Below the pieces are notes generated by a model. It was not told the DNA's origin and ran no database searches. It saw nothing but the letters and a program-made list of their open reading frames with translations. Made by a program: the position numbers and the translations under genes. A stretch of DNA of 64,000 nucleotides from Oscillospiraceae bacterium (GTDB lineage: Bacteria > Bacillota > Clostridia > Oscillospirales > Ruminococcaceae): contig JAAVID010000006.1 of assembly GCA_014799395.1 (NCBI GenBank), positions 126,282 through 190,281 of the forward strand. The letters run 5' to 3'. Shown in pieces: positions 1 through 64,000 of this stretch; the stretch's first letter is position 1; the number at the start of each line of letters is the position of its first letter.

Positions 1-532
1 ATTTGGATAGCCAGTTTTCGGGGTCTCCGTGAGCGCTTGCGTAGCCGCGCTTGTTCGCTTCCTTGTGGGAGACGACGTTCTCCAGCTTAATGGACGGATA
101 TTGCCCGATAAGCTCCGCGCAGACCTTTGCCATAATGTCGAACGCCTGCTCGAAATAGGTCTTGTCGGTAAGCCCGTCCTCCGCTATCTCGAATTGAATG
201 TACGCGGGGTCGTAGTTGTACGAGCCGTTTTTCCCCGAGCCGCAGCCCCAGCAGCATATGTCATAGGGCAGTATCTGCGCCGCCTTGACCTCGCCGTTTT
301 TGTCCTTTCCGACGACCCCGTGAGGAGTTACGTCGTTGCTGTTTTCGCCGCCGAAATAGTTCTTGTTGGGATTTACGCCGCAAATATCGGGCGCGTTGAC
401 GTAACGCTTCAAATTCGGATTGTTCGCGCCCGTAGAGTGTACCACGATACCCTCGGGAACGCCCTTTGGCATTTTTTTTGCCGCCTTGAAGCAGTCGGAA
501 AAATCCGCTATCGCTTTAAATGTCGTCGCCAT
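1..532 (-). CDS. Phage endolysin, N-acetylmuramoyl-L-alanine amidase (partial)
   Basis: The C-terminus lies beyond the left edge of the window. About 177 residues are visible. They show an amidase_2-like fold: an early IVVHSTGANNP segment (zinc-ligand His), a Cys-rich PYDICCWGCGSG stretch, and HKEANKRGYASAHGDPENW, which carries the second His and the usual catalytic HxDP-like region. Enzymes of this family cut the amide bond between muramic acid and L-Ala in peptidoglycan and lyse the host at the end of phage growth. The ATG at 532 has GAGGAAG just upstream and overlaps the end of the holin gene by 17 bases, which fits a lysis cassette. There is no signal peptide, as expected for a holin-released endolysin. 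Confidence 0.85.
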   Translation of the reverse strand, partial: MATTFKAIADFSDCFKAAKKMPKGVPEGIVVHSTGANNPNLKRYVNAPDICGVNPNKNYFGGENSNDVTPHGVVGKDKNGEVKAAQILPYDICCWGCGSGKNGSYNYDPAYIQFEIAEDGLTDKTYFEQAFDIMAKVCAELIGQYPSIKLENVVSHKEANKRGYASAHGDPENWLSK

Positions 533-728
533 TGCTTCCTCCCTTGCCGTCCGCAAGCCCCTCGCCGAGCACATAGCCGACGACCGCCGCGCCGCTCAAA
601 ATAGCGCCGCTTATCTTATCGGCGGTCTCCTGCGAGCCGTTGCCGAGAACGATAAGCCCCGCGACAAATCCCGCGATACTCACCCAGAGTTTACGGCTTG
701 TCAGTTTTCTTTTCCAATCGATTTTCAT
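516..728 (-). CDS. Phage holin (small membrane protein)
   Basis: This is a 70-residue protein with a short basic start (MKIDWKRKL) and two hydrophobic stretches (about residues 13-30 and 40-57) joined by a polar loop. It ends in a charged tail. This matches small phage holins of the phi-LC3/Phage_holin_1 type, which form holes in the cytoplasmic membrane and let the endolysin out. It sits directly before the amidase and overlaps it, which is the classic order. Assignment rests on size, topology and position rather than a catalytic motif. Confidence 0.75.
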   Translation of the reverse strand: MKIDWKRKLTSRKLWVSIAGFVAGLIVLGNGSQETADKISGAILSGAAVVGYVLGEGLADGKGGSNGDDI

Positions 729-740
729 AGTGTACCCTCC

Positions 741-974
741 TTAGTTATGTGGTTTGTGATACTGTTTAAGTTCGTTAACGTCCTGCTCAATATCGTTAAG
801 GCGTTGTTCCACAAGCGGCATTCTCTGTGCGAACCGGTTGTGTTCCTCAACCTTTTTTTCGAGCTGCTCGATACGGTAAGCCGTCAGCTTGGACGACACC
901 AGAATACCCCCGAGAGACCCGCCGAGCGTACCGATAAGCGACAATACAGCCACAATAATTGCCGTAATGTCCAA
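741..974 (-). CDS. XhlA-like phage membrane/coiled-coil protein
   Basis: This 77-residue protein has one N-terminal hydrophobic span (about residues 5-28, rich in Gly and Leu), then a charged coiled coil (LEKKVEEHN through NDIEQDVNEL). This is the layout of haemolysin XhlA/BhlA-type proteins next to phage holins, which are thought to assist membrane lesion formation. I chose the TTG at 974 because GGAGGT lies 8 bases upstream. A longer in-frame reading from 1034 has no ribosome site and would run through the preceding small gene. The start follows the stop of the 34-residue gene by one base. Confidence 0.65.
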   Translation of the reverse strand: MDITAIIVAVLSLIGTLGGSLGGILVSSKLTAYRIEQLEKKVEEHNRFAQRMPLVEQRLNDIEQDVNELKQYHKPHN

Positions 975-975
975 A

Positions 976-1080
976 TCAGTCCACCTCCAACAGCTTGGCG
1001 ACCTCGCCGCGCAATTTTTCGGGAACGCTTTCAAGGGTCTTAAGCCCTTGCTTTATAAGATTTGCGTAAATATTTGCCAT
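976..1080 (-). CDS. Small phage protein, CD1375/XkdX-like
   Basis: This is a 34-residue gene reading MANIYANLIKQGLKTLESVP and ending VAKLLEVD. The pattern (IYxxLIKxGxKTLxxVPexLrxEV) is that of small proteins between the tail genes and lysis cassette of many Firmicutes prophages (CD1375/XkdX type). Their role is unknown. An AGGTGTGATGTAA-like region upstream supplies the ribosome site, and the stop sits one base before the next start, so the two are probably translationally coupled. Confidence 0.6.
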   Translation of the reverse strand: MANIYANLIKQGLKTLESVPEKLRGEVAKLLEVD

Positions 1081-1085
1081 TTACA

Positions 1086-1352
1086 TCACACCTCCGTTTT
1101 TTCGTACAGCCTGCAAAGCGCAAGCTGTATATTCGTGATCTGTTCCGCAAGCCGTTCGCTTTCGGCGGCCTGCAATTTGATAAATTCGTTTTTATCGTAC
1201 CGAACCATATCGTACTCCCAGCCGACAAATTCGTTTTCCTCGCCGACGTTCTCCGCGACCTCGTGAATATTGGAATTCCTCCACACGCTGAACTCGTCGA
1301 TCTTAACGGGCTCGGGACGCACCGTTGAGCGTACGGTACCGTAGTCCCTCAT
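1086..1352 (-). CDS. Phage tail-end protein of unknown function
   Basis: An 88-residue protein. It starts at the ATG at 1352, which has GGGAGGTG upstream; an in-frame ATG eight codons earlier has no such site. It contains an aromatic, acidic middle (EFVGWEYDMVRYDKNEFI) and a C-terminal helix (ESERLAEQITNIQLALCRLYE). Similar proteins usually sit just before the XkdX-like gene in Firmicutes prophages. It is the most upstream phage gene here: only about 55 bases separate it from the terminator of the chromosomal HD-GYP gene, so no head or tail genes precede it. Confidence 0.5.
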   Translation of the reverse strand: MRDYGTVRSTVRPEPVKIDEFSVWRNSNIHEVAENVGEENEFVGWEYDMVRYDKNEFIKLQAAESERLAEQITNIQLALCRLYEKTEV

Positions 1353-1406
1353 TAGTTCACCTCCCTTCCGCTTCATATTAGCACGCCGTCAACTGCAAAA
1401 AACTGC

Positions 1407-1438
1407 ATAAAAAAACCTCCTTGGTTTTCCAAGGAGGT
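1407..1438 (-). terminator. Rho-independent terminator of the HD-GYP gene
   Basis: A perfect 10-bp stem (1415-1424 with 1429-1438) with a four-base loop is followed on the minus strand by seven or more T residues. It lies 19 bases after the stop of the HD-GYP gene and separates it from the phage genes further along the same strand. Confidence 0.85.
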
Positions 1439-1456
1439 AAATATTATCGTTTGATT

Positions 1457-2572
1457 TTATGCCGAAGTGGAAGCCTGATAATCTCCGTTGTATATTCCCG
1501 TTACGGAGGTGGTGAGGAAGCGGAAGTCGTTCATAAGATCGAGTTCCTCGCCCGGGTGATCGCCCATTATGCGCACGGTCGGACGAAGAACGTTTGTACT
1601 GTGCGCGATAACAACGCCGTGCCTGCCGTCGGAAAGCTGAACCATAGTTCCGATAGGATAGGGATTGAACGCGCGGAGGAACGCCTGCGCTACCCCGAGG
1701 TCGAAATGCACTCCGCTTCCGCCGAGTATGTACTCCTCCGTCTCCGCGACCGACCACGGCACGCGGTAAGGGCGGTTGGAGGTCAGCGCGTCAAACACGT
1801 CGCAAACGGTGAGGATACGCGCGATAAGCGGTATTTTCTCTCCCGCGAGCCCCGTCGGATAGCCCGTTCCGTCGTATTTTTCCTGGTGGAACAGTACGCC
1901 CGACATAATGTTCGAGCTGAAATTTCCGCCGTTTTTGAGTATATTGTAACCGATAAGAGGGTGACGTTTTATCTCCTCAAATTCCTCGTTTGTGAGCTTT
2001 CCGGGCTTGATAATAATATCGTGGTCGATATTCGACTTTCCTATATCGTGAAGAAGCCCCGACACAACGACTTCCTTAGTCTCCTCGGGAGACATTCCGA
2101 GCTCGCCGCATACGCTCGCCGAGAGCATTGAAACTCTCAGACAGTGCTTGTAGGTGTAGTCGTCGTAGTTCTGGAGCGCTATCATCTGATTGCCGAGGAA
2201 CGAAGAGTCGCTTGCAATATCGTTGATAATATCGTCCGCAATGCCGTCGACCTTTTGCGCGGCGGCTTGTGACAGCTCCTTTATCTCCTCGTTGCAGTCG
2301 AATATCTCGTCAAGGTCGGTCAGCGCCTTGCCGATACGGACATTGCGCTCGCGTTCAATATCCGCTTTTGTGGCGGGGTGCGCCGCCTCCTCAATGCCGC
2401 CGCCGACAATGCGTACGGTCTTAATGCCCTTTTCAACGAGCATTTCGATCATTCCCGAGGATAAGAACGTTCCCTTATTAAGAAGTGTCTGGTACTCTCT
2501 GGCAGTGGTGGAATCAACGTTTTCTGCGAGCTGCATTCCCTCGCGGAGCTTGTCAACCGGAACGATAAGCAT
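1457..2572 (-). CDS. HD-GYP domain cyclic-di-GMP phosphodiesterase
   Basis: This 371-residue cytoplasmic protein has an HD domain from about residue 135 (His-Asp pair 175-176 in LLHDIGK) and the extended HD-GYP signature HQEKYDGTGYP at 229-239, followed by CDVFDALTSNRPYR. HD-GYP enzymes hydrolyse cyclic di-GMP to pGpG or GMP using a di- or tri-metal site. The N-terminal 130 residues have no transmembrane span; they resemble the DUF3391-like leader found in stand-alone members. The start has AGGAGAT upstream. It follows the nucleotidyltransferase gene by 18 bases, so the two are probably cotranscribed. Confidence 0.9.
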   Translation of the reverse strand: MLIVPVDKLREGMQLAENVDSTTAREYQTLLNKGTFLSSGMIEMLVEKGIKTVRIVGGGIEEAAHPATKADIERERNVRIGKALTDLDEIFDCNEEIKELSQAAAQKVDGIADDIINDIASDSSFLGNQMIALQNYDDYTYKHCLRVSMLSASVCGELGMSPEETKEVVVSGLLHDIGKSNIDHDIIIKPGKLTNEEFEEIKRHPLIGYNILKNGGNFSSNIMSGVLFHQEKYDGTGYPTGLAGEKIPLIARILTVCDVFDALTSNRPYRVPWSVAETEEYILGGSGVHFDLGVAQAFLRAFNPYPIGTMVQLSDGRHGVVIAHSTNVLRPTVRIMGDHPGEELDLMNDFRFLTTSVTGIYNGDYQASTSA

Positions 2573-2590
2573 ATTATTTATCTCCTGTCT

Positions 2591-3490
2591 TTATACTAAG
2601 GGGGAAGTATAGACCCCTTGCTTCACATAATCTTCAAGCGTTCTGCGCGCGTCGGCGACCTCGCTTTCGTAGGTTATGCCGAACCATTTGCTGTCTGTGG
2701 GAATATCCAGCACCTTATAGCCGCGCGAGATTATCTCTTTTCCCACCGCCTCGGCGATAGTAAGCTCCGCTTTAAGCTCGTCTGGTTGTAAGTTATCGAG
2801 AAACTTGCGGAGCTGATGCGTCAGCACGGACATAAACCCGACGGTAAAGCCCCACATACTCATTGACGTTGTATCGTTATCGTTGAGCACGCGCTCATAG
2901 CCGTCGTACTTTCCGCGGATAACGCCGTTTTCGCGCTTTATCTGTTTGGTCTCCTCGACAAGCGTAAGCAGGTGGTTTTCATCGGTGCGGCAGATACCGC
3001 GGTTTACCGTGCCGTTTTCGGAGAGCGTGTTTTTCAGCAGGAAATCCACCGAACACCCGTCCGCCGTGGGATTTTTTAAGAAATTTCCAAGCTGCTTGAA
3101 CGCCGACGCGCCGTAAAAATCGTCGGCATTGATAACGGCAAAGTTGCCGTCGATAACGTCCTTGCAGCAGTACAGCGCCTGCGCCGTGCCCCACGGCTTT
3201 GTGCGCGAGGGAAAATCCTTTTCGCGTTTCGGCAGCTGATCGGGCGACTGAAAAACATAATCGACCTTAACGAGCTTTTCCACTCTCGCGCCGATCGTGC
3301 TTTTAAACATCTCCTCAATATCGCGCCGTATTATAAAAATAACGCGGTCGAAGCCGTTTTTCAGCGCGTCGTGGACCGAATAGTCTATCAGCAGTTCCCC
3401 ATTTGGTCCAAGCGGTTCGAGCTGTTTTATCCTGTCGCCGAAACGCGAGCCCATACCCGCCGCGAGCACTACTAAAGTTAAGTCCGACAT
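2591..3490 (-). CDS. Sugar-phosphate nucleotidyltransferase family protein
   Basis: A 299-residue protein with the nucleotide-binding start VLAAGMGSRFG (8-18), a conserved PWGTAQAL stretch near 99-106, and the metal-binding NADDFYG (121-127). These mark the GT-A-fold NTP_transferase family, which couples a nucleotide to a sugar phosphate or phosphocholine. The closest relatives by pattern are stand-alone nucleotidyltransferases often seen near choline kinase genes. The substrate cannot be told from the sequence. The start has AGGAGGC eight bases upstream. Confidence 0.75.
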   Translation of the reverse strand: MSDLTLVVLAAGMGSRFGDRIKQLEPLGPNGELLIDYSVHDALKNGFDRVIFIIRRDIEEMFKSTIGARVEKLVKVDYVFQSPDQLPKREKDFPSRTKPWGTAQALYCCKDVIDGNFAVINADDFYGASAFKQLGNFLKNPTADGCSVDFLLKNTLSENGTVNRGICRTDENHLLTLVEETKQIKRENGVIRGKYDGYERVLNDNDTTSMSMWGFTVGFMSVLTHQLRKFLDNLQPDELKAELTIAEAVGKEIISRGYKVLDIPTDSKWFGITYESEVADARRTLEDYVKQGVYTSPLV

Positions 3491-3508
3491 TTTTTCGCCT
3501 CCTGTTTT

Positions 3509-3997
3509 TTACTTGATATAACGAATATCCGTGACCGTAGCGCCGCCAACTTCGCATTTTATCGTATCGTCGGTCGGCGTAAAGCCGTGCTTTTTATAAA
3601 ACCTCGCCGCGCGTTCGTTGCCCTCGAGAACGTACAAATAAATCTTGTCGAATCCGCGCTCGTGAAGCTGATCCACCGCGTAGTCGAAAAGCTCTCCCGC
3701 ACAGCCTGTACCCCAAAATCGGGGTAGAGCGTACATCGTGTGAATTTCTCCCCAGCCGCTCATCTTCTCCTCAGCGGCTGGTCGCACGTGAACATGCGCG
3801 GCAATTCGCTCTCCATTGAGAATTACGAAGCTGCCCTCGTCAAAGAAATAGCTTTTCGGAGAACGGTCAACTATCTTCGAGGTCAGCCCGTCCAGAAAAT
3901 CCCGAGGCAGCAAACCCTTATAGCCCTCTTTCCACGCTGCGACGTACAGCGCGTCGACCTCGCGGATATCGTCCTCGGTCATTCTGCGGATAAGCAT
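3509..3997 (-). CDS. GNAT family N-acetyltransferase
   Basis: This 162-residue protein has the acetyl-CoA loop region RFWGTGCAGELF (93-104, a variant of RxxGxGxA/G) and the C-terminal N-x-x-A-x-RFYKKHGF signature (127-139). It transfers an acetyl group from acetyl-CoA to an amine, but the acceptor is unknown. The ATG at 3997 shares its A with the stop of valS, so it is translated right after valyl-tRNA synthetase in the same message. Confidence 0.85.
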   Translation of the reverse strand: MLIRRMTEDDIREVDALYVAAWKEGYKGLLPRDFLDGLTSKIVDRSPKSYFFDEGSFVILNGERIAAHVHVRPAAEEKMSGWGEIHTMYALPRFWGTGCAGELFDYAVDQLHERGFDKIYLYVLEGNERAARFYKKHGFTPTDDTIKCEVGGATVTDIRYIK

Positions 3998-6630
3998 TAC
4001 TTCAAACCCTCGATGCTCTCCAGTATCTTCCGCATTTTCTCCTCGGCTTTCGCGAGCTTAGCGCGCTCGTTTTCGATCTGCTGAGCGGGCGCTTTGGACA
4101 AAAATCCCTGATTGTTCAGCTTGCCCGAGAGGAAGTCTATGTCCTTCTGCGCGGCTTTCTTTTCCTTTTCGAGACGAGTAAGCTCCTTTTCTTTGTCAAC
4201 AAGCTCGCCCATGGGGATAAATACGCGTGCCGAATCGGTAACAACGGTTATCATTCCGTCGGTGTTCTCGGCTTTTTCAACGACGGTGAATTCACCCGCG
4301 CCCGCGAGCTTCTCAAAGAACGGCTGAGCGTTCTTGAAAATGTCGGCGAACCTGGTCTCAACAATCTCGGTGACCTTCTTTGACGGCGGAACGTTCATCT
4401 CGTTGCGCTGTACGCGGATAGCGCGGATAGTCTCGATCACGCGTGAGAACTCCTCTTTTTCCTTTGCGAAGTTGAGCGCTTCGTCATATTCGCACCACTT
4501 GGAGACCATAATGCTGTCGCTCTCGGACTGCGGCATGGACTGCCATATCTCCTCGGTGATAAACGGCATAAACGGGTGGAGGAGCTTCAGAATACCCGTC
4601 ATAATAAATACGAGAACGTTCTGCGCCGCAAGCGCCGTTGCTCCGCCTGCCGCGATTCTCGGCTTGGTAAGCTCGATATACCAGTCGCAGTAAATATCCC
4701 AGATAAAGTCGTAAAGGTTCTGTACCGCGATACCAAGCTCGTATGCTTCAAGGTTAGTGGTTACATTCTTTACAAGATCGTTGTAAAGCGACAGCACCCA
4801 CTTGTCCTCAACGGGCATATTTTCGGGGAGTTTTGCGCACTCGAAGTCCTCGGGGAGGTTCATAAGAATGTAGCGCGAGGCGTTCCAGAGCTTGTTTGCG
4901 AAGTTACGCGAGTTTGTGACCTTGGTCTCCGTCCAGCGCATATCGTTGCCGGGAGCGTTGCCCGTTACCAAGGTAAGGCGCAAAGCGTCCGCGCCGTATT
5001 TGTCGATAATATCAAGCGGGTCGACGCCGTTGCCGAGCGACTTGGACATTTTTCTTCCCAGCTCGTCGCGGACAAGACCGTGGATAAGCACGTCCTTGAA
5101 AGGCTTTTCGCCCGTGTGCTCCAGTCCCGAGAAGATCATTCTCGATACCCAGAACGTGATTATATCGTAGCCCGTAACCAATGTCTGCGTGGGATAAAAA
5201 TACTCATAATCGGGCGTTTTCTCGGGCCAGCCCAACGTCGAAAAAGGCCACAGCGCCGAGCTGAACCAGGTATCCAGAGTGTCCTCGTCCTGCTTTACCT
5301 CCGCGCCGCACCTCGGGCATTTGGTGATGTTGTCCAATGTTATCTCGGTGTGCTTGCAGTCGGGGTTCTGACAGTAGAACGCCGGGATTCTGTGACCCCA
5401 CCATATCTGACGGGAAATGCACCAGTCGCGGATATTTTCCATCCAGAACAGATAGCCGTTCTCAAAGCGCTTGGGAACGTAGCGAAGCTCGCCGCTCTTG
5501 ACAACGTCGATAGCGGGCTTTGCAAGCTCCTTCATCTTAACGAACCATTGCAGCGAAGCGGTAGGCTCGACGGTAGTGCCGCAGCGCTGACAGGTACCGA
5601 CATTGTGCTTATGCGGCTCGACCTTAACGAGCAGCCCCTGCGCCTCAAGGTCGGCTACCATAGCCTTGCGCGCCTCGTAGCGATCCATTCCCGCGTACTT
5701 TCCGCCAACGCCGTCCATTATCGTAGCGTCGTCGTTCATCATATGGATAACGGGCAAATTGTGGCGCTGACCGACCTCAAAGTCGTTGGGGTCGTGCGCG
5801 GGGGTTATCTTAACGCAGCCCGTACCGAATTCCATATCAACATATTCGTCCGCGACAACGGGTATCTCGCGGTCGGTAAGCGGCAGCTTCAACATCTTCC
5901 CGACGAGGTGAGTATACCGCTCGTCCTTGGGATTTACCGCGACAGCCGAGTCGCCGAGCAGCGTTTCGGGACGCGTGGTCGCGATCTCGACAAAGCCGCT
6001 TCCATCTGCGATAGGATAGTTGATATGCCAGAAAAAGCCGTCCTGCTCCTCATATTCGGTTTCGATATCCGAAATGGAGGTCTTGCAGTTGGGACACCAG
6101 TTGATGATACGCTCGCCGCGGTAGATAAGCCCTTTGCTGTGCAAGTCCATAAAGACCTTCTGAACAGCTTTCGAGCAGCCCTCGTCCATCGTGAACCGCG
6201 AACGGCTCCAGTCGCAGGACGTGCCCATTTTGCGCTGCTGCTCCTTTATTCTGCTGCCGTACTTGTCGTTCCACGCCCAAGCGCGTTCCATAAAGCCGTC
6301 GCGCCCGAGGTCGTATTTCGTTAAGCCCTCTTCTTTCATCGCCGAGACTATCTTCGCCTCGGTAGCCAGAGCCGCGTGATCGGTTCCGGGCAGCCAGAGC
6401 GCCGAGCAGCCCTGCATTCTCTTAAAGCGGATAAGTATATCCTGCAAGGTGCAGTCCAGCGCGTGACCCATATGGAGCTGCCCCGTGATGTTGGGCGGCG
6501 GCATTACTATCGTATAGGGAGTTTTCTTCGGGTCGCGCTCCGCCTTGAAGAAGCCGCCCTCCTCCCAGTATTTGTAAAGTCTGTCCTCGAAATCCTTCGG
6601 GGAGTATGTTTTCTCCAGTTCTTTTCTCAT
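3997..6630 (-). CDS. valS: Valyl-tRNA synthetase
   Basis: This 877-residue class I synthetase has the HIGH-type motif HMGH at residues 53-56 in PPPNITGQLHMGHA and the KMSKS motif at 527-531. It includes the CP1 editing insertion (about 150-350, which hydrolyses Thr-tRNAVal), paired zinc-like Cys motifs (CPNC, CQRCG, CPRCG), and a C-terminal coiled coil (about 810-877). It charges tRNAVal with valine in the cytoplasm. Length and motif order are normal for the family. AAGGACAT precedes the ATG. I found no T-box in the 107 bases upstream, unlike leuS in this window. Confidence 0.97.
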   Translation of the reverse strand: MRKELEKTYSPKDFEDRLYKYWEEGGFFKAERDPKKTPYTIVMPPPNITGQLHMGHALDCTLQDILIRFKRMQGCSALWLPGTDHAALATEAKIVSAMKEEGLTKYDLGRDGFMERAWAWNDKYGSRIKEQQRKMGTSCDWSRSRFTMDEGCSKAVQKVFMDLHSKGLIYRGERIINWCPNCKTSISDIETEYEEQDGFFWHINYPIADGSGFVEIATTRPETLLGDSAVAVNPKDERYTHLVGKMLKLPLTDREIPVVADEYVDMEFGTGCVKITPAHDPNDFEVGQRHNLPVIHMMNDDATIMDGVGGKYAGMDRYEARKAMVADLEAQGLLVKVEPHKHNVGTCQRCGTTVEPTASLQWFVKMKELAKPAIDVVKSGELRYVPKRFENGYLFWMENIRDWCISRQIWWGHRIPAFYCQNPDCKHTEITLDNITKCPRCGAEVKQDEDTLDTWFSSALWPFSTLGWPEKTPDYEYFYPTQTLVTGYDIITFWVSRMIFSGLEHTGEKPFKDVLIHGLVRDELGRKMSKSLGNGVDPLDIIDKYGADALRLTLVTGNAPGNDMRWTETKVTNSRNFANKLWNASRYILMNLPEDFECAKLPENMPVEDKWVLSLYNDLVKNVTTNLEAYELGIAVQNLYDFIWDIYCDWYIELTKPRIAAGGATALAAQNVLVFIMTGILKLLHPFMPFITEEIWQSMPQSESDSIMVSKWCEYDEALNFAKEKEEFSRVIETIRAIRVQRNEMNVPPSKKVTEIVETRFADIFKNAQPFFEKLAGAGEFTVVEKAENTDGMITVVTDSARVFIPMGELVDKEKELTRLEKEKKAAQKDIDFLSGKLNNQGFLSKAPAQQIENERAKLAKAEEKMRKILESIEGLK

Positions 6631-6698
6631 TGCTCTATGTCCTTTCTTAGTCTTTCTTAAGGAAATACCGAATAAACCGTTTATAGCTTTATTTTATA

Positions 6699-6729
6699 CG
6701 GTTTTCCCCGCCTTCGGCGGGGAAAACCG
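6699..6729. repeat. Short perfect hairpin repeat (family copy 1)
   Basis: A 14-bp perfect stem (6699-6712 with 6716-6729) closes a TTC loop. The arm is GGTTTTCCCCGCC. It sits between valS and the gene upstream of it and may act as a terminator or mRNA stabiliser, though no long T-run follows on either strand. Related hairpins occur at 11365-11397 and 39293-39325. Confidence 0.7.
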
Positions 6730-6737
6730 CCATTTGA

Positions 6738-7433
6738 TCAATCGTATTCCTCACAAATAAACCTGAAATCGTCCGTCTTTTTCGCCTTATCGAGAACGCG
6801 TTTCTTTATCCGTTCCTCGAAAGCCTCCACCGCCTTGCCGAACAGCATACTCCGAAAAATTCCGCTCGTACACATAAGCATAACGCCAAGCGTTTCGCGG
6901 TCGATCTCAAATCTGTTCTCAACGGGATAATTTCCGCTGTTGTCGGCGGAGGACGGCTCGCCGTACTTGTCAACGACCGCTTGTACCTCCTCGGCAGTCG
7001 CGGTCTTGACGGCGATATCAACGGCTTCTCCGTCGTAGAATTTCTCGACAAACAGCCGCGACAAAGTCTGCTTTTTCCCGACTATCTCTTTCGCGATCAT
7101 ATCCGCCTGTTCCTTAACAAACTTCAGCACGCCCCTCTCGGACTTGCTTATGTTCTTGAACCAAATGTAGAACAGCCGCGTACGTTCACCGTCGGAAAAC
7201 TCGACCTTATCAAGCGTACCCGTATCGTCGTAAACGGCGGTCAAACCATTCGGCATTAGCTCTCTCGGCACGGTATAGACCCGAACCTCGCTTCCTTCCA
7301 ACGGAGTATCGTAGGTCAGAAGCTGATATTTCTCGTCATAGCAAAGCGTTAAGGCTTCGCCGTCAACGGTATCAAGCTCATCGAATTTAAACGCGCCCGC
7401 CTTAAATTGAAGCGGAATGATATAATCAGCCAT
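6738..7433 (-). CDS. Hypothetical cytoplasmic protein
   Basis: This 231-residue protein is not recognised. It has no signal peptide or membrane span. The N-terminal half is beta-rich and acidic (LTLCYDEKYQLLTYD); the middle holds a charged helix (KFVKEQADMIAKEIVGKK), and the C-terminus is a basic helix that ends in a charged tail. Its ATG shares the last base of the rqcH stop (TAATG), which implies coupling to that ribosome-rescue gene. A functional link to quality control is only an inference from position. Confidence 0.6.
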   Translation of the reverse strand: MADYIIPLQFKAGAFKFDELDTVDGEALTLCYDEKYQLLTYDTPLEGSEVRVYTVPRELMPNGLTAVYDDTGTLDKVEFSDGERTRLFYIWFKNISKSERGVLKFVKEQADMIAKEIVGKKQTLSRLFVEKFYDGEAVDIAVKTATAEEVQAVVDKYGEPSSADNSGNYPVENRFEIDRETLGVMLMCTSGIFRSMLFGKAVEAFEERIKKRVLDKAKKTDDFRFICEEYD

Positions 7434-9193
7434 TAGTTAGTCCCCTTTACCGAAAGCCTTTTGATTATCTCCTCGCTCGGAGTAACGTAAAGCGTTTTGT
7501 TGTTCGTAAAAATAACCATTCCCGGCTTAGCGCCCGCGGGCTTTTTGACGAACTTTACCGCGACATAATCCACGGGAACGCCCGAGCCGCTTTTGCCCTT
7601 GGAGTGGAACGCCGCCAGTTGTGCCGCCTCGAATATCGTCCGCTCGGAGGGAGTTTTCCCGTCCGTTTTTATGATAACGTGCGAGCCCGCTATGTCCTTG
7701 GTGTGGAGCCATATGTCGGTTGCCTTGGCGGTTTTCAGCGTGAGAAGATCGTTTTGACGGTTATTCTTTCCGACAAGTATCTCAAACCCCTCCGTAGAGC
7801 GGAATTTCAGAGGTTCGGAGAGTTTTTTCTTCTTGTCGTCGGGCTTATCCCTGCCGCCCCTTACGAAGCCCTGTTCGCGAAGCTCGCGGCGTATCTCGTT
7901 CAGCTCCTGCTCGTTCTCGTTTCGGGAAATGCAGTCCAGAACGCTGTCCAGATAGCCCAGATCGTCCGCGCCCTTTTTGATAAGCTCCGTGAGCTTTTTC
8001 TCGGCGGTGTCCAGCTTGCGGTACTCGGAATAGTACTTCTGCGCGTTCTGCGACGGGGTGAGCCGCGCGTCAAGCGTTATCTCGCGCTGTTCTCCCGTGT
8101 AGAAGTCGTCGAGCGTACACACGGTCATACCCTTTTCCAGTCGGTAAATGTTGGCGTTGATAAGGTCGCCGCAGACTCGGAAAACCTCGCGCTCTCCGCA
8201 CTCCGCAAGCTCCTTTTTCTGTAACTCCAGCTTTCGGGAAATGCGCTCATACGCGTTCGTAACGGTCTTTAAAAGATCTCTCGCGCGCTGTCTCGTGCGC
8301 TGTCCCGCCGAGGAAAAGAAATCGTCTATCAGCGCGTTCGCCGTATCGAACTTAGCCGCGGTCATAGCCGAGCCGTACTGCCCTATATCAACGAAGCAGA
8401 AGTCCTTTTTCTTTCCCGTCTCGTCGGTGAGCATAGTATATTCCGCGGAGCCGTTAAGCGCCGCTTTCGCCTTGTTAATAAACTCGCCGACCCGTCCGCG
8501 CTGTTCCGCGGTCAGCGAATTGCAGGGCGTATCGACGTCGCCCGCCGCAAAGAACGCGCATTCTCTCGCGAATATCGGCGAAATTCCCTCCAGAATATCG
8601 GGAAGCGCCTTTGCGAGCCTGTCGCTCCTGCCGTCAAGCGAGCGCAGAATATCCTCGGCACTCGTTTCGAGAATATTCAGCCGTTCCACGCGCGGCGGGG
8701 TCTCGTAAACGATATTCGGCAATACGCGCCGAACGCTCGAGACCTCGTCGGTAACGCGCTTTATGCTGTCGACAACGCGACCGCCGCGCACTATTATAAT
8801 GTTGCTGTGCCGCCCCATTATCTCCGAAACGACCGTATTCACAACAATATCGCCTATCTCGTTGGTGCACTCAAAATCGAAGTACAGAATACGCTCCAGC
8901 CCGTCCTGCCGTATATCGACGAGCCGACCGCCGCCCAGATGCTTTCGCAGAAGCATACAGAACATCGGCGGCGACTGAGGATTTTCAAACTCCGCGCTCG
9001 TGAGGTTCACGCGCGCCGAAGCGCCGTTCGCCGAGAATATCAGCGACTTTCGGCTCTTGTCCGCGGCATTGAGCTGCCGTAAGGTCAGCACTATTTCCTC
9101 GCGCGAGGGCTGGTATATCTTGTCAACTCTCGCGCCTATCAAATTTGTCAGTTCTTGCTTTACGCAATGTAAAAGCGCGCCGTCAAGCGACAT
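7433..9193 (-). CDS. rqcH: RqcH/NFACT ribosome quality control protein (Rqc2 homologue)
   Basis: This 586-residue protein starts MSLDGALLHCVKQEL and includes ARVDKIYQPSREEIVLTLR, the NFACT-N (former fibronectin-binding A) domain. A long central coiled coil follows (about 270-440), then the NFACT-R domain near 470-560 with DIWLHTKDIAGSHVII. RqcH binds 60S-like 50S subunits with stalled peptidyl-tRNA and adds C-terminal alanine tails. I chose the ATG at 9193, which has GGGGGCGG upstream. An in-frame start seven codons earlier would use that ribosome site as coding sequence. Confidence 0.9.
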   Translation of the reverse strand: MSLDGALLHCVKQELTNLIGARVDKIYQPSREEIVLTLRQLNAADKSRKSLIFSANGASARVNLTSAEFENPQSPPMFCMLLRKHLGGGRLVDIRQDGLERILYFDFECTNEIGDIVVNTVVSEIMGRHSNIIIVRGGRVVDSIKRVTDEVSSVRRVLPNIVYETPPRVERLNILETSAEDILRSLDGRSDRLAKALPDILEGISPIFARECAFFAAGDVDTPCNSLTAEQRGRVGEFINKAKAALNGSAEYTMLTDETGKKKDFCFVDIGQYGSAMTAAKFDTANALIDDFFSSAGQRTRQRARDLLKTVTNAYERISRKLELQKKELAECGEREVFRVCGDLINANIYRLEKGMTVCTLDDFYTGEQREITLDARLTPSQNAQKYYSEYRKLDTAEKKLTELIKKGADDLGYLDSVLDCISRNENEQELNEIRRELREQGFVRGGRDKPDDKKKKLSEPLKFRSTEGFEILVGKNNRQNDLLTLKTAKATDIWLHTKDIAGSHVIIKTDGKTPSERTIFEAAQLAAFHSKGKSGSGVPVDYVAVKFVKKPAGAKPGMVIFTNNKTLYVTPSEEIIKRLSVKGTN

Positions 9194-9235
9194 TTTACCG
9201 CCCCCTTTCGTCATTTAAATAAGTCTAACGAAAAA

Positions 9236-10009
9236 TCATACATATCCGCACGGATCAGCTTCACACTCCGCGCTGAACACGGGAACGGACGAAAACTCTG
9301 CGGTGACGAGCTTCGCGAGCTTGTGCGCCGCCGCCTTTTCCGTGCCGAAATGTCCCGCGTCGATAAGCGTAAGCCCGCAGTTTTCCGCCTCTATCCAGAA
9401 GTTGTGCTTGATGTCGCCCGAAATTATCGCGTCGCAGCCGCGCTCGCGGGCGAGCTGCATGATCGTGCGGTCTATCCCCGCGCCGCAGCACACCGCCACT
9501 CTTTTGACGGAGCGGCTTATCCGGCTGTACCGAACGCCGCCGAGGAAGAGCTTTTCCTTGCAGTACTCGGCGAGCATCTGCGGCGTGAATTCCAGCTGAA
9601 TATCGCACACCGCGCCAAACCCTCTGCCGTCGCTCTGCGTGACCTCAAGGGTATCGCCGCGCTCCCATTCGAGAAGCTCGATCAGCGTATCGTTCACGCC
9701 GCCCTCGGCAATGTCGAAGTTGGTGTGCATAGCTATCACGGCGATGTCCCGGCGCATAAGCGCCGCCACGGGGCTCCACGCGGGAATGTTCTTCAAAGCG
9801 TCAAAAATGACGGGGTGGTGCGTTACGATAAGGTTCGCGCCCTTTTCGACCGCCTCATTTATAACGGAGTGCGTGATGTCAAGGCAGCAGCACACTCCCG
9901 TGACCTCCGCGTTCTCGTCGCCGATAAGCAGCCCGACATTGTCAAAGCCCTCCGCGTATTTTTTCGGCGCAACGCCGTCCAGATATTTCCAAACTTCGCC
10001 GACTGTCAT
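9236..10009 (-). CDS. Nif3-like dinuclear metal centre protein (YqfO family)
   Basis: This 257-residue protein has the metal-binding motifs VTHHPVIF (His64, His65), AMHTNFD (His95) and a late GHFGTE. It is the short form of the family, without the central PII-like insertion seen in longer members of about 370 residues. Nif3-like proteins form toroidal hexamers with a two-metal site; suggested roles include GTP cyclohydrolase I type 2, but none is firmly established. In many Firmicutes the gene adjoins trmK, as here. GAGGTGAGG precedes the ATG. Confidence 0.85.
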   Translation of the reverse strand: MTVGEVWKYLDGVAPKKYAEGFDNVGLLIGDENAEVTGVCCCLDITHSVINEAVEKGANLIVTHHPVIFDALKNIPAWSPVAALMRRDIAVIAMHTNFDIAEGGVNDTLIELLEWERGDTLEVTQSDGRGFGAVCDIQLEFTPQMLAEYCKEKLFLGGVRYSRISRSVKRVAVCCGAGIDRTIMQLARERGCDAIISGDIKHNFWIEAENCGLTLIDAGHFGTEKAAAHKLAKLVTAEFSSVPVFSAECEADPCGYV

Positions 10010-10053
10010 ATCCTCACCTCGTCAACATTCTGTAATATTATTTACGGTACTGA

Positions 10054-10297
10054 GGCAACACCGCACAATTACCGCCCTGCGGGCTTTGCCGTCCGCTTGC
10101 TTGCACGCATTATGTGCTTCGTACAAAACGCTTTTCCGTCATAGCGTTGACCTAAGGTCAACCCGTGCACAATTCGTCCTAGCACGCATTATGCGCTGTG
10201 CGCAAAACGCTGCATACAGCCTTGCGTCGTCCTCATTGTACAAGCTGACGAAAAATCTGACTGCGCAATCGAACGACAATAATTGTGCGGTATTGCC
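10054..10297. mobile_element. MITE-like intergenic repeat, copy A (244 bp)
   Basis: The element begins GGCAACACCGCACAATTACC and ends TTGTGCGGTATTGCC, so its ends form an inverted repeat of about 16 bp. No open reading frame lies inside. It matches copies at 32759-32932 (opposite orientation) and 63656-63827. Copy A is about 70 bp longer because of two related 31-bp inserts (10102-10132 and 10181-10211) and a near-palindrome GTTGACCTAAGGTCAAC at 10146-10162. It fills the gap between the Nif3-like gene and trmK. Confidence 0.8.
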
Positions 10298-10326
10298 TTA
10301 ACGTCAAGTAATGACATTTTGCCGTT

Positions 10327-10983
10327 TTATTCAACATTATTTGCCTTTTTGAGAATTTCACGCGACATCTCGCGCAAAACCTCCGCCTGTTCCGAATTGC
10401 TGTGTGACTTCTCCATTCCGTCGGCGTTTTTCGACAACTTTTCGGCGATATTCCGCAAAAAATTACAATCCGTAATTTTCCCCGTAAGCGCCTCGACGGT
10501 ATCTATCTCACGGGAGACCCCCGTATAAGCCGCGAGCATAACGGTATATCCGCGCCCGCCGTCGTACGCGGTGCGCTCCTCGAGAAGCTCAAAGCCGTTA
10601 TTGTACAGCCATTTTCTCAGATATTCCGCGCGGGTCATCGGCTGAAGGATAAACCGCGTGTCCGAGTTCAGGAAACGGCAGCCGCTTATTATTTTCGCTA
10701 TCAGCTCGCCGCCCATTCCGCATATTATCACGTCGTCGGCGAAGTCTATCTCCGCCAGACCGTCCGATTTTACTGTTTTCACATTTGTAACGCCGCATTC
10801 CGAAACGGTTCTGCGAGCCGCCTCAAGAGGTCCGTCGCGAACGTCCGACGCTATCACCAGCGCCGATTTGTCCATAGCGAGACGGCAGGCGAGCTGTGCG
10901 TGGTCGCAGCCCACGTCCGCGGCGATCTTGCCGCTCCTGCACAGCTCCGCCGCCGCTTGGAGCCTGTTGTCAAGCGTTATCAA
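10327..10983 (-). CDS. trmK: tRNA (adenine(22)-N1)-methyltransferase TrmK
   Basis: This 218-residue protein has an S-adenosylmethionine-binding start (IAADVGCDHAQL, 21-31), IICGMGGELIAKII near 87-100 and LQPMTRAEYLRKWL, which together are characteristic of TrmK. It methylates N1 of adenine 22 in the D-loop of certain tRNAs. The start is a TTG at 10983, immediately after the stop of the DUF1858 gene and without a strong ribosome site, so translation is probably coupled. Adjacency to the Nif3-like gene is the usual arrangement, here with a repeat element between them. Confidence 0.9.
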   Translation of the reverse strand: MITLDNRLQAAAELCRSGKIAADVGCDHAQLACRLAMDKSALVIASDVRDGPLEAARRTVSECGVTNVKTVKSDGLAEIDFADDVIICGMGGELIAKIISGCRFLNSDTRFILQPMTRAEYLRKWLYNNGFELLEERTAYDGGRGYTVMLAAYTGVSREIDTVEALTGKITDCNFLRNIAEKLSKNADGMEKSHSNSEQAEVLREMSREILKKANNVE

Positions 10984-10984
10984 C

Positions 10985-11185
10985 TTACTGACCCAGCGCC
11001 GTGTTCAGCTTGTTTACGATATCCTCGGCGTCCACTCCGTGAACCGAGCAAGCCTGCCCAACGGACTCTCCGCGAGCCGAAGGACAGCCCAGGCAGTGCA
11101 TACCCATCGCGAGAAAAATAGGAGCCGCAGCCTCGCCGTTAAAATCGAGGATATCGCCGATGATCGTATCAACCGTTACTTTCAT
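10985..11185 (-). CDS. DUF1858 / disulfide-type redox domain protein
   Basis: This 66-residue protein reads as a single DUF1858 domain (TIGR03980-type, hybrid-cluster-protein-associated redox disulfide domain). The pattern VDTIIGDIL is followed by GMHCLGCPSA with the CxxC pair at 31 and 34. The CxxC suggests a thiol or redox role, but no specific reaction is known. A promoter with TAGACA and TATAAT, 17 bases apart, lies upstream. It forms an operon with trmK. Confidence 0.8.
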   Translation of the reverse strand: MKVTVDTIIGDILDFNGEAAAPIFLAMGMHCLGCPSARGESVGQACSVHGVDAEDIVNKLNTALGQ

Positions 11186-11241
11186 AATTATAACTTCCTT
11201 TCGCCATAATATAATGTACGCCGTTTCGCATACACATTGAT

Positions 11242-11270
11242 ATTATACCACAATATTTGCGATTTGTCTA
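11242..11270 (-). promoter_or_regulatory. Promoter for DUF1858-trmK
   Basis: On the minus strand, TAGACA (11270-11265) and TATAAT (11247-11242) are separated by exactly 17 bases. The DUF1858 start lies about 57 bases further on. Confidence 0.65.
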
Positions 11271-11299
11271 CTGAATTTCTGTTATTTTTTGGTTTGCTA

Positions 11300-11328
11300 T
11301 TGCATTTTTGTAAAAAATATGTTATAAT
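11300..11328 (+). promoter_or_regulatory. Promoter for the YwaF-like operon
   Basis: TTGCAT (11300-11305) and TATAAT (11323-11328) are 17 bases apart on the plus strand. The transcript would begin near 11335 and run through the hairpin at 11365-11397 before reaching the TTG start at 11442. Confidence 0.65.
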
Positions 11329-11364
11329 TAACTGTAAGTTACTGAAACATAGACCAATTATCAA

Positions 11365-11397
11365 GTGGTTTTCCCCGCCGCAGGCGCGGAAAACCAC
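11365..11397. repeat. Short hairpin repeat (family copy 2)
   Basis: The arms read GTGGTTTTCC and GGAAAACCAC around a GC-rich centre with one mismatch. The sequence closely resembles the hairpin at 6699-6729. It lies inside the predicted 5' leader of the next operon. Confidence 0.65.
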
Positions 11398-11441
11398 AAT
11401 AAAACACAATAAAATCGCTACTAATTTTTTGAGGTGAGAGC

Positions 11442-12212
11442 TTGGTTGATTTTTTCAGACGAGAGCTTGAGAGCGACCCCGGGCTGAAGCTGTTCGGAGG
11501 GCTTCATATCGCGCTTTCCGCGTTTTTCCTTATAATATATATTCTGTTGATTATCAACCGAAAGCGGCTGAAAGCGTTCGGGCACTTCGGCGTGATACGG
11601 CGCGTAATGGCTTCGATACTGTTCGCGAATATGCTCGTGCACTACACGGGGCGCATCGCTATCGGCGAATGGCGGCTGGAAGAGGACTTGCCGTTCCACC
11701 TGTGCTTTGTCACGAACTTCTTTATGATGTACATTCTGTCCACCGACAACAAGCACAATCTGTATCGCATTATCTATTTCTTCACGCTTATAGGTCCGCT
11801 CCCCGCCATTATATGGCCCGATCTGCACCGCACCTGGAGCGGTTATATTTACTACCAGTTCATCATCAGCCACCACATAATGCTGATGTTCAGCCTGTAC
11901 TGCCTGTTCGTTCTCGAATATGAGACCTCGATAAAGGGCGTTATTATGACGTTTTTTATCGGCAACGCGTACATCGGCTTAATGGCGGTGTTCAATCACT
12001 TCTTCAACACCAACTATGTTATGATAGGCGAGCTTCCCGCTCAGCTTTACGACGTTTACCCGTTCCTCGACAAAATGCCCGCGCTTTTCTGGCTGGAGCT
12101 TGTGGGGATACTGGTGCTGATAGTAGCCTATATTCCAACGCATTTTTTAAGAAAACACACGGATACGGCAAATAAGTCCGTAAACAACACATCAAAGGAG
12201 ACGACACAATGA
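11442..12212 (+). CDS. YwaF/TIGR02206-like integral membrane protein
   Basis: This 256-residue protein has about six to seven hydrophobic spans, with conserved-looking polar positions inside them (DLPFHLCFVTNFF, ISHHIMLMF, GNAYIGLMAVFN). The pattern matches the YwaF family, whose function is unknown. It starts with TTG at 11442 and has GAGGTGAG upstream. It ends in a soluble Ser/Thr/Lys tail. Its stop overlaps the next ATG by four bases, so it leads a three-gene operon with a zinc-ribbon protein and a membrane protein with an HExxH motif. Confidence 0.7.
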   Translation: MVDFFRRELESDPGLKLFGGLHIALSAFFLIIYILLIINRKRLKAFGHFGVIRRVMASILFANMLVHYTGRIAIGEWRLEEDLPFHLCFVTNFFMMYILSTDNKHNLYRIIYFFTLIGPLPAIIWPDLHRTWSGYIYYQFIISHHIMLMFSLYCLFVLEYETSIKGVIMTFFIGNAYIGLMAVFNHFFNTNYVMIGELPAQLYDVYPFLDKMPALFWLELVGILVLIVAYIPTHFLRKHTDTANKSVNNTSKETTQ

Positions 12213-12637
12213 TCGATAAGACCGACGAATTCTGGGCAAGCGCGACCGCCGACGATATAGACGAATATCTGAAAGCGTTCGCCGATAATTCCGCGCTGGA
12301 CGTAAAGCCGATAATCTGCGGCTGCGGAGGCGACACCTTTACGATAAAATGCGACCGGGACGAAAGAGTTATCCAAGTAAAATGCGAGGACTGCGGCGCT
12401 GAAAAGCTCCTCGCCGACAGCGCCGAGTATTGGGACAGCGCAGACCCGGAGGACTTGGAATGTCCGCTCTGCAAGAACCGCGTTCACAACACGCGCGTGG
12501 GCTTTCGGCGGCGCAGGAACGGAAGCGTAAAGTGGGTGTATATCGGGGTGCGGTGCACGCAGTGCAAGGCGCTCGGCTCGCCGCTTGACTGGAAGATAGA
12601 CTACGAGCCCACCGACGAAATGGAACGGAATATCTAG
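12209..12637 (+). CDS. Zinc-ribbon protein of unknown function
   Basis: This 142-residue soluble protein has an acidic N-terminal helix region and then several cysteine pairs (CGCGG, CEDCG at about 60, CPLC near 83 and CTQC near 114), which suggest two zinc ribbons. A basic stretch (FRRRRNGSVKWVYIGVRC) lies between the last two. The family is not recognised. It overlaps the genes on both sides (ATGA upstream; its TAG shares a base with the next GTG). Confidence 0.6.
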   Translation: MIDKTDEFWASATADDIDEYLKAFADNSALDVKPIICGCGGDTFTIKCDRDERVIQVKCEDCGAEKLLADSAEYWDSADPEDLECPLCKNRVHNTRVGFRRRRNGSVKWVYIGVRCTQCKALGSPLDWKIDYEPTDEMERNI

Positions 12638-13062
12638 TGTATTACATTCTGCAATGGACTTGGGGAATTATACAGAATGTAGTCGGATTTATCCTCTTTC
12701 TGGCGAATTATCGCCGTCTGCATTTTCGGTATAACGGCGCTGTTGTTACCGTCTGGAAGTCGAAACGCGGAAGTATGGGTCTGGGAATGTTCATCTTTCT
12801 CAGCGAGAGTGCGATGAACGAAAACCGCGAGTTCACCTTAATGCACGAATACGGACATACGGTTCAGTCGTGTATACTCGGACCGCTGTTTCTGCCCGTT
12901 ATCGGGCTGCCGTCGCTATTATGGGCGGGGCTGCCCGTTTTGCGAAGATACCGCGAAAGGAAGTCGGTGGCGTATTATCGACTGTATACCGAGCGCTGGG
13001 CGAACTTCCTCGGGGAGCGCTTCGCCGCGAAAAATCCCGAATTTCCTATTGACAAAAGCTAA
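12637..13062 (+). CDS. Membrane protein with HExxH motif
   Basis: This 141-residue protein begins with GTG at 12637, sharing one base with the upstream stop. It has an N-terminal hydrophobic segment, then a MHEYGHTVQ motif near residues 69-77, followed by a long hydrophobic hairpin (GPLFLPVIGLPSLLWAGL). HExxH in this position is typical of gluzincin-type metallopeptidases, and a late ERWANFLGERF could supply a third ligand (Glu). It might be a small membrane metalloprotease or a non-catalytic relative; the sequence alone does not settle this. Confidence 0.6.
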   Translation: MYYILQWTWGIIQNVVGFILFLANYRRLHFRYNGAVVTVWKSKRGSMGLGMFIFLSESAMNENREFTLMHEYGHTVQSCILGPLFLPVIGLPSLLWAGLPVLRRYRERKSVAYYRLYTERWANFLGERFAAKNPEFPIDKS

Positions 13063-13100
13063 AAATTGTGATAGAATATCAGTAATATATTGAAATGCTT

Positions 13101-13353
13101 TGACGGGAGAAAAAACCGAGGAGACCTTTCAGAGAGCCGTTGTGTGGTGTGAAGCGGCAGGTTGGTGCGGACAATAGCTCCTCCCCGAGCAGAGCCGGTG
13201 AATTATTGAGTAGTCGGCTACGGGTTCTCCCGTTACAGAGAATTTGAGTGGGCGAGCGTTTTCAACGTTCGTCAACGAGAGTGGTACAGTGGACTAAACC
13301 CCGCAAAGCGGGCTTTTACTCCACCTCTTGACAGGGGTGGAGTTTATTTTTTT
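13101..13353 (+). promoter_or_regulatory. T-box riboswitch of leuS
   Basis: A long leader precedes leuS. ACGGGAGAA (13103-13111) pairs with TTCTCCCGT (13225-13233) to form the base of stem I, and a GGTGTGAA distal loop lies near 13145-13154. The T-box motif AGAGTGGTACAG lies at 13278-13289. A terminator (13318-13327 with 13334-13343, then a T-run to 13353) follows. The best specifier candidate is the CTA leucine codon at 13218-13220, just 5' of the basal stem; the CTC triplets at 13178-13183 are an alternative. Uncharged tRNALeu should stabilise the antiterminator and allow leuS expression. Confidence 0.9.
13318..13353 (+). terminator. T-box-controlled terminator before leuS
   Basis: A stem of about 10 bp with one mismatch (13318-13327 with 13334-13343) is followed by TTTATTTTTTT. 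It is the conditional terminator of the leuS T-box and ends 18 bases before the leuS ATG. Confidence 0.85.
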
Positions 13354-13370
13354 GAGAAAGGATCAAAGAG

Positions 13371-15812
13371 ATGAAATACGATTTTGCCGCCATTGAAAGC
13401 AAATGGCAGAAGTACTGGGAGGATCACCGCACGTTCCACGCGGACAATGATTACACAAAGCCGAAATATTACGCGCTGGTGGAGTTTCCGTATCCGTCGG
13501 GCGACGGTCTGCACGTCGGACATCCGCGCCCGTATACCGCTATGGACATCGTTTCGAGAAAGCGCCGTATGCAGGGTTACAACGTGCTGTTCCCGATGGG
13601 CTGGGACGCGTTCGGTCTGCCTACCGAAAACTACGCTATCAAGAACCACATTCACCCCGCTATCGTCACGGAGAACAACATCAAGCGCTTCCGCGGTCAG
13701 CTGAAAATGCTCGGCTTGTCGTTCGACTGGGAGCGCGAGGTCAACACCACCGACCCGAATTATTTCAAGTGGACGCAGTGGATCTTCCTCAAGCTGTTCA
13801 AGGCGGGATTGGCTTATAAAAAGGAAATGAACGTCAACTGGTGCACGGGCTGTAAGGTCGTCCTCGCGAACGAGGAGGTAGTCAACGGCACATGCGAGCG
13901 CTGTCACAGCGAGGTCATTCACAAGGTAAAGAACCAGTGGATGCTGAAAATCACCGAGTACGCGCAGAGACTGCTCGACGACTTGGACAGCGTTGACTAT
14001 TTCGAGAAGATAAAGACCGCGCAGGCTAACTGGATAGGTCGCTCCACGGGCGCGGAGGTAACGTTCAAGACCACACTCGGAGACGAATTGCTTATCTACA
14101 CGACCCGCTGCGATACGCTGTTCGGCGCGACTTATATGGTAATCTCGCCCGAGCACCCTCTTATCGAGAAATGGGCGGACAAGATCTCCAATATGGACGC
14201 TGTCCGCGATTATCAGACGGCGGCGGCTAAGAAGTCCGACTTCGACCGCACCGAGATGAACAAGGACAAAACCGGCGTTAAGCTCGAGGGAGTACGCGCG
14301 ATAAATCCCGTGAACGGCACGGAGATACCGATCTTCATCTCCGACTACGTTCTTATGAGCTACGGCACGGGCGCTATTATGGCAGTTCCCGCGCACGACG
14401 AGCGCGACTGGGAGTTCGCGAAAAAATTCGACCTGCCGATAATCGAGGTTGTCAAGGGCGGCGAGGACGTTCAGAAGGAAGCGTTCACCGACTGCGCTAC
14501 GGGTATTCTCGTAAATTCCGATTTTCTGAACGATCTTTCGGTTGAGGACGCTAAGAAGAAAATGATCGCGTATCTTGTTGAAAAGGGTATCGGTCACGAA
14601 AAGGTCAACTTCAAGCTCCGCGACTGGGTATTCTCGCGTCAGAGATACTGGGGCGAGCCCATCCCCGTTGTATATTGCGAAAAGTGCGCCCGGAGCCCGG
14701 GTGGTGGCTGGCAGGCTATCCCCGAGGAGGAGCTTCCGCTGACGCTGCCCGACGTGGAGAGCTATATGCCCACCGACAACGGCGAAAGTCCGCTGTCTAC
14801 GCTGGAGAGCTTTATCAACACGACTTGTCCGTGCTGCGGAGGTCCGGCTAAGCGCGAGACCGATACCATGCCGCAGTGGGCGGGTTCGTCGTGGTACTTC
14901 CTGCGCTACACCGACCCGACCAACGACAAGGAGTTCGCGAGCAAGGAAGCGCTCAAATACTGGCTGCCCGTCGACTGGTACAACGGCGGTATGGAGCATA
15001 CCACGCTGCACCTGCTGTACAGCCGCTTCTGGCACAAGTTTTTGTACGATCAGGGCGTTGTTCCGTGCAAGGAGCCGTACAACAAGCGCACCTCGCACGG
15101 TATGATACTCGGTCTCGACCCGAAGAATCCCGGAAAGTTCTGCAAGATGTCAAAGTCATTGCATAACGTTGTCAATCCCGACGAGGTAATCGCGGAGTAC
15201 GGCGCGGACACTATGCGCTTGTACGAGATGTTCGTCGGCGATTTCGAGAAAGCCGCGCCGTGGCAGGAGAACGGTATCAAGGGCTGCAAGCGCTTCTTAG
15301 AGCGTATCTGGAATATGGCGGAGAACCTCAAGGACGGAGATGAGTACTCCGAGGCGCTGAGATCGTCAATGCACAAGACCGTCAAGAAGGTCTCCGAGGA
15401 TATTGAGACGCTGAAATTCAATACCGCTATCGCGGCTATGATGGGTCTGCTGAACGAAGCGGACGAAGCCGGAGGATTTAACCGCGCGGAGTTCAGGACG
15501 CTGCTTATCTTGCTTGACCCGTTCGCGCCGCATATCGCGGAGGAGCTGTTCGAGCGGCTGGGCTTCGGCATACTCAACGAGCAGAAGTGGGCGGAGTACG
15601 ACGAAAAGCTCTGCGTTGACAGCACCGTCGAGCTCGCGGTTCAGGTGAACGGCAAGGTCAAGGCACGCTTTGACGCGCCCGTCGACAGCGGCAAGGACGA
15701 GCTTATCGCAATGGCGCTCGCGCTCTCCGAGATAAAGGCGCTCATCGACGGCAAGACGATAGTAAAGCAGATAGCCGTTCCCGGCAAACTTGTTAATATC
15801 GTAGTGAAATAA
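13371..15812 (+). CDS. leuS: Leucyl-tRNA synthetase
   Basis: This 813-residue class I synthetase has the HIGH-type motif HVGH (48-51) in [13 protein letters not shown] and KMSKS at 592-596. It also has a CP1 editing domain (about 220-400), with the TTRCDT and DERD motifs of the hydrolytic site, and zinc-type Cys pairs (CTGC, CERC, CPCC). It charges tRNALeu in the cytoplasm. GAAAGGA precedes the ATG. The T-box directly upstream independently supports the identity. Confidence 0.97.
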
Positions 15813-15816
15813 AGGC

Positions 15817-15858
15817 AAAAAATCTCCCGAGCGGCTTAATGGCTGTTCGGGATTTTTT
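15817..15858 (+). terminator. Terminator after leuS
   Basis: An imperfect stem (AATCTCCCGAGC with the later TTCGGGATT) surrounds a TTAAT loop and is followed by TTTTTTC, about 5-45 bases after the leuS stop. It resembles a rho-independent terminator. Confidence 0.75.
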
Positions 15859-15952
15859 CGCAAACGATTTTATCCGCTTGACATTTTAGATAAGGTATGA
15901 TATAATATATAAAACCACTTAATAAAACTTGCTATTGGAAAGAGGTAACGTT

Positions 15953-17329
15953 ATGAAATCAGTTTTTAAAAGGCTCGCCGCTTTTGCTGCCGCGCTTGTC
16001 ATCACGCTTTGCGCGGGCTGTAACTCCGACAAGGGGAACAGCTCGGAGAATTCGACGTCAAACGTCTCGGACAGCAGTCAGGGCGAGAGTTCTTCTCCCG
16101 AGGGAGCAAGCTCCGTTGGATCAAGCTCCGACGGCGCAAGCGAGGGCGAGAACTCCGAAACACCTGACGAGCCCAAGGAATGGCACGAGCTCTCGCAGAC
16201 AGAGATAACCGCCGCAATGGGTATGGGCTGGAACCTCGGAAATCAGCTCGAGGCGCTCCGCGACGGCACTCCTCACGAGCAGGGCTGGGGCAACCCAGTT
16301 ATCACAAACGACCTGTTAAAGCTCGTCAGCGAGCAGGGCTTCAAGACGGTGAGAATTCCCGTTTCCTATCTCACCCACATAGGCGAGGGTCCCGATTACA
16401 CGGTGGAAAAGGAATGGCTCGACAGAATACAGGAGGTCGTAGACTACGTTATCGACAACGGTATGTTCGCGATAATAAATATGCACGGCGACGGTTATTA
16501 CACGATAGACGGCGCGTGGCTTCTCTGCGCCGAGCCCGCCGACAAGCAGACCGAAATAAAGGCGAAGTACGAGGCAGTCTGGAGACAGATAGCCGACCGA
16601 TTCAAGAACTACGACGAGCATCTTATTTTCGAGTCGATGAACGAGGAGTTTGACGGTCAGTACGGCGGACCCAGCGATGAGGCTTACGGCAACATCAACG
16701 ATTACAACCGCATTTTCACCGATACCGTAAGAAAGACGGGTTCCAACAACACCAAGCGCTGGCTGCTGATACCCGGTTGGAACACCAATATCCAGTACAC
16801 TCTTATGGATACATTTAAGATACCCGAGGATACGCTCTGCGAGGCGGACGGAAAACGCATTATGATCTCCGTGCATTATTACGATCCGTACAACTTTACG
16901 CTCAACGAGGATATGAACGCGGCAAAAACTCAGTGGGGACAATACGGCGTTGAAAACGTTGAAAAATCCAACAACGAGGCTTATATCAAGGGCGTTATGA
17001 CAAAGCTCAATCGTCAATTTGTAAGCGAGGGCTATCCCGTTGTTATCGGCGAGCTGGGCGTTCAGGACAAAACGCAGAAAGACCCGGCTCACAACGAGTT
17101 CAGACGCTACTGGCTGGAGGTAGTTGTAAGCAACGCAAAACAGCAGGGCTGCGTTCCCGTTTACTGGGATAACGGCTACATATACAATAAGGGCTTCGCC
17201 GTTTTTGACAGAGTAACCGTCAGCGTAACTCAGCCCACGCTTATCGAGGCGATGATGCGCGCGATCAATGCCGACGGCGAGTACGAGATCGCCGCTCCCG
17301 AGGGCTTTGAAGTTGTCGACGCTGCGTAA
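15953..17329 (+). CDS. Secreted GH5 endoglucanase lipoprotein
   Basis: This 458-residue protein has a lipoprotein signal with lipobox LCAGC (Cys23) and then a Ser/Glu-rich linker to about residue 77. A GH5 TIM barrel follows (GMGWNLGNQLEA, then VRIPVSYLTH). The acid/base Glu is in ESMNEEF (Glu231) and the nucleophile in VIGELGV (Glu367). GH5 enzymes of this kind cut beta-1,4-glucan or xyloglucan-type backbones; the subfamily looks close to GH5_4 or GH5_2 but was not tested. It is probably anchored on the outer face of the membrane. I chose the ATG at 15953, with AAAGAGG upstream, over an earlier in-frame start that lacks one. Confidence 0.9.
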   Translation: MKSVFKRLAAFAAALVITLCAGCNSDKGNSSENSTSNVSDSSQGESSSPEGASSVGSSSDGASEGENSETPDEPKEWHELSQTEITAAMGMGWNLGNQLEALRDGTPHEQGWGNPVITNDLLKLVSEQGFKTVRIPVSYLTHIGEGPDYTVEKEWLDRIQEVVDYVIDNGMFAIINMHGDGYYTIDGAWLLCAEPADKQTEIKAKYEAVWRQIADRFKNYDEHLIFESMNEEFDGQYGGPSDEAYGNINDYNRIFTDTVRKTGSNNTKRWLLIPGWNTNIQYTLMDTFKIPEDTLCEADGKRIMISVHYYDPYNFTLNEDMNAAKTQWGQYGVENVEKSNNEAYIKGVMTKLNRQFVSEGYPVVIGELGVQDKTQKDPAHNEFRRYWLEVVVSNAKQQGCVPVYWDNGYIYNKGFAVFDRVTVSVTQPTLIEAMMRAINADGEYEIAAPEGFEVVDAA

Positions 17330-17351
17330 AGCAAACATCACGGTAAATAAG

Positions 17352-17383
17352 AATTCCGCCGAAAAACTCGGCGGAATTTTTAT
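17352..17383. terminator. Bidirectional terminator between GH5 and MFS genes
   Basis: An 11-bp perfect stem (17352-17362 with 17368-17378) is flanked by TTTTTA on the right and A-rich sequence on the left. It can end transcription of the convergent GH5 (plus) and MFS (minus) genes. Confidence 0.85.
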
Positions 17384-17387
17384 ATCA

Positions 17388-18674
17388 TTATTTATTTTGG
17401 TCATTGTCGCTCCAACGGTCTTTTCGCAGTAAGAACCCAAACAACAGACACACCGCCACTCCCGCAATGCCTATGCAGAAGAACAGGAACGCCGCGCCCG
17501 AGCCCTTGCCCGTGCCGAATATATTCGCGGCTAAGCTGTCCGCGCTTATTCCGGACATAAACGGCTCAAACACCTCGTCGACGAGAACGCCGCCGAGAAA
17601 GAACCCAACGGGAATAGAGAAAAATTGCAGCGAGTTGCGGCAGGAAAATACCCGCCCCTGCATTTCGCCGGGGATAGTTTTCCGGAAGATAACGTCCATA
17701 TTCGCGTTCATAAACGGTATCACTATCCACCCGAGTACTGCTCCAATCGACCACGCCAACGTGGAGCTGCCGAACGCGAGGAAAAAGTTTTCGGTGCTCA
17801 TCGAGATGAACAGCGTTACGCATATCGCCCGCACTCTGTTTTTCGGGGCGGGGAGAAGCGTCGCGAGCGCGCTTCCGATAAGCGTTGCCGCGCCTACGCA
17901 GGTGTTCACTATGCCGAGCGCCGTTTCGCCGCTCTTGGATATTATCATAGCGGGCAGCGCTGCGTCGTAGGTCGAGGCGATAAGGTTGATAGCGGCGAGA
18001 AACAGTATCAGCTTTAAGATAAGCGGATTTTGTTTAAGCCACGACAACCCCTTGCCCGCCGAGACCAAGAGCGGCTCCTGCGCCGTTTCCGTCCTTTCGG
18101 GTTCGGGAATACGGATAAAGAACAGCAGGACAATAAACGCCACGGCAAAGGTACACAGGTCGACGGTAATGACCGCGCCGATACCCGCCAGCGTAAACAA
18201 TGCCGTCGCGATAACGGGGGTGAGAATGGAATTCAGCGACTGCGAAAATGACCTTAGTCCGCTTGTGCGCTGATAGTGCTCCTCGGGGATAAGCATAGTC
18301 GCCGCGACCTCGGCGGCGGGCTGCTGTACGGTATTCATCAGTCCGCCAAGCGCGTTGATAACGTACAAATGCCATACCTCAAGATTTCCCGTTTTTATCA
18401 GCACAAGCACGGCAACGGTACTCAATGCCGCCGCGAGGTCGCAGAACAGCATAGTCTTTTTCTTGTTCCACCTGTCGCTCAGCGCTCCCGCGAAAATGCT
18501 CATCAGCACATATGGCGCGTACGAGCATATGGACAGCAGCGCGGTTTTCAGCGCCGAGCCGCTTTGCGTATACAGCCACAGCACAAGCGCGTAGCCCGTC
18601 ATCCCGCTTCCCAGCGCGGAAAGCGATTGGGTGCTCCAAAGTAAAATATAGGTCTTTAAGCTTTTGTTTTTCAT
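17388..18674 (-). CDS. MFS exporter (macrolide-efflux-like)
   Basis: This 428-residue protein has about 12 hydrophobic spans and a motif-A-like loop (GALSDRWNKKKTML) between spans 2 and 3. A second helix bundle follows a charged central loop (EPERTETAQEP). The overall pattern is the MefA/enterobactin-exporter-like MFS group, which uses the proton gradient to expel small molecules. The substrate is unknown. The ATG has AAGGAGC nine bases upstream. A separate promoter, a 14-codon leader peptide and alternative RNA pairings lie upstream, as in inducible drug-efflux genes. Confidence 0.85.
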   Translation of the reverse strand: MKNKSLKTYILLWSTQSLSALGSGMTGYALVLWLYTQSGSALKTALLSICSYAPYVLMSIFAGALSDRWNKKKTMLFCDLAAALSTVAVLVLIKTGNLEVWHLYVINALGGLMNTVQQPAAEVAATMLIPEEHYQRTSGLRSFSQSLNSILTPVIATALFTLAGIGAVITVDLCTFAVAFIVLLFFIRIPEPERTETAQEPLLVSAGKGLSWLKQNPLILKLILFLAAINLIASTYDAALPAMIISKSGETALGIVNTCVGAATLIGSALATLLPAPKNRVRAICVTLFISMSTENFFLAFGSSTLAWSIGAVLGWIVIPFMNANMDVIFRKTIPGEMQGRVFSCRNSLQFFSIPVGFFLGGVLVDEVFEPFMSGISADSLAANIFGTGKGSGAAFLFFCIGIAGVAVCLLFGFLLRKDRWSDNDQNK

Positions 18675-18712
18675 AATAACTTTGCTCCTTGATAAATTAT
18701 TTTTTTACCGAA

Positions 18713-18784
18713 GTGCAAAGTCCGAGGACAGAGCGTAATCGCCCCTGTTATCCTCCGTGCGGCGTCCTCAAACCTTGCACGGAG
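18713..18784 (-). promoter_or_regulatory. Attenuator-like alternative hairpins before the MFS gene
   Basis: In the minus-strand RNA, 18780-18764 can pair along 17 positions (14 Watson-Crick, 3 G-U) with 18729-18713. The competing pairing is 18784-18777 with 18760-18753 (8 bp, perfect). The two share bases 18777-18780, so they cannot form together. Both overlap the end of the leader peptide frame, so ribosome position would decide between them. No T-run follows, so translational control or mRNA-stability control is more likely than termination. Confidence 0.6.
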
Positions 18785-18812
18785 CTTTTACGGAGCAGTT
18801 GACAAAATCCAT
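18768..18812 (-). CDS. Leader peptide upstream of the MFS exporter
   Basis: A 14-codon frame reads MDFVNCSVKAPCKV and ends in TGA. The sequence AAAGGAG lies eight bases before its ATG, and a strong promoter lies about 20 bases further upstream. Its last codons fall inside the paired segments described for 18713-18784. The set-up matches leader peptides that sense ribosome-stalling drugs, but the inducer is unknown and the peptide has no recognised stalling motif. Confidence 0.6.
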   Translation of the reverse strand: MDFVNCSVKAPCKV

Positions 18813-18838
18813 AATCGCGTCTCCTTTCATTTTTTTAT

Positions 18839-18867
18839 ATTATATCATTTTGCGGTATTTTTGTCAA
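18839..18867 (-). promoter_or_regulatory. Consensus promoter of the MFS leader
   Basis: On the minus strand TTGACA (18867-18862) and TATAAT (18844-18839) are both exact consensus, with 17 bases between them. Transcription would start near 18832, about 20 bases before the leader peptide ATG. Confidence 0.85.
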
Positions 18868-18965
18868 GCCGCTGTATATTTCAGCCGAAAACAAAAAGCG
18901 GGGAGATAATCCTCGCTTTTTGCTTTTGGAAAAATTTTCACAGGAAGTTTTTAATATTGAAGAAA

Positions 18966-19994
18966 TCAAAGATAGCTTACGATCTTAGAAGCTATCGCGC
19001 TGCGGCAGGGGTCGGAGATACCGAAATCCTTTTGGCGGTATGTCCAGGCGGCTCTGCCAATTCCGTGCTTGTTGAAAACGGAGGAGATGTCGCCGTACCA
19101 GCGCAGCAGTCTGTCGTCGGGAACGCGGTCGATAACGCCGTACTCGCCGCAGTATATCGGAACGTTCAGCTTTTCCGCGACCTCAACGGCAACCGAAATT
19201 TCCCACTCCATATACGAAGCGTCTATCATTTCGCCGCCGAAATTATCAAACGCCTGCGCAATGTCATTGCCCACATACTCGACGGATTTTGCGCGGTATG
19301 TCTCCTTGGTATCGGGATAATTTACGTCGCAGTCGGGGCGCATATTGTCCACCCAAGGCGCTTTCTGGTGCGTGAAAACAAGCGGATTGTAATAGTGGAA
19401 GTTAAACACTATCTTATCGTCGCAGGGCTTGTCGAGCAGGGTAAGCCCGAAAACGCTGTTCTGGAAAATTCCGCCGATGAGTATGTAATTATCGGGAGCA
19501 AAGCGGCGCATTTCGCGGATAGTCCGCGCGGCAATGCTGTTCCAGATTATCGCGTATTTTCTTTCGGTTATCTCGTTGAGCAGTTCAAACGCAACGTGAT
19601 CCGCCTTGTCGGCGTAATGCTTTGCGATCTCGCTCCACATTGCGATAAACACGTCCTGATACTGTTCCTCCTCAAAGAAGCCCGTTTCGTTTTCGCCCTT
19701 GTCGAACGAAAAACCGACCGTTTTGTGAAGATCGAGTATAATGTTGAGCCTGTGCTTTTCGCACCATTCAACACAGCGGTCAAGATACTTGAACGCGTCG
19801 TCCTTTACGGCGTTGTCAGCGCCGAGGATCACATTGTAGTCAAAAGGCAGACGAACGTGGTCGCAGCCCCATTCGGCTATTGTCTTGATGTCCTCTTCGG
19901 TTATGAAGTTTTCGAGATGTGATATTTCGTAGTTCGACTGCGACAGCCAGCCGCCGAGGTTTACTCCATGGATATATCCCTCAAATTTCTTCAT
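18966..19994 (-). CDS. Cytoplasmic GH5 glycoside hydrolase
   Basis: This 342-residue protein is a GH5-type TIM barrel with no signal peptide. VNLGGWL (11-17) and HVRLPFDYN mark the N-terminal strands. The acid/base Glu is in LLNEITE (Glu141) and the nucleophile in YCGEYGV (Glu284). It probably hydrolyses short beta-glucan-derived oligosaccharides after import. It overlaps the end of the GH16 lichenase gene by four bases (ATGA), so the two are one operon: outside cutting, then inside finishing. GGGGCAGAATG-like sequence precedes the start. Confidence 0.85.
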
Positions 19995-20884
19995 TCTGCC
20001 CCTCCTTCTCTGAAATCAGCGGACTTATACTCGGCGGTGAGCGGAGTTGTTCCGTCAAACGCGTTGAGCCAGCCGTCAACGCCCGTGCCGGGCCATACGT
20101 TCATCATTATCTTGCTCGGCGTGGAGGGGATATTTTTGTCGGCGGTGTAGACAGCCGCGCCGTCGACATACCAGGTTATCTTGTCCTCCTGCCAGTCGAA
20201 GCCGTAGGTGTGGAAATCCTCCGAAGCGTCGAAGCCGAGGTCGTAAAGATACTCGTGATTGCCCTTGCCGTCCGTGTAATAGTTGAACTGAACCTTGGTG
20301 GTGTCCTTGCCGAGGAACTCAATATCTATCTCGTCCCAGGGGTTGTTATCGGAAGGTCCGGTGTAGGTGAAGAACGAGGAGACAACGCCGTCGTTCTTTA
20401 TGGGCTTCATAACGACCTCGTACATTCCGAAGCCGTAAAAATCCTTGCTGCGGAATTCCGCGCCGGAATACGGGATAGGTCCCATTCCGTTTCCGTCGGT
20501 GTCGATCTTCAGCTTCATAGAGCCGTCCGAAAACTCAACGTTGCGCTTTCTCCAGGTGCAGTTGAACATCGAACCGTTTGTCCAGCCGTCCGAGCACTCG
20601 AACACCTTGCTTACGTCCGTGAGTGTTCCCGTAAGATCGGCGAGTATTCCGTTGCCCGTCATATTGCCGGAAGTGCCCTCCGTGTTGCTGCTCTCGGTAG
20701 CAGGGCTTTCGGGAGCCGAACTATCGGGTATGCTCTCACTGCTCTCGGAGGAACTGCTTGAGCTTTCCGTTGAACTTGAAGTTGAGGAGCTTGTGCTGTT
20801 TTGAGAGGAGTTGTTGTTGGTGCAGCCGCTAAGCGCCGCGGCGATCGCCATTATCAAGGCGCCCTTTTTTAAAAGATCATTCAT
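19991..20884 (-). CDS. GH16 lichenase (endo-beta-1,3-1,4-glucanase) lipoprotein
   Basis: This 297-residue protein has a lipoprotein signal (ALSGC, Cys21) and a Ser/Thr-rich linker to about 75. A GH16 jelly-roll follows, carrying [10 protein letters not shown] (183-192), where Glu185 is the nucleophile, Asp187 assists and Glu189 is the acid/base. The absence of the extra Met in the DEIDIEF signature and the surrounding [17 protein letters not shown] context are those of lichenases. It cuts mixed-linkage beta-glucan on the cell surface. It is the first gene of the operon with the cytoplasmic GH5. Confidence 0.92.
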
Positions 20885-21046
20885 AATATAACCATTCCTT
20901 TCGGTAAATTTATCTTGTGACCTTATTATATCGCATTTCCGTAAAATGATATATAAAAAAGCTACTAAAAATATCGTGTTTTTAATCCGAATTTATATTG
21001 CTCCGTCAAAAAAGTCATTTTATATCGCTTCGCCCGGACTGTCGAA

Positions 21047-21075
21047 AAACGCGCTCAGTCGAGCGCGTTTATTGC
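21047..21075 (-). terminator. Terminator overlapping the AraC stop codon
   Basis: A 10-bp perfect stem (21047-21056 with 21061-21070) and AGTC loop includes the TGA stop (21057-21055). Five T residues follow on the minus strand. It is a compact terminator in which the last coding bases form one arm. Confidence 0.8.
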
Positions 21076-21843
21076 ATTTTGATCGGCTTCTATATTAACT
21101 CCGCCCCTAATACCCGAGGATGAATTAAAGTATCTTTCGCGGTACTGCTTTGGCGTGAGCCCCGTCTCCTGCTTGAATTTCTGAATAAAGTGGCTGTGCG
21201 AGCTGAACGACAAAAAGCTCCCTATATCCACGGCTTCGTAATCCGAGTATTTCAGCATCTGGCAAGCCGCGTCTATCCGCTTTTTCAGTATATACCTGTT
21301 GAGCGTAATGCCCGTTTCCGCGTGGAACAGCTTGGACAGATACTGCACCGACAATCCGAGCTCGTTTGCAATATCTCCCACAACTATCTTTTCGTGAAGA
21401 TGACTGTAAATATATTCCATACATTTCGTGACCTGATAGCAGTAGCCCGAGCTTTTCTTCAGCTTTGCCATACGCTCGGTGAAATCCGTGATACATTCCG
21501 AGTGTATCTCGTTTATTTTCTCGGCGGTTTTCGCGTTATCGGTCAGACGAATATACAGGTCGGACAGATTATAGGCGGACTCGCGCTCCATTCCGCCTTC
21601 CACGCAGAAGCGCGTGATAAACGATACCGTTATCACCATATGGTACTTTAAATTTCTGATATTATCGGTCGACAGCACGCCGAAGCCCTCGCCGCCGAGT
21701 GGAGAGGAGCAGGCTCTCGCCCCCTCAATATCGCCGCGCTTTACGCACTCGTAAAAGCGCATTTCGTTTTCCATAGGCGAATGGGTAGTCGCGTTCTCGC
21801 GCATTTCAAATTCTATCTGTGACAGCACTTTCTGAATACTCAT
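21055..21843 (-). CDS. AraC family transcriptional regulator
   Basis: This 262-residue protein has a C-terminal pair of helix-turn-helix motifs (about 155-250) with the family signature around FQ-type helices (SFSSHSHFIQKFKQETGLTP followed by KQYRERY). The N-terminal 140 residues are helical and resemble no sugar-binding cupin. It lies upstream of the GH16-GH5 operon on the same strand and opposite the surface protein and binding-lipoprotein genes, so it is the natural candidate regulator of this beta-glucan locus. No operator was identified. Confidence 0.85.
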   Translation of the reverse strand: MSIQKVLSQIEFEMRENATTHSPMENEMRFYECVKRGDIEGARACSSPLGGEGFGVLSTDNIRNLKYHMVITVSFITRFCVEGGMERESAYNLSDLYIRLTDNAKTAEKINEIHSECITDFTERMAKLKKSSGYCYQVTKCMEYIYSHLHEKIVVGDIANELGLSVQYLSKLFHAETGITLNRYILKKRIDAACQMLKYSDYEAVDIGSFLSFSSHSHFIQKFKQETGLTPKQYRERYFNSSSGIRGGVNIEADQNAINALD

Positions 21844-21875
21844 AGATCCCCCTCAAGTAAACATCATATTGCTCC

Positions 21876-22004
21876 ATTAAATATTTCAAAATCTCTCTTC
21901 GAGAGATGGGAGAGGGGATGTGGGGGCTCCGCCCCCAACCCCTCGCCAAAGGGCTCCGCCCTTTGGAAACCCATTGTCCAAACCGAGGTTTGGAAATATT
22001 TAAT
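21876..22004. repeat. Intergenic repeat with ATTAAATATTTC ends
   Basis: The segment begins ATTAAATATTTC and ends GAAATATTTAAT, a 12-bp inverted repeat. Inside are three nested hairpins: TCTCTCTTCGAGAGA, GGGGGCTCCGCCCCC and AAAGGGCTCCGCCCTTT. No frame of useful length lies inside. It separates the AraC gene from the plus-strand genes and looks like a short non-coding element, MITE-like, but only one copy was found in this window. Confidence 0.6.
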
Positions 22005-22119
22005 CGGAACATCAATAGTATACCTATAAATATATTATACAAAAAAATTCCACAAAAGTCAATAAATTCGATTAAAACGAAAATAAAAAAGCTAAAAATT
22101 TGATATAATCTTTTTGACG

Positions 22120-22207
22120 GAAATGCTATAATTTAATCACAAAGGGCAGAGAGATACGCTCTCACCGAAAAATCCGGGTCATCCCGATGAACGAAAGGAT
22201 AATTATT
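22120..22207 (+). promoter_or_regulatory. 5' leader of the surface protein gene
   Basis: TATAAT at about 22129-22134 gives a likely transcript start near 22141. The leader then holds two small hairpins (GAGAG with CTCTC at 22149-22163, and CGGG with CCCG at 22175-22186) before GAAAGGA and the ATG. It matches no riboswitch class I know. The -35 region is weak. Confidence 0.4.
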
Positions 22208-22789
22208 ATGAAAAAGTTTGTTTCCGTTATTACAGCAGCGGCTGCTATGACAGCTTTATCCGTTTCCGCTTCGGCGTACACTCTTGACACAGACCTCGGT
22301 TTCGGCTGGTCGGCAAACAAAACCATTCCCGCCGAGGAATTTGAAAATGTTACCACAGACAGCACCGTAACCATCACCTACGAGACCAACGCGGCGCTCG
22401 CGGCTATGCCCAATCAGGATTACTGGTGCATAAAGACCATGATAAACGATGAGGGCTGGCCCTTTATTGATGACCTCATAGGTCCGGAGCTTTCCGAGTC
22501 CAAGGACAGCTATTCTCTCGACGTAGAGAGCAGCTCTATCAGCTTTAAGATCCCCGCCGAGGCGCTTGAGCACCTTCAGATAGCGGGTATGGCTATTATG
22601 GGTCACGGCATTAAGCTGCTCGAGATGACAGTTTCCAATGACGCTCCCGCCACTCCTGCTGCCGATACAACGACAGATAAGATTCCCTCGGCCGCAAACC
22701 CCGACTCGGGCGTTGAAAGCGTTGCGGTAGTTGCAGGCGCTGCGGCTCTCGCACTCGGCGCAATGATCGTTACCAAGAAGAGAAAGTGA
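22208..22789 (+). CDS. Secreted surface protein with C-terminal membrane anchor
   Basis: This 193-residue protein has a signal peptide (about residues 1-24, ending ALSVSASA). A beta-rich domain of about 110 residues follows, then a Pro/Ala/Thr linker and the C-terminal sequence NPDSG (164-168), hydrophobic span and KKRK tail. That end resembles NPDTG-type sorting signals or simple membrane anchors. The central domain might be carbohydrate-binding, but no motif proves it. It lies 24 bases upstream of a sugar-binding lipoprotein gene and probably shares its message. Confidence 0.7.
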   Translation: MKKFVSVITAAAAMTALSVSASAYTLDTDLGFGWSANKTIPAEEFENVTTDSTVTITYETNAALAAMPNQDYWCIKTMINDEGWPFIDDLIGPELSESKDSYSLDVESSSISFKIPAEALEHLQIAGMAIMGHGIKLLEMTVSNDAPATPAADTTTDKIPSAANPDSGVESVAVVAGAAALALGAMIVTKKRK

Positions 22790-22813
22790 TCAAATTTTGA
22801 AAGGATGGGCGTT

Positions 22814-24247
22814 ATGAAACGTTTTAAAAATATTATGGCGGCGGCGCTGGCTCTCAGCTGTGTAATGACCGTGACCGCCTGCGAAGAGGAAACCGGTCCC
22901 ACCTCGACGGGCGGCACTCCGTCGAACGGCAGCGCGCCTACTCAGTCCTCCACATCCTCCGTTGCGAGTATGAACGAGGAGGACGCTTCCAAGGTAGCCG
23001 AGATAGACATCGGCGCTAAGAAGCTGGAAAATCCCACCGTAAGATTTCTCAGCGAGTGGGATATTAACCCGAAAGAGGGTCAGCCCATTTCCGTTGCACT
23101 TGAAATGTTCCAGACGCAGTACGGCGGACGTATCGTGCAGGAGTACGTTTCCTTTGACGACCGCTTCACTAAGCTCGGCACAATGATACAGGCGGACGAT
23201 TCTCCCGATATGTTCAGCGCGGGCGATATGGACGTTTTCCCCAAGGGCATAATTGCGGGCTACTTCCAGCCGCTTGACCCGTATATCGACTTCAGCAGCG
23301 ATCTGTGGAAGCCTATGAGCGCGGTAAATGAGCAGTTCTGCGCTGACGGCAAGCACTATGTCGGAGCGTACAACGTCGCAAGCGACTGCGTAATGTTCTA
23401 CAACAAGAAAACCATTGTCGACAACGGTCTCGAGGACCCCGCGGAGCTCTTCGCGCAGGGCAAATGGGATTGGGAAGCGCTCTGGACTATGATGACCCAG
23501 TTCTGCAACCGCGACGAGGAAAAGTTCGCGATAGACGGCTGGTGGTTCGAGAGCGGAATATCGCTCACAACGGGCAAGCCCTACATCGGCGTTGACAACG
23601 GCAAGATAGTTCACAACCTCAACGATCCGATGATAGAAAAGGTGCAGAAGTATATGCTCGACATGAATGAGAACGATCTCCCCGTGCCGAAGGCAGAATA
23701 CGGCTGGCAGGTCAATCCGTCGAACCTCAAAAACGGCAAGACCCTGTTCTATCCCGTAGGCACTTACGCTCTCTATCCGCAGAACAGCTACATTCAGGAC
23801 TTCGGTCATGATATACAGGACGTTATGTTCGTTCCTATGCCCAAGTGCCCCGACGCGGACGCTTATTACCTCCCCGCGCGTGTAGACGGCTTCTCGCTGG
23901 TCAAAGGCGCGAAGAACCCCGAGGGCGTTGCGGCATACATCACCTGCGAAATGGCTTCCCGCGACAGCGAAGTCGGCAAGGAGATAGGCAAGCGCCAGGC
24001 ATTTGAGGAATACGGCTGGACTCAGGAGCTGTGGGATATGTTCGAGACCGTAAACGATCTGACGGCAGAGCACCCCGCGTTCGAGATGTACAACGCGGTA
24101 ACTCCGACTATCGCGGATTACATCAACAACCCGATGAAAGAGGGTTACAACAGCGGCGCGAGCTGGATCGCGACCCGCGACGCAATAGTAGGCGCAGTAC
24201 AGATGGAGCTTGACAGCGTAAACGATAAATTGAAATCGGAAAGTTGA
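22814..24247 (+). CDS. ABC transporter sugar-binding lipoprotein (orphan)
   Basis: This 477-residue protein has a lipoprotein signal (TACEEE, Cys23), a Ser/Thr linker and then a type-1-like extracellular sugar-binding fold (SBP_bac_1; for example FFxNK-like MFYNKKTIVDNG and GVAAYITCEMA). It would capture an oligosaccharide outside the cell. No permease or ATPase gene adjoins it, so it must use a transporter encoded elsewhere. Its neighbours (GH16, two GH5 enzymes, AraC) suggest beta-glucan oligosaccharides. I chose the ATG at 22814, with GAAAGGA upstream. Confidence 0.88.
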   Translation: MKRFKNIMAAALALSCVMTVTACEEETGPTSTGGTPSNGSAPTQSSTSSVASMNEEDASKVAEIDIGAKKLENPTVRFLSEWDINPKEGQPISVALEMFQTQYGGRIVQEYVSFDDRFTKLGTMIQADDSPDMFSAGDMDVFPKGIIAGYFQPLDPYIDFSSDLWKPMSAVNEQFCADGKHYVGAYNVASDCVMFYNKKTIVDNGLEDPAELFAQGKWDWEALWTMMTQFCNRDEEKFAIDGWWFESGISLTTGKPYIGVDNGKIVHNLNDPMIEKVQKYMLDMNENDLPVPKAEYGWQVNPSNLKNGKTLFYPVGTYALYPQNSYIQDFGHDIQDVMFVPMPKCPDADAYYLPARVDGFSLVKGAKNPEGVAAYITCEMASRDSEVGKEIGKRQAFEEYGWTQELWDMFETVNDLTAEHPAFEMYNAVTPTIADYINNPMKEGYNSGASWIATRDAIVGAVQMELDSVNDKLKSES

Positions 24248-24314
24248 TCCTCCACCTCGGGAATTTTACGGATACCCCAAACCTTATCAAGCTCGATCTA
24301 TTGCAAATAAACGG

Positions 24315-24341
24315 AACCGCGGCACTAAGCGCCGCGGTTTT
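24315..24341 (+). terminator. Terminator after the sugar-binding lipoprotein
   Basis: A 9-bp perfect stem (24315-24323 with 24331-24339) with a seven-base loop ends in TTTT. It lies about 70 bases after the lipoprotein stop and just beyond the end of the convergent membrane protein gene. Confidence 0.75.
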
Positions 24342-24344
24342 GTG

Positions 24345-24869
24345 TTATTTATCGTTATTTTCCTTTTCTCTTTTTCTGTAATTGCCTATGCAGACCGCCA
24401 TAACGATACCGGAGGTCAGCAAAAGCGCACAGCCGAGCATTGCTATGAAGTATTCCGAGACCATATTGTTGCGGATAAACAGGTGCTCAAGGAAGTTGCT
24501 GTTGTCCTCGTCTGTCATTATCGCTATGGGCAGGATCACCGCGTCGCCGAAAAGAAAGCCTATCTGCGAGGATACGGTCGCCGTGCCGTTTATGCCAAAC
24601 AGCGAGCCGCGCCGAGCGTTCGCGCACACCCAATACAGATATGCTATCGCGCCGAACAGCGCCGTCGAGAGGACGTAGCTCTCGCACCACTGCGGTCCGC
24701 ACTCCATAACAAGAAGATTTATCCCCGACGTGATAACGAACAACCACAGCGCTCTTGTCGTAAGCTGAGCGCGGACTATCGTTTGCCGCTCGTCGAATAT
24801 GTCTTTCTGCGGAATGGGGTCGTTGTTGACTATCTTCGCGCAGAAATCGTCAAATGATTTTAAGCTCAT
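24345..24869 (-). CDS. Tandem paralogous membrane protein 3
   Basis: This 174-residue protein is the most diverged of three tandem relatives. It shares the start MSLKSFDDFC and the motif IFDERQTIVR near residues 23-32. Four to five hydrophobic spans follow, and the tail is basic (YRKREKEN). The family is not assigned; it resembles small membrane proteins with a DERQ motif that accompany XRE regulators (DUF6773-like), but I am not certain. It overlaps the upstream paralogue by four bases. Confidence 0.7.
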   Translation of the reverse strand: MSLKSFDDFCAKIVNNDPIPQKDIFDERQTIVRAQLTTRALWLFVITSGINLLVMECGPQWCESYVLSTALFGAIAYLYWVCANARRGSLFGINGTATVSSQIGFLFGDAVILPIAIMTDEDNSNFLEHLFIRNNMVSEYFIAMLGCALLLTSGIVMAVCIGNYRKREKENNDK

Positions 24870-25378
24870 TTTTTCTCCTCCCTTTCCTCGCGTTTATTCT
24901 CGTGCCTTATAACGCAGAGCGTGAATATTCCCACCGCAAGGAATATCAGCATAACGGCGCCGCCGATAAAGTTCTTTGAGACCGCACCGTCCTTGATGAT
25001 AAAGTACGGTTTGCCGAATTCATCGAAAAATCTGATAAGTCCCATAACGCTTAAAACTATAATGAATATGCCCGTGGCGGTCTGCGGAAATTTTCCGTTA
25101 GTGCCTATCATACAGCCCTTTGCCGCGCACCTCACCTGCCAATAAAGCAGACACACAGCCATAAGCAATGCCATTGCCGCGAGCTGACTTTCCGCCCATT
25201 TGTAACATTCCTCCATTATCATGCAGTTCAAAATCGCCGAGCAGCCGAATATCAGCAGCGCTTCAACGGATATTCTCAAGCGGACTATCTTCTGCCGCTC
25301 GTCGAAAATTTCCTTTTGGCTGCCCGGTTCGGAGAGTATCATTCTCTCACAGAATTTGTCAAATGATTTTAAGCTCAT
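24866..25378 (-). CDS. Tandem paralogous membrane protein 2
   Basis: This 170-residue protein is closely related to its neighbour at 25375-25887: both start MSLKSFDKFCERMIL, continue EP-G-QKEIFDERQ, and share the order of four to five hydrophobic spans with a charged tail (RHENKREEREEKK). It appears to have arisen by tandem duplication. The ATG overlaps the upstream stop (ATGA). Function unknown; membrane location is inferred from hydrophobicity. Confidence 0.72.
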   Translation of the reverse strand: MSLKSFDKFCERMILSEPGSQKEIFDERQKIVRLRISVEALLIFGCSAILNCMIMEECYKWAESQLAAMALLMAVCLLYWQVRCAAKGCMIGTNGKFPQTATGIFIIVLSVMGLIRFFDEFGKPYFIIKDGAVSKNFIGGAVMLIFLAVGIFTLCVIRHENKREEREEKK

Positions 25379-25887
25379 TTTGCTGCCTCGCTTTCATTCA
25401 TTTTTTCCTCATGCCGCATAACGCACAGCATAAATATCCCATTGACTATAAACAGCAGAAAGCACAGCGCGAACACAAGATCCTCCGAGAGCTTTCCGTT
25501 TGTGACGAAATAGTCCTCTTTGCCGATGTCGAAAATATACCGCACGCCGTTCAACGCGCCGATAAAAATGCCCATTACCGCCGAGTACTTCTGCGCGTAT
25601 CTTCCGCTGACCGCCAGCAAACACCCCTTGAACGCGCACCGAATTTCCCACCACAGCAGACTGATAACCGCAAACAGCAGCGTTACCGTCATCCAGCTTT
25701 CCGCCCATTGGTAGAACATCTCCATTACCATACTGTTTAAAAAGGTAAGTCCGACATAAACGAACAGCGCCTCTATCGCAAGCCGCGAGCGCATAATATT
25801 CTGCCGCTCGTCGAATATCTCCTTTTGGCCGCCCGGCTCGTTGAGTATCATTCTCTCACAGAATTTGTCAAATGATTTCAGGCTCAT
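25375..25887 (-). CDS. Tandem paralogous membrane protein 1
   Basis: This 170-residue protein is the first of three tandem paralogues. It has the shared N-terminus MSLKSFDKFCERMIL, the motif IFDERQNIMR, several hydrophobic spans and a charged tail (RHEEKMNESE). Its ATG overlaps the stop of the XRE regulator gene by four bases. The operon order (small repressor, then membrane proteins) is common for regulators that control a membrane response, but no function is known. Confidence 0.72.
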   Translation of the reverse strand: MSLKSFDKFCERMILNEPGGQKEIFDERQNIMRSRLAIEALFVYVGLTFLNSMVMEMFYQWAESWMTVTLLFAVISLLWWEIRCAFKGCLLAVSGRYAQKYSAVMGIFIGALNGVRYIFDIGKEDYFVTNGKLSEDLVFALCFLLFIVNGIFMLCVMRHEEKMNESEAAK

Positions 25888-26099
25888 TTCTTGTTACCCC
25901 CTTCATCGTTCCAGAACAGCTCGTCAAGCGTTTTGCCGAGCGCTCTGCATATGTCTATGCACAAATTTATCGTTGGATTGTAGTCGCCGTTTTCCACGGC
26001 GCTTATCGTCTGCCTCGTCACCTTGACCTTTTTCGCCAGTTCGTCCTGCGATAAGTCAAGCGCGGCGCGGGCGGCTTTCATTCGTAAGTTTTTCGCCAT
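25884..26099 (-). CDS. Small XRE-family transcriptional regulator
   Basis: This 71-residue protein is almost entirely a Cro/CI-type helix-turn-helix: LSQDELAKKVKVTRQTISAVENG at about 15-37 is the canonical motif, followed by DICRALGKTLDELFW. I chose the ATG at 26099 (GAGGTGAGG upstream); a longer in-frame reading would start inside the promoter. It leads a four-gene overlapping operon with three paralogous membrane proteins. A consensus promoter and three 14-bp repeats lie immediately upstream and suggest autoregulation. Confidence 0.88.
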   Translation of the reverse strand: MAKNLRMKAARAALDLSQDELAKKVKVTRQTISAVENGDYNPTINLCIDICRALGKTLDELFWNDEGGNKK

Positions 26100-26118
26100 A
26101 TCCTCACCTCTTGATTGG

Positions 26119-26147
26119 ATTATAACATATCTTTTACAAAATGTCAA
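26119..26147 (-). promoter_or_regulatory. Consensus promoter of the XRE operon
   Basis: On the minus strand TTGACA (26147-26142) and TATAAT (26124-26119) are both exact, with a 17-base spacer. The first of three 14-bp repeats covers the spacer and the -35 box. Confidence 0.85.
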
Positions 26148-26187
26148 GTATATTTTACAAAATTTCAAAAATATTTTTCAAAATGTC
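26132..26187. repeat. Three 14-bp direct repeats at 21-bp spacing (operator candidate)
   Basis: TTTTACAAAATGTC (26132-26145), TTTTACAAAATTTC (26153-26166) and TTTTTCAAAATGTC (26174-26187) start exactly 21 bases apart, two helical turns. The first overlaps the promoter of the XRE operon; the other two lie upstream. This fits cooperative binding of the small regulator on one DNA face. Confidence 0.7.
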
Positions 26188-26198
26188 GGGTCAAAGTC

Positions 26199-26235
26199 AA
26201 AAAAACCTCCGCAAGACTTTTGTCCTGCGGAGGTT
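26199..26235 (-). terminator. Terminator after punA
   Basis: Fourteen-base arms (26205-26218 with 26222-26235), with a mismatch or two, are followed on the minus strand by a run of seven T residues. It lies just after the punA stop. Confidence 0.85.
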
Positions 26236-26258
26236 CTCTTTAAACAGCGATGTCTGCG

Positions 26259-27092
26259 TTAATCACCTTTGCAAATATCCGAGATAGCCCTGGCCACGAG
26301 CCTTCTGAACAGCGGCGCGACGCGGTCGGCGGTCTCCTGTACCTCCTTGTGCGAGAGGGGATTAGCGGAAATTCCCGCGGCGAGATTGGAAATGCAGGAA
26401 ATTCCGCAGACCTCCATTCCGCAGTGACGAGCCGCCATTGCCTCGATTGCGGTGGACATACCAACGGCGTCCGCACCGAGCCGTCCGTAGGCGCGGATTT
26501 CGGCGGGGGTCTCGTAGTTCGGACCCGTGGTCTGGATATACACGCCGCGCTGAAGCGGTACGCCCTCGGCAGCGGCGGAGTTCTCGATTATCGTGCGCAG
26601 ACGGCGGCTGTACACCTCGCTCATATCGGGGAAGCGCGTGCCCAGCTCGTCAATATTCGCGCCGATAAGAGGGGAGGGGACAAGCGAGCAGATGTGGTCG
26701 GTTATCAGCATAAAATCCCCCGCGTGGAACGCCGGATTGATACCGCCCGCCGCGTTGGTGAGGAACAGCGTTTTCGCGCCCATAAGGTGCATAAGACGCG
26801 TCGGCAGAACAACGTCCTGCACGGGATAGCCCTCGTAATAGTGAACGCGCCCCTGCATAGCCACGATAGGCACGCCGTTCGAGTATCCGAACACGAATTG
26901 CCCCTTGTGACCCGCCACGGTGCTTTTCGGGAAGCCCTCTATCTCGCTGTACGGCAGCGTTTCCTTAACGTCCATCGTATCGCAGAAATCGCCCAGTCCG
27001 CTTCCGAGAATAAGCGCAAGCTCGGGCTTGAACGTGATCTTATTTGCCACAGCCTCGTGACATTTTTTCAGTTTTTCGTAAACTTCGTTCAT
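26259..27092 (-). CDS. punA: Purine nucleoside phosphorylase (trimeric type)
   Basis: This 277-residue protein has the phosphate-binding GSGLG (30-34), His62 in VAGHKGQ, MQGRVHYYEG, TNAAGG and GPNYETPAE, and the late GMSTAIEA. These are the signatures of the trimeric PNP family. It cleaves inosine or guanosine with phosphate to base and ribose-1-phosphate in purine salvage. The ATG at 27092 begins MNEVYEKL; earlier in-frame codons include non-conserved sequence from the promoter region. Confidence 0.94.
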   Translation of the reverse strand: MNEVYEKLKKCHEAVANKITFKPELALILGSGLGDFCDTMDVKETLPYSEIEGFPKSTVAGHKGQFVFGYSNGVPIVAMQGRVHYYEGYPVQDVVLPTRLMHLMGAKTLFLTNAAGGINPAFHAGDFMLITDHICSLVPSPLIGANIDELGTRFPDMSEVYSRRLRTIIENSAAAEGVPLQRGVYIQTTGPNYETPAEIRAYGRLGADAVGMSTAIEAMAARHCGMEVCGISCISNLAAGISANPLSHKEVQETADRVAPLFRRLVARAISDICKGD

Positions 27093-27157
27093 AATAAAAA
27101 CCTCCGTAATTTTATTGTTGTGAGTTTTGTTCGGGGAACCCGAATAAAAACGGTACA

Positions 27158-27940
27158 TCATTTCTTTTTAGCCGTGAAGAAAAACCGCGGAAATCTGAAG
27201 ATTATCTCGCCGTTTTTCTGCTTTGGATATTCCTTTTCAAGCTCCGCAGAAATTTCCGCGATAAATTCCGCGCCGTCCTCCTCGGAGAGCGCAGCGAGAT
27301 ACGTGCGCAGACCCGTCGAGCGGTACCAGTCTATAATGCTTTCGATACTCGGCATGCGGTGACAGTAGGTGGTCTGCCACAGCTCGAAATCGTTCGTCAT
27401 TCCGCTTAAAATATCAAAATATTCCGACTGCGTAAGCGTGCCGAAAATTCTTTTTTCGGGGAATTTATCCGACCATTTTGTACTTTCGGAAACACGCCCG
27501 ATTATCTGATGTATAGGCTCGTCGTAGTTCATAGGTATCTGCACCGCGAGCGTTCCGTCCTTTCTCAGAAGCTCGAACAGCCTCGGCAGAAGCTCCGCGT
27601 GGTTCGGCAGCCATTGCAGACAGGCATTCGAGAAAACCACGTCGAACCTCCCGCGCATTTCCGACAAGTCGCCCGAAATATCCAGCATGATAAAATCAAT
27701 GTCGGGATTGTCGGCGCGAGCCTTTTCCACCATATTCGCGCTGTTGTCCGCGCCGATCACGAACGCGTTCGGGAAACGGTTTTTCAGCACGCGCGTGGAA
27801 TTTCCCGGACCGCATCCGAGGTCTATTATCTCCATATCCCGATTATGCGTTTTTCCGCTCAGCCGCGCCGCCAGATCGATAGCGGGCTGAGTGCGCTGCG
27901 CCTTGAATTTCAGATATTGTTCGCTGTTCCAGTCTGCCAT
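27158..27940 (-). CDS. SAM-dependent methyltransferase, Tam-like
   Basis: This 260-residue protein starts MADWNSEQYLKFKAQRTQPAIDL and carries the SAM-binding motif IDLGCGPGNST near 40. FSNACLQWLPN follows, then a C-terminal MPSIESIIDWYRSTGLRTYL. This order closely matches trans-aconitate 2-methyltransferase (Tam), which methylates trans-aconitate, an inhibitor of the TCA cycle. The substrate in this anaerobe is unverified. The ATG at 27940 has AAAGGAGTG upstream. Confidence 0.82.
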   Translation of the reverse strand: MADWNSEQYLKFKAQRTQPAIDLAARLSGKTHNRDMEIIDLGCGPGNSTRVLKNRFPNAFVIGADNSANMVEKARADNPDIDFIMLDISGDLSEMRGRFDVVFSNACLQWLPNHAELLPRLFELLRKDGTLAVQIPMNYDEPIHQIIGRVSESTKWSDKFPEKRIFGTLTQSEYFDILSGMTNDFELWQTTYCHRMPSIESIIDWYRSTGLRTYLAALSEEDGAEFIAEISAELEKEYPKQKNGEIIFRFPRFFFTAKKK

Positions 27941-27997
27941 TTTCAACACTCCTTTCGGCAATTCTATTATATCACGAAAGTCAACGCTTTGTCAATG

Positions 27998-30787
27998 CTA
28001 AACCTTGATCTCGGCGCGGCTTCCGTTTTCTCCGTCCTTTTTTACGACTATCTGCTTGGTTATACTGCGTTTAAGCTCGCTGACGTGAGAGATTATCCCG
28101 ATAAGAATACCCGTTTCGGTAAGCTCGTTCAGCGCGGTCATAGCCTGCTGTAATGTCTCGTCGTCAAGCGAGCCGAAGCCCTCGTCCACGAACATCGTCT
28201 CAAGCTCAACTCCTCCCGCGCTTTGCCGAACCGTCTCGGAAAGCCCCAGCGCAAGCGACAGCGAAGCCAGAAACGACTCGCCGCCCGAAAGCGAACGCAC
28301 GTCGCTCTCCTTGCCGACATAGCAGTCGAAAACGTTTATGTCGAGCGTGTGGTCGCCGCGGTTGTCGGTGGGTATCTCCTTGCAGACCAGTCTGAAACGC
28401 CCGCTCGTCATACGGCTGAACTGCATATTCGCGCGCCTTAAAATATCCTTGAAAAACTCCACCTGCACAAAGGCTTCCAGCGTTGTCCGGCTTTGCTCTC
28501 TGCCCTTTCCGTTTGCCGCGTCGGAAAGCCCGTTCAGCAGGCTCGCCCGTTCTTCCAGCTTATTCAGCCGAGGTATGCTTTCGGTTATATTTTTCGAGAT
28601 CTCGGAGTTGCTCTTCAAGCGGTATTCCACGCTCTTGAACTCGTCAAAAAGTTCCTTTTCGCGCCCTTTTAACCGAGACTGCCTGTCGTTCATCTCGTCA
28701 ATATCAACGGGCGTGTAGTCCTTGAGGTCGTTTGAGATAGTCTCCGCCCGGGTGCGCGTTTCGTGAAGAAGTTTCGCGGCTTCATCCGCCGCCGTCCGAG
28801 CGTTTTTAATATCTTCGCCGAGACTTACGGACTGCTTTTCGAGCGACTTTATTTCGGTTTCCGCCTCCCGCTTTCCCGAAAATCTCAGCGAGCCTTTAAG
28901 CTCGTCCGCCTGCTTTTTCAGCTCCCCCGCGAGAACGCTCGCCTTGTCGATCTCGCTTGTGAGCCTGGCGCATTTATCTTGTGTTTCTTTGACCTCATTC
29001 TCCTTGTCGGGAATAGATTTTTCAAGCGCCTTTCGCCGTTCGATCTTCGCCGTTTCCTCCTCGATCTTTTCCGAGATACTTTTGACCTCGGAATTTACGA
29101 GATCAAGACGTTTTTCCGCTTCGTCGGAAGCGTTTTCGATCTCACATTCAAATCCCATTGCGGCGAGCGCCTGCTCAACGGAAGCCCGCACGCTTTCAAG
29201 ACCTCCCTTGAGCTTTTCGCAGGAATTACAGAGCTCGTCCGCGGCTTTGCGGGCGGATTTGGCGTTTTTCTCGGCTTTCTCAACGTCGGCTTTATTCGGG
29301 GAATTATCCGACCTTACCGCCTTGTTCGGGTGACAGACCGAGCCGCACACGGGACACGGCTCGCCCTCCGCCAGCGTTTCGGCGATGTCGGCGCACAAGC
29401 CCGCGCGCTCGGTATTGTAGCGGTCGCGCAGAGACCTCGCCTGCTCCTCGAGACTTGAAGCGTTATTATTTGCTTCACGGAATTTATTCTGTTCCCCGGA
29501 CAATTTTCCGAGGGTATCGTTATATTTTTCAATGTCGGTCAAAACCGCGAGAATATCGGATTTTTCGCGCTCAAGCTGCTCCCTGTCGGCTTTGAGATTT
29601 GCGGCGTTTTCTCCCGCGTTCCCGAGAGGATCAAGCTCCGCTTTCATCGCTTCAAGCTCCCGGTCCGATCGCAAACAGCGCTCTTTCAGCGAGTTCAATT
29701 CTTCGCCGCCGTTTTTCACCGTATCGTCGGCGGCTTTCAGTTTCGCGAGAATGCTGTCGAGCTTTTCATATTCCCCGAGACTTTCACCGATAATCGTTAT
29801 ATCCTTTTCGAGCGACTTGATCTTCGGCTCGTTTTCGTTTTGGATATTTTCAAATTCGCGCTTGGTTTTTTCCGCGTTTTTTTCGAGCCCGGGAATGTTC
29901 TCTTCCAGCTTTTCGAGCTCGCCGAAGCGAATGTTTTTATTTTGCGCGACCGAGATCTCACCTGCGAGCTTTTCAAGCTCCGCCTTGACTTTTTCGATCC
30001 CGTTTCCAAGCTCGGATATTTTCTTCCCGTCGTCCGCGCCGAGAGAATTCAGAAGCTCCGAAAACGTCTCCAGAACGGATATATTCGGGAGCGAATTTTC
30101 AATGATGTTTTCTTTCGCCGCGCTCAACTGCTCGTTTCCTCCGCAGTCGGAAGAGCCGATAACGCGCGTTATATCGGTTTTCGCGTTCTCAAGCTCCCTC
30201 ACCGAATTATCCGCTTTTTCCTTTATTTTTTGCTGAAACAGCTTATATATTTCGGTGTCGAGGAGCTTGCGGAATATCTCCTGCCGCTCGGTCGATCTCG
30301 CGAAAAGCATTTTGCGGAAATCGCCCTGCGCGAGCATAATTATCTGCTTGAATTGACCTTCGTTTATTCCGAGTATCTCGGTTATTTTCGCCGTGACCTC
30401 GCTTTCCTTTTCAAGCGGCTTGCTGTTGTCGGGGAGGGTCAAAAGGCATTTCGCGCGCTCTAACGTAGTGCCCTTGCCGCGCGTTTTTTCGCGCTGATAC
30501 GCAAGCGAACGCATAACGGTATACCGCTTCCCGCCGCACCCGAAAACAAGCTCGACCTCGGTAGCCTCGTTCCCCGCGTTTCGCGAACGCATCATTTCCG
30601 TGCGGCGGAACTCTCCCGAGGGAGCGCCGTACAGAGCGAACGTTATAGCGTCGAATATAGTAGTCTTTCCCGCGCCCGTGTCGCCGGTTATAAGATAAAG
30701 TCCCTCCGCGCCGAGCCTTGTAAAGTCAAGCTCCGTCCTCTGTGCGTACGAGCCGAACGCGGTCATTGTCAGCTTTAACGGTCTCAT
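27998..30787 (-). CDS. sbcC: SbcC exonuclease subunit (SMC-like ATPase)
   Basis: This 929-residue protein has the Walker A motif GDTGAGKTTIFD near residues 34-45 and two long coiled coils separated by a zinc hook (CPVCG, near the middle). The C-terminal SLSGGESFLASLSLAL carries the ABC signature, followed by the Walker B sequence MFVDEGFGSLDD. With SbcD it forms the ATP-dependent SbcCD complex, which cuts DNA hairpins and ends blocked by proteins. Its ATG overlaps the sbcD stop (ATGA), as is usual for this pair. Confidence 0.94.
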   Translation of the reverse strand: MRPLKLTMTAFGSYAQRTELDFTRLGAEGLYLITGDTGAGKTTIFDAITFALYGAPSGEFRRTEMMRSRNAGNEATEVELVFGCGGKRYTVMRSLAYQREKTRGKGTTLERAKCLLTLPDNSKPLEKESEVTAKITEILGINEGQFKQIIMLAQGDFRKMLFARSTERQEIFRKLLDTEIYKLFQQKIKEKADNSVRELENAKTDITRVIGSSDCGGNEQLSAAKENIIENSLPNISVLETFSELLNSLGADDGKKISELGNGIEKVKAELEKLAGEISVAQNKNIRFGELEKLEENIPGLEKNAEKTKREFENIQNENEPKIKSLEKDITIIGESLGEYEKLDSILAKLKAADDTVKNGGEELNSLKERCLRSDRELEAMKAELDPLGNAGENAANLKADREQLEREKSDILAVLTDIEKYNDTLGKLSGEQNKFREANNNASSLEEQARSLRDRYNTERAGLCADIAETLAEGEPCPVCGSVCHPNKAVRSDNSPNKADVEKAEKNAKSARKAADELCNSCEKLKGGLESVRASVEQALAAMGFECEIENASDEAEKRLDLVNSEVKSISEKIEEETAKIERRKALEKSIPDKENEVKETQDKCARLTSEIDKASVLAGELKKQADELKGSLRFSGKREAETEIKSLEKQSVSLGEDIKNARTAADEAAKLLHETRTRAETISNDLKDYTPVDIDEMNDRQSRLKGREKELFDEFKSVEYRLKSNSEISKNITESIPRLNKLEERASLLNGLSDAANGKGREQSRTTLEAFVQVEFFKDILRRANMQFSRMTSGRFRLVCKEIPTDNRGDHTLDINVFDCYVGKESDVRSLSGGESFLASLSLALGLSETVRQSAGGVELETMFVDEGFGSLDDETLQQAMTALNELTETGILIGIISHVSELKRSITKQIVVKKDGENGSRAEIKV

Positions 30788-31917
30788 TTCGTCTCCTCCG
30801 TTATCTCGGTAAATATGTCGTTCACGATAGCGAGCTGTTCGCCGTTCAATTCGGTGCCGCGCTGCTGTTTGTAGAATTCGGCGAACAGCTCCGCGGGCGA
30901 TAATTTGTCGAAACGCTCTGTCGGAACAAACGCTTTTTCGGCGCGGGTACGCGAGTTGTCGTACTCCAGGCTCATAATGTTCGGGAAATATTCGCGCAGT
31001 TTTCCTATCGCGTTGTATATCTCCTCCTCGTCGGTCAAAACGACTTTTACGAAATCCTCCGAGCTCTGTTCGGTAATATCGGAGAACTTTCCCTTTATCT
31101 CGCGCCAGTCGTGGAGCGGCTTATCGAGCGGTATCTCGGAAATACTTACGCTCCCCTTTTCTCCGACTTCAACGACCGTTATGCTTTTATGATGAGAGAC
31201 CTCGGAAAAGGAATATTTCAGCGGCGTTCCGCAGTAGCGCAGGGTCTCTCTGCCGATGTGCTGTTTGCCGTGAATATGCCCGAGCGCGACATAATCAAAC
31301 GCCTCGAACACATAGGCGTCGATATTGTCCGCGCCGCCGACCGACACTCTTTCGGAATCGCAGGAGGACGCGCCCGTTACAAACTGGTGCGCTATAAGGA
31401 TATTGCGCTTTGAGGCGTCGATGTCCATATCGGCGAAAACGCGCTCCGCCATTTCGTTCCACCCCGATATTTCGCCGCCCCGAGCCGCGCGGACAGCGGC
31501 GGGGGTTATGTACGGGAGCATATAAAAATTGACCTCGCCAAACTCGTCGTTAAGAACGACGGGCTGTAAGATACGCTTGTAATTCGCGGAATTGAACTCG
31601 GGCGAAATGAAAACCCCGCTCCGCTCCATAATTCTTCCGCCGAACCCGAGCCGTTCGGCGGAATCGTGATTTCCGCTTATGACCAGCACGCTTATGTCAA
31701 GCTCCGACAGCCGGAACAGGAGCTCGTCAAATAAGGCGACAGCTTCCTCCGACGGCACGGAGCGGTCGTAAACGTCTCCCGCTATCATCACCGCGTCGGG
31801 CTTTTCTACAGCCGCCGCCTCGATCATCCGATTTAAAATATCCTCTTGGTCTTTTAAAAGCGAGCGCTCGTGAATACGTTTTCCCAAATGAAGATCGGAC
31901 AAATGAAAAAGTTTCAA
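30784..31917 (-). CDS. sbcD: SbcD nuclease subunit
   Basis: This 377-residue metallophosphoesterase has DLHLGK near the start, GDVYDR, GNHDS and GHIHGKQ, which together form the two-metal active site of SbcD/Mre11. It gives endonuclease and 3'-5' exonuclease activity to the SbcCD complex. Upstream is a run of short minus-strand sequence with GAGGAACG as ribosome site. No other gene is in this operon. Confidence 0.94.
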   Translation of the reverse strand: MKLFHLSDLHLGKRIHERSLLKDQEDILNRMIEAAAVEKPDAVMIAGDVYDRSVPSEEAVALFDELLFRLSELDISVLVISGNHDSAERLGFGGRIMERSGVFISPEFNSANYKRILQPVVLNDEFGEVNFYMLPYITPAAVRAARGGEISGWNEMAERVFADMDIDASKRNILIAHQFVTGASSCDSERVSVGGADNIDAYVFEAFDYVALGHIHGKQHIGRETLRYCGTPLKYSFSEVSHHKSITVVEVGEKGSVSISEIPLDKPLHDWREIKGKFSDITEQSSEDFVKVVLTDEEEIYNAIGKLREYFPNIMSLEYDNSRTRAEKAFVPTERFDKLSPAELFAEFYKQQRGTELNGEQLAIVNDIFTEITEETK

Positions 31918-32043
31918 ACAGCGTTCCTCCTTTTATAAAATAGCTTTCTTCAATTATATCATAATCCGGAACGTTTTTCAAGGATATAGACAGCAAAAAC
32001 CGCACGTCCATAAAAACGTGCGGCGTTGCCTTAGGGAAAATTT

Positions 32044-32728
32044 TTACGCGTGGACTTTCTTTCCCGTTAATATTTTCGTTGTGGGTTCGCGGAGCAGCTT
32101 TGAACAGAATTTAACGACCAATCCCGTACAGAGCGCCGCGATCACGGTTCCCTCGCGCGTTCCGACGATCTTGAAGTTGAAGAATATCAGCGAAAGCACG
32201 ACCGCCATGATCACGCAGCCTATGTCAAAGGCTATCTTAACGTTGCCGAAATTCTTGTGTATCGTGTCCGAGACAGCCTTGACAAACGCTTCTCCCGAGT
32301 TCATAACAACGTTCGCGATAACGCCACAGAGTTATCCCGAAGCCGAGAATGATCGTGCCGATGACCACCATAAGCAGTCTTACGGGATAAGATTCAACGG
32401 GAATAAACGAAGCGCACCATACGCCTAGATCGGTAAACCACCCGAACACAAACGACAACGGTATCTGCAAAAGCTGAACGGGCTCAAACTTCTTCCTTAA
32501 CAAAATTATCTGCCCGATTATCAGCACGCAGTTCCAGACGATAAGCCAGTTTCCCAGAGTGAAAAAGCTGAATTTTTCCGCTATTACGTTCGCCACCGAG
32601 GAAATAGGCGAAACGCCGAGATCGCCGCGCTTTGTTACCGCCACGCCTATCGCGGAAAAGAACAGTCCGATTATAAGCAATACATACCTTTTCAGCATCT
32701 CGGTTTTTGCCATTTTAGTTGTTTCCAT
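32044..32728 (-). pseudogene. YczE/YitT-like membrane protein broken by a frameshift
   Basis: Two frames together make one protein of about 229 residues. The 5' part (start ATG at 32728, GGAGGAGC upstream) runs ALLIIGLFFSAIGVAVTKRG-type sequence to about 32325. The 3' part continues in another frame with VIANVVMNSGEAF and ends at 32044. The join, near 32321-32330, needs removal of one base, so this is a single-base insertion. Homologues read ITLSVIANVV at this point. The gene encodes a five-to-six-span membrane protein of unknown function. A sequencing or assembly error is possible. Confidence 0.75.
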
Positions 32729-32758
32729 AATCAAGCTCCTCCATAATAAAAATGATTA

Positions 32759-32932
32759 GGCAATACCGCACAATTATTGTCGTTCGATTGCGCAGACAGA
32801 TTTTTCGTCAGCTTGTACAATGAGGACGACGCAAGGCTGTATGCCTTGCTAGGACGAATTGTGCAAGATGACGGAAAATATGCAAGCAAGCGGACGGCAA
32901 AGCCCGCAGGGCGGTAATTGTGCGGTGTTGCC
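32759..32932. mobile_element. MITE-like intergenic repeat, copy B (174 bp)
   Basis: It begins GGCAATACCGCACAATTATT and ends GTGCGGTGTTGCC. The sequence matches copy A (10054-10297) read on the opposite strand almost base for base, apart from the inserts in copy A. It sits between the MarR gene and the broken YczE gene. No frame of useful length lies inside. Confidence 0.85.
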
Positions 32933-32933
32933 T

Positions 32934-33356
32934 TTATTCGTTATTGTGAATGTTCCCATACATTCGCGATAGAAGCGTTATAAGCGTTTCCTTTTCCTTA
33001 TCGGAAAAGCCCTCCATAGCCGATTTTTCGATATTATCAAACTCGGCTTCAATGCGCTCGGCAAACTCGCTTCCTTTTTCGGTGAGGAAAACATACAGCG
33101 ACCGTCGGTCGCCGTCGCGCTTTTTTCGGACTATCAGCCCCTTTTTCTCCATACCGTTCAGAACGGACGTAAGAGAAGCCTGTTCGATATGACAGGCGGC
33201 GGATATGTCCTTTTGAATCGAACCGTTGTGCTCCCGCAGATAATCGAGTATTTTCGGCTGACCCAAGGACAGCTCCGTATCCTTTATCATAGAGAACAGC
33301 CTTTTTTGAAAAATAAAATGATTTGCCATAATCAGATAATGAAGAGTTTCTTCCAT
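32934..33356 (-). CDS. MarR family transcriptional regulator
   Basis: This 140-residue protein has the winged-helix MarR core: QKDISAACHIEQASLTSVLNGMEKKGLIVRKKRDGDRR-type order, with the DxRs-like wing sequence at about 85-95. MarR proteins bind DNA as dimers and usually repress nearby genes until a ligand releases them. Repeat copy B lies between it and the YczE-like gene, so joint control is possible but unproved. An AT-rich promoter region lies upstream. Confidence 0.85.
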   Translation of the reverse strand: MEETLHYLIMANHFIFQKRLFSMIKDTELSLGQPKILDYLREHNGSIQKDISAACHIEQASLTSVLNGMEKKGLIVRKKRDGDRRSLYVFLTEKGSEFAERIEAEFDNIEKSAMEGFSDKEKETLITLLSRMYGNIHNNE

Positions 33357-33523
33357 TTGATCACCTGTTTCTTAGAAAACACGCCGGTAAATCGGGGCTC
33401 TCTTATAATTCTAATAATTAAAATTCTAATTATATTTTAACGCAATACAAGAAAAATGTCAACCGAATAATTGCACAAATATTTCCCGTAAAGAGTTTTG
33501 GAATTTGTTGGTTTTGCGGCAGC

Positions 33524-33552
33524 TTGACATTTTTAAAGAAAAACGGTATAAT
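33524..33552 (+). promoter_or_regulatory. Promoter of the DUF1848 gene
   Basis: TTGACA (33524-33529) and TATAAT (33547-33552) are exact consensus with a 17-base spacer. The start site would fall near 33560, almost on an upstream ATG at 33561, so translation more likely begins at the TTG at 33594. Confidence 0.8.
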
Positions 33553-33593
33553 ATGCGGGTATGATGTTTTGGCTGAAAGTGAGGGTGATAAAA

Positions 33594-34538
33594 TTGATAT
33601 TAAGCGTAAGCAGGCGAACCGATATTCCCGCGTTTTATTCGGAATGGTTCTTTCGGCGGATAGAGGAGGGCTTTGTATGCGTGAGAAATCCGATGAACGC
33701 GCGGCAGGTGAGCAGGATAAGCCTTTCGCGCGACGTGGTGGACTGCATAGTGTTCTGGACAAAAAACGCCGAGCCGATACTGGACAAGCTCGCCAAGCTG
33801 AGCGGCTACGATTATTATTTTCAGTTCACCATAAACGATTACGATAAAGAGACCGAGCCGCGTATCCCGGAGCTTTCGCGGAGGCTCGATACCTTTGTTC
33901 GGCTCTCGGAGAAGCTCGGCAGGGAACGTGTCATCTGGAGATACGACCCGATAATTTTCTACGGCAAATACACTCCCGAATATCATCTTAAGAGCTTTGA
34001 AAAAATTGCGTCTGCGCTCGGCGGATATACCGAAAAATGCGTGTTCAGCTTTGTAGACGTTTACCCCTCAAAAAACGTCGGAAAGCTGAACGCGCTCGGC
34101 TTCCGTCAGCCGTCTCCGGAGGAGCTTGACGGATTTGCGGGAGCGCTTTCCGAGATCGCGAAAAGCCGCGGATTTGCTCTCGCGACCTGCGCGGAAGCCA
34201 TTGACCTCGCCAAGCACGGGATAGAGCATAACAGCTGTATCGACAAGGCGCTGATAGAACGCATAACGGGCGCGGCGCTCGGCGTTGGCGGCGACGATCA
34301 ACGCGAGCATTGCCGCTGCGTCAAGTGCGACGACATAGGCTCTTACGATACCTGTCCTCACGGCTGTATCTACTGCTACGCGAACTTCCGCCCGAGTATC
34401 GTCGCGGACAAGATCGGTGCATACGACGTCAATTCCCCGCTCCTCTGCGACAGCATAAAAGAGACCGATAAGGTCACCGACAGACCCGTAAGATCCTATA
34501 AGCGCGGCACTGCTCAACTTACTTTAGACGACATATAA
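33594..34538 (+). CDS. DUF1848 family protein
   Basis: This 314-residue protein begins ILSVSRRTDIPAFYSEWF and has VFWTKNAEPIL, YYFQFTINDY and RYDPIIF, a pattern of DUF1848. A C-terminal cysteine cluster (CRCVKC, then CPHGCIYCYA) could bind an iron-sulfur cluster, as in radical SAM-like proteins. Activity is not known to me. I chose the TTG at 33594 because GAGGGTG lies just upstream and because the promoter makes the ATG at 33561 leaderless. It is a single-gene unit. Confidence 0.78.
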   Translation: MILSVSRRTDIPAFYSEWFFRRIEEGFVCVRNPMNARQVSRISLSRDVVDCIVFWTKNAEPILDKLAKLSGYDYYFQFTINDYDKETEPRIPELSRRLDTFVRLSEKLGRERVIWRYDPIIFYGKYTPEYHLKSFEKIASALGGYTEKCVFSFVDVYPSKNVGKLNALGFRQPSPEELDGFAGALSEIAKSRGFALATCAEAIDLAKHGIEHNSCIDKALIERITGAALGVGGDDQREHCRCVKCDDIGSYDTCPHGCIYCYANFRPSIVADKIGAYDVNSPLLCDSIKETDKVTDRPVRSYKRGTAQLTLDDI

Positions 34539-34547
34539 AAACGGCTC

Positions 34548-34582
34548 GGAGCGTTAATGAAAACGCGCTCCGAGCCGTCTGT
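34548..34582. terminator. Bidirectional terminator, DUF1848 and SpoIID-like genes
   Basis: A stem of about 13 bp (ACGGCTCGGAGCG with CGCTCCGAGCCGT) lies between the two convergent genes. The A/T-rich flanks allow use on either strand, although the T-runs are short. Confidence 0.65.
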
Positions 34583-34603
34583 ATCGTTAAAAAAACCGTT
34601 GTT

Positions 34604-35974
34604 TTACCCCGTCCTCTCCGTGCCGAATCTGATGTAATTATACTCCTTAGCCATTGCGTCCCAGGTGGGAGAGCCGACTATTCCCGACGGTTCAAGCCCG
34701 TACAGCCGCTGGAACGTCGTAACGGCGCGCTCCGTTTCGGGACCGAAATACCCCGTAGCCTCGATAACGGGAATATCCGCGATATTCTGCCCGATAACGC
34801 GCAGATACGTCTGAAATTCCTTTACGTCGTCGTTGCGCATTCCGGGAGTGAGATTGTAGCCGGGATACAGCGCCGCGGTCGCGCCCTCGTAGCCCTCGGG
34901 GAGATTGTTTAAAATATCCGTGTAGATTTGATTTATGAGCTGCCAGGTGCGGAAATCGACTATGCCGTCGGGATTTAACCCGTAAAAACGCTCGAACGTC
35001 TTGACCTGATCCTCCATAGCCTCGTTGAAAACGCCGCCCGAATTCACGGTCGGTATCTCGGGATTGAAATAGGCGATAACGTTAAGATAATACGCCAGCG
35101 AGCGCACGCGCTGACCGTAGTCTCCGCGGCGGAGATTTTCGCCCCAGAGCTTTTCTATCTCCTCCGCCGTCAAGCCCTCGCTCGTAAGCTCCGAAAGGTG
35201 CTTTACCGCCGTGAAAATATACTTTATCTTATACCACGTCGCTTTGTTGACAACGCCCGTCGCGGGGAGGTTGAAAACGCTCTGGAACGTCCGCACGGCT
35301 TCTGTGGTGCTTTCGCCGTAGATACCGTTCGCGGGGACTATTTTCGGGATCGCGGGGTAGTTTGTGCCTATTCGGTTAAGCTCGACCTGAATGGTCCGCA
35401 CCTCGTTGCCCGAAGCCCCGAAGCCGAACGGCGTGCCGGGATAGCTCGGGATATTCGGCGAGACGGGCGCGTTGTATACAATATCAATGTCGTTGCCGTA
35501 ATAGTACTGCAATATCTCATACGGCGAATATCCGCGGTTCGCGAGCGGCACGGTGCCCCATTGCGACAAGCCCTCGCACGTCACCGTCGTTCCGTTACAG
35601 AACATCGTGAACAATGGCTCGACGCTTCCGCGGCGAACGATGTAATTGTTGAAAACTTCGTCCACGATATTCGCGATATTCGCGAATATATCCCGCCCGT
35701 ATACGAACGCCTGGTCGTACTGGGTGGAGTTGGTTATGTCGAAATCGTAGCCGCGCGAGCGGTACCATTCGGTATACACACGGTTGAGCGCGAACGAGAT
35801 CTGCACATAAATATTAGCGCGGAGAGCCGCCTCGGGCCACGTCGGGAATATCTCGCTGGAGGCTACGTTTTTGATGTAATCGGGGAAAGTTACCGAAACG
35901 TTGGTCGCGTTGGAGTTCGGCGTTCCGAGATGTACGACTATCCGTTCGGGAATATAGGGCAGATTAGCGGGCAT
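34604..35974 (-). CDS. SpoIID-like protein with three peptidoglycan-binding repeats
   Basis: This 456-residue protein has an N-terminal region of about 180 residues (SSEIFPTWPEAALRANI and ALNRVYTEWYRSRGYDFDIT) that resembles the SpoIID/LytB domain. Three PG_binding_1 repeats follow (about 190-260, 290-350 and 385-445), each with an FQ/FE--Y/FGL-x-G-x-V-x--TW pattern. There is no signal peptide. Similar clostridial proteins are sporulation- or cell-wall-associated. It starts 11 bases inside the upstream gene, with GGAGGTGG as ribosome site. Confidence 0.75.
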   Translation of the reverse strand: MPANLPYIPERIVVHLGTPNSNATNVSVTFPDYIKNVASSEIFPTWPEAALRANIYVQISFALNRVYTEWYRSRGYDFDITNSTQYDQAFVYGRDIFANIANIVDEVFNNYIVRRGSVEPLFTMFCNGTTVTCEGLSQWGTVPLANRGYSPYEILQYYYGNDIDIVYNAPVSPNIPSYPGTPFGFGASGNEVRTIQVELNRIGTNYPAIPKIVPANGIYGESTTEAVRTFQSVFNLPATGVVNKATWYKIKYIFTAVKHLSELTSEGLTAEEIEKLWGENLRRGDYGQRVRSLAYYLNVIAYFNPEIPTVNSGGVFNEAMEDQVKTFERFYGLNPDGIVDFRTWQLINQIYTDILNNLPEGYEGATAALYPGYNLTPGMRNDDVKEFQTYLRVIGQNIADIPVIEATGYFGPETERAVTTFQRLYGLEPSGIVGSPTWDAMAKEYNYIRFGTERTG

Positions 35975-37067
35975 TTTCCACCTCCGTTATCTCCTCGGTC
36001 GTTTCGGATACGGCGGGGACCATAGCCACGCGCTGAATTGACTGCACGCCGTCAAATACGGGAATATCGCGGAGTATCACGTCGGCATAGTCCTTTTTCG
36101 TTACGGTCGCGTCATACAGCGCAAACGGCTGCACGCTGTTCTCATACGACTGCGAAAGCTCCTTTGACGGCGCGGGAAGCGTTTCGGCGCGCGTCTGACC
36201 GCTGCTGTCCGTGATAAGCGAGCACAATTCGCGCATTTCTCCGCCGATCTTCTTTGAGATAACGCACCGCGCCCCCATAATAGGCAGAGCCTCCTGCGCG
36301 GTGTATACGCGAAACAGCATAGTGCCCCTGCCGATATTGCGCTTTACAAAGTCGTCGTAATCGTCGTAGACGGGCTCGGGGTATTTTGTCGGCTCCGCGC
36401 CGCTGCCTTGTCTCATTATGCTGTCGGACGGATTTTCGGGATTTTGCGGGAAGCTCTCGTCCTCAAAGCTGCGCCCCGTGAGCTGTTCGCCCTCCTTTGT
36501 ACCGCTTATCGGCTGGTCGGCAAGCGTCTCGGCTTTTTCCTCGGAAACGCTCTGCACGTCCGCGAGATCGGGTCTCGGAGCGGTCGCCGAGTTGTCGGTA
36601 ATGCCCGAGACGTTTTCCTCGGGGTAATTATCCGTACCGTCGCTCTGCTCCGTTATATCCTCGCGAACCTGCTCCGTCGAGGGTATCTCGGCGTACTTCG
36701 GGGGCGTGAATCTCACGTCCGAGGTATCCACAATGTCGTCATCCGCCGGAGCTTCGGGGGCTTTTTCGGGGGCTTCGGGCGCTTCGGGTTCGGCGCACCC
36801 CTCCTCTTCGTCCTCAACTATATCCTCGGGATGAGCGCTCTCGTCCTTGTCGATTATTTCCGCGAGAAAACGGTCGTACACCGCGGGGAATTCGCCGCTT
36901 TCCTCGCTGACGTAGCCTATCACCTGCGGCTTTCTCTCCGCCGTTTCCTTCGGCTCGTCGTCAACGACGGGAACCGACGTTCCGCCCGGCGCGGGATTTG
37001 CGGAGCGGCGGCTGAGCTCCATAAGTTCGCGCTTGTATTTCTCTATCAGCTTTTTGGTATCTTCCAT
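35964..37067 (-). CDS. Acidic low-complexity protein with carboxypeptidase-regulatory-like domain
   Basis: This 367-residue protein has a basic start, then a long Glu/Pro/Asp-rich disordered region (about 40-235, with a repeated PEAPE stretch). A C-terminal beta domain of about 110 residues follows (GTMLFRVYTAQEALPIMGARC through DIPVFDGVQSIQRVAMVP). That domain has the pattern of the small repetitive domain fused to the PG-binding proteins in other clostridia, where it precedes the SpoIID-like part. Here the two halves are separate genes that overlap by 11 bases, so they probably work together. Confidence 0.6.
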   Translation of the reverse strand: MEDTKKLIEKYKRELMELSRRSANPAPGGTSVPVVDDEPKETAERKPQVIGYVSEESGEFPAVYDRFLAEIIDKDESAHPEDIVEDEEEGCAEPEAPEAPEKAPEAPADDDIVDTSDVRFTPPKYAEIPSTEQVREDITEQSDGTDNYPEENVSGITDNSATAPRPDLADVQSVSEEKAETLADQPISGTKEGEQLTGRSFEDESFPQNPENPSDSIMRQGSGAEPTKYPEPVYDDYDDFVKRNIGRGTMLFRVYTAQEALPIMGARCVISKKIGGEMRELCSLITDSSGQTRAETLPAPSKELSQSYENSVQPFALYDATVTKKDYADVILRDIPVFDGVQSIQRVAMVPAVSETTEEITEVENAR

Positions 37068-37162
37068 AATATGACCTCCGTAAAAAATTTCTTGTAAAGT
37101 ATATGCGCGGAGGTCGCGAAAAATGTGCGGAGGTCAACATAAAGATGCGACAGAAAAAGCGG

Positions 37163-38533
37163 CTAAATTTCCAGAAACGCCGCCGCCTTAAAGGTGCTTT
37201 CGGTGAATTCAAACTGCGCTCTGCCGTTGCTGCGGCGGCATATCTCGCTGATTATCTCCGTGCCGCAGCCGTGCAGACGGGCGTTTTCCTTGGTGGTTAT
37301 GAAACGGTCGCCGTTGGTTATGGGCTTGTCCGTTATCGGATTTTCGCAGACTATAGCTAGGTACATTTTGTACTTGAAAACGCGGAGGGTTATCACGGGG
37401 TCGGGGCATTGCTCCGCCGCTTCGACGGCGTTGTCGATAATGTTCGAGAGTACGGACGACAGGTCTATCGGCGGTATCTTCGTTTCGGGGAGCGGCTCGG
37501 CGTGCAGGTCGAGCGTTATCCCGCGCTCCCCGCAGAGCGCCGCCTTTGCGGAAAGCGTAGTGTCGATAGCGGCAATGCCCGTCATTTTTTCGCCGCCGAG
37601 AGCGCTCGTCAGCCGTTCGCCCAGCTCGTTCAGCAGGCGCTTTGCCTCGGCGCTCTCGCCGCTGTCGATAAGCGCGGAGATAGTCACGATATTGTTTTTC
37701 ACGTCGTGACGGAGTTTTTGCAGCTGCCGAACGGAATTTCCGCGCTCGTATTCGGAGACCTCTCCGTCCGGAACGGGCTTGACTTCGCCGACAAGACCGC
37801 ACAGCTTCGGGAAGAACCTCAGCATTACGATAACGAGCACCAACACCGCGGCAAGCGCACCGGAGATCGCCGCGTAATCATAGGCTCTATCCTCGAAAAA
37901 CAGCAGCGAAACGAGCAGAGAAACCGCGCACAGTATCAGCGAAACGTAATTCAGCGCGCTCCATTCCTTTTTGCCGCCCGTTATGATGATACGCGTGAGC
38001 TGTCTGCACATAACTATCAGGATAACAAGCTCGAATATTTTCAGTCCCGTGCAGAAAAACAAGCGGAAAATGCCGCCGTTGTCAGCGCCGTAAAATCCGC
38101 CGACGTACTCGAAATAACGGTAGCAGTCCGCCACTGCCAAGCATATACAGCCCGCCAGCAGGTCGGAGACCGTAAACATAAACTGCGCGAGCAGCACATA
38201 AGCGGTCTTTCGGTACAGCTTATCCGAATACAGGAAGTGCAGAGAAATCGCCTCCCACAGCATTGCTATGACGTTCGCGGCGGCATAAGCAAGCGCCGAA
38301 AATTCCATAACGCAGAGCAGAGCCGCGGTTCCCGCCGCCTGAACAACGGCGCAGACGTTCACGAGGATAAATTTGTACGTTTTTCCGCGCTTTCGGAACA
38401 GCCTGCCCGCGAAAAAATACAGCAGCACCGCCTGCGCAAGATACACGGCGAAAAATTCCAAAAACAGCATAGGCTTGTACTGAAGCTCGTGAGTGTACAA
38501 TGCCTGAGCATAGAACAGATCATATTCCTTCAT
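37163..38533 (-). CDS. GHKL sensor histidine kinase (AgrC/CitA-like)
   Basis: This 456-residue protein has about seven hydrophobic spans in its first 245 residues. A phospho-acceptor region RHDVKNN follows (His276). The C-terminal GHKL ATP-binding domain has LSNIIDNAVEAAEQ (N box) and GCGTEIISEIC (a G box). Such kinases sense peptides or membrane signals and phosphorylate LytTR response regulators, as is the case for the next gene. Its start overlaps the regulator stop by four bases, so the two are cotranscribed. Confidence 0.9.
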   Translation of the reverse strand: MKEYDLFYAQALYTHELQYKPMLFLEFFAVYLAQAVLLYFFAGRLFRKRGKTYKFILVNVCAVVQAAGTAALLCVMEFSALAYAAANVIAMLWEAISLHFLYSDKLYRKTAYVLLAQFMFTVSDLLAGCICLAVADCYRYFEYVGGFYGADNGGIFRLFFCTGLKIFELVILIVMCRQLTRIIITGGKKEWSALNYVSLILCAVSLLVSLLFFEDRAYDYAAISGALAAVLVLVIVMLRFFPKLCGLVGEVKPVPDGEVSEYERGNSVRQLQKLRHDVKNNIVTISALIDSGESAEAKRLLNELGERLTSALGGEKMTGIAAIDTTLSAKAALCGERGITLDLHAEPLPETKIPPIDLSSVLSNIIDNAVEAAEQCPDPVITLRVFKYKMYLAIVCENPITDKPITNGDRFITTKENARLHGCGTEIISEICRRSNGRAQFEFTESTFKAAAFLEI

Positions 38534-39267
38534 AACAGATCGCTCTCCATTGTAATGTTATTCAGAAGCAGCTCCTGAAGCTCCTTGTAGCGCCCTCGGC
38601 TGAGCGGCAGGACTTCGCCGTTGTCGAGCGTTACGCCGTTCTTTTCGACAAGCGAAATTTTGTTCGGATTTACGATATATCCGCGGCAGACCTCGTAAAA
38701 GCCCTTGGTGAGAAATAGCTCCTCGACGTCGGCGAAACGGCTTTCCGTCAGCAGATATTCACGATTGCCCGTGTGAAGATATATTTTGCGCTTGACACAG
38801 CAGAAGTAAAACAGGTCGCCGAACGGTATTCTTATCAGTTTTTTCTCGCCGTTCGCGATTATCTCGCAGGAATACGCCTCGGGGGAGAATTCGCGGTATT
38901 CGCGTATCACCCGCACAAGCTCGCCGACTATATTTTCGGGAGCGCTGTCCTTGGTGATAAACGCGTTTATGCGGTAGGGAATGGTGTTGTAGACCTCGTC
39001 GCGGTAGGATGTGGCGAACACCAGAAAAAACGTCGAGCTGATAAGCCTGAGTTTCGCTGCAAGCTCTTTTCCGTTGAGCCGCGGCATATCGATGTCGAGT
39101 ATCACGAGGTCGAAGCCGTCCTCGGAAAAGCGCTCGAGGAGCTGTCCGCCGTCCGTGAAAAAGCTGACGTGCGCGTCTGCCGCCGATTGCTTTACGGCGC
39201 TTTCGATAAGCGGTCGGAATACGTTTTTCAGAAAATCGGGATCGTCGTCGCAAACGGCTATTTTCAC
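38530..39267 (-). CDS. LytTR response regulator
   Basis: This 245-residue protein has a receiver domain with acidic residues VCDDD (5-9) and phospho-acceptor Asp58 in VILDIDMPR. A LytTR DNA-binding domain follows (about 140-240, with IPFGDLFYFCCVKRKIYLHT and NPNKISLVEKNGVTLDNG). It pairs with the GHKL kinase. LytTR domains bind two 9-bp direct repeats 12-13 bases apart, and exactly such a pair (39394-39423) lies between this gene and the divergent acyltransferase gene. Confidence 0.92.
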   Translation of the reverse strand: MKIAVCDDDPDFLKNVFRPLIESAVKQSAADAHVSFFTDGGQLLERFSEDGFDLVILDIDMPRLNGKELAAKLRLISSTFFLVFATSYRDEVYNTIPYRINAFITKDSAPENIVGELVRVIREYREFSPEAYSCEIIANGEKKLIRIPFGDLFYFCCVKRKIYLHTGNREYLLTESRFADVEELFLTKGFYEVCRGYIVNPNKISLVEKNGVTLDNGEVLPLSRGRYKELQELLLNNITMESDLL

Positions 39268-39292
39268 TCAAAACACCTCCTAAACTCCTCAT

Positions 39293-39325
39293 TTTGTTCT
39301 CCGCGCCGAAGGCGCGGAGAACAAA
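39293..39325. repeat. Short perfect hairpin repeat (family copy 3)
   Basis: A 15-bp perfect stem (39293-39307 with 39311-39325) closes a GAA loop; the arm is TTTGTTCTCCGCGCC. It resembles the hairpins at 6699-6729 and 11365-11397. It lies in the leader of the LytTR gene. Confidence 0.75.
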
Positions 39326-39393
39326 CAAAAACAGCAGTTTATCATACTTTAATTATACAATAACTCCCCGAGTATGTCAATATTTCGCCCTTG

Positions 39394-39423
39394 CAACTCG
39401 GTATCGATTTTTTACAACTCGGT
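39394..39423 (+). promoter_or_regulatory. LytTR-type direct repeat operator
   Basis: CAACTCGGT occurs at 39394-39402 and again at 39415-39423, with a 12-base gap, the spacing used by LytTR regulators (AgrA, ComE type). On the other strand the repeat reads ACCGAGTTG. It ends 9 bases before the -35 box of the acyltransferase promoter, an activator-type position. Confidence 0.75.
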
Positions 39424-39432
39424 CGTTTTTTA

Positions 39433-39461
39433 TTGAAAAAATTATCCGTCAAAGTTATAAT
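39433..39461 (+). promoter_or_regulatory. Promoter of the membrane acyltransferase gene
   Basis: TTGAAA (39433-39438) and TATAAT (39456-39461) are separated by 17 bases. The ATG at 39502 lies about 34 bases after the expected start site. The LytTR repeats sit directly upstream. Confidence 0.75.
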
Positions 39462-39501
39462 CCAACTAAAGCACACTTTGCTTTGGAAAGGATCGATAAC
39501 C

Positions 39502-40500
39502 ATGACGGATAAGAATAACCTCGGCGCGTTTGACCGATTTCGGCTTGCTGCGGCGGTACTGGTAATAGCGATACATACCTCGCCGCTCTGGAGCGTAAAC
39601 GAGACTTGCAATTTTCTGCTGACGGGAGTTTTCGCGCGTATCGCCGTGCCGTTTTTCTTCGCGATTACGGGATATTTCGCGGACTTCAAAAGCGCCGCGC
39701 GTATCGGAAAGCTCGTCGTGAAAACGCTTTCGATGTACGCGGCGGCTATCGTGATATATCTCCCGTTCGGAACGTACTCGTCAACGCTGAAAATGCTGCT
39801 GTTCGACGGCGCGTTTTTTCATCTCTGGTATTTCCCCGCCTGCGTTGCGGGGGCGCTTATCGTGTTCGCGCTGAAAAAGCTCCCGAAAATTCCCGCGTTC
39901 GCGGCGGCGGGAGCGCTGTATATCGTGGGCGTATTCGGCGACAGCTATTACGGGCTTACCGAGGGTCTGACGCACGTTCGCGCGGTGTATGAGTTTTTAT
40001 CGGGAATTTTTTCCTATACGCGCAACGGACTGTTTTTCGCGCCGCTGTTTATGCTTATCGGGGACGCCCTATCGGAACGTCGGCTCGGGGAGAACCGTTT
40101 CGGCGCGGGAACGGGGCTTGCGCTGTCGCTTACGCTGCTGACCGTCGAGAGGGTATTGCTCAAAGACGTCGCGGTCTCGCCGCACGATAATATGACGTTT
40201 TCGCTGATACCCGTGACGGTGTGCCTGTTTGAGTTTTTGGCGTCGTTCAAGATGAAGCCGCGCCCGGGTTATCGGAAAGCGGCGATGTGGGTGTATATTC
40301 TGCACCCGATAGCGGGGTATTGGGTGAGAGAGCTGGCGGTGCGGTTCGGCGCAGAGGATTTTTCGGCGCGGTATAGTTTGGCGTATTTTGCGATCGTGAC
40401 GGTGTTGTCATTCGCAGCAGCGTTCGTGATAGAGACGGTTAAGACTGCGGTTGTCGGATTGGATAAGTTGAGATGTGGGGCGACGCAGAGAATAAATTAG
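39502..40500 (+). CDS. Acyltransferase 3 family membrane protein, VanT-membrane-domain-like
   Basis: This 332-residue protein has about ten hydrophobic spans. The N-terminus FDRFRLAAAVLVIAIHTSPL, with His in the first span, and ARIAVPFFFAITGYF match acyltransferase_3 proteins and the membrane half of the serine racemase VanT. No alanine-racemase half follows, so it is a stand-alone membrane acyltransferase, possibly for cell-surface polymers. It is preceded by LytTR-type repeats and a promoter, and is divergent from the LytTR/GHKL pair. Confidence 0.8.
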   Translation: MTDKNNLGAFDRFRLAAAVLVIAIHTSPLWSVNETCNFLLTGVFARIAVPFFFAITGYFADFKSAARIGKLVVKTLSMYAAAIVIYLPFGTYSSTLKMLLFDGAFFHLWYFPACVAGALIVFALKKLPKIPAFAAAGALYIVGVFGDSYYGLTEGLTHVRAVYEFLSGIFSYTRNGLFFAPLFMLIGDALSERRLGENRFGAGTGLALSLTLLTVERVLLKDVAVSPHDNMTFSLIPVTVCLFEFLASFKMKPRPGYRKAAMWVYILHPIAGYWVRELAVRFGAEDFSARYSLAYFAIVTVLSFAAAFVIETVKTAVVGLDKLRCGATQRIN

Positions 40501-40522
40501 AAATAAACGTAACGGCTTAAAG

Positions 40523-40570
40523 CAAAACGGGATTCCAAAGGAAAAATCCTCTTTGAGATCCCGTTTTTTA
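40523..40570. terminator. Bidirectional terminator after the acyltransferase
   Basis: AAAACGGGAT, CAAAGGA and their complements (40524-40567, one or two mismatches) form a long stem, flanked by TTTTTT on the right. It can terminate both the acyltransferase gene and the convergent AraC gene. Confidence 0.75.
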
Positions 40571-40590
40571 CTTTGAAATGTTGCTTTAGT

Positions 40591-41346
40591 TTAATCGCTC
40601 TTTTTATGCTGCATTTTGGCGGCATAATTCTTCGGCGAACACCCGAAATTCTTCTTAAAAACCCTCGAAAAATACAACGGCTCCGCAAACCCGCAGACAT
40701 ACGCTATCTGTGAAATATTCTGCTCGTCGCCGTTCGTGGAACAAAGCAGCTTCTCCGCCATCTGCATGCGCAGGCTTACCAGATAGTTGTGCGGAGTCAT
40801 GCCCATTTCGCTCTTGAACAGCTTCCTCAGATAATCATAGCTGAACGGTATAGTTTTTAAATAGGTATCCAGCTCGTAATCGCAGTCGGTAAAGTTCTGC
40901 ATAATGTTGCTCTTTATCGCGCCGATAACGTTCCGCAAGGGCTTGGTGCTCTGAAACGCTATAACATAGTTCACGATAAGATTTCCAAACGCGGCGATTA
41001 TCAAATGATGATTGTTTATCTTGCCGTTGAAGTAATAAAAAGCGTCGTTGAACGCGTTAAGTATGTGGTGGTCGCTGTCGTCGGAGATGACGATAGGCAC
41101 CTTGAACGGCAAAGTAGCGTCGGTTATATTTATGTGTATATTGGTAAACCCCTGCTCGCTGTTGTTGGTGTGGGGGATAGCGGGGGGGATTATCACAATG
41201 TCCCCCTCGGCGTATTTCATCGTGCGGTCGTCAAACACAAATTCCCCGCTCCCGCCCGTGCAGTAAATCAGTTCCCAGTTCTCGTGAGAATGAAGATGCA
41301 TTGAAAAGGTTATCAGATTTTTTCCGACATAAGTTATATTGTTCAT
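40591..41346 (-). CDS. AraC family regulator with cupin sensor
   Basis: This 251-residue protein has an N-terminal cupin-like sugar-sensing domain (HLHSHENWELIYCTGG near 16-31, then IIPPAIPHTN). A C-terminal AraC helix-turn-helix pair follows (about 155-248), with SQIAYVCGFAEPLYFSRVFKKNFG as the second motif. I chose the ATG at 41346; GGTGTGC lies upstream. It follows the pectinesterase gene on the same strand and lies at the edge of the pectin locus, so it is the best candidate pectin regulator. No operator was identified. Confidence 0.88.
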   Translation of the reverse strand: MNNITYVGKNLITFSMHLHSHENWELIYCTGGSGEFVFDDRTMKYAEGDIVIIPPAIPHTNNSEQGFTNIHINITDATLPFKVPIVISDDSDHHILNAFNDAFYYFNGKINNHHLIIAAFGNLIVNYVIAFQSTKPLRNVIGAIKSNIMQNFTDCDYELDTYLKTIPFSYDYLRKLFKSEMGMTPHNYLVSLRMQMAEKLLCSTNGDEQNISQIAYVCGFAEPLYFSRVFKKNFGCSPKNYAAKMQHKKSD

Positions 41347-41512
41347 AATGCACACCTTTCATATGTAACGTGTAACACGATTTACATTTCCCGCAGTAGT
41401 AATATGCCCTAATTGACCTGTTGAGATTTGGACATATTTCACAATTTTATAAAAAACAGTTGAAAAAGGCAAAACAATATGATATAATCCAAATATAGTG
41501 TAAAGGATTACA

Positions 41513-42424
41513 TCAGCGCTCTGTGAAATAGTTCAGCAGGGCGTCCTTTTCGGAGACGGTAAGCTCGCGGCTCCACGGAACTCTTCCGTCACGCGGCACT
41601 CCGTATTCCGCAAAGCGCGCGGTCTTGTCGCGTTCGGTATCGTTCCATTTGTCGAAACCCTCAGCAGCTATATGCAAGCCGTAGTCGCAGTCGATAAAGG
41701 ACGATTTCCCGTAGTCGCGCCACGGTCTCGCAAGGTATATCGAACCGTCCGCAACGCGTTCGTCGCGTGTAAAGCGGCAGCGGTCGAATACAAACCCTAT
41801 CTCCTGCTCGAGCGCGTGCGCGGGAGCGGCGGTGTAGCCGTGACCCCTCACGTCGTACAGCGACTTTATCTCGCAGTTTTCAAACAGCGCGTCGCCGCAG
41901 CCGAAGATAAAGTCCACGGTCCCCGCGATAAAGCAGTTCTTGTAGACCTGCCGCGAGTAACCCTCGGTGCGGAGCTCGCCTTTGAGAAAGCCGTCGTATC
42001 TTATTATGAGGTCGGGCGGCAGAGGTCCGCAGAAGATAGTGTCCTGGGTCGAAATGAAATTGCAGTTCTCGGCGCGGAAATCGTCCGCGTATACCGTAAG
42101 CGCGACCTCCTGCCCCTTTTCCTCGGGCTTGAGCGCGTCGTTCTCGACGGTGAGGTTTTTAAAGGTGACGTGCGGCGCTGTAACGGCGATGGTGTAGGTG
42201 CGGAAGGTGACGTACTCCTTGCCGTCCTCGTGTATCTTGTTGGCGTAGTCGTCATAGACGATGACCGTTTTGTCCGTACCCGCTCCGACGAGCTCTATGT
42301 ACGGAACGGATATTTCCGGTTTCTGCCTGTAAACGCCCTCGGAGAGAATGACCCGGGTGTGCGGCTCGGAATTATTGATGACCTCGTTGAGATCGTCTTT
42401 TGGAGAGACTGTTATTTCTTTCAC
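41513..42424 (-). CDS. Cytoplasmic pectinesterase (CE8)
   Basis: This 303-residue protein has the CE8 motifs STQDT (Asp128), GTVDFIFG (Asp171) and LARPW, and a right-handed beta-helix pattern. It removes methyl groups from galacturonate residues. There is no signal peptide, so it should act on imported methylated oligogalacturonides. I chose the GTG at 42424, with AAAGGGGAAG upstream; the in-frame ATG six codons earlier (42442) has no ribosome site. It is divergent from the pectin transporter operon across a 400-base regulatory region. Confidence 0.9.
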   Translation of the reverse strand: MKEITVSPKDDLNEVINNSEPHTRVILSEGVYRQKPEISVPYIELVGAGTDKTVIVYDDYANKIHEDGKEYVTFRTYTIAVTAPHVTFKNLTVENDALKPEEKGQEVALTVYADDFRAENCNFISTQDTIFCGPLPPDLIIRYDGFLKGELRTEGYSRQVYKNCFIAGTVDFIFGCGDALFENCEIKSLYDVRGHGYTAAPAHALEQEIGFVFDRCRFTRDERVADGSIYLARPWRDYGKSSFIDCDYGLHIAAEGFDKWNDTERDKTARFAEYGVPRDGRVPWSRELTVSEKDALLNYFTER

Positions 42425-42651
42425 AATTTCTTCCCCTTTCATGACCGAAAAAGTAATGTTTTCTCTTACCTTTGATTATACTATGACAGATGTCCGTTTT
42501 TCAATAAGTAATGTTAAAGTTTGTGAAAATCAAACAATAACGGCGCAAAAATTTGTAAACAATCGTCAAAATTTGTTGAAAAACGAAATAAATAAAATTT
42601 GACCCAAAAAGTCTAATGTCCGAAAAGTGCATAAATTGTCTTGTATTTGTA

Positions 42652-42681
42652 TTGTACTTTTGGGTTTATTTAGGTTAAAAT
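42652..42681 (+). promoter_or_regulatory. Possible promoter of the pectin transporter operon
   Basis: TTGTAC (42652-42657) and TAAAAT (42676-42681) are 18 bases apart. Transcription would begin near 42690 and include the two hairpins at 42739-42797. The rest of the 42443-42845 gap is AT-rich and carries no recognised gene. Confidence 0.45.
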
Positions 42682-42738
42682 AGTTTGTAGATAACCGACA
42701 AAAAAATACAACCGTTATAAAATGGTTTGTGTGTATTT

Positions 42739-42797
42739 GCAATAGGGGTACCCCTATTGCTTTTTATGACAGTAACAGAGTTACTGTCATAAAAAGC
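42739..42797. promoter_or_regulatory. Two fused perfect hairpins before the pectin operon
   Basis: The first is a perfect 22-bp palindrome (42739-42760) centred on GGGGTACCCC. The second is a perfect 17-bp stem (42759-42775 with 42781-42797) with loop CAGAG. They share bases 42759-42760. The second is followed by TCGAAATT rather than a T-run, so it is not an ordinary terminator. It could be a protein-binding site, a stem-loop RNA target or an antiterminator element. Confidence 0.6.
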
Positions 42798-42845
42798 AAG
42801 TCGAAATTATGCGATAACTTAAATCGGATGGGAATAAGATCCATT

Positions 42846-43436
42846 ATGAACAATATAAGCTTTAAGCAATACAGGGCGATCGACTTGGGTATTCTGGCGG
42901 TCATTCTGGTTGCCGCCGAGATGATAACGGCAAAAGCCGCAAGCTCGTGGTTTCCCGCGGAGTTATATATGCTTTCGCCCGCTATCGCTTTGATCTGCAT
43001 AGTGATGATGCGGTGGGGCGGATTTGCCGCGATACACGCTGCCGCGGGAGGCGCGGCGTATTGTCTGGCGCTTGGCGCGTCCGCGGAGCAGTTCGCGATA
43101 TACTGTGCGGGCAACTGTTTCGCGCTGATCTCGCTGATACTTATAAAGGCGCTCGGCAAGCAGAAAATAAGAGACAGCGTTGTGTTGACCATTGTTTATA
43201 CGGCGCTGACGTATATCGGAACGGAGCTCGGAAGAGGGCTCGTAAGTCTGATTTTCGGGATGACGATAGATTCGATGCTCGCGTTTTTTGTGACCGATTC
43301 GCTTTCGTTGGCGTTCGCGGTGGTGGTAGTGCTTATCTCACGGAGGGTCGACGGGCTGTTTGAGGATCAGAAAGCGTATCTCATACGCACCGAATCGGAG
43401 CGCAGACGCGCGCAGAGCCCCGATAATTTTGAGTGA
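42846..43436 (+). CDS. Membrane protein of unknown function, pectin operon
   Basis: This 196-residue protein has about six hydrophobic spans with small residues and a basic, arginine-rich tail. Its layout (short, five to six spans, AEMITAKAASSWFPAELY after the first span) recalls ECF transporter S components, but no S-component signature is clear. I chose the ATG at 42846 (MNNISFKQYR); the in-frame ATG at 42828 has no better ribosome site. It precedes the sugar permease gene by 51 bases and is probably the first gene of the operon. Confidence 0.55.
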   Translation: MNNISFKQYRAIDLGILAVILVAAEMITAKAASSWFPAELYMLSPAIALICIVMMRWGGFAAIHAAAGGAAYCLALGASAEQFAIYCAGNCFALISLILIKALGKQKIRDSVVLTIVYTALTYIGTELGRGLVSLIFGMTIDSMLAFFVTDSLSLAFAVVVVLISRRVDGLFEDQKAYLIRTESERRRAQSPDNFE

Positions 43437-43487
43437 CGAAAAATGTTAATATAGCTCGAAAATATCATTTTTTAGGAGGTTTCAAAT

Positions 43488-44537
43488 ATGCAAAATGTTT
43501 CCGACTATTTGATTTTTGATGCGGAAAGCGGTACCTACATCGAAAATCCGGAACAGGTCGTTCGCGATGATGTTGAAAAGCATTATTGGCTGAACGTGGT
43601 GAGAGCGATCGTAAAGGACTGGCGTTTGTATCTTATGCTCGTCCCGATGCTCGCGGTATTCCTGCTTTGGCGTTATCTGCCGATGTACGAGCTGCTCGGA
43701 TGCTTTAAGGTAACGGATAGCGTAAAGCCCGTTGCCGAGCAGTACTATTCGGGATTTTCCTACTTCAAGACGCTGATCGCGGGTACGGGTACTCTTACGA
43801 CCGAGTTCTGGAGGGCGTTCAGAAACACGTTCCTGCTGAGCTTCTACGGTCTGTGCTTCGGTTTCCCGATGCCGATCATCATCGCGCTGTTCTTCAATGA
43901 GATCCGCTCGAACGTTATGCGCAGTATTTACCAGGTAATTACATATTTGCCGAAGTTTATGTCGACGGTTGTAATGACGTCGCTGGTAATGATGCTTGTA
44001 AAGCAGGGCTCGCTGACTTCCGGTACGGGTATCATTTCGCAGCTTCTGGTCAAGATAGGCGCTATCACCGAGGAAGCGGCGTACAGCGGTCTTATGAACA
44101 ACCCGAGCTTCTTCAGAGCTATCTATCAGATAAGCGGTATCTGGGAGACCGCGGGTTACGACAGCATAGTGTTCTTCGCGGCGATCATCGCGATCTCGCC
44201 TACGAGCTATGAGGCGGCACAGATCGACGGCGCGGGCAAGCTGGCGCAGATGAAGTACGTTGTTTTGCCGAGTATCCTTTCGACTATCGTAATTATGCTT
44301 ATTACGAGAATAGGTTCGCTTCTTAATGTCGGCTACGAAAAGGTTCTCCTTTTGTACAACACGAACACCTATGTTACCGCGGACGTTGTTTCGACGTTCT
44401 CTCAGAGATACGGTATCGGTGGTACAATGACGGGTCTTGCCGCCGCCGCCGAGATGATGAACAACGTTATAGGAATGCTGTTGGTTATCGGCGCTAATAC
44501 GATCGCTCGCAAGGCGTCCGATGTATCACTCTATTAA
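43488..44537 (+). CDS. ABC transporter permease, LplB/YteP-like
   Basis: This 349-residue permease has a cytoplasmic N-terminal extension of about 45 residues, then about six spans. The ATPase-coupling EAA loop YEAAQIDGAGKLAQMKYVVLPS lies near 240-260. It belongs to the MalF/LplB-type binding-protein-dependent sugar permeases. The second permease follows by 11 bases, and the pair should pass galacturonate-containing oligosaccharides. AGGAGG precedes the ATG. Confidence 0.93.
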   Translation: MQNVSDYLIFDAESGTYIENPEQVVRDDVEKHYWLNVVRAIVKDWRLYLMLVPMLAVFLLWRYLPMYELLGCFKVTDSVKPVAEQYYSGFSYFKTLIAGTGTLTTEFWRAFRNTFLLSFYGLCFGFPMPIIIALFFNEIRSNVMRSIYQVITYLPKFMSTVVMTSLVMMLVKQGSLTSGTGIISQLLVKIGAITEEAAYSGLMNNPSFFRAIYQISGIWETAGYDSIVFFAAIIAISPTSYEAAQIDGAGKLAQMKYVVLPSILSTIVIMLITRIGSLLNVGYEKVLLLYNTNTYVTADVVSTFSQRYGIGGTMTGLAAAAEMMNNVIGMLLVIGANTIARKASDVSLY

Positions 44538-44548
44538 AGAGGTTTGCT

Positions 44549-45439
44549 ATGAAAAGACGACTTGAAATTTCCGAGCTTATATTCAAAATTATAAGCTACA
44601 CGCTGCTTACGATATTCGCGATCTGCTGTCTGTATCCTTTCCTGTACACGATCTCGGCTTCGATAAGCGGCAGAGAAGTGGTTGACTACAACCGACTGGT
44701 GCTTTTCCCTAAGGACATACAGTTTGACGCGTTTAAGGGTATGTTTGGCAACAATATGTTCTGGAACGCGTATACAAACACCCTGTTCTTGACGTTCTAC
44801 GGAACTATCTGGGAGGTTTTCCTCTCGGTTCTCGGCGCGTATGCGCTGTCCAAGAAGAGACTGTTGTTCCGCAAGGGCTTCAACTTCTTCCTGGTATTCA
44901 CAATGTGGTTCAGCGCGGGTCTTGTACCGCAGTATTTGAACTATATCGCGACAAAGAAGGTATTCAACGCGGTCGGCATTATGGACGACAAATGGCTTGT
45001 CGTTATCGCGATGGGTATGGCGGCGATGAACATCATTCTGCTTCGTAACTCGTTTGAGGGCGTACCCAGCGAGATCGAGGAGGCGGCTATTATCGACGGA
45101 GCGACCGAAATGCAGGTCCTCTGGAGAGTATATCTGCCGATGAGCAAATCCATACTCGCGACGGTATCGCTGTTCTTTGCGATCTCCCGTTGGAACGGAT
45201 ACTTCTGGGCAAGACAGATGATCTCAAACGGCAACGAGCAGCCGCTGATGGTTTATATCCGTCTGCGCCTTGAGCAGTATACCGACCCCGATCAAATGGC
45301 GGGTTGGGACTATCCGTATTCTTCGGACTCCGTTATCTACTCGCTCATCATTTGCTCGATAGTGCCTATCCTTATTATTTATCCCTTTATCCAGAAATAT
45401 TTCGCAAAGGGCGTAAATGTAGGCGGCGTAAAGGAATAA
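44549..45439 (+). CDS. ABC transporter permease, LplC/YtcP-like
   Basis: This 296-residue protein is the MalG/LplC-type partner permease. It has six spans, with the EAA loop EEAAIIDGATEMQVLWRVYLP near 172-192. With the upstream permease it forms the membrane channel. It ends with a hydrophobic span and the short tail FAKGVNVGGVKE, typical of this family. Confidence 0.93.
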   Translation: MKRRLEISELIFKIISYTLLTIFAICCLYPFLYTISASISGREVVDYNRLVLFPKDIQFDAFKGMFGNNMFWNAYTNTLFLTFYGTIWEVFLSVLGAYALSKKRLLFRKGFNFFLVFTMWFSAGLVPQYLNYIATKKVFNAVGIMDDKWLVVIAMGMAAMNIILLRNSFEGVPSEIEEAAIIDGATEMQVLWRVYLPMSKSILATVSLFFAISRWNGYFWARQMISNGNEQPLMVYIRLRLEQYTDPDQMAGWDYPYSSDSVIYSLIICSIVPILIIYPFIQKYFAKGVNVGGVKE

Positions 45440-45488
45440 TATCACACACGATAATCAGCCGCATTCCGCGGTTGGTATATAAAAAGCA

Positions 45489-45508
45489 ACAGCGGGCAAT
45501 TGTCCGCG
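45489..45508 (+). promoter_or_regulatory. Intercistronic hairpin before the binding lipoprotein
   Basis: GCGGGCAATTGTCCGC forms a 6-bp stem around AATT just upstream of the lipoprotein ribosome site. Such hairpins often raise expression or stability of the binding protein relative to the permeases, but no effect is shown here. Confidence 0.4.
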
Positions 45509-45534
45509 CACAATCCTGAAGGAGGAACAACACA

Positions 45535-47724
45535 ATGAAGAAATCAAAACTTGCGGCGTCACTGCTGGCAGTTACCGTGTCGTTATCCACATTGCTGACA
45601 GGCTGTACGACCGTACCCGATACGTCGTCCAATAACAGCTCGTCCAATGGCTCGTCTAACGGCGGCAACACAAGCTCTGACAACAACAGCAACGCAGGCA
45701 ACGACAACAGCACACCCGATTCCAACCCCGGTACAGACGCTCCCGCGTTGGAGTTCGCACAGGGTACTGTTCTGAGAATGGCTACGGGTTACAACAGCGC
45801 GAAGACCGGTTTGTTTTTCGATGCTGAAACAGCAGGTTCGGGTATAACTCTTGCTGACGGCAAAAGCTATGGTACAGGTGACCTCAAGCCTACTTGGGTA
45901 GCTATTCAAAACAAGCTCGGTATGACATTTGAGGACAAGTATCAGGGCAACAGCGCTTCCAAGGAGTGGGATTACTGGAAGGAAAGACTTTCCGAGGTAG
46001 ATATGGTATGCGGAAGCGCTTCCACTCTTAACGACGCAGGCGCTGCGGGAATGGTTGTCGACCTTGCTCAGTATCTCGACCAGATGCCCGACTTTAAGGC
46101 ATATCTTGAAGCTAACCCCATCGTTCGTCTGTCTATCGCAGGTGACGACGGTAATGGCGGCATCAGCTCTATCTACTTTGCTCCGTACTTCGACGGTGTA
46201 GACGATATTGAGCGTATGCCTTTGATGAGAACCGACTGGGTACAGAAGCTCCTCGACGGCGACGGCGCATTTGAGGCAGCGAGCAGCGGAACTACCGCAA
46301 CTCCCGCATATCAGCCTTATATGCCCACAGAAGGCACGGTTTCTATCGACGTAGTAGAAAAGGACGGCAAGACCGTTAAGACTATTACAAAGGATTATAA
46401 CACTGCCGGCAACATCATCGCTAAGATGAACGAAGCAGGCTCTATGAGCGGCGTTGACGCTGTAAATATGCTCCGTACGTATATCGATGAGGCATACGGC
46501 GGATACTACGGAACCACTCGTTCCGACCTGTTCTGCGGTCAGAACGCTGCTTGGGACGCTGACGAGCTGGTTGCTCTGCTCCGCTGCGTAGTAGCTAACG
46601 CTCAGACGCTCAACGGCACCGACTCTGTCCAGGGTATCTTCTCCCGTGAGGATAACAACAACCAGAGACGTGTTGATATGTTCCGTTTCGCGGGCACTCT
46701 GTTCGGCGTTCGCGGTCTCGAGTCCAGAATGGACTATCTGTATGTAGGCAACGACAATAAGCTCCACGACGCTCGTCAGGAGGAAGCGACCTACGTTGCT
46801 CTCGAGAGAATGAACGATATGGCTAAGGAAGGTCTGCTCTCCAAGTCCTTTATGGACAACTCCGAGGAAAGCTCCGAGACAATGCTTGAGAACGACCTCG
46901 GCTTTATGCACTACGACTACAACCAGACTCAGACCCTCTACAACCAGAGCAAGCTCCAGGAGGGCGAGAAGTATATGGCAGCTATGGTTCCCGTTGCACG
47001 TTGGGATGACGGCACAGGCGAGCAGTTTATGAGATTTACCGAGTCTTGGCGTTCCGTTAAGACCGACGCTTGGGCTATCTCCGCTGCGGGTGTTGAGGGC
47101 GACCAGGATAAGCTGAACGCGGCTCTGTCCCTGATCAACTACGCATTCAGCGAGGAAGGTCAGATCATGATGTCTTACGGTCCCGAGGAATTCAGAAGCA
47201 CCGAGACATTCAACTTCAACGGCAAGGAAATGCCCAAGATCTCCGACGCAACTTATCAGGAGCTTTGGGACAAGGGAAAAGGCAACTATACCAACTACGC
47301 TCGTTATTACCTCGGCTCTACTCTGAGCTTTGTAAAGAGCCAGGCGTTTGAGTATCAGTGCACACACGAGGTCGGCAGAGAGGGCGCAGGCTACATCTCC
47401 AACGCTATCGCTGCGGGCACTATCAAGCACCCCCTGCTCGCGCTTGCGGATAATCCTTGGTACACCTCCGTTCCTACCGTTCTCCCGAACTCCAAGTCTG
47501 AAACCGACCAGATCAACAGCTTGGCAGAGCTGACAAGCAACGGTAAGTTCAGTTCGTCTAAGGATCAGAGCAATCTGTTCGTAGACATCATCGTTGGCGG
47601 CTTCTCCGGCGAGGGCACTACTTCCGCAGCAGAGTGCGCAAAGACCGTTGCAGATACTTGGGGCGGCTCTCAGTACCTCCAGCTCAGAAACATCGCTTGG
47701 GATCTTCTTCTCAGCGAGTTCTGA
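45535..47724 (+). CDS. Large ABC transporter substrate-binding lipoprotein, pectin type
   Basis: This 729-residue protein has a lipoprotein signal (LTGC, Cys24), a Ser/Asn/Gly-rich linker to about 70, and a long two-domain binding-protein fold. It is larger than usual binding proteins (about 400-550 residues), as is common for the LplA/YtcQ group that carries rhamnogalacturonan or galacturonan fragments. AGGAGGAAC precedes the ATG. It follows the permease genes and is the obvious substrate-capturing component. Confidence 0.92.
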   Translation: MKKSKLAASLLAVTVSLSTLLTGCTTVPDTSSNNSSSNGSSNGGNTSSDNNSNAGNDNSTPDSNPGTDAPALEFAQGTVLRMATGYNSAKTGLFFDAETAGSGITLADGKSYGTGDLKPTWVAIQNKLGMTFEDKYQGNSASKEWDYWKERLSEVDMVCGSASTLNDAGAAGMVVDLAQYLDQMPDFKAYLEANPIVRLSIAGDDGNGGISSIYFAPYFDGVDDIERMPLMRTDWVQKLLDGDGAFEAASSGTTATPAYQPYMPTEGTVSIDVVEKDGKTVKTITKDYNTAGNIIAKMNEAGSMSGVDAVNMLRTYIDEAYGGYYGTTRSDLFCGQNAAWDADELVALLRCVVANAQTLNGTDSVQGIFSREDNNNQRRVDMFRFAGTLFGVRGLESRMDYLYVGNDNKLHDARQEEATYVALERMNDMAKEGLLSKSFMDNSEESSETMLENDLGFMHYDYNQTQTLYNQSKLQEGEKYMAAMVPVARWDDGTGEQFMRFTESWRSVKTDAWAISAAGVEGDQDKLNAALSLINYAFSEEGQIMMSYGPEEFRSTETFNFNGKEMPKISDATYQELWDKGKGNYTNYARYYLGSTLSFVKSQAFEYQCTHEVGREGAGYISNAIAAGTIKHPLLALADNPWYTSVPTVLPNSKSETDQINSLAELTSNGKFSSSKDQSNLFVDIIVGGFSGEGTTSAAECAKTVADTWGGSQYLQLRNIAWDLLLSEF

Positions 47725-47789
47725 TTTCCACGGCATTTATTCCTTAATTTAACGCGGCGCCGTTTCGGCGGCGCTGCCTAATCCACATT

Positions 47790-47829
47790 ATGTTATCGAG
47801 GGGGAGACGTCCTCTCCCCCTCTCAACAT
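47790..47829 (+). promoter_or_regulatory. Strong hairpin after the binding lipoprotein
   Basis: ATGTT...GAGGGGGAGA pairs with TCTCCCCCTC...AACAT around a CGTCC loop, in the gap between the lipoprotein and the next gene. It has no T-run, so it may protect the upstream message from 3'-5' decay or reduce readthrough into the downstream genes. Confidence 0.6.
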
Positions 47830-47843
47830 AAAGGAAGGTCTGT

Positions 47844-48434
47844 ATGTATAAGAAACAAATGATTTTTCAGCGCATAGTGTGCGCCGCGATGCTTATTGCA
47901 GCCGCTTTGGTATTCGTCTATTCTTTGGGTCTTATGACCGATCTTTATGATAGCCTGTATACCACTATCCGCAGCCCAAGCAACCTTGACAAAACAACGG
48001 TTCCGGGTTCGCGTATTTACTACGATATGCAGGGTTTCAACAGTCAGTTTACGAACGTGTCTATCGTACTTATTCTTGTGACACTGTTCTTGTTTGTTAC
48101 AAATACTCATTCCCGCAGAAAATACTATATCGGTAATTTTATCGCGATAGGTCTGTCTGCGGTATGCAACATCGGCGTGTCCGTCTGGACGCTCGGTCAG
48201 ATAGCAGCGTATAAGGCACAGTTTTTGCAGATCGATTTCGAGGCGCTTAAAACGCATTCGGAAACGATGAAAACGCTTTACACGGATTCTACTTTCTGGT
48301 TCGACGTAAGCTATGGAGTTTTCGGACTTCTGCTTCTTATGACGGTTCTGCTTGTTGTTAATTTGGTTTTGAAACTAATCGTGATGAAAGAAGAAAAGCG
48401 CCTTATCGGCAGCAGAAAGGGAGTGGGGGCATGA
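47844..48434 (+). CDS. Four-span membrane protein, pectin operon (A)
   Basis: This 196-residue protein is not recognised. It has four hydrophobic spans (about 13-32, 74-90, 99-119 and 150-175), with a conserved-looking extracellular loop (DSLYTTIRSPSNL) between spans 1 and 2, and a basic tail (EEKRLIGSRK). AGGAAGG precedes the ATG. Its stop overlaps the next ATG (ATGA), so it is coupled to another small membrane protein and, through it, to the ATPase gene. Confidence 0.65.
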   Translation: MYKKQMIFQRIVCAAMLIAAALVFVYSLGLMTDLYDSLYTTIRSPSNLDKTTVPGSRIYYDMQGFNSQFTNVSIVLILVTLFLFVTNTHSRRKYYIGNFIAIGLSAVCNIGVSVWTLGQIAAYKAQFLQIDFEALKTHSETMKTLYTDSTFWFDVSYGVFGLLLLMTVLLVVNLVLKLIVMKEEKRLIGSRKGVGA

Positions 48435-48931
48435 ATTTCAACAACGAAGCCATGATCAAAAAGGACAGGCTCAGATATACCAAAAACAAGCTCTCCTCAA
48501 ACCTTACTCTGCTTGCGATATTGATCAACGCTTTCTATTTTGTCAGTATCTATAAATCCGATGTGGGTTCGTACTATTACACCTATATAATCGGAATTTC
48601 CGTTATTTACAATCTGCTTTTTATGCTTATCGCGTTCCTTTCCTCCGAGGGAGTAAAGACGTATAAGGTCGGCTATTCATTTGCCCTTATAGCGATAGGG
48701 ATCGGGCAGATAATCCGCATTTTCATTATCCCCATGAACGCAAATCAGACGGTTTTGTCTCTTGGCGGAGAGGAAACGGCGGTAATGGGCGGCTTACAGT
48801 TCGTTTATGTATGCGTTTGTCTGGTAGCTTCGGCGGCGCTGTGCGTTATTGCGGGTGTTATCAACATAATCAAAGCCCGCACGCTCGCGGAGCATCAGGC
48901 TGAAATTGATAAAATAGCAAAAGGGAGCTAG
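48431..48931 (+). CDS. Four-span membrane protein, pectin operon (B)
   Basis: This 166-residue protein is not recognised. It has four hydrophobic spans and polar ends; the start (IKKDRLRYTKNKLSSN) is positively charged, suggesting a cytoplasmic N-terminus. It overlaps the preceding gene by four bases and ends two bases before the ATPase gene, so it is cotranslated with both. Confidence 0.65.
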   Translation: MNFNNEAMIKKDRLRYTKNKLSSNLTLLAILINAFYFVSIYKSDVGSYYYTYIIGISVIYNLLFMLIAFLSSEGVKTYKVGYSFALIAIGIGQIIRIFIIPMNANQTVLSLGGEETAVMGGLQFVYVCVCLVASAALCVIAGVINIIKARTLAEHQAEIDKIAKGS

Positions 48932-48933
48932 TC

Positions 48934-49998
48934 ATGAGTGATTTAAAATTACAGCACCTCGACAAGATTTATGACAATAAAGTCCAGGCGGTATTCGATT
49001 TTAACCTTGACGTCAGAAACGGAGAACTTATCGTACTTGTCGGACCATCGGGCTGCGGAAAATCAACAACGCTCCGTATGGTCGCGGGTCTTGAGGACAT
49101 CTCCGCGGGCAACCTCATAATCGACGGCAAGGACGTTACGAAAATGGCGCCCAAGGATCGCGATATTGCCATGGTTTTCCAGAACTATGCGCTGTACGGG
49201 CATATGACGATCTATGAGAATATGGCGTTCTCGCTTATGCTGCGCAAGGAAAACAAGAACGAGATACATCAGAAGGTACTGTCGGCTGCCGAGATACTCG
49301 GACTTACCGACCAGCTGAATAAAAAGCCGAACCAGCTTTCGGGCGGTCAGCGGCAGAGAGTTGCGATGGGACGCGCTATCGTTCGTACTCCCAAGGTATT
49401 CCTCTTCGACGAGCCGCTTTCTAACCTTGACGCTAAGCTCCGCGGCGCGACACGCCGTGAGATACTGCTCCTGCACAAGAGGCTTCGCGCGACAATGCTT
49501 TATGTAACGCACGATCAGACCGAGGCGCTGACGCTCGCGGACAGGATCGTATGTATGTCGATGGGTCACGTTCAGCAGATAGGTACTCCTCTCGAGCTGT
49601 ACGATACTCCCGCAAACCTTTTCGTAGCCGGCTTTATCGGACTTCCTCCGATGAACTTCTTCGACGTTGAGGTAAAGAACGGCGAGCTTATCTGCGACAG
49701 CTTTAAGGTTGCGCTTAGTCCCGATGAAAAGGGTTCGCTTGAGCGTTACGACGGTCAGACGATCACTCTCGGTGTGCGTCCCGAGGATATTGCCGAGGGC
49801 GGAGACATAAGCGTAAACGTATTCTCCAACGAGAATTTGGGTCAGACCACCCTTGTAAACGGCGTTGTGGGAAAATACAGAATAACCTGTAAATTCCGTG
49901 AGTGGTGTACTTACAAGGCAGGCGATACGGTCAATGTTTCTTTCAAGAAAAAGCATTTCTTCGACAAGAAAACGACCGACGCTATCAATTTAAGATAA
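48934..49998 (+). CDS. UgpC/MsmX-type sugar ABC transporter ATPase (1)
   Basis: This 354-residue protein has Walker A GPSGCGKST (37-45), signature LSGGQRQRVAMGRAI, Walker B FLFDEPLSNLD and the switch His in THDQTEA. A C-terminal TOBE-type domain (LGVRPEDI) follows. It hydrolyses ATP for oligosaccharide import. Family members are often shared by several sugar transporters (MsmX in Bacillus). It is placed among the small membrane proteins of the pectin operon rather than next to the permeases. Confidence 0.95.
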   Translation: MSDLKLQHLDKIYDNKVQAVFDFNLDVRNGELIVLVGPSGCGKSTTLRMVAGLEDISAGNLIIDGKDVTKMAPKDRDIAMVFQNYALYGHMTIYENMAFSLMLRKENKNEIHQKVLSAAEILGLTDQLNKKPNQLSGGQRQRVAMGRAIVRTPKVFLFDEPLSNLDAKLRGATRREILLLHKRLRATMLYVTHDQTEALTLADRIVCMSMGHVQQIGTPLELYDTPANLFVAGFIGLPPMNFFDVEVKNGELICDSFKVALSPDEKGSLERYDGQTITLGVRPEDIAEGGDISVNVFSNENLGQTTLVNGVVGKYRITCKFREWCTYKAGDTVNVSFKKKHFFDKKTTDAINLR

Positions 49999-50011
49999 GG
50001 AGGCGTGACAG

Positions 50012-50578
50012 ATGGCTCAAAAAACGTCCGCCAAGCCAAGGCGAGGAGTAAAAGAATCTATCCGTAAGTTTTTCGTTTCTCTGAAACGCGCTCCGCAGAA
50101 TATTGCGTTGGTAGTGCTTGCGGCAGCGTTCATCGTTTATTCGCTGAACCTTACGTCCATAGCGGATACGACTGCGAAAGTAAACCTGGCTAATATGGGT
50201 CAGTGTGAGTTTGCGGCAATGCTGTTCTCAATTCTGGCGTTTGTCTGCTTTTTGAGAGCGTTTCCGAAACGTCAGAAGCCAAGCGTGGCTATGATCGTGC
50301 TTGTGTTTGTAATGCTGGCTATCTTGATAGGCGTTGATGTCGTATATTACAGCAGAATAATTCAGTCGGTTGCCTCCGGAACGGTGATAGACTCTAAGAC
50401 GGCATATATTGCCATTGCGCAGAACGTTATAGTTGTACACATTGTACTTGTGGCGGCAACTGCGGTTCTGCTTGCTACGCTTCCTTTGTACTCCAAGGTA
50501 CTCAAGAAGATCAATACCTCTATTGACGTTGAGGACAACGGCGAATTGGAAGCGATCGATATTTCCGGCGAAGAATAA
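50012..50578 (+). CDS. Four-span membrane protein, pectin operon (C)
   Basis: This 188-residue protein is not recognised. A basic N-terminus (AKPRRGVKESIRKFFVSLK) precedes four hydrophobic spans, and the tail is acidic (SIDVEDNGELEAIDISGEE). AGGAGGCG precedes the ATG. It follows the ATPase gene by 13 bases. The mixed charge (basic start, acidic end) is unusual for a transporter subunit and may mark a contact surface. Confidence 0.62.
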   Translation: MAQKTSAKPRRGVKESIRKFFVSLKRAPQNIALVVLAAAFIVYSLNLTSIADTTAKVNLANMGQCEFAAMLFSILAFVCFLRAFPKRQKPSVAMIVLVFVMLAILIGVDVVYYSRIIQSVASGTVIDSKTAYIAIAQNVIVVHIVLVAATAVLLATLPLYSKVLKKINTSIDVEDNGELEAIDISGEE

Positions 50579-50588
50579 TATTCAATGA

Positions 50589-50617
50589 GGAAGCAACAGC
50601 AGTCCGAGTAGGCTGTT
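50589..50617 (+). promoter_or_regulatory. Intercistronic hairpin
   Basis: GCAACAGCAG pairs with CTGTTGTTGC around an eight-base loop, between the third and fourth small membrane protein genes. A weak CTTTC follows. It may be an attenuator or stabiliser. Confidence 0.5.
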
Positions 50618-50649
50618 GTTGCTTTCATTGCAAATAAGGATAGGCGTTT

Positions 50650-51276
50650 ATGGCAAAGAATTCAAACAAAAACAAGAAAACCGAGACTACCGCGGACTAT
50701 TACAACTTAAAGACCGAAGCGGTCGATAAGCTCGTGAACGCGAAAGACGCGCCCGAGGTCAGCGAGGCGGAAATACGGAAATATACCTCAAAGGGCAAAT
50801 TTTACATTCCCTCCTGGCTCAAGATCTTATTTGTGAAATTTTGGTTCAGCGGAGCAATTTGTTACTTCTTCCTTTGGGGTCTGGGTTTGTATTTGCAAAA
50901 TCTGGATCTTATGGTGGCGTTGGCAATAGGTCTCGGACTTGTGACAGACCTTATGGTAAACCACGTTCTTCATACGTTTGAGCCCACGCCGGGCGCGTAT
51001 GACAAGTGGATGATGGTGCCGTTCAGGAAGTTCTGGACGCTGTTTGTGAACATCATTTACGCGGGCGTGCTGCTGTTCTGTGTAATGCAGGCTTATAATG
51101 TCATAAATACTGTTCTGGTAGGCGATGTCAGCACCGCCGAGTCCGTTGCGGTGGGCGTTGAGCCGCTGCTGTTCGGACTGCTCTATATGGGCTTTGATAT
51201 GCTCTTTATCACGATAAAGAACACATTTGTAAAGATATTCCGCGACGCGGAAAAGAAGGTATCGGGAAATAAGTGA
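50650..51276 (+). CDS. Four-span membrane protein, pectin operon (D)
   Basis: This 208-residue protein is not recognised. About 55 hydrophilic residues (Lys/Asn/Glu-rich) precede four hydrophobic spans, starting near residue 58, and the tail is basic (FRDAEKKVSGNK). AAGGATAGG precedes the ATG. Its stop overlaps a GTG of the GH28 frame, but I place the GH28 start further downstream. The set of four such genes together with the 42846 gene is described in the findings. Confidence 0.62.
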   Translation: MAKNSNKNKKTETTADYYNLKTEAVDKLVNAKDAPEVSEAEIRKYTSKGKFYIPSWLKILFVKFWFSGAICYFFLWGLGLYLQNLDLMVALAIGLGLVTDLMVNHVLHTFEPTPGAYDKWMMVPFRKFWTLFVNIIYAGVLLFCVMQAYNVINTVLVGDVSTAESVAVGVEPLLFGLLYMGFDMLFITIKNTFVKIFRDAEKKVSGNK

Positions 51277-51290
51277 GTTGGGGAGACACA

Positions 51291-52832
51291 ATGATCAATG
51301 TATTATATGCGGGTTCGGTATCCGCTTGCTTTGAACTGGAAAATAATACCCCTTATTACAGCGGGGAAGAATATACCGTAAGACTGAACGGCGAGGAGGT
51401 CATGACGTCCGACAGGAACGTCTTTTCGCTTTATCCGCTCAAGCCGAATACGGAATACACTATCGAGGTCGACGGTCACGATCCCGTGCATTTCACGACG
51501 ATAAGCGAGGCGTGCGCGGTGAGCGTCAAGGATTTCGGCGCTGTCGGAGACGGCGTTCACGATGACACCGAGAACATTCAGACGGCGGTGAATTGCCTGC
51601 CGCAGGGAGGACGCCTGTACTTCCCCGAGGGAACATACAGCACCGCGCCGATAAACCTCAAGAGCCACATCACGCTAGACCTTGCGGAGGGCGCGGTACT
51701 GCTCGGTTCGACGGACGAATCGAAGTACCCCGTTATCCCCGGAACCGCGAAGGATATTGTAACGGGCGAGGAAGTGCACGTCGGAACGTGGGAGGGCAAC
51801 GCCATACCGATGCATCAGGCGCTGCTGTTCGCCGAGTACGCCGAGGATATACGTATCGTCGGAAAAGGCACGGTCGACGGAAACGCGCAGAACAGTCAGT
51901 GGTGGGTGAACGTCAAGGAAAGAACGATCGCGAGACCGAGACTTGTTTTCTTCAACCGCTGCAAGGACATCACGCTGCACGGTATCACAGCGCAGAACGC
52001 CGCTTCGTGGCAGCTGCACCCGTATTTTTCGCAGAAGCTGGACTTCCTCGACGTTTCCATTAACGCGCCGAAGAACAGTCCGAACACGGACGCGCTCGAC
52101 CCCGAGGCTTGCGATTACGTTAATATTATCGGCTGCAAGTTCAGCGTGGGCGACGACTGTATCGCGATCAAATCGGGCAAGATAGAGCTTGGACGTAAGT
52201 TCAAGCAGCCCGCAAATCATCACACTATCCGCAACTGTATTATGCAGTTCGGTCACGGAGCGATAACGCTCGGCAGCGAAATGGCGGGCGGCGTCAAGAA
52301 CCTCACCGTAAACCGCTGCATTTTCGCTCATACCGACCGCGGACTGCGTATCAAAACGCGCCGCGGAAGAGGTAAGGACGCGATAATTGACGGCGTATTG
52401 TTCGAGAATATCAAAATGGACGGAGTGCTCACTCCGATCGTTATAAATATGTGGTACAACTGCTGCGACCCCGACCGCTTCTCCGAGTACAACACGACGC
52501 GCGAGAAGCTGCCCGTGGACGACAGAACGCCGTATCTGGGCAAGTTCACGTTCCGTGATATGGTGTGCGAGAACTGTCACGTTGCGGCGTGCTACTGCGA
52601 CGGACTGCCCGAAATGCCTATCGACGAGATCACGGTGGAGAATATCAGGTTCACCTATGACGAGAACGCGCAGGAGGGCGTGCCCGCAATGAAAAACAAC
52701 GCGGAGAAGCTCTGCCGTTCGGGTATGTACTTTGACAACGTTCGCAAGCTGACCGTGAAGAACGTACAGATCGACGGCTGCGTGGGCGAACCGCTTACCG
52801 CAAATCACGTTGACGAGCTGATAAAGGAGTAA
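51291..52832 (+). CDS. Cytoplasmic polygalacturonase (GH28)
   Basis: This 513-residue protein has an N-terminal fibronectin-type-3-like segment (about 1-75), then a right-handed beta-helix. The GH28 motifs are NTD (265-267), GDD (287-289), GHG (321-323) and RIK (353-355), so the catalytic residues are complete. It hydrolyses alpha-1,4-galacturonan bonds. With no signal peptide it should act on imported oligogalacturonides. I chose the ATG at 51291, with GGGGAGA six bases upstream, over the GTG at 51273 that overlaps the upstream stop. Confidence 0.92.
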   Translation: MINVLYAGSVSACFELENNTPYYSGEEYTVRLNGEEVMTSDRNVFSLYPLKPNTEYTIEVDGHDPVHFTTISEACAVSVKDFGAVGDGVHDDTENIQTAVNCLPQGGRLYFPEGTYSTAPINLKSHITLDLAEGAVLLGSTDESKYPVIPGTAKDIVTGEEVHVGTWEGNAIPMHQALLFAEYAEDIRIVGKGTVDGNAQNSQWWVNVKERTIARPRLVFFNRCKDITLHGITAQNAASWQLHPYFSQKLDFLDVSINAPKNSPNTDALDPEACDYVNIIGCKFSVGDDCIAIKSGKIELGRKFKQPANHHTIRNCIMQFGHGAITLGSEMAGGVKNLTVNRCIFAHTDRGLRIKTRRGRGKDAIIDGVLFENIKMDGVLTPIVINMWYNCCDPDRFSEYNTTREKLPVDDRTPYLGKFTFRDMVCENCHVAACYCDGLPEMPIDEITVENIRFTYDENAQEGVPAMKNNAEKLCRSGMYFDNVRKLTVKNVQIDGCVGEPLTANHVDELIKE

Positions 52833-52834
52833 CG

Positions 52835-53965
52835 ATGTACGACAAAATAGACCGTTATATTGAAAGACTGCTGGATAAATCCGCTCCCGAAGCGCCGTAC
52901 TGGAACATCGAGAGCATTCGCCAGGGCAAGCCGCCCCATTGGAACTACATCGACGGCTGTATGATAACCGCTCTGCTGTGCGCGGCGGAGATCACGGGCG
53001 AGCAAAGGTACGCGGATTTCGCGGAGGAGTTTATCGACTATTATATTTCCGAGGACGGCTCTATCCGCGGATATTCAATGGACAAATTCAACCTCGACGA
53101 TGTAAACGAGGGCAGAGTTCTCTTTGACCTGTACAAGAAAACGGGCAAGGAGAAGTACAAAAAGGCTATCTTCCTGCTCCGCGAGCAGCTTGAGAAGCAG
53201 CCGCGCACGAACACGGGCAACTTCTGGCATAAGCAGATATATCCCAATCAGATATGGCTTGACGGACTGTATATGGCGCAGGTGTTCTATGTACGGTTTC
53301 AGAAAGAATTCGGCGGCGGGGACTATTCCGATACCGTTTCGCAGTTCAAGATGGTTCGCGGACAGATGTTCGACGAGGAGAAGAAGCTGTACTATCACGG
53401 CTGCGACTGCTCGAAGTCGGCGTTCTGGGCGGATAAGGAGACGGGGCGCTCGAAGAATTTCTGGCTCCGCGCTATCGGCTGGTTCTGCATTTCGCTGGTC
53501 GACAACATTGATTATATTGACGACGAGGACTCGCGCAAAAAGCTCATCGAAATTTTCTCCGAGGCTATCGAGGGAATTTCGCAGTACGCCGACCCCGAAA
53601 CGGGTATGTACTATCAGGTGGTCGATCAGGGCGCGAGAGAGGGCAACTATCTCGAAACGAGCGGCAGCAGCATGATCGCGTACGCGATGATGAAAGGCGC
53701 ACGGCTCGGCGTTATCGACAAAAAGTACGCCGAAATGGGCAAAAAGACCTTTGACGGCATTTGCGAGAAGTACCTCAAAATAAACGATGACGGCGACCTC
53801 AATCTCGGCGGTATCTGCCTTGTTGCGGGTCTTGGTCCCGAGGACAACCGCCGCCGCGACGGAAGCTATGAATACTACATCTCCGAGCCGGTGGTAGAGA
53901 ACGACGCAAAGGGCGTTGCGCCTTTTGTGCTGTGCTATACAGAGGTAAAGAGACTGGCAAAATAA
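52835..53965 (+). CDS. GH105 unsaturated rhamnogalacturonyl hydrolase
   Basis: This 376-residue protein is an alpha/alpha barrel with WLDGLYMAQVF (Asp143 is the expected catalytic residue, the same position as in YteR) and RAIGWFCISLVD. It removes unsaturated galacturonate from oligosaccharides left by lyases, so it works in the cytoplasm on imported lyase products. There is no signal peptide. AAGGAG precedes the ATG, two bases after the GH28 stop. Confidence 0.9.
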   Translation: MYDKIDRYIERLLDKSAPEAPYWNIESIRQGKPPHWNYIDGCMITALLCAAEITGEQRYADFAEEFIDYYISEDGSIRGYSMDKFNLDDVNEGRVLFDLYKKTGKEKYKKAIFLLREQLEKQPRTNTGNFWHKQIYPNQIWLDGLYMAQVFYVRFQKEFGGGDYSDTVSQFKMVRGQMFDEEKKLYYHGCDCSKSAFWADKETGRSKNFWLRAIGWFCISLVDNIDYIDDEDSRKKLIEIFSEAIEGISQYADPETGMYYQVVDQGAREGNYLETSGSSMIAYAMMKGARLGVIDKKYAEMGKKTFDGICEKYLKINDDGDLNLGGICLVAGLGPEDNRRRDGSYEYYISEPVVENDAKGVAPFVLCYTEVKRLAK

Positions 53966-53987
53966 TCACATTCCAAAGGAAAAAATT

Positions 53988-55391
53988 ATGACAAAAATAA
54001 AGATCGCCTATATCGGCGGCGGCTCAAAGGCTTGGGCGAGAGTGTTCATGACCGATCTGGCGCTGGCGGAGGGCTTGTGCGGCGAGATAGCGCTGTACGA
54101 TATTGACGTTCCCGCCGCGGAGCTTAACCAAAAGATTGGCGCGAGGATAAACGAAGACCCGAACACCGTGTCCAAGTGGGATTACAAGGTGTATACGGAC
54201 ATCGGCGCGGCACTCGACGGCGCGGATTTCGTGGCTTGCTCGATTTTGCCGGGAACGTTCGACGAAATGGAGAGCGACGTTCATCTCCCCGAGGAGTACG
54301 GGATATATCAGTCGGTAGGCGATACGGTGGGTCCCGGCGGAGTTCTCCGCGCTATGAGGACCGTGCCGATATACGAGGGCTTCGCGCGCGAGATAAAGGC
54401 GCACTGCCCCGAAGCGTGGGTCATCAATCTGACTAACCCGATGACGGCTTGCACAAAAACGCTGTACGACGTTTTCCCCGAAATAAAGGCGTTCGGGTGC
54501 TGTCACGAGGTTTTCCACGCGCAGGAGTTTCTGTGCTGCGCGGCGCACGAGATACTTGGCGTTGAGCGTCCCTCGCGCAAGGAAATGATAATCGACGCGT
54601 GCGGCGTCAATCACTTCACCTGGATAACCGAGGCGAATTACAACGGCACGGATATGCTGAAAGTCCTGCCGAAGTTTATTGATAAATTCTACGACAAGGG
54701 TTACTGCGAGCGCATTGACGTTGCGCCCGACGACTATCACAACGACCCGTTTTTGTACGGAAACAAGGTCAAAATGGATTTGTTCCGTCGGTTCGGAGTG
54801 CTGGCGGCGGCGGGAGACCGTCACCTTGTCGAGTTTATGAATAACTTATGGTACATCGGCGACAAGGCTGCCGTGGACGAATGGCAGTACCACCTGACGA
54901 CCGTCGCGTACCGCAAGAACGACAGAGTAAACAAAATAGAGCAGTCCCGCCGTATCGCGAACGGCGAGGAGAAGATAGACGTGAAGCGGAGCGACGAGGA
55001 GGTCGTGGAGCTGATGAAGGCTCTGCTGGGACTTATCCCGCCGACCGTTTCAAACGCGAATATCGTCAACGTCGGGCAGATGGCGGATATGCCGCTCGGC
55101 TCGGTAGTCGAGACGAACTGCGTATTCTCGCGCGACAGCGTAAAGCCGATAGTGGCAAAGCCGCTTCCCAAGGACGTAAACGCGCTCGTGCTGAGAAACG
55201 CCGTCAACATCGAGAACACCTACTACGGAATCAAGGAACGCGACTTTGGGCGTATCTTTGAGGCGTTCGCAAATCAGCCGCTTTGCTCGGGATTGAAGCT
55301 TTCCGACGCGCGCGAGCTGTTTACAAGAATGGTAAAAGCGACGGGCGAGTATCTGAAAGAATATTTCCCGCTCGACAAACCGATATTATGA
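53988..55391 (+). CDS. GH4 family hydrolase, alpha-galacturonidase-like
   Basis: This 467-residue protein has the NAD-binding start IAYIGGGSKAWARVF and the NLTNPM motif. The metal-binding CCHEVFH (Cys/His) and GVNHFTW (His) follow, as in GH4 enzymes. These use NAD+ and Mn2+ to open alpha-galacturonides by a redox elimination mechanism. Given the neighbours, a galacturonide substrate (as for LplD of Bacillus) is more likely than glucoside, but this is inference. It overlaps the next gene by four bases (ATGA). Confidence 0.9.
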   Translation: MTKIKIAYIGGGSKAWARVFMTDLALAEGLCGEIALYDIDVPAAELNQKIGARINEDPNTVSKWDYKVYTDIGAALDGADFVACSILPGTFDEMESDVHLPEEYGIYQSVGDTVGPGGVLRAMRTVPIYEGFAREIKAHCPEAWVINLTNPMTACTKTLYDVFPEIKAFGCCHEVFHAQEFLCCAAHEILGVERPSRKEMIIDACGVNHFTWITEANYNGTDMLKVLPKFIDKFYDKGYCERIDVAPDDYHNDPFLYGNKVKMDLFRRFGVLAAAGDRHLVEFMNNLWYIGDKAAVDEWQYHLTTVAYRKNDRVNKIEQSRRIANGEEKIDVKRSDEEVVELMKALLGLIPPTVSNANIVNVGQMADMPLGSVVETNCVFSRDSVKPIVAKPLPKDVNALVLRNAVNIENTYYGIKERDFGRIFEAFANQPLCSGLKLSDARELFTRMVKATGEYLKEYFPLDKPIL

Positions 55392-56377
55392 CGGACGCGC
55401 TGGTTTTTTCGGCAAACGCCGTTCTGCCTATCGTACTGCTGATAGTTCTCGGCTATATCCTCAAAAGGATAGGCTTGCTGACAGCGCCGTTTCTCGACGT
55501 CGGCAACAAGCTGACGTTTCGGGTGCTGCTGCCGGCTATGCTGTTTTACAATGTGTACAACATAGGCAGTCTGCGGGAGATAAACCTCGCGTTTGTGCTG
55601 TACGGCATAGGCGCGGTAATAGTGATTTTCTTTCTGGCGGTGGCGGTAACGTGCGCGTTCACGAAAGATAACGCAAAGCGCGGCTCGCTGATACAGGCGA
55701 TGTTCCGCTCGAATTACGCGATAATCGGCATACCGCTCGCGAGCTCGCTTTTCGGCGACAAGGGCGCGGCTGCCGCGGGTGTAATGTCGGCGTTCTGCGT
55801 ACCGCTGTTCAATATGCTGGGCGTTATCACGCTTTCGATATTCAACGGCACGGGTAAAAAGGAAAAAGTGAACGTCGGGAAGATACTGCTCGGCATAATC
55901 AAAAATCCGCTTATAATCGGAACGGTCGCGGGTATCGCGGTTCTGGGCATACGCGAGCTTTTCGTTATGTGGGGCATAACGTTCCGTTTCAGCGATATTA
56001 CGTTTTTGTACAAGTCGCTTGAGAACGTAAAGTCCATTTGCACGCCGTTTGCGCTGATAGTTCTGGGCGGACGGTTCGAGTTCTCGGCGGTGTCGAGGTT
56101 GTGGAAAGAGATCGTTTTCGGCACGGTGATACGCACGGTTGCTGTTCCCGTACTCGGATTTGCGGGCGCGTTCCTCATTCCCGGGCTTGGCGGAGAGCAC
56201 TTCGCGACGTATACGGGAGTGTTCGCGACGCCCGTTGCGGTGGCGAGCGCGATAATGGCAAACGAAATGGGCGCGGACGGCGAGCTTGCGGGTCAGTTGG
56301 TCGTGTGGACGAGTTTGGTAAGCACGGTGACGATTTTCGTTTATGTTACGATATTCCGCGCGGTGGGGATATTCTGA
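55388..56377 (+). CDS. AEC (auxin efflux carrier) family transporter
   Basis: This 329-residue protein has about ten hydrophobic spans. FRSNYAIIGIPLASSLFG, near spans 4-5, and GFAGAFLIPGL toward the end fit the AEC/BASS fold. AEC members export auxin-like or other organic anions in plants and various acids in bacteria. Placement directly after GH4 (shared ATGA) suggests export of a sugar acid or overflow product, which is inference only. Confidence 0.82.
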   Translation: MTDALVFSANAVLPIVLLIVLGYILKRIGLLTAPFLDVGNKLTFRVLLPAMLFYNVYNIGSLREINLAFVLYGIGAVIVIFFLAVAVTCAFTKDNAKRGSLIQAMFRSNYAIIGIPLASSLFGDKGAAAAGVMSAFCVPLFNMLGVITLSIFNGTGKKEKVNVGKILLGIIKNPLIIGTVAGIAVLGIRELFVMWGITFRFSDITFLYKSLENVKSICTPFALIVLGGRFEFSAVSRLWKEIVFGTVIRTVAVPVLGFAGAFLIPGLGGEHFATYTGVFATPVAVASAIMANEMGADGELAGQLVVWTSLVSTVTIFVYVTIFRAVGIF

Positions 56378-56518
56378 AATATCCGTTTTGTCCATAAAAT
56401 CCAACGGATTTTCCCTCGCATTTATCGCTAGTTGGATTTAAGATAAGTATAGATGATATGTTGGAATTATCTGCATATCATTTACTAAAAAATGAATAAA
56501 ATTTTCGGAGGTAACACT

Positions 56519-57289
56519 ATGATTCTGGACAAATTCAGACTTGACGGCAAGGTGGCAATTGTAACAGGCAGCGATACGGGTCTCGGACAGGGCTTTTCCA
56601 AGGCTTTTGTTGAGGCGGGCGCTAAGGTTCTGGGCGTTTCCAATATGCCGAGTACGGCAACTCAGGAGATGCTCGGCAAGGAGAACTTTCAGTTTATTCA
56701 GGCTGATCTTTCCACGCTCGACCCCATTGACAACATCATCAAGACTGCGCTCGATACCTTCGGACGTATTGATATTCTTGTAAACAACGCGGGCGTTATC
56801 AAGCGCGAGGACACTATCGATTTCAGCGTTGAGAGCTGGGATCTCGTTATGAATGTAAACGCACGCACGCTCTTCTTCCTTTCACAGGCTGTCGCGAAGC
56901 AGTTTCTGAAGCAGCCGGCAGAAGAAGGCAAGAGCCGCGGAAAGATCATTTCCGTTGCTTCTATGCTTTCTTATCAGGGCGGTATCCGTGTTCCGAGCTA
57001 CACCGCTTCCAAGTCTGCGGTAAAGGGCTTTACAATGACAATGTCAAATGAGTGGGCTAAGGACGGAATTAACGTAAACTGCATAGCTCCCGGATATATG
57101 GCAACAAACAACACCAAGGCTCTCCGTGCGGACGCCGACAGAAGCGAGGCTATCCTCGACAGGATCCCCGCGGGTCGTTGGGGTACTCCCGATGACATTA
57201 TGGGGACCGGCGTATTCCTTGCTTCCGAGGCTTCGAACTATATAAACGGCTTTACTATCGCTGTTGACGGCGGCTGGCTCGGCAGATAA
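56519..57289 (+). CDS. kduD: 2-dehydro-3-deoxy-D-gluconate 5-dehydrogenase KduD
   Basis: This 256-residue short-chain dehydrogenase has the NAD(P)-binding TGSDTGLGQG, NNAGV and the catalytic Ser plus YTASK. The closing sequence is GFTIAVDGGWLGR. KduD reduces 3-deoxy-D-glycero-2,5-hexodiulosonate to 2-keto-3-deoxygluconate, downstream of KduI. GGAGGTAAC precedes the ATG; the in-frame ATG nine codons earlier has no such site. It leads an operon with eda, kdgK and kduI. Confidence 0.93.
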   Translation: MILDKFRLDGKVAIVTGSDTGLGQGFSKAFVEAGAKVLGVSNMPSTATQEMLGKENFQFIQADLSTLDPIDNIIKTALDTFGRIDILVNNAGVIKREDTIDFSVESWDLVMNVNARTLFFLSQAVAKQFLKQPAEEGKSRGKIISVASMLSYQGGIRVPSYTASKSAVKGFTMTMSNEWAKDGINVNCIAPGYMATNNTKALRADADRSEAILDRIPAGRWGTPDDIMGTGVFLASEASNYINGFTIAVDGGWLGR

Positions 57290-57312
57290 TTTGATTTCGG
57301 AGGGTTAATTCA

Positions 57313-58278
57313 ATGGATATGAAAGCTTTTCAGGATCAGCTTGAATTCACGGGTATAATCCCAGTTATCAAGCTGGAGGATACTTCTAAGGCAGTCGAGC
57401 TCGCTAAGGCTCTGCGCGAGGGCGGCATAAACGCGGCGGAGGTAACTTTCCGCGCGGCAGGTGCGGACAAGGTCATTTCGGATATGACCAAGGCGTTCCC
57501 CGATATGCTCGTGGGCGCGGGTACCGTTACCACAATCGAGCAGTGCGACGCGGCTATCGCGGCGGGCGCTAAGTTCTGCGTGGCTCCGGGTCTTAACGCC
57601 AAGGTAGTTAAGCACTGCCTTGACAAGGGCGTTCCCTTTGCTCCCGGCGTTGCCAACAGCTCGCAGATCGAGGAGGCTATGGAGCTCGGTCTGGACTTCG
57701 TTAAGTTCTTCCCGGCTGAGCAGGCGGGCGGTCTGGCTTACATCAAGTCTATTTCCGCTCCTTATTCAAATATGAAGTTTATGCCGACGGGCGGCGTCAA
57801 TGAGAAGAATCTCAACACTTACCTCGGCTTCAAGAAAGTAATATGCGCGGGCGGAAGCTGGATAGTTCCCAGCGACCTCATCAAGAACGGCGACTGGGCG
57901 GGAATTACCGCTTTGTGCCGCACCGCGGTCAACAAGATGCTCGACTTCCAGATCGTTCACGTCGGCATTAACTGCGCTGACGAGAACGAGGCTAAGGACA
58001 CCACCGCGAAGTTCGCGAAGATGTTCGGCTGGGAGCAGAAGGTCGGCAACAGCAGCGTATTCGCGGGCACGGCTGTCGAGTGCATGAAGAGCCCGTTCAA
58101 GGGTAAGAACGGTCATATCGCGGTCGCTACCAACAGCCTTCGCAGAGCCGTTTATCAGCTCAACGCTATGGGTATCGAGACCGAGAAGAAAGCGACCGAG
58201 ATCGACGCCGATACTAAGGCGGTTTACCTCAAGGACGAGTTCAGCGGCTTCGCGGTTCATCTCGTTGAGAGAAAGTAA
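57313..58278 (+). CDS. eda: KDPG aldolase fused to a VOC domain
   Basis: This 321-residue protein is two domains. Residues 1-210 are a KHG/KDPG aldolase: GAGTVTT, then the Schiff-base Lys in FVKFFPAE and a late CAGGSWIVP. The C-terminal part (about 215-321), starting DFQIVHVGINCADENE, looks like a VOC/glyoxalase-fold module. The aldolase splits 2-keto-3-deoxy-6-phosphogluconate into pyruvate and glyceraldehyde-3-phosphate, the last step of uronate breakdown. The role of the extra domain is unknown. A usual aldolase is about 205-215 residues. Confidence 0.93.
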   Translation: MDMKAFQDQLEFTGIIPVIKLEDTSKAVELAKALREGGINAAEVTFRAAGADKVISDMTKAFPDMLVGAGTVTTIEQCDAAIAAGAKFCVAPGLNAKVVKHCLDKGVPFAPGVANSSQIEEAMELGLDFVKFFPAEQAGGLAYIKSISAPYSNMKFMPTGGVNEKNLNTYLGFKKVICAGGSWIVPSDLIKNGDWAGITALCRTAVNKMLDFQIVHVGINCADENEAKDTTAKFAKMFGWEQKVGNSSVFAGTAVECMKSPFKGKNGHIAVATNSLRRAVYQLNAMGIETEKKATEIDADTKAVYLKDEFSGFAVHLVERK

Positions 58279-58312
58279 TTAAAATTTCATTAAATTAAGG
58301 AGAACCATAAAA

Positions 58313-59344
58313 ATGGCTAAGATAGTAACCATGGGTGAGATCATGCTCAGACTGTCCACCCCCAACAATGAAAAGTTTATCCAGGCAGATGAATTCGATA
58401 TAAATTACGGCGGCGGCGAGGCTAACGTAGCTGTATCGCTCGCGAATTACGGTCACGACGCGGAATTCGTTACCGCTGTTCCCGATAATCCCATCGGCGC
58501 TTGCGCAGTTGCTGCGCTGAGAAAGTACGGCGTTGAGACCAAGCACATCGCGAAGTGCGGCGAGCGTCTCGGAATTTATTTCCTCGAGACGGGCGCTTCG
58601 ATGAGAGCCTCCAACGTTGTTTACGACAGAGCGCATTCATCTATTTCGACTGCCGACGCTTCGGAGTTCGATTTTGACGATATTTTCAAGGACGCTGACT
58701 GGTTCCACTTCACGGGTATCACTCCCGCTGTTTCCGACAAGGCAGCGGAGGTTACCGAGATCGCTCTTAAAGCGGCTAAGAAGCACGGTGTTAAGGTTTC
58801 CGTTGACCTCAACTTCCGCAAGAAGCTGTGGAGCAGCGAGAAGGCTCAGAAAGTCATGACCAACCTTATGCAGTACGTTGACGTATGTATCGGCAACGAA
58901 GAGGACGCGGAAAAGGTCCTCGGCTTCAAGCCCGGCAATACCGACGTTACCAAGGGCGAGCTGGAGCTCGGCGGCTATGTTGACATCTTCAATCAGATGA
59001 TCGACAAGTTCCACTTTGAGTATGTAATTTCTTCTCTGCGCGAGAGCCACTCCGCTTCCAACAACGACTGGTCCGCGTGCATTATGGACGGCAAGACCCG
59101 CGAGTTCTACCACTCGAGAAAGTACAACATCAACCCGATCGTTGACCGCGTAGGCGGCGGCGACTCGTTCGCGGGCGGACTTATCTGCGGTCTGGCTGAC
59201 GGCAAGGATATGAAGGCGGCTCTGGAGTTCGCTGTTGCGGCTTCGGCACTGAAGCACACTATTCCGGGCGACTTCAACCTCGTAACACGCGCAGAAGTTG
59301 AGACGCTTGCGGGCGGCGATGCTTCGGGACGCGTACAGAGATAA
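58313..59344 (+). CDS. kdgK: 2-keto-3-deoxygluconate kinase (PfkB family)
   Basis: This 343-residue kinase has the PfkB N-terminal signature GGGEANVAVSLANYG and the C-terminal DRVGGGDSFAGG ATP-binding signature. In this operon it should phosphorylate 2-keto-3-deoxygluconate to KDPG, linking KduD to the aldolase. TAAGGAG precedes the ATG. PfkB kinases are hard to tell apart by sequence, so the substrate rests on context. Confidence 0.92.
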   Translation: MAKIVTMGEIMLRLSTPNNEKFIQADEFDINYGGGEANVAVSLANYGHDAEFVTAVPDNPIGACAVAALRKYGVETKHIAKCGERLGIYFLETGASMRASNVVYDRAHSSISTADASEFDFDDIFKDADWFHFTGITPAVSDKAAEVTEIALKAAKKHGVKVSVDLNFRKKLWSSEKAQKVMTNLMQYVDVCIGNEEDAEKVLGFKPGNTDVTKGELELGGYVDIFNQMIDKFHFEYVISSLRESHSASNNDWSACIMDGKTREFYHSRKYNINPIVDRVGGGDSFAGGLICGLADGKDMKAALEFAVAASALKHTIPGDFNLVTRAEVETLAGGDASGRVQR

Positions 59345-59346
59345 TT

Positions 59347-60183
59347 ATGATGAAGCTGTTTATTCGCGCCCACGACCTCGGGGTCAAGGGCGAAGAGAAT
59401 ATCGCCGCAAAGCTTGACGAGTTCGGGCTGAGCGGCGTTCAGCTCGTCGCGTACAAGGCGCTTGACGGGATCGTGTACACGCCCGGTTCGATAACGACCG
59501 AACGCGCGGAGAAGTTCCGTAAGACATTTGAGGCGGCGGGGAAAACCGTGCCGCTTATCGGCGCGTATTTCAATCCCGTTCACCCCGACGAGAAGAAGAT
59601 CGAGAATGGAATTGCGGTGTTCAAGGACTATCTTTCGCACGCGAAAGAGCTTGGCTGCAATATCGTCGGCTCGGAGACGGGCTCGTACAACGGCGACAAG
59701 TGGACGTATCACCCGCAGAACCGCACCGAGGAGGCTGTGAGCCGCGTTGTCAAAACGTTCTCGGAGCTGTGCGACTACGCAAAGGACTGCGGCGCGTATG
59801 TCGGAATGGAGGGCGCTTTCGGTCACGTCTGCTTTGACGTGAAAACGCTGAACCGCGCCGTAAAGACCATCGGCAGGGATAACATTAAGATAATTTTCGA
59901 TCTGTATAATTATCTTGACAAGTCGAACGTTGACAAGATGTACGATATTCTTGACGAGGGCTTGCAGACGTTCGGCGACAGGATATGCGTGTTCCATATC
60001 AAGGACTGCGTTATCGCCGAGGACGGTTCGCTCAAGCAGTGCGGCGTCGGCAAGGGAATTTTCGATTATCCGCGCATTATCGGCGAGATAAAGAAAGTGT
60101 GTCCCGACGCAAATCTTGTATTCGAGGGCACGACGGGAGAGGATATTCCTTTTGCCGCCGCGCATTTGAAAAAATTGATCTAA
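59347..60183 (+). CDS. Sugar phosphate isomerase/epimerase (AP endonuclease 2-like)
   Basis: This 278-residue TIM-barrel protein has ETGSYNGD, VGMEGAFGHV, IIFDLYNYLD and VFHIKDCV with metal-ligand-type acidic and His positions, as in xylose-isomerase-like or AP-endonuclease-2 family members. The reaction is not recognised. Its place between kdgK and kduI suggests a step on uronate or ketouronate intermediates. It begins two bases after the kdgK stop and has a weak ribosome site, so coupling is likely. Confidence 0.75.
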   Translation: MMKLFIRAHDLGVKGEENIAAKLDEFGLSGVQLVAYKALDGIVYTPGSITTERAEKFRKTFEAAGKTVPLIGAYFNPVHPDEKKIENGIAVFKDYLSHAKELGCNIVGSETGSYNGDKWTYHPQNRTEEAVSRVVKTFSELCDYAKDCGAYVGMEGAFGHVCFDVKTLNRAVKTIGRDNIKIIFDLYNYLDKSNVDKMYDILDEGLQTFGDRICVFHIKDCVIAEDGSLKQCGVGKGIFDYPRIIGEIKKVCPDANLVFEGTTGEDIPFAAAHLKKLI

Positions 60184-60195
60184 GGAGAAGGCAAA

Positions 60196-61032
60196 ATGAC
60201 TTTAGATATAAGATACAGCAATCACCCCGAGGATTCCAAGCACTACACCACCGAGGAGCTCAGAAAGCACTACCTTATCGACAAGGTGTTCGTTAAGGAC
60301 GAGATCGCGCTGACCTATTCTCATCAGGACAGAATGATCGCGGGCGGCGCAATGCCCGTTGACAATGAGCTCTCCCTCGGAAGCACAAAGGAGCTTGGCA
60401 CAGAGTTTTTCCTTGAAAGACGCGAGATGGGTATCATCAACGTCGGCGGCAAGGGCAAGGTAGTGCTCGACGGCAAGGAATACGAGCTGAATTTCAAGGA
60501 CGGCATTTATATCGGAATGGGCACTAAGGAGATCGTGTTCAAGTCGGACGACAAGGCTAATCCCGCGAAGTTCTACATCAACTCCTGCCCCGCGCACAAG
60601 ACTTATCCGACCGTGTACATCACAAAGGATATGGCGGTACACAGACCGCTCGGCACTGCGGAGAATATGAACAAGCGCGTTGTAAATCAGTATGTAAATC
60701 CCGCCGTATGCGAGAGCTGTCAGCTCGCTATGGGTATGACCGAGCTTGCTGTCGGAAGCAGCTGGAACACAATGCCCTCGCACACTCACGAGAGAAGAAT
60801 GGAAGTATACTTCTACTTCGAGCTCCCGGACGACAATGTAGTATTCCATATGATGGGGCAGCCGCAGGAGACGCGCCACATAATCCTTCACAACGAGCAG
60901 GCGGTCATCTCGCCGAGCTGGTCTATACACAGCGGCACGGCAACCAGCAACTACACGTTTATCTGGGGTATGTGCGGTGAAAACCAGACCTACGACGATA
61001 TGGACAACATCGGCAACTTTGATTTGAAATAA
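60196..61032 (+). CDS. kduI: 5-dehydro-4-deoxy-D-glucuronate isomerase KduI
   Basis: This 278-residue cupin protein has MPSHTHERRMEVYFYFELP, which carries the zinc ligands (His, His, Glu), with a late His in WSIHSGT. KduI isomerises the unsaturated-uronate-derived DKI to 3-deoxy-D-glycero-2,5-hexodiulosonate, the substrate of KduD. The N-terminal EVRYSNHP-like start (LDIRYSNHPEDSKHYTT) is also typical. AAGGAGAAGG precedes the ATG. Confidence 0.94.
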   Translation: MTLDIRYSNHPEDSKHYTTEELRKHYLIDKVFVKDEIALTYSHQDRMIAGGAMPVDNELSLGSTKELGTEFFLERREMGIINVGGKGKVVLDGKEYELNFKDGIYIGMGTKEIVFKSDDKANPAKFYINSCPAHKTYPTVYITKDMAVHRPLGTAENMNKRVVNQYVNPAVCESCQLAMGMTELAVGSSWNTMPSHTHERRMEVYFYFELPDDNVVFHMMGQPQETRHIILHNEQAVISPSWSIHSGTATSNYTFIWGMCGENQTYDDMDNIGNFDLK

Positions 61033-61052
61033 AACAGACGCAGGGTCTGTTT
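61032..61052 (+). terminator. Possible weak terminator after kduI
   Basis: AAACAGAC (61032-61039) pairs with GTCTGTTT (61045-61052) around a short loop, immediately after the kduI stop, with only TTTAT next to it. It could partly separate the catabolic genes from the ATPase gene downstream. Confidence 0.45.
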
Positions 61053-61142
61053 ATAAAAGACTTTCTCGGAGATCGGAAATGTGCCGCAGGGCGCGTTTCG
61101 GTTTCCGCGGAGGTTCAATAACAACCATAGGAGTGCATCGTT

Positions 61143-62246
61143 ATGGCTTATTTAACATTAAAAGGAATTAACAAGATCTACCCGAACGGATTTCACGCTG
61201 TTCACGACTTCAATCTGGAGATCAACAAGGGCGAGTTTATCGTTTTCGTAGGCTCGTCGGGCTGCGGAAAGTCTACAACTCTGCGAATGATCGCGGGTCT
61301 GGAGAACATCAGCAGCGGCGATTTCTTCATTGACGGCGACAGAGCGAACGAAAAGGGACCGCGTGAGCGCGGAGTAGCGATGGTTTTCCAGAGCTACGCG
61401 CTTTATCCGCATATGTCGGTATACGAGAATATGGCGTTTGGTCTTACGCTCCAGGGCGTTGACGACGACGTTATCGAAAAGCGTGTTCTTAACACCGCGA
61501 AGATACTCGGACTTACCGAATATCTCGACAGAAAGCCGAGAGCGCTGTCGGGCGGTCAGCGCCAGAGAGTTGCGGTAGGACGCGCTATTATCCGTAAGGT
61601 CGACATCTTCCTTATGGACGAGCCGCTGTCTAACCTCGACGCGAAGCAGAGAGTTACGATGCGCTCCGAGATCACACAGATCCACCGCGAAACGGGCGCT
61701 ACAACTATCTATGTAACGCACGACCAGACCGAGGCTATGACAATGGCGGACAGAATAGTCGTTATGAAGGACGGTTATATCCAGCAGGTAGGTACGCCTT
61801 ACGATCTGTATTTCAATCCCGTGAATATGTTCGTTGCGGGCTTTATCGGAGAGCCGCCTATGAACTTTATCAACGCTAAGGTAAACGACGGCAAGATCAA
61901 CATAGGCGAGACCGTTCTCGACCTTGAGGCGGTTGCGGATAAGGACGTGCTGAAAAAGTACGAGGGCGAGGAGATCGCGTTCGGCTTCCGTCCCGAGCAT
62001 ATCAAGCTCGTCGGCAAGGATGATGAGCGCAAGGCGTACACCATTCCCTGTACCGTAGAGCTTACCGAGCTTCTCGGCGACAACACCAACGTTTATGTTG
62101 ACATTCGCGGCGTAAAGACCATTCTTAAGGTCGATCCGCATGATTCTCCCGCGGTAGACGCGAAGATGAGCTTTGCTATCCCGTTTGAGAACGTTTATCT
62201 GTTCGACCTGGAGACCGAAAAGCGTATCAAGCTGAGAGAACAGTAA
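61143..62246 (+). CDS. UgpC/MsmX-type sugar ABC transporter ATPase (2)
   Basis: This 367-residue ATPase has Walker A GSSGCGKST (37-45), LSGGQRQRVAVGRAI, FLMDEPLSNLDAK and THDQTEAMTMADRIV, then a TOBE domain. It is the second such ATPase in the pectin locus and is clearly a paralogue, not a copy, of the one at 48934. It may energise other sugar transporters with no own ATPase, such as the orphan binding protein at 22814 (inference). It overlaps the following MATE gene by one base (TAATG). Confidence 0.94.
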   Translation: MAYLTLKGINKIYPNGFHAVHDFNLEINKGEFIVFVGSSGCGKSTTLRMIAGLENISSGDFFIDGDRANEKGPRERGVAMVFQSYALYPHMSVYENMAFGLTLQGVDDDVIEKRVLNTAKILGLTEYLDRKPRALSGGQRQRVAVGRAIIRKVDIFLMDEPLSNLDAKQRVTMRSEITQIHRETGATTIYVTHDQTEAMTMADRIVVMKDGYIQQVGTPYDLYFNPVNMFVAGFIGEPPMNFINAKVNDGKINIGETVLDLEAVADKDVLKKYEGEEIAFGFRPEHIKLVGKDDERKAYTIPCTVELTELLGDNTNVYVDIRGVKTILKVDPHDSPAVDAKMSFAIPFENVYLFDLETEKRIKLREQ

Positions 62247-63655
62247 TGGACGCTTCAACGGTAAGCGAAAAAGACCGAAAACGGCGGGAATTTATTCTGA
62301 ACGGCAACCCTATGGCTGTCGTTCTGAGTATTTCTCTGCCGCTGATGGCTCTTGGCGCTTTCTCCTATATCAGCAGTATTATCGATACGGTAGTTGTTTC
62401 GGCGACCGATAACAGCGCGGTGTCAAGCGTTGTTATGATCTCGCAGATAAAGCAGCTTATATCGGCGATAGGCGCGGGCTTCGCGACGGGAAGCTCCATT
62501 ATCGTTTCGCGGCTTATCGGGCGCGGAGAATATGACAAGGCTAAAAAAGCCGCAAACACCACGCTTGAGGTGTTTTTCGGGCTGGCGGTTCTGCTGATAA
62601 TTCTGATAGAGATACTCGCGGTGAGCATTCTGAGGCTGGGGCGGCTTGACGACGATATGATCGCGGTCGGGATAGGATATTTCAGAGTTCAGATCGTGTC
62701 GATCGGCGTGGGATTATTCAACCAGGTGTTTATGGGGCTTGAAAAGACTCGCGGCGCTATGAAGAACATCACGCTGATAAACATTATGTCAATGACGCTG
62801 AAGCTCGTTTTCACGATAGTTTTCGTGAACGTTTTAAAGCTCGGCACATCGTGGGTAGCGGGAGGCACGCTCTGCGCGGATATTTCGGTAACGGTCTACG
62901 CGCTGATAAATCTCGTGCGGAAAAATTACCTGTTCAAATTTGACCCGAAGAACGTTATGTTCTCGCTCGACTTTTTTAAGCCGCTTTGTTCATTGTCTAT
63001 CCCCGTATCACTGGGGAAATTTGTGTTTTCAATGGGTAAGGTCATCGTAAACGGATTGGGAATGCGCTATGAGGCCAGTGAACCGGGAGCGGTGGGAGCG
63101 CTGGGCATATCCAACCAGATAAGCGGTTCGGTAACGCACCTTACTACATACAGCGAGGACTCGGAAAGCTCGATAATAAGCTATAATCTGAGCCAGAGAT
63201 ATTATTCGCGTATGATAAAGGTGTTTTTCTGTACGCTGACGGTAAATCTGATAATCACGACCGTTGGCTTTATTCTGCTGACCGTGTTCAAGGCGCCGAT
63301 CTCGATGTTTTTCGCGGGGGACGGCGGCGCGGAAAAAGCGGCGCTTATCGAGAAGATATTCTCCTTTGAACGCGTGGGTATAATCGCGCTGGGAGTAAAC
63401 TCGGCGGTAAACGGGCTGATATACGGTCTGGGTTATACCAAGCTCTCGATGATATGCAATTTGTCGAGGCTGTTTGCGTTCAGAATACCGTCTATGCTCA
63501 TTATGATAAACTGCTTCCCCGAAATGGGAGCGGAAAGTCTCGGTATCGCAATGCTGATCTCAAACGTCGGTATCGGGCTTATGTCGGTGGTTATCGGCAC
63601 AGTGTGCCTGTTGAAGATAAAGCACCACAAGACCAAGGATAATGTTAAGCTATAA
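62246..63655 (+). CDS. MATE family efflux transporter
   Basis: This 469-residue protein has about 12 hydrophobic spans in two bundles (ISLPLMALGAFSYISSIIDTVVVS at the start, SIPVSLGKFVFSMGKVIVNGLG near the second bundle). MATE exporters use a Na+ or H+ gradient to expel drugs or metabolites. It sits inside the pectin operon, between the ATPase and the tagaturonate reductase gene, so a role in exporting a catabolic product is possible. Its start shares a base with the ATPase stop. Confidence 0.88.
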   Translation: MDASTVSEKDRKRREFILNGNPMAVVLSISLPLMALGAFSYISSIIDTVVVSATDNSAVSSVVMISQIKQLISAIGAGFATGSSIIVSRLIGRGEYDKAKKAANTTLEVFFGLAVLLIILIEILAVSILRLGRLDDDMIAVGIGYFRVQIVSIGVGLFNQVFMGLEKTRGAMKNITLINIMSMTLKLVFTIVFVNVLKLGTSWVAGGTLCADISVTVYALINLVRKNYLFKFDPKNVMFSLDFFKPLCSLSIPVSLGKFVFSMGKVIVNGLGMRYEASEPGAVGALGISNQISGSVTHLTTYSEDSESSIISYNLSQRYYSRMIKVFFCTLTVNLIITTVGFILLTVFKAPISMFFAGDGGAEKAALIEKIFSFERVGIIALGVNSAVNGLIYGLGYTKLSMICNLSRLFAFRIPSMLIMINCFPEMGAESLGIAMLISNVGIGLMSVVIGTVCLLKIKHHKTKDNVKL

Positions 63656-63827
63656 GGCAACACCGCGCAAAGACCGCCCTTCGGGCTTTGCACGCTGCTT
63701 GCTTGCATATTTTCCGTCATTTTTGCCCAAAACTCCTCGAAATACGCCAGTATTACTTCGTCGTTTTGGGCAATCTGACGAAAAATCTGACTGCGCAATC
63801 AGCGCACAATCTTTGTGCGGTATTGCC
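63656..63827. mobile_element. MITE-like intergenic repeat, copy C (172 bp)
   Basis: It begins GGCAACACCGCGCAAAGACC and ends TTGTGCGGTATTGCC, starting a base after the MATE stop. Ends and the CTGACTGCGCAATC segment match copies A and B, while the middle has diverged. No frame of useful length lies inside, and the uxaB ribosome site lies 12 bases after it. Confidence 0.8.
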
Positions 63828-63849
63828 ATAATTTTTTAGAGGTGGAAAT

Positions 63850-64000
63850 ATGAATGACCTGAACAGAACCAATTATACGAAAAGCGTTAAAAGACCCGTG
63901 AAAATTCTCCAATTCGGCGAGGGGAATTTTTTGCGGGCTTTTGTTGACTGGATACTCCAGAACCTTAACGACAGCGGCGTGATAAACTCCAATGTCGCGG
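63850..64000 (+). CDS. uxaB: Tagaturonate reductase UxaB (partial, start only)
   Basis: The visible 50 residues include VKILQFGEGNFLRAFVDWI, the NAD-binding start of the mannitol-dehydrogenase superfamily, closest to tagaturonate or fructuronate reductases. UxaB reduces tagaturonate to altronate in galacturonate breakdown. GAGGTGG precedes the ATG. The gene continues past the right edge; fructuronate reductase (UxuB) cannot be excluded from the start alone. Confidence 0.78.
   Translation, partial: MNDLNRTNYTKSVKRPVKILQFGEGNFLRAFVDWILQNLNDSGVINSNVA

Follow-up and report, generated by a model that had tools for sequence, protein, structure and literature searches.

Five small membrane proteins, here termed S1 to S5, are encoded together with a Type I ABC importer in a pectin locus of the window, i.e. 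the whole stretch of 64,000 nucleotides that was analysed, and are probably subunits of a single enlarged importer. A published description has Type I importers consist of a pair of ATPase domains, a pair of membrane domains and a binding protein (PMC7658222). A conserved nine-gene form with five uncharacterised membrane proteins, one of them resembling an S component, would alter this picture and would suggest a route for polyuronate chains through the membrane of Gram-positive gut bacteria. It would also make it possible to test directly if ECF S folds work outside ECF transporters.

The pectin locus and the importer core

The minus strand (40591-42442) carries an AraC-type regulator and a pectinesterase-family gene (CE8, 41513-42442). 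On the plus strand, S1 (42846-43436) is followed by the permease genes PermA (43488-44537) and PermB (44549-45439), the binding protein gene SBP (45535-47724), S2 (47844-48434), S3 (48431-48931), the cassette ATPase (48934-49998), S4 (50012-50578) and S5 (50650-51276). The original prediction had described five frames for proteins of 166 to 208 residues with four or more spans each, close to or overlapping transporter genes and, in four cases, surrounding the ATPase gene. All of this was recovered: starts and lengths agree, S2 and S3 precede and S4 and S5 follow the ATPase gene, the frames of S2 and S3 share 4 bases, and hydropathy indicates four spans for S2 to S5 and five to six for S1. Downstream of S5, genes of the GH28 polygalacturonase family (51291-52832, plus strand), the GH88/GH105 family (PF07470, by family an unsaturated galacturonyl hydrolase; 52835-53965, plus strand) and, by family match, GH4 (53988-55391, plus strand) are followed by a Mem_trans-family carrier, a short-chain dehydrogenase, KDPG aldolase, a sugar kinase (by eye), a TIM-barrel isomerase-like protein, KduI and a second, MsmX-like ATPase (61143-62246, plus strand). 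The assignment to pectin is supported by the pectinesterase, GH28, GH88/105, GH4, KduI and KDPG-aldolase family genes among these. Upstream of the locus, membrane histidine-kinase-like and LytTR-type response-regulator-like proteins were read by eye on the minus strand (37163-39267).

Both PermA, an AlgM1-like permease, and PermB, which is MalG/UgpE-like, exceeded the cut-off for BPD_transp_1 (PF00528), and the coupling loop EAA...G.........V.LP was readable in both, with V where the consensus given in PMC5730181 has I. The SBP is a lipoprotein-type protein of 729 residues with a signal and a lipobox cysteine by reading; it matched AlgQ1/AlgQ2 over part of its length and reached no SBP family of Pfam. 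Two hairpins were predicted 3' of its gene on the plus strand (47754-47777 and 47798-47822), the latter a putative internal terminator. An unbroken stem of at least 7 was found at this position in 59 of 70 loci, a count made without a shuffled control, and the hairpins resemble the internal terminators that set SBP excess in cellulolytic Clostridia (PMC9045158). In locus L083, a second large gene matching the SBP profile (10651-13056, 802 residues, no Pfam family) lies directly 3' of S5. The cassette ATPase is of the MalK/UgpC type (449 bits against the UgpC model, cut-off 432), and Walker A, the signature, Walker B and the H-loop, read from the sequence, are intact. In lineage it differs from the second ATPase, to which it is 55% identical over the matched part in the window and which stands beside the dedicated one in 39 of 80 related loci within the available stretch: 45 positions carry one residue in 93% or more of the 77 cassette ATPases compared and a different one in 70% or more of the 39 second ATPases. 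Altogether, three features of Type I importers of the MalFGK2/AlgM1M2SS kind were found, namely two permeases with EAA loops, a binding lipoprotein and an intact MalK-type ATPase, and five additional membrane-protein genes lie in the operon in all 62 loci reaching S1.

The alginate importer, in which uronate chains are imported by a Type I importer, is not known to have counterparts of S1 to S5. By sequence, its components AlgM1-AlgM2-AlgS with AlgQ1/AlgQ2 (Sphingomonas sp. A1; PDB 4tqu, 4xig) are the nearest solved relatives, AlgM1 being closest to PermA (E 1.7e-62) and AlgQ2 to the SBP (E 1.2e-7), although the chains of AlgQ1/AlgQ2 are shorter (490-516 residues) than the SBP. In Bacillus subtilis, YtcQP-YteP and YesOPQ are described as galacturonide importers energised by MsmX (PMC5730181). 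Binding protein, two permeases and a MalK-family ATPase are common to these systems and the cassette, whereas the former use MsmX as a shared ATPase and the accessible text of the source names no extra membrane proteins for them.

Conservation and exclusivity of the cassette

An alignment of S5 was used to scan the genome collection; 128 of the 139 pattern matches obtained were confirmed, and 80 loci among them were kept. Together with one locus each from genomes G026 (L017) and G248 (L021), 82 loci were scored. All nine genes were present in order in 59 of them, and three more contained the nine genes with some irregularity (PermB split in two in L057, a run of N in PermA in L088, S2 and S3 fused in L092). 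The remaining 20 loci start at a contig end, with the first recognised gene no more than 321 bases away from it. The complete set was also found in G477, a genome of another family. Since S5 served to select the 80 loci, it is not evidence in them, and it is S1 to S4 and the gene order that count. The original prediction had made its case depend on conservation with pectin transporters in relatives, and indeed the five genes accompany the transporter wherever the locus allows judging. Accordingly, the association with the importer, as one part of the proposed accessory membrane complex for oligogalacturonides, is well supported by conservation; the physical complex, and the roles in ATPase docking or sensing that the original prediction offered, are putative.

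In the 60 of 80 loci reaching S1, neighbouring cassette genes share one strand. Of the eight gene pairs, five have median gaps between -4 and 12 bases, based on called ORF starts, and the others have 77 (PermB-SBP), 121.5 (SBP-S2) and 52.5 bases (S4-S5). Across the 59 clean loci, identity of the S proteins falls to 25-30%. Compared to the closest relative, L023, dN/dS was 0.132, 0.126, 0.127, 0.081 and 0.084 for S1 to S5, with 0.08-0.11 for the permeases, 0.22 for the SBP and 0.03 for the ATPase. Because of these low values for the S genes (0.08-0.13) and the conserved gene order, S1 to S5 are real genes.

They are also exclusive to this importer among the genomes sampled. PermA matches at E of 1e-20 or below occurred in 32 of 100 genomes of the family, and those of at least 63% identity were confined to five (G000, G015, G035, G094, G026), the same five in which S3 was credibly matched; one further match of S3, in G062, was weak (E 0.007). 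In G015 the cassette is scattered over broken contigs and S1 was not found. The next-closest PermA relatives showed at most 44% identity. None of ten neighbourhoods of these relatives contained S genes or a MalK-type ATPase adjoining the permeases, with the contig stopping right at the permeases and one side unseen in two of them (L153, L154), while a match to the SBP profile adjoined the permease pair in four. These relatives have the lean form of YtcQP-YteP and YesOPQ in the sampled neighbourhoods. In a quick PermA tree, four non-cassette rows split off with a support of 100 on long branches. Strong S5 matches were obtained in 4 of 391 genomes of the class and in 1 of 398 of the phylum, the latter being the window's own. 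According to record titles, the loci stem from gut Clostridia and their relatives, those of rumen and rabbit among them, comprising Oscillospiraceae, Lachnospiraceae, Erysipelotrichaceae, Chloroflexi (L075, L096) and Bacteroides (L030). Because the quick tree places L030 next to a cassette of Oscillospiraceae, an error of label or binning is likely for this record.

Properties of S1 to S5 and their links to the core

Hydropathy and K+R counts place both ends of S2 to S5 inside. S2 (196 residues) has two outside loops and a conserved inside loop RR.YY..N, and the outside loops are conserved in both S2 and S3 (166 residues). S4 (188 residues) has a basic cytosolic N end and a conserved C tail, and S5 (208 residues) a cytosolic N end of about 54 residues; the cytosolic ends of both are long and conserved. 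The structure model of S5 comprises four long membrane helices without a clear structural match. As S2 and S3 form one frame of 367 residues in L092, the fusion suggests that the two proteins are in direct contact. The S4 frame comprises 314-316 residues in L021, L092 and L101, and in L021 it includes an additional hydrophobic N-terminal stretch of more than 100 residues. Small membrane proteins of the DUF624/YesL family are known from pectin clusters, but the Pfam model of this family gave no match in S1 to S5 of the window at E of 1 or below, nor was the family among the Pfam families matched by S1 or S5 members.

For S1 (196 residues), structure prediction gave an ECF S-component fold. In addition to it, S1 has a conserved cytosolic helix and an invariant cytosolic tail, DG..E.Q..Y..R. 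In ECF S components, an AxxxA motif in helix 1 serves for docking to EcfT. In contrast, no position of such a motif is conserved in S1, and any AxxxA within the first 40 residues was found in 27 of 63 members. Likewise, no known S-component family was among the 10 Pfam families matched by these 63 members at E of 0.1 or below, an NCBIfam search with the window S1 alone gave none, and the S1 profile matched no S component in the PDB at E of 10 or below. While ECF transporters are described as an S component plus an ECF module (PMC10368641), the locus has no EcfT and comprises an SBP-dependent permease instead; one CbiQ-family gene lies on another contig of the genome. Strong S1 matches sit only inside the cassette (2 of 291 genomes).

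On the side of the core, PermA carries an N-terminal extension with the motif [VI]RD[DE].E[KR][HN].W. All 63 cassette sequences scored had it and none of 10 others did, using a pattern that was loosened after a first look. Pairwise distances in the 59 loci, with the PermB distance removed, correlated with those of the ATPase for S1 (0.68), S4 (0.57) and S5 (0.62), compared to -0.04, 0.27 and 0.13 with the SBP; the value for S4 with S5 was 0.71. The contrast was smaller for S2 (0.40 with the ATPase, 0.33 with the SBP) and for S3 (0.54 and 0.33). Because the loci are related, this link of S1, S4 and S5 to the ATPase is suggestive only.

The proposed importer, alternative readings and the substrate

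In the enlarged Type I importer that we consider probable, the nine genes would form one machine for oligogalacturonides. The binding lipoprotein would hand galacturonide chains to the AlgM1/AlgM2-like permease pair, driven by the dedicated ATPase, and S1 to S5 would be obligate membrane subunits around the permease-ATPase core. S1 would most likely adjoin PermA, candidate sites of contact being the cytosolic tail of S1 and the cassette-specific N-terminal motif of PermA, and S2 and S3 would form a pair. The added subunits may make the permease wider or more stable so that it accepts long acidic chains, and may couple the ATPase to it. The chains would enter uncut, still esterified if methylated, and would then be cut inside by pectinesterase, GH28 and GH105. 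More tentatively, the importer could be a hybrid in which a Type I permease that depends on a binding protein forms a permanent unit with an ECF-type S subunit and with four previously unseen membrane subunits; with the same reserve, it might be built for long acidic polysaccharide chains and merge two importer classes considered separate.

It is unlikely that S1 to S5 are not subunits but assembly factors, or anchors holding cytosolic pectin enzymes at the transporter exit as a metabolon. The long cytosolic ends of S4 and S5 would fit such a role, as would the presence of GH28 or GH105 in 72 of 80 loci, often directly behind S5, and the rarity of strongly hydrophobic N ends in these enzymes by a crude hydropathy test (0 of 69 GH28, 3 of 68 GH105). 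However, the five S genes persist in four loci (L071, L083, L087, L093) without GH28 or GH105 in the available stretch, and the transporter is favoured by the predicted fold of S1, by the motif in PermA and by the correlation of distances with the ATPase. Quite improbable is a sensing module that would inform the locus regulator about transport or substrate. An AraC-type regulator adjoins in the window, similar proteins were seen by eye near the cassette in L015 and L019, a histidine-kinase-type ATPase domain lies nearby in L071, and the outside loops of S2 and S3 are conserved; yet none of the S1 to S5 proteins of the window reached the cut-off of a signalling domain in Pfam or NCBIfam, and the weak matches of S4 members, among the matches listed, to HisKA_7TM (11 of 79) and 7TMR-DISM (7) look like shared hydrophobicity.

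The S-component-like S1 and the MsmX-like ATPase, which could serve PermA-PermB where it is present, would also allow S1 to S5 and the dedicated ATPase to be a separate second importer sharing only binding protein and regulation with PermA-PermB. This is very unlikely, as the gene order intermixes both sets, PermA carries cassette-specific features and the sole CbiQ/EcfT-family gene of the genome is on another contig. That same gene and the predicted fold speak for S1 as a true ECF S component for a small molecule, which would use the shared EcfT module of the cell and be merely co-regulated here. Given the confinement of strong S1 matches to the cassette, the missing family match and conserved AxxxA, and the invariant extra tail, we regard this reading, which leaves S2 to S5 unexplained, as the least probable.

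Returning to the enlarged importer, the pectin enzymes bear on its substrate. The window genome (assembly 97.75% complete) has one pectinesterase and one GH28, both in this locus, and a PF00544 pectate lyase was not found in it. Since neither GH28 (crude hydropathy test) nor the pectinesterase (N end read from sequence) has an evident signal peptide and no such lyase was found, the gene content fits an import of chains released by other gut microbes and subsequent cutting inside, the length of the chains being what we infer. Among the eight loci without GH28 or GH105, four (L028, L029, L063, L101) stop within 4 kb of S5. Of those that keep all five S genes, a pectinesterase gene lies near the cassette in L071 and a KduI gene near that in L087, while the sequence scanned beside L083 and L093 contained no pectin family. 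In L087 (11836-15896), GH13 and GH31 genes come after the cassette and KduI lies on its upstream side; because of the GH13 and GH31 genes, the substrate of this locus may differ.
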